A stretch of 32,455 nt of DNA, from the NCBI GenBank assembly GCA_009780915.1, contig WQZD01000031.1, positions 1 to 32,455 of the forward strand, written 5' to 3'. Position 1 is the first letter of the stretch, and the number at the start of each line of letters is the position of its first letter. This DNA is from Propionibacteriaceae bacterium. Its GTDB lineage: Bacteria > Actinomycetota > Actinomycetes > Propionibacteriales > Propionibacteriaceae. The notes below the pieces were generated by a model. The model was not told where the DNA came from and ran no database searches. It saw nothing but the letters and a program-made list of their open reading frames with translations. Positions 1-32,455 of the stretch are shown here, piece after piece. The translations under genes and the position numbers were made by a program.

Positions 1-3000
1 ATCCGTTGTGCCGACATTGGTCGCGGTCACCGTATACGTCACCGTGTCACCCGCATGAACTTGGGATCCCGACACCGGATCGGCAGTCTTCTCCAGCACC
101 AGTTGCGGCACACCCACAGGATGATCGGTCGTGCACTCCGGATCCTTCCCGGTCACACACGTCCCCGGAACCTCCGTCTCCGGCTCATCCGGATCAGTAC
201 CCTTACCAACCACATGGTTCACCAACCGGTCACCCGGTGTGACATCAGCGTTCACCACCACCCGATACGACACGGTCACGGACTGACCCACCGACAGGAC
301 ACCCTTCCACGTCAGAGTCGTCCCCGACACCGATGGGGCGTGAACAGACACACCATCCGCCGAGGCCGACAAAGACCCATCCACGATCTGTGCATGCGCC
401 AACACACCAGACAGATCGTCGGTGACCGTCACCGGATCCAGTTCCACCGTCCCGACATTGGTCGCCGTCACCGCGTACTTCACCGTGTCACCAGGGCGTA
501 CCAAGGACCCCGACACAGGATCAGCCGTCTTCTCCACCACCAACTTCGGCACACCCACAGGATGATCAGTCGTGCACTCCGCAGCCTGGCCAGTCACACA
601 CGTCCCTGGAACCTCGGTCCCAGGAACCTCCGGGTCCGTACCCTTGCTCACCACATGGTTCACCAGGACATCACCTGGGGCAACATCCTCATTCACCACG
701 ACCTGGTACGACATGGTCACCGACCGACCCACGGGCAGGGGCCCCGACCATATCAGGGTCGTCCCGATCAGGAGGGGGTCATCGACGCCCACCCCGCCCA
801 CGTGCGCAGACACGGACCCGTCAACCATCCGCGCATGGGCGAGCACGCCCGACAGATCGTCGGCCACGATCACAGGGGCGAAATCCACCGAGCCCGTATT
901 AGTCGCGGTCACCGTGTACGTCACGGTGTCACCCGGACGCACTCGGGACCCCGACACTGGGTCGGACACCTTCTCCATCACGAGCTTCGGCACACCCGCC
1001 GGATGCGTCGTCGTGCACTCCGGATCCACACCGGTCACACACGTCCCCGGGACCTCCGTGCCCGGATCCCCCGGGTCCCCTGGGTCGACCCCCGTGCCGA
1101 GCACATGGTTCACCAGCAGGTCACCCGGCGAGACGTCGGCGTTCACCTGGACCGCGTAGGCGAGAGTCACACTGGACCCTGCCGCCAGGGCGCCCGACCA
1201 TGTGAGGGTCGTCCCCTTCACCTGCGGCGGGCCGACGATGACCCCGCCCACCTGGGCCGACATGGACCCGTCCACCATGCGAGCATGAGCCAGCACGCCC
1301 GACAGGTCATCGGTCACCGTGACCGGGTCGAAGTCCACCGTCCCGACGTTGGTCGCGATCACCGTGTACGCCAGCGTGTCGCCAGGGCGTACGAGAGACC
1401 CCGACGCGGGGTCGGACACCTTCTCCACCACCATTTTCGGCACACCCGCTGGATGGGCGGTGGTGCACTCAGGGCCCACACCGGTCACGCACTCACCCGG
1501 AACCTCCGTCCCAGGGATCTCCGGATCGGTTCCCTTGCCGACCACGTGGTTGACCAGCGCGTCACCCGGTGCGACATCCGCATTCACCACCACCTGGTAC
1601 GACAGCGTCACCGCCTCACCCACACGCAGAGGGCCCGACCATGTCAACGTCGTCCCCGACACCATCGGGGCGGCGACGACTTTGCCACCCACCTGGGCAG
1701 ACAAGGACCCCTCCACCATCTGGGCATGAGCCAGCACGCCCGACAGGTCGTCGGTCACCCTGACAGGATCGAAATCCACCGTCCCCGCATTGGTCGCGGT
1801 CACCGCGTACGTCACTGTGCCACCCGGACGTACGTGGGACCCCGACACAGGATCAGACACCTTCTCGATCACGAGCTTCGGCACGCCAGCAGGATGCGTC
1901 GTCGTGCACGCAGGATCCTCACCCGTCACACACGTCCCCGGCACCTCCGTGTTCGGGTCCCCCGGATCAGTGCCCTTGGCGACCACATGATTGACCAACT
2001 CATCACCCGGCGAGACATCCGCATTCACCACCACCTGGTAACCGAGGACCACACTCGCCCCCGTCGGCAGCGCGCCCGACCAGGTCAGGGTCGTCCCGTC
2101 CACCGTGGGAGGATGGACGGGTGCCCCGGCCACATGAGCCGACAAGGACCCATCCTGAATGCGGGCATGCGCCAGCACACCGGCGAGATCATCCGTCACC
2201 ACCACCGGGTCGAAACCCACGGTCCCGACATTCGTCGCCGTCACCGTGTAGGAGACGGTGTCCCCGGGGCGTACCACAGACCCCGACACAGGATCGGCGA
2301 CCTTCGCCACCACGAGTTTCGGCACACCCACCGGATGATCAGTCGTGCACTCCGGATCCTCACCGGTCACACACGTCCCCGGCACCTCCGTGTTCGGGTC
2401 CCCCGGATCCGTCCCCTTCGCCACCACATGGTTGACCAGGTCGTCTCCGGGCTTGACGTCCGCGTTCACCCGTACCTGATAGGACACCATCACGGTCTCC
2501 CCCGCGCCGAGCGCGCCCGACCACGTGAGGGTCGTCCCCGACACCTTCGGGGGGCTTACCATGACCCCGCCCACAGACGCGGACAACGACCCGTCGACCA
2601 TCTGGGCATGAGCCAGCACGCCCGACAGGTCGTCGGTGATCCAGGTGGGATCCAGGGGCACTGTGCCCACGTTGGTCGCCGCCACATGATAGGTCACGAC
2701 GTCGCCAGGACGCACAGTCGCCCCCGACGCAGGGTCGGCAGTCTTCTCCACCACCAGCTTCGGCACGGCCGGGATCAGTTCGCTCGAGCACCCGGGCTCC
2801 TCGCCGGTCACGCAGGTGGACGGCACCTCCGTGTTCGGCTCCCCGGGATCCGTCCCCGTGCCCACCACCACATTCACCAGGCGGTCGCCCGGCGCCACGT
2901 CGGCGTTCACCTCGACACGGTAGGTCAGCGTCACGGTCTTCCCGACGGGCAGGATCCCCGACCATGTCAATGTCGTCCCCGTGATAGTCGGCGCGGTCAC

Positions 3001-3680
3001 GGCCTGACCGCCGATCGACGCCGCCACGGACCCTTTGACCACGCGGGCATGGGCCAGGACCCCCGTCAGGTCGTCGGTCACAGCGACCGGGTCGAGATCG
3101 ACGGTGCCCACGTTGGTCGCCGTCACCGTGTAGGTCACCGGAGCGCCGGGACGCACGAGCGAGCCCGAGACCGGGTCCGAGACCTTCACCACATAGAGAC
3201 CAGGCACCCGCGGATCCAGCGTCACCGAGCACATCGGCTCCTCCCCGGTCCGGCATGTGGAGGGGACGTCCATGCCCGGCTCCTCCGGATACGTGCCCGT
3301 GCCGATCACGTGGTTGACGAGCCGGTCCTTCGGCCCCAGATCCATGTTCACGCGTGCCGAGTACGTGAGTGTGACGGTCTCCGCGACGTCGAGGACGCCT
3401 GTCCACGTCAGCGTCGTCCCGACGAGGGACACCGCGCCACGGGGGACGCCGCCTATGACGGCCTTCTCAGAACCCACGACAAAGGTCGCATTGTCGAGCA
3501 CCCCGGAGAGATCGTCGACGACCCGGACCGGATCGAGGCGCACATCGCCGGAGTTGGTCGCTGTGACCGTGTACATCACCAGGTCTCCTGGGCGTACGGT
3601 CGACTCCGGGGAGGCCACCTTGGACACCGTCAACGCCGGATTGGCGGAGACCACCTTCAGATCCACGGACGCCTGAGCCA
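1..3680 (-). repeat. 441-bp tandem coding repeats (147 aa each), at least 8 units plus a partial
   Basis: A landmark coding for ATNVGT recurs with its TT dinucleotide at 17, 458, 899, 1349, 1790, 2231, 2672, 3113 and 3554. Every interval is 441 bp except one of 450 bp, which carries three extra codons near 1070-1100 (additional Gly-Asp-Pro type residues). Units nearest the window edge are the most alike. The unit closest to the N-terminus (about 3200-3680) is the most divergent, as expected for an array that grows or homogenises by recombination. Confidence 0.9.
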
Positions 3681-4914
3681 TGGGGAACAAGGTGAGCCCG
3701 TCGATGGCGACATCGTTCCCGAACCCGCCGGCGCCGTAGTTGCGCAGGCTGAGAATGAGCTGGGTGGCGTCGCCCGTCATCACCACAGAGGAGATTTGGC
3801 TCCATTCCGTCATGTCATTGAAGCAGCTCGGTTGCTTGGGGAGGTCTCTGGTGCTGCCGATGATCGTCCCCACGTCGGCCAGCGAGGTCTTCACATACGC
3901 CGCGGTGCGCACCGCTTTCGTACCCCCACTCGGGTCGTCGGAGATGTTCGCCACGTGCGCTCCGAAGGCGTACGCCCGATGGGCCTCCAGCCCGGTCACT
4001 GTCGTCGCCAGGAAATCGTTGGGGACGGGCATGTCGACGGCGCCGTTGAAGACGGCGATCTTCCCTGAGTACCGCGACTCCGCCTCGGTGACCATCGTCT
4101 GATTGAGGGCCATCCCGCCCGGCGTCGAGTTCCACCAATCACGACAAATCTCCTCGGTCTTCGGCCATTCCATGGGGTTGGTCGTGCTGCGAAGATCCGC
4201 CCAGTAATTGTTGTAATGCGAAGCGCGACCATTGAAGTTGGCGGTCGGCCAGATGGTGTAGTCACCGTCGCACGGACCGTACTGGGCCGAATTGCACGCG
4301 GGGGTCGTGTACGCCACCGTCGGGTCGTGGTAGCCGTACTGCGTCGCCCCATACGGCAACCTCGGTTTGGCTTCACCGAGATAGTCGAAGGTTCCATGGT
4401 CGAAATCCGTGATTTGGTTGGGCGAATCCATGAGCCTGCCCAGGGTCACACCGGACAAGGTCCCGACGAACCCCGGCGGCGGCGTGATCTGGATCTGGCC
4501 GCCGATGGCGTCGCGCACCGCGATCCGATAGAGCAGCGGCTCGGGGGAGATCGGGCTCAGCGCCCACGACCCGACACGCACCACCCAGTCGCGCGGCACG
4601 CCCCACAGAGTGTAGTAATCGAACGTCGCGCCAGAGAGATTCAGGTCCTTCACCTGGAGAGTGAAGGAGTCTGAGGAGTTCGGCTTGATCCGCTCCGGGG
4701 TGACGGTGACGACCAGCCCGTCGTCGCCGTAGGGCGAGGCGTTCGCACGGTCCGACTCGACGCCTATGGCGATGAGAGTGGCCAGCAACGCGGTGACGAC
4801 CAGACCCACCACCAGGCGGAACCCGATGCTGACACCGAGGGACGATGCCCGGGCGACTCGCTTCACGCTGGATGAGGGCGTGGCGTCGCCACGATAAGAA
4901 GGAATGTGACTCAT
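1..4914 (-). CDS. Large repeat-containing surface/secreted protein (DUF11-type repeats), C-terminus outside window
   Basis: The reading frame stays open from the ATG at 4914 to the window edge: 1638 codons with no stop, so the 3' end is missing. GGAG lies 8 nt before the ATG. Residues 1-27 form a basic n-region and about 28-51 a hydrophobic helix (VVGLVVTALLATLIAIG), followed by Ala-Asn-Ala-Ser, which suggests a signal peptide or anchor. Residues about 60-425 are a non-repeated ectodomain; it ends with GFGNDVAIDGLTL, resembling the calcium/jelly-roll type domains of adhesins. From about residue 425 the chain consists of roughly 147-residue repeats of DUF11-like beta-sandwich type, with motifs such as YTVTATNVGTVDLDP, VTDDLSGVLAHA and LTWSG, and a Cys pair (TCVTGEEPxC) near each unit end. 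The likely role is a cell-surface stalk or adhesin; the anchoring signal is not visible. It lies downstream of rpoC but behind a terminator, so it is probably transcribed separately. Confidence 0.85.
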   Translation of the reverse strand, partial: MSHIPSYRGDATPSSSVKRVARASSLGVSIGFRLVVGLVVTALLATLIAIGVESDRANASPYGDDGLVVTVTPERIKPNSSDSFTLQVKDLNLSGATFDYYTLWGVPRDWVVRVGSWALSPISPEPLLYRIAVRDAIGGQIQITPPPGFVGTLSGVTLGRLMDSPNQITDFDHGTFDYLGEAKPRLPYGATQYGYHDPTVAYTTPACNSAQYGPCDGDYTIWPTANFNGRASHYNNYWADLRSTTNPMEWPKTEEICRDWWNSTPGGMALNQTMVTEAESRYSGKIAVFNGAVDMPVPNDFLATTVTGLEAHRAYAFGAHVANISDDPSGGTKAVRTAAYVKTSLADVGTIIGSTRDLPKQPSCFNDMTEWSQISSVVMTGDATQLILSLRNYGAGGFGNDVAIDGLTLFPMAQASVDLKVVSANPALTVSKVASPESTVRPGDLVMYTVTATNSGDVRLDPVRVVDDLSGVLDNATFVVGSEKAVIGGVPRGAVSLVGTTLTWTGVLDVAETVTLTYSARVNMDLGPKDRLVNHVIGTGTYPEEPGMDVPSTCRTGEEPMCSVTLDPRVPGLYVVKVSDPVSGSLVRPGAPVTYTVTATNVGTVDLDPVAVTDDLTGVLAHARVVKGSVAASIGGQAVTAPTITGTTLTWSGILPVGKTVTLTYRVEVNADVAPGDRLVNVVVGTGTDPGEPNTEVPSTCVTGEEPGCSSELIPAVPKLVVEKTADPASGATVRPGDVVTYHVAATNVGTVPLDPTWITDDLSGVLAHAQMVDGSLSASVGGVMVSPPKVSGTTLTWSGALGAGETVMVSYQVRVNADVKPGDDLVNHVVAKGTDPGDPNTEVPGTCVTGEDPECTTDHPVGVPKLVVAKVADPVSGSVVRPGDTVSYTVTATNVGTVGFDPVVVTDDLAGVLAHARIQDGSLSAHVAGAPVHPPTVDGTTLTWSGALPTGASVVLGYQVVVNADVSPGDELVNHVVAKGTDPGDPNTEVPGTCVTGEDPACTTTHPAGVPKLVIEKVSDPVSGSHVRPGGTVTYAVTATNAGTVDFDPVRVTDDLSGVLAHAQMVEGSLSAQVGGKVVAAPMVSGTTLTWSGPLRVGEAVTLSYQVVVNADVAPGDALVNHVVGKGTDPEIPGTEVPGECVTGVGPECTTAHPAGVPKMVVEKVSDPASGSLVRPGDTLAYTVIATNVGTVDFDPVTVTDDLSGVLAHARMVDGSMSAQVGGVIVGPPQVKGTTLTWSGALAAGSSVTLAYAVQVNADVSPGDLLVNHVLGTGVDPGDPGDPGTEVPGTCVTGVDPECTTTHPAGVPKLVMEKVSDPVSGSRVRPGDTVTYTVTATNTGSVDFAPVIVADDLSGVLAHARMVDGSVSAHVGGVGVDDPLLIGTTLIWSGPLPVGRSVTMSYQVVVNEDVAPGDVLVNHVVSKGTDPEVPGTEVPGTCVTGQAAECTTDHPVGVPKLVVEKTADPVSGSLVRPGDTVKYAVTATNVGTVELDPVTVTDDLSGVLAHAQIVDGSLSASADGVSVHAPSVSGTTLTWKGVLSVGQSVTVSYRVVVNADVTPGDRLVNHVVGKGTDPDEPETEVPGTCVTGKDPECTTDHPVGVPQLVLEKTADPVSGSQVHAGDTVTYTVTATNVGTTD

Positions 4915-5196
4915 AGGGGGGACTCCGTAAATACCTATTTCCTGATTTACCAACAGCCTCCCATGTGGTGTTGTACCAGCGTATGAGAATCCTTCAATGA
5001 TTAGCAAGGATCTTGATTAAATTGTTATAAATCATCGAAGTCATGCCAATTCAGAGTCCGGCGGGGAACTGCTGAGTACAAGCAGACTCCCTGTGCCTAT
5101 CGTGGTGGCGACAGTGGTGAGATACCTTTTTGTTCAGTATTAACGATGATCGCACAGTCCCCGGCGGCCCCCACCGCACTCCCCTGGAAACGAGAA
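4915..5196 (-). promoter_or_regulatory. AT-rich upstream region of the surface-protein gene
   Basis: Nothing codes convincingly between the surface-protein start and the rpoC terminator. The stretch 4930-5060 is strikingly AT-rich for this genome. On the minus strand it contains TTGGCA (about 5049-5054) followed after 17 nt by AACAAT, and overlapping candidates TATAAC and TTTAAT. One of these is likely the promoter, but the choice is uncertain. Confidence 0.35.
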
Positions 5197-5226
5197 TGCT
5201 CCGCCGAACAATCGTTCGGCGGAGCA
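5197..5226 (-). terminator. rpoC terminator hairpin
   Basis: A perfect 13-bp inverted repeat (TGCTCCGCCGAAC / GTTCGGCGGAGCA) with a 4-nt loop starts 29 nt after the rpoC stop codon. The downstream T-tract is weak (ATTCTCGTTT), as is common for actinobacterial terminators. It separates the rpoBC transcript from the surface-protein gene. Confidence 0.75.
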
Positions 5227-5255
5227 TCGCCACAGGTGTGGGATTCCTCGTACCC

Positions 5256-9131
<3,876 letters not shown>

Positions 9132-9178
9132 TCACTTTCTTTTCAAAGTCTTCTTGGGTTCGATACGGACTGAGATGC

Positions 9179-12100
9179 TCAGACTTCTTCAATGGCAAAA
9201 GTGTCCACGCCAGGACGACGCGACAGGTCGAGGCCGAAGTCCTCGGTGTCGCGGAAGTCGTCCTCGGTGTCCTTCAGATCGACGACCTGGCCGTCGGAGG
9301 ACAAGACCTCCACGTTCAGGCACAGGGACTGCATCTCCTTGACCAACACCTTGAACGACTCAGGGATGCCTGGCTCGGGGATGTTCTCGCCCTTGACGAT
9401 GGCTTCGTAGACCTTGACACGGCCCGTGACGTCGTCGGACTTGATGGTCAGCAACTCCTGCAGAGCCCATGCCGCGCCGTACGCCTCCAGGGCCCACACT
9501 TCCATCTCACCGAAGCGCTGGCCGCCGAACTGGGCCTTGCCGCCCAAGGGCTGCTGGGTGATCATGGACACCGGGCCGGTCGACCGCGCGTGGATCTTGT
9601 CGTCGACCAAGTGGTGCAGCTTCAGCATGTACATCACGCCCACGCCGATGGGCTCGGGGTACGGCTCGCCGCTACGACCGTCGAACAACCGTGCCTTGCC
9701 ACCTTCGTTGACCAGTTTGGTGCCGTCGCGGTTGGGAAGACCGTGGGCCAGAAGACCCGTGATCTCGTCCTCGGTCGCGCCGTCGAAGACGGGGGTCGCC
9801 ACACGCTGGTTCGGGTGAGCCTTGTCCAAGCCGATCTCGTGGAGGTGCTTGGTCCACTTCTCGTTCAGGCCGGTGATGTCCCATCCCGATCGGGCGACCC
9901 ATCCCAGATGGGTCTCCAAGACCTGTCCCACGTTCATACGAGACGGCACGCCCATCGGATTGAGGATGATGTCGACCGGGGTGCCGTCCTCCAGGAACGG
10001 CATGTCCTCCTGCGGAAGGATCTTGGAGATGACGCCCTTGTTGCCGTGACGGCCGGCCATCTTGTCACCCACGGAGATCTTGCGCTTCTGGGCCACGTAC
10101 ACCCGCACCATCTGGTTGACGCCAGGCGCGAGCTCGTCGCCCTCCTGCACGTCGAAGACGCGCACGCCGATGACGGTGCCCGACTCGCCGTGGGGGACCT
10201 TCATGGAGGTGTCGCGGACTTCCCGGGCCTTCTCGCCGAAGATGGCGCGCAACAGACGCTCTTCCGGGGTCAACTCGGTCTCGCCCTTGGGGGTGACCTT
10301 GCCGACCAGGATGTCGCCGGTGGTGACCTCGGCGCCGATGCGGATGATGCCGCGCTCGTCGAGGTTGCTCAACGCCTCATCCGAGGAGTTGGGGATATCG
10401 CGGGTGATCTCTTCCGGACCGAGCTTCGTGTCACGGGCGTCGACCTCGTGCTCCTCGATGTGGATCGAGGTGAGCACGTCGTCTTGGACCAGACGCTCGG
10501 ACAGGATGATCGCGTCCTCGTAGTTGAGGCCTTCCCAGGGCATGAACGCCACGAGCAGGTTACGACCCAAGGCCATCTCGCCACGGTCCGTGCAGGCGCC
10601 GTCGGCCAGCGGGGTGCCGATCTCGACGTGCTCGCCTTCGGTGACCAGCGGGCGCTGGTTGATGCAGGTGGCCTGGTTCGAGCGCATGAACTTCTTCAGC
10701 TTGTACGCCGAGTACGTCCCGTCGTCGTTGGCCACCTCGATGATGTCGGCGCTCACCGAGCGGATCGCGCCGGCCTTCTCGGCCAAGGTGACCTCGCCGC
10801 CGTCGACGGCGCCGCGGTACTCCATGCCCGTGCCCACCAAGGGGGACTCGTTACGGATCAAGGGGACCGCCTGGCGCTGCATGTTCGCGCCCATCAGGGC
10901 TCGCGACGCGTCATCGTGCTCGAGGAAGGGGATCAGGGCCGTGGCCACCGACACCATCTGGCGCGGGGACACGTCCATGTACTGCACCTCAGCCGGGGGG
11001 ACCTGGTCGACGTCGCCGTTCTTGATGCGCACCAAGACGCGCTCCTCCAAGAACTTGCCCTTGTCGTCGACCTTGGCGTTGGCCTGGGCGATGATGTAGC
11101 GGTCTTCCTCGTCGGCCGTCAGGTAGTCCACCTGGTCGGTGACGTGGCCGTCCACGCACTTGCGGTACGGGGTCTCGATGAAACCGAAGGCGTTAACACG
11201 CGCGAAGGAGGCCAAGGAGCCGATGAGGCCGATGTTCGGGCCTTCAGGGGTCTCGATGGGGCACATACGTCCGTAGTGCGAGGGGTGCACGTCTCGCACC
11301 TCCATGCCGGCGCGGTCACGGCTCAAGCCGCCGGGGCCCAACGCGGACAGACGGCGCTTGTGCGTGAGCACGGCCACCGGGTTGGTCTGGTCCATGAACT
11401 GCGAGGACTGGCTGGTGCCGAAGAACTCGCGCAGGGCGGCCACGACGGGGCGGATGTTGATCAGGGTCTGAGGGGTGATGGCCTCGATGTCCTGGGTCGT
11501 CATCCGGTCGCGGACCACGCGCTCCATGCGGGACAGGCCGGTGCGGAGCTGATTCTGGATCAGTTCGCCGGACGTGCGCAGGCGGCGGTTGCCGAAGTGG
11601 TCGATGTCATCGGTCTCGATCAGCAGGCCGTCGAGCTCGGTGCGGCCCTCGTGCATGGCGCAGACGTACTTGATGGCGGCGGTGATGTCCTCGCGGGTCA
11701 GCACCTGAGCGTCCATGGGCAGCGACAGGCCGAGCTTCTTGTTGATCTTGTACCGGCCGACCTTGGCCAGGTCGTACCTCTTGTGGTTGAAGTAGTACCC
11801 GTCGATCAACTGCTTGGCCGCATCGCGTGCCGGGGGCTCGCCCGGACGCAGCTTGCGGTAGATGTCGAGCAAGGCCTCGTCCTCGGTGTGGACGTGGTCC
11901 TTCTCCAGGGTCATGCGCATCGACTCGAACTCGGAGAACTCCCGCAGGATCTCCTCTTCCGTCCAGCCCAGTGCCTTGAGGAAGACGGTGACCGACTGCT
12001 TGCGCTTGCGGTCGAGGCGCACCCCGACGGTGTCGCGCTTGTCGATCTCGAACTCCAGCCAGGCGCCACGCGAGGGGATCACCTTGGTGGTGAAGATGTC

Positions 12101-12646
12101 CTTGTCAGACGTCTTGTCGGGGGTGACTTCGAAGTACACGCCCGGGGAACGCACCAGCTGCGACACCACGACACGCTGCGTGCCGTTGATGATGAAGGTC
12201 GCGTCAGGAGTCATGAGGGGGAAATCACCCATGAAGACCGTCTGCTCTTTGAGCTCTCCGGTCTCATTGTTCATGAACTCGGCCTTGACGTACAGCGGCG
12301 CGCAATACGTCGCGTCACGCTCAAGGCATTCGGAAATCGTGTACTTCGCGTCCTCGAACCGGGGTTCGCGGAAGGACAGCGACATCATCCCGCCGAAGTC
12401 CTCAATGGGTGAAATCTCCTCGAAGACCTCATCGAGCCCAGATTTGGTGTTGACATCCGTTCGACCCTGTTCCAGGGCAGCGGCCGTCTTGGCTCTCCAT
12501 GAATCGGAGCCGATCAGCCATTGAAAGGAGTCTTTCTGCAAATCGAGGAGATTAGGTACTTCCAGAGGCTCATGAATTTTCGCAAACGAAACTCGATCGG
12601 TACCAGAAATAAAGTGGTTCTTCTTCGCGCTACGCAAGGCGGCCAA
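9179..12646 (-). CDS. rpoB: DNA-directed RNA polymerase subunit beta (TTG start)
   Basis: The protein is collinear with actinobacterial RpoB over its whole length and is about 1155 residues from the start chosen here. I place the start at the TTG at 12646 because GGAAGGA precedes it by 6 nt. The open frame runs further upstream to a GTG at 12721, but its VLEGPI residues are simply the translated Shine-Dalgarno region, as in mycobacterial rpoB. The rifampicin pocket (E. coli 507-533) reads [14 protein letters not shown] ... [10 protein letters not shown]: Asp516, His526 and Ser531 are conserved, but position 511 is Ser instead of Leu (codon 11405-11407). [19 protein letters not shown] and the C-terminal [24 protein letters not shown] motif are intact. 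It forms the catalytic core with RpoC. Transcription probably starts near 12804, giving a leader of about 160 nt. Confidence 0.98.
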
Positions 12647-12810
12647 GATCGGTCCTTCCAGAACTCGCCAGGTGGAATGGCACGACTTTCCCCGTGTATC
12701 GAAAAACACGACAAAAGACACGCTAAGGCAAAATACAACAATAGCCTAGGGAAGCACGGAATGCAACCCCTGCCACGACATCAAGCGGACGACATCGCCT
12801 CGCAAACTCC

Positions 12811-12839
12811 AGTGTAGCGCGAGATTGGCAGTTTGTCCC
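12811..12839 (-). promoter_or_regulatory. Candidate rpoB promoter
   Basis: On the minus strand GGGACA (12839-12834), a 17-nt spacer and TACACT (12816-12811) form a sigma-70-type promoter. The -10 hexamer and its following G match those seen before rplJ and tRNA-Trp. The -35 element is only partly consensus. Confidence 0.55.
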
Positions 12840-12906
12840 TCCTAATTGCCGCACCATTCACCGAAGGGACACAGGATCGTACGAGCGGGAGTCCTGAGGA
12901 TGGATA

Positions 12907-12935
12907 TTGACGTGATGTCTCTTTAATGTGATACT
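12907..12935 (+). promoter_or_regulatory. Promoter of the secreted-protein cassette
   Basis: TTGACG (12907-12912), a 17-nt spacer and GATACT (12930-12935) preceded by TGT make a strong promoter with an extended -10. Transcription would start near 12942. That places the GTG at 12928 inside the promoter, so it cannot be the translation start, which supports the ATG at 12986. Confidence 0.65.
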
Positions 12936-12985
12936 GGGAATGCACGCGGTAATGGCCGTGTGTTTCTTCAAGGAAAGGGAAATCA

Positions 12986-13956
12986 ATGAAGATGAAAAAA
13001 TTCATAGGGGGGGCGTAACTCTTATCGCCAGCCTCCTCACCCTGACCTGTGCTCCGACCGCCTCGGCAGACGACACAGATCTAGTGACGAATGACACAGC
13101 TGCCCTCATTGCCGAGGTTGCTCCAGAGGCTGGCGGTGTCGTGATCCCCGACACCAGTACAACTGGCATGTCTGCGGAAGTGGCCGATGTGAGCGTCACT
13201 GTCCCCACCGACCCGGCCGAGTCCATCACGATCGCAAGCACCAACACAGACAGGACTCAAGCCACGCTTGGGGCGCCAGTCGTTCATGTCTCACTGCCTC
13301 CAGAGATCAACGTGCACAAGGGGCATGTGGCTAAAGATGGCACCATCGTCTACCAAATGTCAGCAAAACACGGAGCCCACAGTGCGGTTCAGGTTCTCGA
13401 TGATGGCTCAGTCTGTTTTGAGACGGTTATGGATTCTGCTCAAAGTCCCCATCGGTTCACGTACAGTTTCGCGGGTGCGACCCCCGTGCTACAGGCTGAC
13501 GGCTCTGTCACCCTGGTCCAGACGCTGCGGGGCTCAGCAGGATTCATTCAAGCAACCGTTGGACACATTGAAGCCGCATGGGCCGTGGACGCATCTGGCC
13601 GGGCAGTCAAGACCAGCTATCAAGTGACTGGCCGAGGACTTGTTCAAGTTGTCACCACCGACAAGCACACCGTCTTCCCCGTTGTTGCCGACCCCAAAGT
13701 CTCTCTCTCATGGTCAGGACTCCTCATTCAATTCAATCGCTCAGAGACTAACAAGGTGAGTTGGGGTGGAGCCGTGGCGACTGGCGTCCTCGCAGCACTG
13801 GTGGGCGTCCCACTGGCAGGGGCCTTCGTCGCGCTAGTCTATGGAGGAGGGTCTGCTTATGCTGGTTACGTCTACGGTCAAGGAAAGTGCCTATCCGCGA
13901 CCTTCAACGGATTCATGTGGTACCTCGGTTCATACACTGGAGGTTATTGTAAATGA
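12986..13956 (+). CDS. Secreted protein of unknown function, frame broken at a G7 tract in the signal peptide (phase-variable or frameshifted)
   Basis: I do not recognise a named family. The best start is the ATG at 12986, with GGAAAGGGA just upstream and a good promoter at 12907. As written, that frame stops at TAA after ten codons. One more G in the run of seven at 13007-13013 restores a textbook Sec signal peptide, starting MKMKKFIGGGVTLIASLL and ending APTASA before Asp-Asp, and joins it to a 310-residue open frame ending at 13956. The mature part has an acidic Thr/Ala/Val-rich start, a beta-rich middle, the phrase FPVVADPKVS, then a Gly/Ala-rich hydrophobic stretch (about 13760-13890) and a C-terminal tail with two Cys (GKC ... 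GGYCK). An A6 run at 12995-13000 is a second possible slip site. G+C is lower than in the neighbours. The next gene overlaps its stop codon, suggesting a working pair. A sequencing error is the main alternative. Confidence 0.7.
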
Positions 13957-14213
13957 TTCTTATGTTCTTCATTGCAGCTGTGGGCAGCGCCATGGTCGCG
14001 TCACTGGTATGCGTGTTCAGGATTCGCCACGAATGGAAGAGCTTCTGGATCGTCTTGTGCGTCTGGGTTGCGATGAACATACTCTGCTTCGTCCTGAACT
14101 GGACTGATAACCCTGCCTGGTGGGTGTCTGTGTACTCGTTCATCGCATGCGTGCTCTGCGGGACGGTCGTGGAACACGTCACACGTACACGGGCGGCGAA
14201 ACAGTCCACCTGA
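13953..14213 (+). CDS. Small three-helix membrane protein, partner of the preceding secreted protein
   Basis: The 86-residue product is almost entirely transmembrane: helices at about 1-22, 30-50 and 56-76, with basic loops (RIRHEWK; TRTRAAKQST) that predict how it sits in the membrane. Its ATG overlaps the TGA of the secreted-protein gene (ATGA), and GGAGG lies 9 nt upstream, so the two genes are probably translationally coupled. I recognise no family. A small polytopic membrane protein coupled to an exported protein with a hydrophobic Gly-rich end could be an immunity or export partner, but that is inference from arrangement only. Codon use and G+C match the preceding gene rather than the ribosomal genes around it. 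Confidence 0.75.
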   Translation: MILMFFIAAVGSAMVASLVCVFRIRHEWKSFWIVLCVWVAMNILCFVLNWTDNPAWWVSVYSFIACVLCGTVVEHVTRTRAAKQST

Positions 14214-14284
14214 GGATGCGGCACTTGGGTTGGCTGATGGGTGGCATCAGGACGGCGATCACCGACTGCACTCACCCATCAACG

Positions 14285-14316
14285 ACGAATGGCCACCCCG
14301 AAGGGTGGCCATTCGT
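14285..14316. terminator. Bidirectional terminator between the cassette and rplL
   Basis: A perfect 14-bp inverted repeat (ACGAATGGCCACCC / GGGTGGCCATTCGT) encloses a 4-nt loop, CGAA on the plus strand and TTCG on the minus strand. It sits between convergent genes, 71 nt after the membrane-protein stop and 20 nt after the rplL stop. T-tracts are poor on both sides. Confidence 0.8.
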
Positions 14317-14336
14317 GACGTTGTTGGGTCAACCGG

Positions 14337-14726
14337 TCACTTGACAGAGACGGTGGCGCCAGCGGCTTCGAGCTGTTCCTTAGCCTTGGTCGCGGTCTCC
14401 TTGTTGACCTTCTCCAGGACGACCTTGGGGGCTTCCTCGACGAGATCCTTGGCTTCCTTGAGGCCGAGGCTGGTCAGAGCGCGCACCTCCTTGATGACCT
14501 GGATCTTCTTGTCGCCGCCGGACTCGAGCACGACGTCGAATTCGGACTGCTCTTCCACCTCTTCGGCCGGGGCAGCGCCACCGGCAGCGGGAGCGGCAGC
14601 CATCGCCACGGGGGCGGCAGCGGTCACACCGAACGTGTCTTCGAAGAGCTTCACGAACTCAGAGAGCTCGATGAGCGTCATTTCCTTGAAAGCGTCGAGG
14701 AGTTCCTCGTTGCTGAGCTTCGCCAT
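14337..14726 (-). CDS. rplL: 50S ribosomal protein L7/L12
   Basis: The 129-residue product has the L7/L12 layout: an N-terminal dimerisation helix region ([20 protein letters not shown]), an Ala/Pro-rich hinge at about 36-57 and the conserved C-terminal domain ([21 protein letters not shown] ... [14 protein letters not shown]) that recruits translation factors. The start is the ATG at 14726, 9 nt after GGAAGG; an ATG three codons upstream directly abuts the Shine-Dalgarno and is unlikely. It lies 14 nt behind rplJ and shares its transcript; L7/L12 dimers bind L10 to form the ribosomal stalk. Confidence 0.98.
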
Positions 14727-14740
14727 GATTGGCATCCTTC

Positions 14741-15379
14741 CTATTCTGTGGCAGCTTCTGCCGTGGTTTCTTCGGCAGCATCTGCTGCTGGTGTTGAGGC
14801 GGGTGCCTCGGGCGCCGCATCAGCGGCGGGAGCACTGGCGCCAGTCCCCGCGATGAGCGAGGGGTTGGCTTGAGCCGCGTCCTGGAGAGCACCCATCGCG
14901 CGAGCCGCCTGGTTGAGGGGCGCGGCGAACAGGTACACAGCCTTGGACAGGTTGGCGTTCATCGCGCCAGCCATCTTGGCAAGCAGAACCTCGCGGGATT
15001 CCAGATCCGCGAGCTTCTTCACGGTGTCGGCGTCAAGGACTCGTCCGTCCATGTAGCCGCCCTTGATGACCAGTGCAGGGTGATCCTTCGCGAAAGCCCT
15101 GATGCCCTTCGCCACGGTGGCCACGTCTCCAGTGATGAAGGCGATGGCCGTGGGGCCGGTCAGCTGGTCATCGAGACCATCGATCCCAGCCTCGCGAGCA
15201 GCGATGGCAGTCAGAGTGTTTTTCGTGACGGAGTAGGTGGCGTCGTCCCCGAGGGAACGGCGCAGATTCTTGAGCGCCTTGACCGTGAGGCCACGGTACT
15301 CAGTCAGGACAGCGGCCGCCGACGAACTGAACTTCTCGCTCAGCTCCTTGACGGTAGCTTCCTTGTCTGGCCTCGCCAT
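14741..15379 (-). CDS. rplJ: 50S ribosomal protein L10
   Basis: The 212-residue protein begins [17 protein letters not shown] and contains the L10 signatures [21 protein letters not shown] and [13 protein letters not shown], followed by a helical segment that binds L7/L12. The C-terminus is an Ala/Pro/Glu-rich tail of about 40 residues (from about 172), which accounts for its length above the usual 165-180. The ATG at 15379 is preceded at 6 nt by GGAG; the open frame continues upstream into the leader but has no ribosome-binding site there. The gene starts the rplJ-rplL unit with its own promoter and a long leader, where L10 or the L10/L12 complex probably feeds back on expression, as is known for this family. 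Confidence 0.97.
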
Positions 15380-15430
15380 GAGGTCTCCTTCCTGCTTGGT
15401 GCCAAAGGCTGTCGATAATCGGCTCGGGCA

Positions 15431-15466
15431 AAGAAAAAGCCCTGAACTCGCACAGGAGGTCAGGGC
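15431..15466 (-). promoter_or_regulatory. Terminator-like hairpin in the rplJ leader (L10-leader attenuator candidate)
   Basis: On the minus strand GCCCTGA ... TCAGGGC pairs around an inner CTC/GAG helix (15466-15439) and is followed at once by TTTTTCTT, a classical intrinsic terminator. It lies 51 nt before the rplJ start and about 80 nt after the predicted rplJ transcription start, inside the leader, so it can act as an attenuator. It would also stop readthrough from the upstream protease gene. Confidence 0.6.
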
Positions 15467-15556
15467 GTACGAAACGCTATGTCTCACCTGCGCGGGCCAA
15501 TCCCAGGGATTCATCGGTCAGTCCGAGCTGACAACCGGCGGTCTTCGGCTCCATAC

Positions 15557-15585
15557 AGTGTACGCGAGTGGTCGAGGACTACCAA
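15557..15585 (-). promoter_or_regulatory. rplJ-rplL promoter
   Basis: TTGGTA (15585-15580), a 17-nt spacer and TACACT (15562-15557) on the minus strand are close to consensus. The predicted transcription start near 15549 gives a leader of about 170 nt before rplJ. Confidence 0.65.
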
Positions 15586-15646
15586 ATTCTCATCGTGTGG
15601 GAACCCAGCTCGATGGCGACGGGCGGAGGCCCAGACGACACCGGGC

Positions 15647-16990
15647 CTAGTTCTGCGAGATCAGCGCGGCGTACTGGCGCAGGCCCGAATTGATCAGGCG
15701 CACGATGAAGATCCACGCGATCACCGTCAGCCCCGCCAGCAGGATGTAGGCCCAGGCGTCGGCGTTCACCTCGAAAGCGACGAAGTCCCAGAGGAAGTGC
15801 AAGACGAAGGGGACGCAGAACAGGCCGGCGAATTTCTTCCACTGGAGGGTGCGCACCCTGACCTGCGAGGAACCAGGGGCCTGTGCCAGCATGATGGCCG
15901 CGCCGCTGATGGCGGTCCACACGACATGGTTGCCGACGGACAGGACGCCGCGCACGAACAGGGTGTACTCCAGATCCCCGGCGACCCAGGCGGAGGTGCC
16001 GTACCCCATCGTCTCGAAGACCCCGAAGCCCGTGCCGACGATGGCGCCGACCAAGAGGCCGTTGGAGATCAGGCATCCGTACAGCTTCCGTACAAGCACG
16101 AAGACGACCACAGCTTTGGCCAACTCTTCCGTGAACCCGATGAAGAGGGCCTGCACGCCGGAGGACAGCACCCCGGGCAGTCCGGCGGTTTGGAAGAGAT
16201 CCGTGGCGGCCGAGACGATGAACAGCAGCAGGATCGACATCGCGCCGCCGATGAAGAAGATGCGCACCACGTCGAAGAAACTCACGTTCTTCGCCTGATT
16301 GAACTCCCAGAAGAAGATCATCACGGTCGCGGGCACGACCAGCGCGCCGGTGAAGATCACGCCGGGCACCACGTTGCCGCTCGTGTCCCGGAAGATCGCC
16401 ATGCACAGCCACAGGAGGAGGTACGCGGCGAGCAGCACCGCGAAGACCCGGGAGTACAGCCACGGCAGTCGCCATTGACGGTCGTACTTCGCCGCTTCCG
16501 TCCCGGCGTACATCAAAGCGTCCATGTCCGAGCGCGAGTGCCGCTTGAGGGTGTCCCGGAACAAGTCGCGGAATCGAATGATCGCCTCCCCCTCGAATCC
16601 GGTGATCGAGTCGAAGGCCTTCTGCACCCCGGACACTCCCATCTGGATCATCTGCGGCGTCGAGATCGCGGGGTTGGCGGGTTGGGGCGTCGGGTCCGCT
16701 GCGAGAGACGCGGGATGGATCACCGGAGCCGGGGCGAACGACGGATTTCCCGGGGCGAACGACGGAGTTCCCTGGGCGGGAGGTCGCTGAGGCGCCCGAA
16801 CGGACTGCACCGCCGCGGTCGTCTGAGGGTCGCCCCGCTCGACGAGCCAGTCCAACAACGCTGGGTACGCCTGGGGATGCAGGGCCACCCCCGACCACAG
16901 ATCCGGGTATGCCTGCGCGATCTGCGCCAGGGTCTGTGCGGTGGTACGCGGGTCAGCCAACGCAGCGAGAGCACCAGCATGATCGATCAT
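15647..16990 (-). CDS. PrsW-family intramembrane protease with N-terminal variant leucine-rich-repeat domain
   Basis: The 447-residue protein starts at the ATG at 16990, 6 nt after GGAG; an ATG two codons upstream abuts the Shine-Dalgarno. Residues about 11-56 (DPRTTAQTLAQIAQAYPDLW ... LLDWLVERGDP) match the short variant leucine-rich-repeat module of actinobacterial membrane proteins. A Pro/Ala linker (about 66-115) follows, then about eight transmembrane helices from residue 180. The PrsW/CAAX-like catalytic motifs are present: Glu-Glu at 288-289 (FTEELAK), GFGVFE with Glu326, His355 (GNHVVW) and His398 (HFLWD). PrsW-type enzymes cleave membrane proteins such as anti-sigma factors; the substrate here is unknown. 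It sits between rplA and rplJ, with a terminator on each side, so it is probably not part of the ribosomal transcripts. The protease call is firm by motif; activity is inferred. Confidence 0.85.
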   Translation of the reverse strand: MIDHAGALAALADPRTTAQTLAQIAQAYPDLWSGVALHPQAYPALLDWLVERGDPQTTAAVQSVRAPQRPPAQGTPSFAPGNPSFAPAPVIHPASLAADPTPQPANPAISTPQMIQMGVSGVQKAFDSITGFEGEAIIRFRDLFRDTLKRHSRSDMDALMYAGTEAAKYDRQWRLPWLYSRVFAVLLAAYLLLWLCMAIFRDTSGNVVPGVIFTGALVVPATVMIFFWEFNQAKNVSFFDVVRIFFIGGAMSILLLFIVSAATDLFQTAGLPGVLSSGVQALFIGFTEELAKAVVVFVLVRKLYGCLISNGLLVGAIVGTGFGVFETMGYGTSAWVAGDLEYTLFVRGVLSVGNHVVWTAISGAAIMLAQAPGSSQVRVRTLQWKKFAGLFCVPFVLHFLWDFVAFEVNADAWAYILLAGLTVIAWIFIVRLINSGLRQYAALISQN

Positions 16991-17112
16991 GAACATCTCC
17001 TAGACATGGGACACGACAGATATGAAACGAGAAAACGCCTGTCATCCTACCTTAAACGGCCCTGTGCGGAGATGCCCCCGCCTCGTCCGATGACGAGCTC
17101 CCCTATGAGAAA

Positions 17113-17151
17113 CGCACCTGCCCCCGGCCAGACGGCTCGGGGGCAGGTGCG
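17113..17151 (-). terminator. rplK-rplA terminator
   Basis: A perfect 14-bp stem (CGCACCTGCCCCCG / CGGGGGCAGGTGCG) with an 11-nt loop lies 18 nt after the rplA stop. On the minus strand it is followed by TTTCTCAT. Confidence 0.85.
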
Positions 17152-17169
17152 GTGTTCGTTATTGTCCGA

Positions 17170-17871
17170 TCAGACCTCGGCGGCAGCACGGCGCTGGGGA
17201 TCGATCGAGATCCCCGGACCCATGGTCGACGACATCGTGATCTTACGCACGTAGCGTCCCTTGGAGGTGCTGGGCTTCAGACGCAGCACCTCGTCGAGGG
17301 CGGCGGTCAGGTTCTCATTCAGCTGCTCGTCGGTGAACGACGCCTTGCCGATGATGAAGCACAGGTTCGCCTGACGGTCGGCGCGGAACTCGATCTTGCC
17401 GCCCTTGATGTCGGTGACAGCCTTGGCCACATCCATGGTCACGGTGCCGGTCTTCGGGTTGGGCATCAAGCCACGCGGGCCGAGGACACGACCCAGCTTG
17501 CCGACCTTGCCCATCAGATCAGGGGTGGCGACGACCGCGTCGAAGTCCAGGTAGCCGCCGGCCACCTTGTCGATCAACTCGTCGGCGCCGACCTCGTCGG
17601 CGCCAGCCGCTTCGGCCGCGCTCGCGTTCTCACCGGTGGCGAAGACGAGGACCCTTGCCGTCTTGCCTGTGCCGTGAGGGAGGTTGACCGTGCCGCGCAC
17701 CATCTGGTCCGCCTTACGGGGGTCGATGCCGAGACGCATGGCGACCTCGATGGTCTCGTCGAACTTGGCCGACGCCATCTGCTTGACGAGCCCGATGGCT
17801 TCGATGTTGGTGTGCAACTTGTTGGGATCGCGTTGGGCATCTGCCGCGCGATAAGCTTTGCTACGCTTCAT
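17170..17871 (-). CDS. rplA: 50S ribosomal protein L1
   Basis: The 233-residue product has standard L1 length. Visible signatures are the [13 protein letters not shown] strand-turn early in the protein and the family motif [15 protein letters not shown] in the second half, with the C-terminal ending [23 protein letters not shown]1 binds 23S rRNA at the E-site stalk and, in many bacteria, represses its own operon mRNA. The ATG at 17871 follows a purine-rich AGAAAGGAACC segment. It lies 88 nt downstream of rplK and closes that transcript at the hairpin at 17113. Confidence 0.98.
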
Positions 17872-17959
17872 TGCTGGTTCCTTTCTATGTGTGTCATCTC
17901 GTGTGATGACTGTTCCAGATGTGGTGCGGGGTGCGTTGCCCCTTCCACGGTGTCTCAGG

Positions 17960-18388
17960 TCAGGAGACGGTGACGCCCATGGAGCGCGCCGATCCCTCGA
18001 CGATCTTCATGGCAGCCTCGACGTCGTTCGCGTTGAGGTCCGGCATCTTGGTGACCGCGATCTCACGAACCTGGTCCTTCGTGATGGAAGCGACCTTGGT
18101 CTTCAGAGGGTTGGCGGAACCTGACTTGATTCCAGCCGCCTTCTTGATCAGCTCGGCGGCAGGGGGGGTCTTCGTGACGAACGTGAAGGTTCGATCCTCG
18201 AAGATGGTGATCTCGACGGGGATCACGGTGCCACGCATGGCTTCGGTGGCAGCGTTGTACTGCTTGCAGAAGTCCATGATGTTGACGCCGTGCGGGCCGA
18301 GAGCGGTACCGACCGGAGGGGCCGGGGTGGCGGAGCCAGCGTTCAAGGCAACCTTGACGATAGCCGCGACCTTCTTTTTGCTGGGCAT
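17960..18388 (-). CDS. rplK: 50S ribosomal protein L11
   Basis: The 142-residue protein has the usual L11 length and motifs: [20 protein letters not shown] near the N-terminus, [23 protein letters not shown] in the middle and the C-terminal rRNA-binding signature [24 protein letters not shown]11 lies at the GTPase-associated centre and is needed for RelA-type stringent signalling; the sequence shows nothing unusual. The ATG at 18388 is preceded by AAAAAGGA. It lies 116 nt after nusG, and the gap contains a small hairpin. Confidence 0.98.
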
Positions 18389-18435
18389 TCGGGTCCTTTT
18401 TCAGCTAATCCCCCGCGGGCTTTCCACGAGGGGTT

Positions 18436-18452
18436 CCACGGACGGGCCGTGG
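18436..18452 (-). promoter_or_regulatory. Small hairpin in the nusG-rplK gap, possible leader structure
   Basis: CCACGG / CCGTGG forms a perfect 6-bp stem with a 5-nt loop, 48 nt before rplK. No T-tract follows. It may be part of an L11/L1 mRNA leader or an RNA processing site; function is unproven. Confidence 0.3.
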
Positions 18453-18504
18453 TTGGCCGAACGCGATTCAGTCGTGTCCGGCCGTCCCTTATTCAGGGCT
18501 CGGA

Positions 18505-19311
18505 TCAGATCTTTTGGACCTGGTCCAGAGTCAAATCGACCGGTGTGTCGCGTCCCATGAACTCCAGGGTCGCCTTCAGCCGGGACGTGTGTGTGTTGAT
18601 CTCGGTGATCGTCGCATGGACGCCCGTGAAGGGGCCGTCGGTCAGCATGACCGAGTCCCCGACCTGGAAGTCGACCAGCTCGACCTTCTTCTTGCGTGCG
18701 GGCTTGCCGCCGTCCTTCTCGGACTTCAGCGCGATCATCGACGGCAGGAGCATCTCCACGACCTCGTCCAGGCTCAACGGCACTGGATCGTTGGCGTGCC
18801 CGACGAAACCCGTCACAGAGGGGGTGTGGCGCACCGCCGACCACGAGTCGTCGGTGAGGTCCATGCGGACGAGCACATAGCCCGGGAGCACGGTCCTGGT
18901 GACCGTCTTCTTCGTGCCGTTGCGGATCTCCACCACGTCTTCGGTGGGCACCACCGTCTCGAAGATGAAATCTTCCATGTTCAAGGTCTTGACGCGAGAG
19001 TCCAAGTTCTGCTTGACCCTCTTCTCCATGCCCGAGTACGTGTGGACGACGTACCAGTCACCGATCTTGGATTCCAGATCAGCACGGATCTCGGCGCGAA
19101 TCGCGTCAGCGTCGGAGTCAGCAGCGAGCTGCTCCTCCTCGGCCTCCTCGTCTTCGTCCATGCCGAAACCGAGTTGGATCTCGGTCTCTTCCTCCGTGTC
19201 GTCGTCTGTACCGCCGAGATCCAGGTTGATGTCGAGTTCTTCTTCGACAGGCGCGTCGCTGAGATCGAGATGGATTTCAGTGTCGTCAAAAATAGTTTCT
19301 TCGTCAGCCAT
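18505..19311 (-). CDS. nusG: Transcription termination/antitermination factor NusG with acidic N-terminal extension
   Basis: The 268-residue protein has a highly acidic N-terminal extension (about residues 1-75, rich in Asp/Glu), then the NusG N-terminal domain beginning GDWYVVHTYSGMEKRVKQNL, which binds the beta' clamp. It ends with a KOW domain (about 215-268: FQVGDSVMLTDGPFTGVHATI) that contacts Rho or ribosomal protein S10 in characterised homologues. The acidic extension is typical of actinobacterial NusG. The ATG at 19311 has GAGGAGGA just upstream and lies 11 nt after secE, so the two are co-transcribed. Confidence 0.97.
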   Translation of the reverse strand: MADEETIFDDTEIHLDLSDAPVEEELDINLDLGGTDDDTEEETEIQLGFGMDEDEEAEEEQLAADSDADAIRAEIRADLESKIGDWYVVHTYSGMEKRVKQNLDSRVKTLNMEDFIFETVVPTEDVVEIRNGTKKTVTRTVLPGYVLVRMDLTDDSWSAVRHTPSVTGFVGHANDPVPLSLDEVVEMLLPSMIALKSEKDGGKPARKKKVELVDFQVGDSVMLTDGPFTGVHATITEINTHTSRLKATLEFMGRDTPVDLTLDQVQKI

Positions 19312-19322
19312 ACTTCCTCCTC

Positions 19323-19901
19323 TCAGCTAAACAGTTTCAACATCAGCCACCCGAACAGGACGTCCAGCAGGCCGATGAAAGCGATCATGAACACCACGAA
19401 GACGAGCACGACCAAGAAATACTTCAACAGTTGGGAACTGGTGGGCCATGAGACCTTCTTCAGTTCCTGCACGATCTGGCCGACGAACTCGCCCAGGCCC
19501 GTCTTCTTCGGTGCGTCCGACTTGGTGGCCTCGGCCCGCGTGCGGGTCGGGCGGTTCTTCTTCTGGTTCGTGGGGACGAGATGATCCTCGTCGTCGGACT
19601 CGTCGTCGGCGTCAGCCGAGTCCGATGGGGCCTTCTTCACAGGGCGCGAGCCACGGGTGGGGCGAGCGGAAGACATCTGCTCAGCCTCCTCCTCCGCTTC
19701 GGCCAGCTCTTCCTCGTCGGACTCGTCAGTCGAGTCGACGCCATGGAATGTGGACAGGATCGAGTCGTCGGCGTCGTCAGCGGCGTCCTGGTCGGAAGCA
19801 TCCACGCCATCCGGGGTCGCGTCGGTGTCCGGGGTGGCATCAGCACCCTGGGTGAGATCCTCGTCAGCCCCTTCAGGGCCCTTGGCCTTGTCTGCAGCCA
19901 C
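19323..19901 (-). CDS. secE: Preprotein translocase subunit SecE with long acidic N-terminal extension
   Basis: Only the last third of this 192-residue protein is SecE: the amphipathic signature EFVGQIVQELKKVSWPT (about 138-154) followed by one transmembrane helix (about 160-180). SecE clamps SecY in the Sec translocon. The first 130 residues are low-complexity and acidic (Asp/Glu/Ala/Ser), with a basic patch before the signature (about 112-133), unlike the roughly 60-residue minimal SecE. The start is a GTG at 19901 with GGAAG 5 nt upstream. The order tRNA-Trp, secE, nusG supports the call. Confidence 0.95.
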   Translation of the reverse strand: MAADKAKGPEGADEDLTQGADATPDTDATPDGVDASDQDAADDADDSILSTFHGVDSTDESDEEELAEAEEEAEQMSSARPTRGSRPVKKAPSDSADADDESDDEDHLVPTNQKKNRPTRTRAEATKSDAPKKTGLGEFVGQIVQELKKVSWPTSSQLLKYFLVVLVFVVFMIAFIGLLDVLFGWLMLKLFS

Positions 19902-20005
19902 TGAACTTCCTTCTTCTTCGAGCCATACGGCCGTTAGCGTCGGGTACGGCGATCAACCACACCCGCATTAACCCCTGACTCGGCAGGAGCCCCTGCCTTC
20001 CCTAG

Positions 20006-20078
20006 CAGGGCAAGAGGGACTCGAACCCCCAACCTGCGGTTTTGGAGACCGCTGCTCTACCAATTGAGCCATTGCCCT
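20006..20078 (-). tRNA. tRNA-Trp (CCA anticodon)
   Basis: The 73-nt cloverleaf folds fully on the minus strand: acceptor AGGGCAA/TTGCCCT with discriminator G, a D-arm with GGTAGAGC, an anticodon stem GCGGT/ACCGC around CTCCAAA (anticodon CCA), and a T-arm with GGTTCGAGTCC. The 3' CCA is not encoded. It is the first gene of the secE-nusG transcript and is divergent from the trp operon. Confidence 0.97.
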
Positions 20079-20140
20079 ATTCCGGTCAGCTGCCCTTGGG
20101 AAGGCACAGGACAGCTTAGGTCAAACGACCACGAGCGACC

Positions 20141-20170
20141 AGTGTACGCTAGATTTCCCTGCCAGTCGAA
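20141..20170 (-). promoter_or_regulatory. Promoter of tRNA-Trp, secE, nusG
   Basis: TTCGAC (20170-20165), an 18-nt spacer and TACACT (20146-20141) lie on the minus strand, with transcription predicted near 20134, about 55 nt before the tRNA. The -10 shares GCGTACACTG with the rplJ promoter. Confidence 0.55.
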
Positions 20171-20207
20171 CCGAGAGTCCACAACAGGCGTCACGACGCT
20201 CAATCGT

Positions 20208-20258
20208 ATGAGACGACGCCGCCGACCGCACGTTTCTGGGAGATACTGGCTCCCATGA
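20208..20258 (+). CDS. Possible 16-codon leader peptide overlapping the trpE start
   Basis: The short frame encodes MRRRRRPHVSGRYWLP, with a Trp codon three codons before the stop. Its TGA overlaps the trpE ATG (ATGA). Within it, GGGAG (20238-20242) can pair with CTCCC (20250-20254) just before the trpE start, hiding the only Shine-Dalgarno-like sequence for trpE. Ribosomes translating or stalling here could therefore control trpE. It has no strong ribosome-binding site and only one Trp codon, so it is not a classical trp attenuator leader. Confidence 0.35.
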   Translation: MRRRRRPHVSGRYWLP

Positions 20259-21742
20259 TCTCATCGCAGCTTGTCATCAGCCCATCGATGGTCCGGGAGT
20301 GGGCACGCTCCTTCCGTACCGCGCCGGTGGCCGTCCGCCTTACCGGGCTGACACGCACCCCGACCGAGGTCTTCCTCGCCTGCCGACACGTCAGTCGCCA
20401 TTGCTTCATCCTGGAGAGCATGGAGGACAGCGCAGATTCGGGCCGCTACACCTTCATCGGACTCGACCCGAGTGTGGAGCTCACCTGCAAAGATGGCCTG
20501 CTCACCATACGCGGCCAGGAGGAGGTCACCACCCGAGTCGCGTCCCCGGGCCCGGCCATCTCCTCGCTCCTCGAGGCCCATGCCGGCCCGCGTACCGATC
20601 TGCTCCCTCCCTTCACGGGCGGCTTGGCCGGGTACTTCAGCTTCGACTACGTCCAGTACGCCGAACCGAGCCTGCGCCTCGACGCCGACGACGAGGAGGG
20701 ATTCCGTGACGTCGATCTGATGTACTTCGACACAGTCATCGCCTTCGACCATCTGGCCGACGCGGTGTACCTGATCGTCACCATCCCCCTGGTCGGCCGC
20801 GACGCGTGGGAGGTCGAGTACGACCGTGCCGTGGGCGTCCTGGACGACCTGACCCGCCTGGTCGCCGAGGGCCCGACCGCGACCATGGCGCCCCTGAGGA
20901 CCACCGGCGCCTTCGACTCCCTGTTCACCCCGACCCAGTTCGAGGAGGTCGTCGACCGCGCCAAGGAGCACATCCGCGACGGAGACGTCTTCCAGGTGGT
21001 CGTCTCCAACCGGCTGCGCGCCCCCGCCGAGGGCAGCCTCTTCGAGACGTACCAGCTCCTGAGGCGGACCAACTCCAGCCCGTACATGTTCTACTTCTCC
21101 TCCGACGACCTGGAGATGGCCGGGGCCAGCCCGGAGACCCTGGTCAAGCTCACCGGCGACACCGTGACGACCTTCCCGCTCGCCGGCACCCGTCCGCGCG
21201 GGGCGACCGAGGCGGAGGACGCCCTCCTCGAGGCCGAACTGCTGGCCGACGAGAAGGAACTCGCCGAACACACCATGCTGGTGGACTTGGGACGCAACGA
21301 CATCGGCAAGATCTCCCGCGTGGGCAGCGTCGATGTGGCGACGTGGATGAGCGTCCTACGCTTCTCGCACGTCATGCACATCGGATCGACGGTGACGGGC
21401 ACGACCCGCCCGCGCACCACCGCCATGGACGCCATCGAGGCCGTCCTCCCGGCGGGCACGCTCTCCGGGGCGCCGAAGATCCGCGCCTGCCAGATCCTCA
21501 ACGACCTCGAAGGGGTCAAGCGGGGGGTGTACGGCGGCGCTATCGGCTACATCTCCACGACCGGCGACATGGACACCTGCATCGCCATCCGCCTGGCCTA
21601 CAAAAAGGGCGGGACCGTGTACGTGCGAGCCGGGGCCGGGATCGTGGCCGACTCCGACCCACGACGGGAATACGAGGAGACCATCAACAAGATGAGGGCC
21701 GTGGTCGACGCCCTGACCGATCACGAGAGGAACCCCGCATGA
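20255..21742 (+). CDS. trpE: Anthranilate synthase component I
   Basis: The 495-residue protein converts chorismate, with ammonia delivered by TrpG, to anthranilate, the first step of tryptophan synthesis. The N-terminal domain carries the Trp-feedback element, here ILES (about residue 51-54). The chorismate-binding domain follows (about 225-485) with FQVVVSNRL, ASPETLVKL, FPLAGTRPRG, MLVDLGRNDIG, LPAGTLSGAPK and the C-terminal AGAGIVADSDPRREYEET. The start is the ATG at 20255. GGGAG lies 12 nt away and may be sequestered; an ATG at 20289 is an alternative without better support. It overlaps trpG by 4 nt (ATGA) and opens the trp operon. Confidence 0.96.
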   Translation: MISSQLVISPSMVREWARSFRTAPVAVRLTGLTRTPTEVFLACRHVSRHCFILESMEDSADSGRYTFIGLDPSVELTCKDGLLTIRGQEEVTTRVASPGPAISSLLEAHAGPRTDLLPPFTGGLAGYFSFDYVQYAEPSLRLDADDEEGFRDVDLMYFDTVIAFDHLADAVYLIVTIPLVGRDAWEVEYDRAVGVLDDLTRLVAEGPTATMAPLRTTGAFDSLFTPTQFEEVVDRAKEHIRDGDVFQVVVSNRLRAPAEGSLFETYQLLRRTNSSPYMFYFSSDDLEMAGASPETLVKLTGDTVTTFPLAGTRPRGATEAEDALLEAELLADEKELAEHTMLVDLGRNDIGKISRVGSVDVATWMSVLRFSHVMHIGSTVTGTTRPRTTAMDAIEAVLPAGTLSGAPKIRACQILNDLEGVKRGVYGGAIGYISTTGDMDTCIAIRLAYKKGGTVYVRAGAGIVADSDPRREYEETINKMRAVVDALTDHERNPA

Positions 21743-22305
21743 TCGCGATCATCGACAACTACGACTCCTTCACGTACAACCTCTACCAGATGATCGCCCA
21801 GATCGACCCGGACGTGGAGGTGTTCCGCAACGACGCCCTGACCGTGCCTGGCCTGGCCGCCCTGCGCCCGTCGCACATCGTCTTGTCCCCCGGCCCCGGC
21901 TACCCCGCCCAGGCGGGGATCTGCGTCGACGTGGTCCGCGACCTGGGCGGATCCGTCCCCGTGCTCGGGGTCTGCCTGGGGCATCAGGCCATCTGCGAGG
22001 CGTACGGCGCCCGGATCGTCCACGCGAGGACCCCCATGCACGGCAAGTCCAGCATGGTCGACGTGGAGGAGGACCCCCTCTTCACGGGACTGCCCCGGCG
22101 CGTCCAGGTGGCCCGCTACCACTCCCTCGCCGCCGACGCCGCGTCCATGCCCGCCGACCTCCGCGTGACCGCCGTGGCCGACGACGGCGAGATCCAGGCC
22201 GTCCACCACCGGGACCTGCCCGTCTTCGGAGTCCAGTTCCACCCCGAATCCGTCCTCACCCCGCAGGGAAGCCGGATCCTCGCCAACTTCATCGCCACCC
22301 GGTGA
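21739..22305 (+). CDS. trpG: Anthranilate synthase component II (glutamine amidotransferase)
   Basis: The 188-residue protein is a class I glutamine amidotransferase that supplies ammonia to TrpE. The catalytic triad is visible: Cys79 in LGVCLGHQAI, and His168 and Glu170 in VQFHPES; the N-terminal IDNYDSFTYNL and the oxyanion-loop SPGPGYP motifs are intact. Length fits a stand-alone TrpG/PabA. The ATG at 21739 overlaps the trpE stop, with GAGAGGA 7 nt upstream, giving translational coupling. A PabA-type dual role in folate synthesis is possible, but the context says tryptophan. Confidence 0.96.
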   Translation: MIAIIDNYDSFTYNLYQMIAQIDPDVEVFRNDALTVPGLAALRPSHIVLSPGPGYPAQAGICVDVVRDLGGSVPVLGVCLGHQAICEAYGARIVHARTPMHGKSSMVDVEEDPLFTGLPRRVQVARYHSLAADAASMPADLRVTAVADDGEIQAVHHRDLPVFGVQFHPESVLTPQGSRILANFIATR

Positions 22306-22325
22306 CCCTCGCCACCCGGTGACCC
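22292..22325 (+). repeat. 17-bp tandem duplication across the trpG stop codon
   Basis: TCGCCACCCGGTGACCC occurs twice head to tail (22292-22308 and 22309-22325) without mismatch. The first copy contains the end of trpG and its TGA; the second lies just outside the gene. Confidence 0.9.
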
Positions 22326-22401
22326 ACGCGACCACGCCTGCTCCGCGCCCGTGCCCGGTATCACCTGTCGACATGAACCGTGGTGGCACGATTCACCGCA
22401 C

Positions 22402-22407
22402 TACACT
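22402..22407 (+). promoter_or_regulatory. Possible internal -10 element before trpD
   Basis: CTACACTGG in the 142-bp trpG-trpD gap matches the rpoB -10 region (CTACACTGG). No recognisable -35 lies 16-18 nt upstream. If used, transcription would start near 22414, about 34 nt before trpD. Confidence 0.3.
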
Positions 22408-22447
22408 GGCAAACACCGACAGAGGTGAGACAGACCAAGGAGCTCCC

Positions 22448-23476
22448 GTGCCAGAGCCGATGCGAATTTCCGAAGCCATCCGACGCGCTGTGTCGCGTCA
22501 AGAACTCTCGTACGACCTGGCTGAGGACGTGATGGACGAGATCATGAACGGATCGGCCACCCAGATCCAGATGGCCGCGTACCTGACGGCGATGAGCCTG
22601 AAGGGCGAGACGATCACCGAGATCACCGCGTCGGCCGCCGGGATGCGCAAACACTGCGTGCGCCTGCTCAACCAGATGCCTGTGTTGGAGATCGTCGGCA
22701 CCGGGGGCGACCACTCCAACTCCTTCAACATCTCCACCACCTCGGCCCTCGTGGTCTCCGCCGCCGGCATCCCGGTGGCCAAGCACGGCAATCGGGCGGC
22801 CTCGTCGCGCTCCGGGGCGGCCGACGTCCTCGAAGCCCTCGGCGTGAAGATCGACATCCCGCCGCAGAGGAGCCTGGACATCCTCAACAGCATCGGCCTG
22901 TGTTTCCTGTACGCCCAGAACTACCACCTGGCCATGAAGTACGTCGCCCCGGTTCGCCGCGAGCTGGGGATCCGCACGATCTTCAACATCCTCGGCCCCC
23001 TGGTCAACCCGGCCGGGGCGAGCATGGAACTGCTGGGGGTGTACGACGAGGACCTCGTGGAGCCCCTGGCGAGAGTGCTGCACAACCTCGGGGTCGACCA
23101 CGCCCTGGTCGTGTACGGGCTCGACGGGTTGGACGAGATCTCCATGAGCTCCCCCACCACCGTGTGCGAACTGCGGGACGGGGACTTCCACGTCTACACG
23201 CTCGATCCGCGCCACCACGGCTTCCAGCTGTGCCAGAAATCCGACCTCGTGGGCGGCGATCCGCAGCACAACGCGGCCATCACCCGCTCGATCCTGGGCG
23301 GCGGGCAAGGGCCGAAGACCGACGCCGTCCTCATGAACTCGGCCGCCGCGATCTACCTGGCCCGCGACGACCTGAGCATGGACGACGCCGTGGAGATCGC
23401 CCGTGACACCTTGTCCTCCGGCAAGGCCCTGGCCCAGCTCGACCAGTTCATCGCCTTGTCGAACACCGACCTGTGA
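22448..23476 (+). CDS. trpD: Anthranilate phosphoribosyltransferase
   Basis: The enzyme joins anthranilate to PRPP. The 342-residue length from the GTG at 22448 is normal; AAGGAG lies 5 nt before it, and the open frame upstream to 22319 has no such signal. The family motifs are visible: an N-terminal helical bundle ([16 protein letters not shown]), the PRPP loop [36 protein letters not shown], and [11 protein letters not shown]. It follows trpG after an unusually wide gap for this operon, which may hold an internal promoter. It precedes the fused gene by 11 nt. Confidence 0.97.
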
Positions 23477-23487
23477 AGGAGGAGGAG

Positions 23488-26163
23488 ATGACAATCCTCG
23501 ACATCCTGGCGGCCGACGCGAGAGCGCGCGTGGACGCCGACTCCGCCAGCGTCTCCCTGGCGCAGATGCGGGCACAGGCGCGTGATCTTCCCACCCTGAT
23601 CGGCCATCCCTTCGAGAGGGCGGTGGGCGCCCCGGGACTGAGTTTCATCTGCGAGGTCAAGAAAGCGTCCCCGTCGAGAGGGGTGATCTCGTCGGACTAC
23701 CCGTACCTCGACATCGCGGTCGACTACGAGGTGGGCGGAGCAGCCGCCATCTCCGTCCTGACCGAACCCGGGCACTTCCTGGGCTCGGACTCCCACCTGC
23801 GGGCCATCGCGGACCGCGTCACCGTGCCCGTGTTGCGCAAGGACTTCACGGTCGACGAGTACCAGATCTACCAGGCCCGCACCCTGGGCGCGTCGGCCGT
23901 GCTGCTCATCTGCTCGCTGCTGTCCGACACCCAGTTGTCGGAGTACATGGAACTGGCGCAGAGCCTGGGCATGTGCGTCCTCACGGAGACCCACGACGAG
24001 GCGGACATCGAGCGGGCGCTGACGGCGGGGGCTCGCATCATCGGGGTGAACACTCGCAATCTGCACGACTTCTCCGTGGACCCCACGACGGGGACCAGCA
24101 TGCGCCACCTCGTGCCCGCGGACCGGTTGTTCGTGTGGGAGTCGGGTGTGAGGTCCCACGAGGACATCGCCGACGTCGTCCGGGCGGGCGCCGACGCCGT
24201 CCTGATGGGCGAGGCTCTGATGAAGGTCCCCAACCGGGCGGCCCTGCTCCAGAAGCTGCGCAGGACGGCGCGCCACGTCCAGATCGAGGACCGTCACACG
24301 TCGAGCGACGCTCCTGACGTGCCACCCGTGCGGGGCACGCGGGGGCCCGGGGTCAAGATCTGCGGGATCACCCGCCACGAGGACGCCGAGGCCCTGAACC
24401 AGTCGCTGCCCCAGTACGCCGGGTTCGTCTTCCATCCCGCCAGCCGACGCCACGTCGACCTGGAGACGGCCCTGGACCTGCGGTCCCTCCTGGACCCACG
24501 CATCCTCACGGTCGGCGTCTTCCAAGACGCCCCCGTCGCCGACGTGGTGGAAGCCGTGGAAGCCAGCGCGGTCTCCATGGCCCAACTGCACGGTGCGGCG
24601 GACGGCGAGTACGTGCTGGCCTTGCGTGCCGCCGCCCCCCACACTCCCATCATCAAAGCCGTGGCCGCCCTCGACGCCGGGTCCATCGTGGACGCCGCCG
24701 GCGTGGGTGCGGACTACCTCCTCGTGGACTCCGCGTCCCCCGGTTCCGGGGAGGGTTTCGACTGGGCGTGGCTGGAGGAGGCACGCCTGCTGACCGACCT
24801 TCCCCCGATCTTCTTGGCGGGCGGGCTCACCCCCGACACGGTGGGCGAGGCCTGCCGCCTGGGAGTCCACGCGGTGGACGTCAGCAGCGGCGTGGAGTCC
24901 GACGGGCTCAAGGACCCCGCCAAGATCGCGGCCTTCATCGCCGCCGCCCGCGGCGAGACACGCCAGGAACGCAAGCCGAGTCCGGGGCGGTTCGGAGTCC
25001 ACGGGGGCCAGTACGTCCCCGAGACCCTCATGCACGCGGTCCACGCCCTCGACGAGGCGTACACCCACTACAAGGACGACCCGGACTTCCGGGCGGACCT
25101 CGACACGCTCCTGCGCGAGTACGCCGGGCGTCCGTCCCTGCTGTCGCTCGCGGCCAACATGACCGCCGATCTGGGCGGCGCCAAGGTCTACCTCAAGCGT
25201 GAAGACCTCAACCACACGGGGTCGCACAAGATCAACAACGTCCTCGGGCAATGCCTGCTGGCCCTACGCATGGGCAAGACTCGCGTGATCGCCGAGACCG
25301 GCGCCGGGCAGCACGGGGTGGCCACCGCCACCGCGGCCGCCCTCCTCGGGCTTCAGTGCGAGATCTTCATGGGGCTGGAGGACACCCGTCGCCAGGCCCT
25401 GAACGTCTACCGCATGGAGTTGCTGGGCGCGACCGTGCATCCGGTGACCTCGGGCACGCAGACCTTGAAGGACGCCGTCAACGAGACCATGCGGGAATGG
25501 ACCACCCGCCCCGACGACACGCACTACGTGCTGGGATCGGTCATGGGACCCCACCCCTTCCCCACGATGGTCCGCGACTTCCAATGCGTCATCGGACGCG
25601 AGGCGCGTGCGCAGATCCTCGCCGCCGAGGGGAAGCTCCCAGCGGCGGTCGTGGCCTGCGTGGGCGGGGGCAGCAACGCGATCGGCATCTTCCATCCCTT
25701 CCTCGCCGACGAGTCGGTGGCCCTCATCGGCTGCGAGGCGGCCGGGCTCGGGGCGGACACGCCGCGCACGGCGGCGACCCTCACCACCGGGTCGCTGGGG
25801 ATCTTCCACGGCATGAAGTCGTACTTCTGCCAAGACGAGGTCGGCCAGATCGCGCCGGTGTACTCGATCTCGGCGGGCCTGGACTATCCGGGCGTGGGGC
25901 CCGAGCACGCCTGGCTGCACGACACCGGGCGGGCGACCTACGTCCCCGTCACCGACGCCGAGGCGGTCGACGCGTTCGAGTACTTGGCCCGCACCGAGGG
26001 GATCATCTGCGCCATCGAGTCCGCGCACGCCCTGGCCCATGCCCGCCGGATCGTGCCCGCGATGAGTCCCGACGACTCGGTGATCGTGTGCCTGTCGGGA
26101 CGCGGCGACAAAGACGTGGCGGCCATCGCCGCCTACCGAGGCCGACAGGTGGAGGAGGACTGA
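23488..26163 (+). CDS. Trifunctional TrpC-TrpF-TrpB fusion: indole-3-glycerol phosphate synthase, PRA isomerase, tryptophan synthase beta
   Basis: One uninterrupted 891-residue frame holds three complete enzymes. Residues 1-265 are TrpC ([12 protein letters not shown] with Lys58, LRKDF with Lys118, GVNTRNL with Asn188, WESGV with Glu218). A linker of about 20 residues follows. Residues 288-490 are TrpF (KICGIT with Cys292, LLVDS with Asp414, FLAGGLTP). Residues 498-891 are TrpB ([13 protein letters not shown], the PLP lysine Lys581 in [27 protein letters not shown]). Together they isomerise PRA, form indole-glycerol phosphate and make tryptophan with TrpA. The start is the ATG at 23488 behind GGAGG; a GTG at 23473 lies before the Shine-Dalgarno. 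All catalytic residues I can check are present, so each domain should be active. Bifunctional TrpC-TrpF is well known; the triple form is rarer. Confidence 0.96.
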
Positions 26164-26165
26164 CC

Positions 26166-26978
26166 ATGAACAACCGGTTGCGTGACGCATTCGACTCCCC
26201 GGGCTTCATCGCCTTCCTGACCGGCGGAGATCCCACGATCGAGGACACCCGCCGCTTCATCGGGGTCCTGGCCCGAGCCGGGGCGAGCCTGGTCGAGATC
26301 GGGATCCCCTTCTCGGACCCCATCGCCGAGGGGCCCGTGATCGAGCAGGCCAGCGCCCGCGCCCTCGACGCCGGAGCGACGCCGGAGAAGATCTTCGGCC
26401 TCGTGGACCTCCTGCGCACCGAGGACCACGTGAGCATCCCCCTCGCCCTGATGACCTATCTCAACCCCGTCCATCACTACGGCTACGCCGCGTTCTTCGC
26501 CCGTGCCGCACAGGTCGGCGTCGACGCGATCATCATCCCCGACCTGCCGTGGGAAGAGCAGGGGGAGGTACGTGACGTGGCGACCCGTTTCGGCGTGGCG
26601 CTGATCTCGATGATCGCGCCCACCTCGGCCACGCGCGTGCGCCAGATCGCCCGCGAGGCCACAGGGTTCATCTACCTGGTCAGTTCGTTGGGAGTCACCG
26701 GGGTCCGCTCGTCGATCACCACCGACATCGCCTCGATCGTCGCCGAGATCCGGGCTGCGACCGACGTCCCCGTGGCGGTCGGCTTCGGCATCTCGACCCC
26801 CGAGCAGGCCCGTGAGATGGCGGCCCTCGCGGACGGGGTGATCGTGGGCAGCGCCATCGTCTCGCTGATCGCCAGCCACGGCGCCCAGGCAGACCAGGCC
26901 ATCGACGACTATGCGCGTCTCATGGTCGCCGCCGTGAACGAGGCGGCGCCATCCCATCGGCCGGGGACTCGCCCCTAG
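26166..26978 (+). CDS. trpA: Tryptophan synthase alpha subunit
   Basis: The 270-residue TIM barrel splits indole-glycerol phosphate and passes indole to the TrpB domain encoded just upstream. Motifs present: FLTGGDPT, EIGIPFSDP with the catalytic Glu44 (Glu49 of E. coli), IIIPDLPWEEQ, YLVSSLGVTG and VGFGIS. The second catalytic acid is Glu55 in AEGP where E. coli has Asp60 in ADGP. This AEGP form, together with VTGVRSSI and the EKIFGLV helix, resembles a TrpA subgroup I associate with Firmicutes and some Actinobacteria. The ATG at 26166 follows the fused gene after 2 nt and uses its terminal GGAGGAGGA as ribosome-binding site. It ends the operon, sharing a CTAG with the convergent neighbour. 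Confidence 0.96.
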   Translation: MNNRLRDAFDSPGFIAFLTGGDPTIEDTRRFIGVLARAGASLVEIGIPFSDPIAEGPVIEQASARALDAGATPEKIFGLVDLLRTEDHVSIPLALMTYLNPVHHYGYAAFFARAAQVGVDAIIIPDLPWEEQGEVRDVATRFGVALISMIAPTSATRVRQIAREATGFIYLVSSLGVTGVRSSITTDIASIVAEIRAATDVPVAVGFGISTPEQAREMAALADGVIVGSAIVSLIASHGAQADQAIDDYARLMVAAVNEAAPSHRPGTRP

Positions 26979-27406
26979 GCCGAATAGCGCAGCAGCACCT
27001 CGCCGTCGGACGCCGTCAGAACCAGGTCGGCGCCGTCGGTGCGCCAGTTGGTCGCCGTGGAGAGCAGATGCAGGTAGATGTCTTCGGCGTCCATGGTGTC
27101 CAGGCAGAAGATCTGCGTGGTCGCCACCACACCGACATGGAATTCCGTGTCCCCCATCGTCACCGGTCCGGTGTAGCGATTGCAGGACGAGGTGCCCGAC
27201 ACCCGGGACTGGTCGATCTGCAGAGTGATGGGTCGGTCGGGCAGGGGTGACGAATCGCTCCACGTCGTGAGGATCCACGTCGATCCTTGCACGTCTGCCG
27301 AATGCTGGGTCTGGGACACCGAGCCGCCCGTCGCCGCCATCACACCGGCCAGGAACAGGCTGACGATAGCACCAGCCACGATTCCGATCATCGATGCTTT
27401 CTTCAT
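26975..27406 (-). CDS. Secreted META/HslJ-domain protein
   Basis: The 143-residue protein has a Sec signal or N-terminal anchor (Met-Lys-Lys, then hydrophobic 7-25) and a single META domain (about 42-142). The domain's hallmark Cys-containing motif is SSCNRYTG (about 73-80), followed by a second Cys at 101 in TTQIFCLDTM and the terminal strands DLVLTASDGEVLLRY. META proteins, such as HslJ, are small periplasmic or lipid-linked proteins of uncertain function, sometimes tied to stress or resistance; no lipobox is seen here. It is convergent with trpA: both TAG stops lie in one CTAG, giving a 4-bp overlap. Confidence 0.8.
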   Translation of the reverse strand: MKKASMIGIVAGAIVSLFLAGVMAATGGSVSQTQHSADVQGSTWILTTWSDSSPLPDRPITLQIDQSRVSGTSSCNRYTGPVTMGDTEFHVGVVATTQIFCLDTMDAEDIYLHLLSTATNWRTDGADLVLTASDGEVLLRYSA

Positions 27407-27490
27407 CTCACCATCATCTCCTCATGTCGTATCCATGCGCACATGTCCACGCGCCCTCGTCCATGATCGCCGCTCGCTGAGAGCAGCGGC

Positions 27491-27512
27491 GCGTCTCGTC
27501 TACACTATAGGG
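27491..27512 (+). promoter_or_regulatory. Possible promoter region between the divergent META and ThuA genes
   Basis: CTACACTATAGGGGGG at 27500-27515 contains TACACT on the plus strand and TATAGT on the minus strand, so it may serve one or both divergent genes. No clear -35 is present for either direction. Confidence 0.35.
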
Positions 27513-27543
27513 GGGATTCGGCCAATGCGCATTAAGGAGGATC

Positions 27544-28218
27544 ATGCCAGCCGCGATCATTCTGTCCGGGACGGGCAGGTACGCCGACCCCTGGCACGAT
27601 TTCGCGCTCACGTCCGCAGCCCTGGAGACCGTGGCTCGCGAGGCGGGTTGGCAGGTGAGCATCACCGAGGACATCGACGCCACTTTGGCCCTGGGGCTGG
27701 ACGGCGTCGACCTGCTGATCGTCAACGCCGGGAACCCCGGGACGACCCCGCCCGAGGATCCCGCCCTGATCGATCGCGGACGAGCCAACCTGGCGGCGGC
27801 CTTCAAGCGAGGGATCTCCGTGCTGGGCGCCCACACGGCGGCGACCAGTCTGCGCGACTACCCCCAGTACCGAACGGTGCTGGGCGGGGAGTGGGTCCCG
27901 GGCCACTCCTGGCATCCGCCGTTCTGCGAGATCCATGTGCGTCCCCTGCACGACCTGATTGTGGAAGGGTTGAGCGATTTCACCGTGCAGGACGAGAGGT
28001 ACACCGACCTGGTGCTCGATCCCGGCGTCGAGCCGCTGGCCTCCACCCGCGACGAGGACCGTCGACACATCCTGGCATGGGCGAACGAGGCGGGCCCGAC
28101 CCGTGTCGTCTACTCCGCCCTGGGCCATGACGGGCGGGCGTACGAGTCCCCTGGGTACCGCTCCTTCCTGCGCCGCGTCCTGATCTGGCTGCTGCCTCGG
28201 CCCGTCTTCCACGACTGA
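27544..28218 (+). CDS. ThuA-like domain protein
   Basis: The 224-residue protein is a stand-alone ThuA-like domain, a fold related to class I glutamine amidotransferases and seen in trehalose-utilisation and sugar-metabolism proteins. Supporting features are the N-terminal strand AAIILSGTG, LLIVNAGNPG, SVLGAHTAATSLRDYPQ with YRTVLGGEWVPGHSWHPP, and the C-terminal RVVYSALGHDGRAYESPGYR ... LIWLL. No catalytic Cys-His-Glu triad is evident. A strong AAGGAGG lies 4 nt before the ATG at 27544. Its neighbours do not point to a sugar pathway, so the substrate is unknown. Confidence 0.8.
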   Translation: MPAAIILSGTGRYADPWHDFALTSAALETVAREAGWQVSITEDIDATLALGLDGVDLLIVNAGNPGTTPPEDPALIDRGRANLAAAFKRGISVLGAHTAATSLRDYPQYRTVLGGEWVPGHSWHPPFCEIHVRPLHDLIVEGLSDFTVQDERYTDLVLDPGVEPLASTRDEDRRHILAWANEAGPTRVVYSALGHDGRAYESPGYRSFLRRVLIWLLPRPVFHD

Positions 28219-28271
28219 GCCAGGACCGGCGCTGCCCCTGCTCATGGGGAATGAGTGGTACAAATTGAGGT

Positions 28272-28826
28272 ATGAACTCTACTGAAACTCTCGACGTCAT
28301 CGCCCGTCGCTACGCCTGCCGGTCCTTCCTCGACACCCCCGTGCCGCCCGAACAGCTTCGCCTGGTCGCCGAGGCGGGCGTGAAAGCGCCCAGCGCCCTC
28401 AACCGTCAGCCGTGGCGCCTGGTCGTCGTCAGCGACCGCTCGACGCTGACACGGATCGACCAGGTCGGCATGGCCCGGCTGAAGGACGCCGACCCCGAGG
28501 GCTTCGCCCGCGTCCAGTCCCGGGGAGGACTGCTCCTGTACAACGCCCCCGCCGTCGTCCTCATCGCGTCGGAGCCCCTCGACACCCCGTGGCCCGTCGC
28601 CATGGACGCCGGGATCGTGGCCTCCCATGTGGCGCTGGCCGCCACGTCGCTGGGACTGGACACCTGTGTGGCCGCCATGCCCGGCCTGGCCTTCGAGGAC
28701 CCCGAGCTTCGTGCGCAGTACATGCCCGAAGGCTTCGATTTCGCCATCGCCGTCCTCATGGGGTACGCTGCCACTCCCGGTAGGACCCCCCATGAGCCCG
28801 ACGTGACGAAGATCCGGTACGTGTGA
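28272..28826 (+). CDS. Nitroreductase-family flavoprotein
   Basis: The 184-residue protein has the nitroreductase fold signature: ARRYACRSFLDTPVPPEQL at the N-terminus (FMN phosphate-binding Arg residues), then APSALNRQPWRLVVV, and the central AMDAGIVASHVALAATSLGLDTC helix that shapes the FMN/dimer interface. Members reduce nitro compounds, quinones or enones with NAD(P)H as FMN dimers; this substrate cannot be told. GAGG lies 1-2 nt before the ATG at 28272, an unusually tight spacing. It is a single-gene unit, followed by a small GGCCC/GGGCC hairpin (28840-28853). Confidence 0.9.
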   Translation: MNSTETLDVIARRYACRSFLDTPVPPEQLRLVAEAGVKAPSALNRQPWRLVVVSDRSTLTRIDQVGMARLKDADPEGFARVQSRGGLLLYNAPAVVLIASEPLDTPWPVAMDAGIVASHVALAATSLGLDTCVAAMPGLAFEDPELRAQYMPEGFDFAIAVLMGYAATPGRTPHEPDVTKIRYV

Positions 28827-28874
28827 GGCTGACGAGCCCGGCCCTTTCGGGCCTGACGAGCTGAGCCGTGTGAT

Positions 28875-28903
28875 TTGGGTGGGACCTGATTGCCTGGTAC
28901 AGT
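28875..28903 (+). promoter_or_regulatory. rpsT promoter
   Basis: TTGGGT (28875-28880), a 17-nt spacer and TACAGT (28898-28903) form a near-consensus promoter, with transcription predicted near 28910 and a leader of about 42 nt. Confidence 0.7.
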
Positions 28904-28951
28904 TATCCCTTGCGTGTACGCGCGTCCAGTCGAATGAAGAGGAAGAGCCCC

Positions 28952-29212
28952 GTGGCAAACATCAAGTCGCAGATGAAGCGGATCAAGACCAATGAGATCT
29001 CCCGTCAGCGCAACAAGGCAGTCAAGTCGCAACTGCGGACCGAGATCCGCAAGGTGCGCGAGGCCGTTGCCGCTGGTGATTCCGACAAGGCGTCGCAGCT
29101 CGCTCGCGTGGCGTGCCGCAGCCTCGACAAGGCCGCCAGCAAGGGCGTCATCCACGCCAACAACGCGGCCAACCGCAAGTCAGCCGTCGCCAAGGCCGCT
29201 GCCGCGGTCTGA
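28952..29212 (+). CDS. rpsT: 30S ribosomal protein S20
   Basis: The 86-residue basic, helical protein begins at the GTG at 28952 ([20 protein letters not shown]) with GAGGAAG 8 nt upstream; the frame extends further to 28910 but lacks a signal there and would begin at the predicted transcription start. The sequence shows the S20 pattern of Lys/Arg/Ala-rich helices, ending [21 protein letters not shown]20 binds 16S rRNA early in 30S assembly. It is monocistronic with its own promoter and terminator. Confidence 0.97.
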
Positions 29213-29233
29213 GACCTCAGCTTAACGAAGAAG

Positions 29234-29257
29234 CGCCCCCACTGTGGGGCGTTTTTT
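29234..29257 (+). terminator. rpsT intrinsic terminator
   Basis: CGCCCC / GGGGCG pairs around a 6-nt loop and is followed directly by six T (29252-29257), 21 nt after the rpsT stop. It may also act for the convergent hydrolase gene. Confidence 0.9.
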
Positions 29258-29331
29258 CATGCCCGGAATGAGCATTGGCCCACCTTTGTTGCAGCTGGGC
29301 CTCGTGGGCTCGCGTGCTGGGCCTCATCGGG

Positions 29332-30072
29332 TCACAGGTGCGCGCGCACGGCCTCGATGAGCGAGTCGGCCACGGGGAAGCCGGAGGCCACCAGACGCTC
29401 GCGGGAGGTGTCCCCTGTGGGCACCAAGACGACGGCCACCCCTGCTTCACCCGCTTCGCGCCCGTCATCGGCCATGTCGCCGATCATGAGGGCCTCGGAC
29501 GCGCCGATCCCCAGGTCCGCCAACTGCGTGGCCACCTCGATCGCTTTGGAGGGACGTGCGCCCACCCAGTCCCCGTGAGAGCCGCTGATGTGGGTGAACC
29601 TGTCCGCGATCCCCAGCGCCGCGACGTGGTCGCGAAGCTCGGATTGCAGATGCAAGGAGACGATGGACTGGGTCGCGCCATGGGAGGCGGCCGCGTCCAG
29701 GGCGATCATGGCCATCGGGTTGAGACGCACGTCGGGCAGCCCTGACACGTAGGTCTCCAGCCACACATCCTCCACCACCTGCCACTGGTCCGGCGTCAAG
29801 GGAGCGTGGACGAGGGCCTCGTACACATCGGAGATGGGACGGGTGGCGATCTGGCGCCAGCGGTCCACCGTCAGTGTCATGGGGTGGCCGATGGCGGCCA
29901 GCGAGGCCATGGCGGCCCTCACCGTCAGCCCTGTGTCGTCGAGCAAGGTCCCGTTCCAGTCCCAGACGATGTGGCGAAGCGGTGGTGTGCCGTACTCCGT
30001 CCCCCTGGCGCCGGGGCTCGGGTTCCGCGTGGGAACCAGCGGGGACGTGACGCGACTCGACGATGTGGCCAT
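29332..30072 (-). CDS. HAD-superfamily hydrolase (phosphoglycolate-phosphatase-like)
   Basis: The 246-residue protein starts at the ATG at 30072, 4 nt after GGAG; further upstream Met codons lack signals. Motif I is VWDWNGTLLDD: the nucleophile Asp38 is present, but the second acid (Asp+2) is Asn40. A cap region (about 55-130) follows, then motif II (IVSLHLQ, Ser), motif III Lys in ARPSKAIEVA and motif IV MIGDMADDGREA with its acidic pair. Such enzymes dephosphorylate small phosphometabolites in the cytoplasm. The DWNGT variant is familiar in actinobacterial members, so I do not regard it as inactivating. The first 30 residues are a Ser/Thr/Pro-rich extension. Confidence 0.88.
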   Translation of the reverse strand: MATSSSRVTSPLVPTRNPSPGARGTEYGTPPLRHIVWDWNGTLLDDTGLTVRAAMASLAAIGHPMTLTVDRWRQIATRPISDVYEALVHAPLTPDQWQVVEDVWLETYVSGLPDVRLNPMAMIALDAAASHGATQSIVSLHLQSELRDHVAALGIADRFTHISGSHGDWVGARPSKAIEVATQLADLGIGASEALMIGDMADDGREAGEAGVAVVLVPTGDTSRERLVASGFPVADSLIEAVRAHL

Positions 30073-30208
30073 GAGACTCCTGTCAGACAGTGACCTCATC
30101 TTAGTGCTCCACCCTGTACAGTCATGGCATGTGTCGTCCAGCACGGGACGCCATCGATCCACCGGGGTCCAAGAGCCCACGGGCGGACCGATCCCTCATC
30201 GCGGGCAT

Positions 30209-30252
30209 TCGACAACGACTCCCCCGATTCCTTTAGAATAAAGCCTTATACT
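30209..30252 (+). promoter_or_regulatory. Promoter region of the MFS transporter gene
   Basis: TCGACA (30209-30214) and TAGAAT (30234-30239) are 19 nt apart, slightly long for a promoter. A second -10-like TATACT (30247-30252) lies only 11 nt before the ATG and, if used, would give an almost leaderless mRNA. Confidence 0.4.
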
Positions 30253-30263
30253 AGTGAAAGATC

Positions 30264-31757
30264 ATGGCCATGAATCACGCTGAACGCCTGGACCGTCTGC
30301 CCTTCACCCGGCTCCACACCAAGCTCTTGCTCGGCTCTGGCGTCGGCTGGGCCCTGGACGCCATGGACGTCGGCCTGATCTCTTTCATCATCGCCCAGCT
30401 GGGCGTCGTCTGGCACATCAGCCCCACCACGGCCGGGTGGATCGCCTCGGCGGGCTTCATCGGCATGGCGCTGGGAGCGTCCCTGGGAGGTCTGCTCGCC
30501 GACAAGGTGGGACGCCGCCAAGTCTTCGCCCTGACCCTGCTGGTGTACGGGATCGCGACCGGCGCGTCGGCGCTGTCCATGTCCGTGGCCGTCCTGATCG
30601 CCCTGCGCGTGGTGGTCGGCCTGGGCCTCGGGGCCGAACTGCCCGTCGCCTCGACCCTCGTCTCCGAGTTCGCTCCCGCACGCATCCGCGGGCGCGTGAT
30701 CGTGGTCCTGGAGGCCTTCTGGGCCATCGGGTGGACCTTGTCCGCGCTGATCGGGTACTTCGTCGTCCCCCTGGAGAACGCCGGATGGCGCTGGGCCCTC
30801 GCCCTGGGCGCGATCCCCGCCGTGTACGCCATCGTGATCCGATCCGGCTTGCCCGAGTCCGTGCGATTCCTCGTCCGCAAGGGCCGCTTCGCCCAAGCCG
30901 AGAAGATCGTGACTGATTTCGAGCGCGCCGCCCACCTCCCGACGCCGGAGTCCCCTCGTGTCGCCGATATGGCTGCGGGTGATCTGGCTGCGGGTGATCT
31001 GGCTGCGGGTGATCTGGCTGCGGGTGATCTGGCTGCTGGCGATCTGACCGTCGGTGATCTGACCGGCGGTGATCTGACCGGCGCGGCTCTGGCCGATGAG
31101 ACAGCCTCCACGCAGATGTCGGCCGTCTCTCCGGCGGATCCCGTGGCCGAGACGTCTGAGGAGGCGCCGGCCCGTACCTCTGCCCTGTGGGCGCCCGCCT
31201 TGCGGCGACGTTCCGTCCTGATCGCCCTGGTCTGGTTCTGTGTGAACTTCTCCTACTACGGCGCCTTCATCTGGCTGCCGTCCCTCCTTGTCAAGGAGGG
31301 GATCACGATCACCAAGTCCTTCCAGTACACCCTCCTGATCACCCTCGCCCAACTGCCCGGCTACGCCGCCGCCGCCGTCACCATCGAGAAATGGGGACGG
31401 CGCCCCACCCTGGGAGTGTTCCTCGCCGGCTCGGCGATCGCCGCGGGGCTGTTCTCCCTCGTCCACGCCCCCTGGGCGATCATCGCCGCGGGGATGGTGC
31501 TGTCCTTCTTCAACCTCGGCGCGTGGGGCGCCCTGTACGCGTCCACCCCCGAACTCTTCCCGACCCACCTGCGCGGGACCGGTGCCGGCTGGGCCGCCGG
31601 TTTCGGACGCATCGCCTCGTTCATCGCCCCCCTCGTCGTCCCCCTGCTCCTGGTGTACGGCCGTGAGACGATCTTCATCATCTTCGGCGTCTCCTTCCTC
31701 CTCGCCTGTATCCTCAGCCTGCTCCTGCCCGAGTTGAAGGGGACCAGCCTGAAGTAA
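30264..31757 (+). CDS. MFS transporter, NiaP/sugar-porter-like, with pentapeptide-repeat loop
   Basis: The 497-residue membrane protein has the 12-helix major-facilitator layout. The loop-2 motif GGLLADKVGRRQ and its counterpart EKWGRRPTLG in the second half are clear, as is the first helix with ALDAMDVGLISFIIAQL, which resembles the niacin/NiaP and aromatic-acid transporter group; the substrate is not proven. The central cytoplasmic loop (about 225-310) is enlarged and holds eight five-residue repeats (Gly-Asp-Leu-Ala-Ala type), which resemble pentapeptide repeats. The start is the ATG at 30264 (second Met at 30270), with a weak GAAAG ribosome-binding site. It is a single-gene unit. Confidence 0.85.
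   Translation: MAMNHAERLDRLPFTRLHTKLLLGSGVGWALDAMDVGLISFIIAQLGVVWHISPTTAGWIASAGFIGMALGASLGGLLADKVGRRQVFALTLLVYGIATGASALSMSVAVLIALRVVVGLGLGAELPVASTLVSEFAPARIRGRVIVVLEAFWAIGWTLSALIGYFVVPLENAGWRWALALGAIPAVYAIVIRSGLPESVRFLVRKGRFAQAEKIVTDFERAAHLPTPESPRVADMAAGDLAAGDLAAGDLAAGDLAAGDLTVGDLTGGDLTGAALADETASTQMSAVSPADPVAETSEEAPARTSALWAPALRRRSVLIALVWFCVNFSYYGAFIWLPSLLVKEGITITKSFQYTLLITLAQLPGYAAAAVTIEKWGRRPTLGVFLAGSAIAAGLFSLVHAPWAIIAAGMVLSFFNLGAWGALYASTPELFPTHLRGTGAGWAAGFGRIASFIAPLVVPLLLVYGRETIFIIFGVSFLLACILSLLLPELKGTSLK
30971..31090 (+). repeat. 15-bp in-frame tandem repeat (8 units) in the transporter gene
   Basis: Four identical copies of GGCTGCGGGTGATCT (30971-31030) are followed by four diverged units. 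Each encodes five residues, mostly Ala-Ala-Gly-Asp-Leu. Because 15 is a multiple of 3, copy number can change without breaking the frame. Confidence 0.95.
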
Positions 31758-31989
31758 GGGGTGGCGACCTGTTCGGCTGCCACTCAGGTCGCTCAGCCCT
31801 GAAGCCCGATGTGATGGGGACCGACAACCAGGCGTGGTCCCGTGGGTCTACTCTCCCCCGACGACTCATACGGTGGGGACCGCACGGGGCCCTGCGAGCT
31901 CTGATCCCCGACGTGGGGCCACGACAGGCACTATGACCCTTTTCGCGTCATACGCCCCCGACTCCCCGGACGTCGCCCCGGGTACGGTA

Positions 31990-32031
31990 CCTCTCTCCGC
32001 GTGCCTCTCTCCGCGTGCCTCTCTCCGCACA
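31990..32031 (+). repeat. 14-bp tandem repeat, three units
   Basis: CCTCTCTCCGCGTG occurs at 31990 and 32004, and a third copy at 32018 departs only in its last three bases. It is not in a gene. Confidence 0.9.
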
Positions 32032-32259
32032 TCCGTACGGCAACGAATGGCAACCCATCCGAACCTGACAGGCTCCTCACTCATTTCCCGGATTGGATGA
32101 ACTTTCCCCCTCAAAAGATCAGGATCAGGCCTGCAACTTCAGCCATCTCTGATGATCCCCCTGCCGGGCCCTCGGTTTGGCTGGACTTCCGGGTTGGGGC
32201 GCCAGCCATCACCACGGGGGCACGAACTGTGCAAAAACCGTGCACACACCGTCAAAAAC

Positions 32260-32302
32260 CACGGTTCGCGCCCCCACGAAAATCCGGGGGGCGCGAACCG
32301 TG
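32260..32302. terminator. Long intergenic inverted repeat, possible minus-strand terminator
   Basis: CACGGTTCGCGCCCCC (32260-32275) pairs perfectly over 16 bp with 32287-32302, leaving an 11-nt loop. Read on the minus strand the stem is followed by GTTTTTGA, a terminator-like tail, though no minus-strand gene precedes it in the window. Related fragments (GCACGAACTGTGC at 32220-32232, CAGTTCGCGCC at 32323-32333) flank it. Confidence 0.55.
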
Positions 32303-32333
32303 CATTTCCCCATGAAAAAGAACAGTTCGCGCC

Positions 32334-32455
32334 TGTCGACGACGGTCGAATAGTGAGCCAGTGGCGACGGTCGAAAAGTGAGCCACCTGACCATGATTGG
32401 ATAGGTGATCACAGTGGATGATTGGGCGCAGATCAGGTATCTGGCGCGGAGTGAG
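32334..32455 (+). mobile_element. Left end of an IS21-family element, continuing beyond the window
   Basis: Two 20-bp direct repeats (32341-32360 and 32366-32385) differ at one base and share GACGGTCGAA and AGTGAGCCA, spaced 25 bp apart. Multiple terminal repeats of this kind, with the TGTCGAC start at 32334, are typical of IS21-family ends. An istA-like reading frame begins 20 bp later. The far end and the istB gene are not visible. Confidence 0.65.
32405..32455 (+). CDS. IstA-like transposase, N-terminal fragment cut by window edge
   Basis: Only the first 14-17 codons are visible. From the GTG at 32414 they read VDDWAQIRYLARSE, matching the N-terminal start of IS21-family IstA transposases (Asp-Trp-Ala-x-Ile-Arg-x-Leu ... 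Ser-Glu), which continues into a helix-turn-helix in family members. A GTG at 32405 in the same frame is an alternative start. IstA is the DDE transposase, usually followed by the ATPase gene istB. The identification rests on this short match and on the adjacent element-end repeats. Confidence 0.65.
   Translation, partial: MITVDDWAQIRYLARSE

Follow-up and report, generated by a model that had tools for sequence, protein, structure and literature searches.

A single-chain TrpC-TrpF-TrpB gene in the trp operon of a Propionibacteriaceae bacterium

Fusions of adjacent trp genes are represented by curated NCBIfam models of the C-F, F-B and C-B types. The bifunctional TrpCF enzyme (PRK09427; PDB 1pii and 7etx) carries the TrpC domain before TrpF and has no TrpB domain. 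In the TrpF-TrpB fusion (PRK13803) TrpF precedes TrpB and TrpC is missing, and the TrpC-TrpB fusion (PRK13802) appears, from its name and its length of 695 positions, to lack a full TrpF. F-B fusions are described as rare in bacteria and archaea in the available part of PMC11237513, and the five-domain Trp enzyme of Euglena is called the most extreme exception in the available part of PMC2395257. Like the protein studied here, the Euglena enzyme combines several trp activities in one chain, but it is eukaryotic and has five domains. No description of a bacterial C-F-B chain was found in the open-licence literature, as judged by titles or the beginnings of abstracts. Two papers considered as possible reports were rejected: in the accessible portion of PMC12452182 trpC-trpF-trpB is part of a list of operon genes, and in that of PMC9745158 trpCFBDS is a gene list in which trpCF and trpB are separate. 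The words fusion, fused, trpC and trpB are absent from PMC5404923.

The window analysed in this work is a stretch of 32,455 nucleotides, contig C31 of a Propionibacteriaceae genome (G000; 2.78 Mb, 45 contigs, 99.4% complete). It contains a trpCFB fusion gene (23488..26163, + strand), a single open frame running from the ATG at 23488 to the TGA at 26161-26163, with no internal stop and a product of 891 aa. A ribosome-binding site, AGGAGGAGG, is located at 23477-23485, between the trpD stop and the trpCFB ATG. The TrpC (IGPS) domain occupies aa 7-256 (23506..24255, +; PF00218 246 bits, cut-off 27; NF001377 287 bits, cut-off 260), the TrpF (PRAI) domain aa 289-485 (24352..24942, +; PF00697 136 bits, cut-off 22.7) and the TrpB domain aa 500-882 (24985..26133, +; NCBIfam TIGR00263 624 bits, cut-off 392), with the PLP-enzyme fold PALP (Pfam) at aa 555-871. 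The C-F linker (aa 257-288; 24256..24351, +) is the gap between two domain matches in a CF fusion common to relatives, and the F-B linker (aa 486-499; 24943..24984, +) would mark where one gene once stopped and the next began, although neither signal is left. The three domains share a high GC3 (0.92, 0.915 and 0.93), which drops to 0.75 in the 12-codon F-B linker.

Lys58, Lys118, Cys292, Asp414 and Lys581 are all present in the fusion protein, together with further residues of the same motifs (E56, E167, N188, S219, E603 and S870). We take E56, K58, K118, E167, N188 and S219 to have catalytic roles in IGPS. C292 and D414, which are invariant across 36 aligned rows, presumably form the catalytic Cys/Asp pair of PRAI, and K581, situated within HTGSHK of the TrpB domain, is presumably the PLP lysine. 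Score and residues agreed in assigning the protein to TrpB (TIGR00263), IGPS (PF00218; NF001377) and PRAI (PF00697). The frame, the Pfam and NCBIfam scores and the residue check thus confirmed the initial annotation, which had described one continuous C-F-B frame with complete domains and with the five residues named first above.

The chain falls under the cut-offs of all three curated fusion models. It shares the C-F order of TrpCF and scores 345.4 bits against the cut-off of 380; PDB 7etx, which bears the name TrpCF, aligns with aa 46-471 without a break, and PDB 1pii aligns in two stretches, the better one at aa 2-250. With the TrpF-TrpB fusion it has the F-B order in common (705.3 bits, cut-off 819), and with the TrpC-TrpB fusion both end domains and their order (647.4 bits, cut-off 1386). 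trpCFB joins known enzymes in one more way of fusing adjacent trp genes.

The gene is part of an operon in the order trpE, trpG, trpD, trpCFB, trpA. The match of trpE (anthranilate synthase component I; 20255..21742, +) to TIGR00564, 500 bits, is under the cut-off of 517.7, and its PF00425 and PF04715 matches are over cut-off. trpG (glutamine amidotransferase component; 21739..22305, +), whose start was placed by the ATGA overlap with trpE, scores 209 bits for TIGR00566 (cut-off 121). trpD (anthranilate phosphoribosyltransferase; 22448..23476, +; TIGR01245 391 bits, cut-off 199) was scanned from 22319, and the GTG at 22448 was chosen as its start from the AAGGAG upstream. Tryptophan synthase alpha chain is encoded by a separate gene, trpA (26166..26978, +; TIGR00262 266 bits, cut-off 102), directly after trpCFB.

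IGPS, PRAI and TrpB were each found over cut-off once in the source genome, every time inside trpCFB. Outside this gene neither IGPS nor PRAI gave a match at E <= 0.001, and TrpB gave none over cut-off, only a weak TrpB-like match of 33 bits. Separate TrpC, TrpF and TrpB proteins, which according to the initial annotation would speak against the fused enzyme, are therefore not seen over cut-off in an assembly that is 99.4% complete. The genome also encodes HisF and a PriA-type enzyme, P0003 (L006, 1441-2238, - strand), which exceeds the cut-off of the bifunctional HisA/TrpF model (321.2 against 306.45 bits). PriA is, according to the available text of PMC13055916, exclusive to Actinomycetota and arose after the loss of trpF, so that the enzyme points to an actinobacterium as the probable source. 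Two PRAI activities may be present in the source organism, that of the PriA-type enzyme and that of the TrpF domain of the fusion. Because the PriA-type enzyme scores over the HisA/TrpF cut-off, the TrpF domain of the fusion may not be needed.

In the genus set of 19 genomes the 5' end of trpB was visible in 14. trpB is in the CF frame in one of these 14, the window, and seven of the remaining 13 have a CF frame ending at a four-base ATGA that overlaps the trpB start. The genus relatives have CF already fused, followed by a separate trpB. The C-F fusion of the window is ordinary, and the new step, on comparison with the relatives, is the F-B join. Five genomes were left out of the junction count: G173 and G174 (trpB interrupted by the contig end), G188 and G189 (where a search for classical trpB gave only a TrpB with 51% identity) and G190, rejected as a junction case as its CF frame is open to the contig end and TrpB begins at the end of another contig, so that the junction is unseen. 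In G179, G184, G186 and G187 trpB is on a different contig from the C or F matches. In the last three of these (L024, L049, L051 and L054) the trpB contig is apart from both C and F, and their TrpB branches off elsewhere in the tree.

In the CF/B relatives, seven of 13 with the four-base overlap, gain or loss of one base would generally be enough to bring the two frames together, and one could suppose that CF and trpB are truly separate in the window too and were joined by an assembly or sequencing error. The junction of the window is of another kind. Between 24880 and 25020 every frame is free of TAA, TAG and TGA, ATG and TTG are absent as well, and the sole GTG is at 24892; from aa 441 to 520 the fusion is stop-free in every frame, and the two other frames remain open to 25160 and 25200. 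One error cannot yield two proper genes from such a sequence, and a single-base error cannot account for the F-B join. An artefact, a larger misassembly included, is highly improbable here, even though the fusion was seen in a single assembly of one species and the other C-F-B case (see below) is open to artefact doubt.

The GTG at 24892 is in frame, 31 codons before the GRFG motif, and TrpB alone could in principle start there. It might therefore be argued that the fused chain is made and that TrpB is also released alone, by this internal start or by proteolysis, leaving the working enzymes largely separate. Retention of a trpB start site inside the second C-F-B fusion would fit with such release; in the window, however, GTG 24892 has no visible ribosome-binding site ahead of it, and we consider this alternative unlikely. 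The preferred reading, which on the sequence evidence is very probably correct, is that of a fixed fusion, within a compact trp operon, between an older trpCF fusion gene and the trpB that followed it, giving a trifunctional protein with a locked CF:B ratio whose TrpB dimer would work with TrpA. The CF and B genes of the ancestor would have overlapped by ATGA and been translationally coupled, and an indel together with loss of the start and stop would have produced one chain.

The second C-F-B chain was found in genome G1008, from the class that includes Veillonella tobetsuensis (NCBI taxonomy: Negativicutes). It is 867 aa long (L251:5948-8551, - strand), lies in an operon E-G-D-CFB-A and is 56% identical to the window protein over 3-890. 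The two share the three domains and the operon order, but differ in origin and in the retained trpB start. In the joined-domain tree, in which the rows of both chains were flagged for unusual composition, G1008 groups with nine CF/B rows of its own class (support 100), and a single clade for the two C-F-B chains was rejected (p-AU 1.4e-5). The G1008 fusion is of independent origin, on its own CF background. Its junction retains AAAGG, the ribosome site of trpB, together with ATGA, and has stops in the other frames; the trpB start signals kept there are absent from the window junction. The G1008 fusion could be a one-base event, either real or an error, and this organism may still make TrpB alone. 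In four genomes of the same class (L185-L188) CF and trpB are in the same frame with one stop codon between them, one substitution away from fusion.

How common such chains are was assessed in wider samples (gene borders are marked by slashes). A contig scan found at least 592 stretches, and none of the 80 loci kept from it carries a C-F-B chain: 61 are C/F/B, 11 C/FB, three CF/B, three F/B and two C/B. The 11 C/FB loci have the F-B fusion type and, unlike the window, a separate gene for C. The loci read in two further samples were picked for high scores or long frames, not at random: among 55 from the class of V. tobetsuensis (330-genome sample) there are 42 C/F/B, 11 CF/B, one F/B and one C-F-B, and among 45 loci in 36 genomes from the order of an Eggerthellaceae genome (297-genome sample) 34 C/F/B, seven CF/B, two C/FB, two F/B and no C-F-B chain. 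Among actinobacteria (samples of 396 and 394 genomes) a whole-length, stop-free match was found, among the matches listed, in the window only, which is a weak test of fusion because matches can split at domain borders and at most two candidates were scored per genome (DNA-level checks: L069-L097, L178-L184 and L231-L244). One candidate from these checks, G462 (L071), matched 62-879 with three stops and was rejected; C and B are in separate frames and F was not found. Open-frame length did not serve as a fusion detector either. TrpB matches with frames of 850-1144 aa from the class of Veillonella and the Eggerthellaceae order had suggested many C-F-B chains. At the DNA level, among the loci read, G1008 and the window alone had C, F and B in one frame, the remaining candidates being C/F/B, CF/B, C/FB or without a visible part. 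The C-F-B fusion is rare in what was sampled, in keeping with the initial annotation, which had called it uncommon in bacteria, and one further chain was found.

In the TrpB tree (172 rows) the window and its genus relatives are placed beside Bacillota-type TrpB and apart from six other family members; the tree was built quickly, many of its forks are weak, it carries a long-branch warning, and three rows of the genus are placed elsewhere in it. The placement suggests that the fusion has a TrpB of the Bacillota type, which sets it apart from those six family members. This type, the PriA-type enzyme and the fact that only the F-B join is new had escaped the initial annotation. In a joined C+F+B domain tree (44 rows, also quick) the window groups with G190, G176 and G177 (SH-aLRT 95), and these together with G180 and G163 group with it at SH-aLRT 99. 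The nearest CF/B row to the window is G180, with 71% identity. In the family PRAI occurs in 40 of 198 genomes against 182 of 198 for IGPS, a distribution that fits with the trp operon having been gained.

In known tryptophan synthases TrpB dimerises and binds TrpA. The fusion protein is predicted to have PRAI and IGPS activities and that of the TrpB half-reaction, to dimerise through its TrpB domain and to bind the separate TrpA, and each domain most likely works like its free counterpart. Two CF units would then be present in every alpha-beta-beta-alpha complex, with CF:B fixed at 1:1; the two barrel copies per TrpB dimer follow from the stoichiometry of one chain. Only the known TrpA/TrpB indole channel is expected in this complex.

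A more far-reaching role, substrate channelling through the four reactions that lead from PRA to tryptophan, had been suggested as a possibility in the initial annotation. With the barrels and TrpB in one chain and TrpA bound to TrpB, local concentrations would be raised, and in a single particle with TrpA the two CF units beside the TrpA/TrpB pairs might pass indole-glycerol phosphate directly to TrpA, as in a four-step assembly line. The barrels of E. coli TrpCF, however, are not known to channel between them, and trpB is kept in its own frame at most loci examined. Moreover, in the available part of PMC4755613 co-evolution signal is absent beyond the TrpA-TrpB and TrpE-TrpG pairs, including for TrpC-TrpF, although this is still compatible with proximity effects. 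The channelling proposal found no support, and we regard it as quite unlikely; the direct transfer to TrpA in a single particle is improbable to the same degree. The fixed fusion probably has little effect on fitness, or else helps to balance expression or to keep the enzymes close, and probably just ties the amounts of the three enzymes together. Relatives show what the ancestral arrangement of two genes was, and an independent, possibly early-stage, fusion exists in another phylum. CF/B with the ATGA overlap, CFB with the trpB start kept and CFB with all signals lost form a natural series suited to asking whether fusion gives a kinetic gain or only fixes stoichiometry.

Upstream of the trp operon, and divergent from it, lie a tRNA-Trp gene (CCA; 20005..20078, - strand), a locus marker that is not part of the enzyme, and rpoC, rpoB, rplJ and nusG (5256-19311, - strand). 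At the start of the window, a 1337-aa open frame (55-4068, + strand) has no Pfam match and may be a non-coding frame in GC-rich DNA. The tRNA-Trp was not found in the upstream stretches, some of them short, of G180, G181, G183, G185, G195 and G163. It is beside nusG and divergent to the trp genes in five of the 11 relatives whose upstream stretch was examined (G175, G176, G177, G178 and G190). In two of these, G177 (L304) and G190 (L310), trpE and trpG were not found within the stretches examined, in contrast to the window and G178, and trpD directly follows tRNA-Trp.
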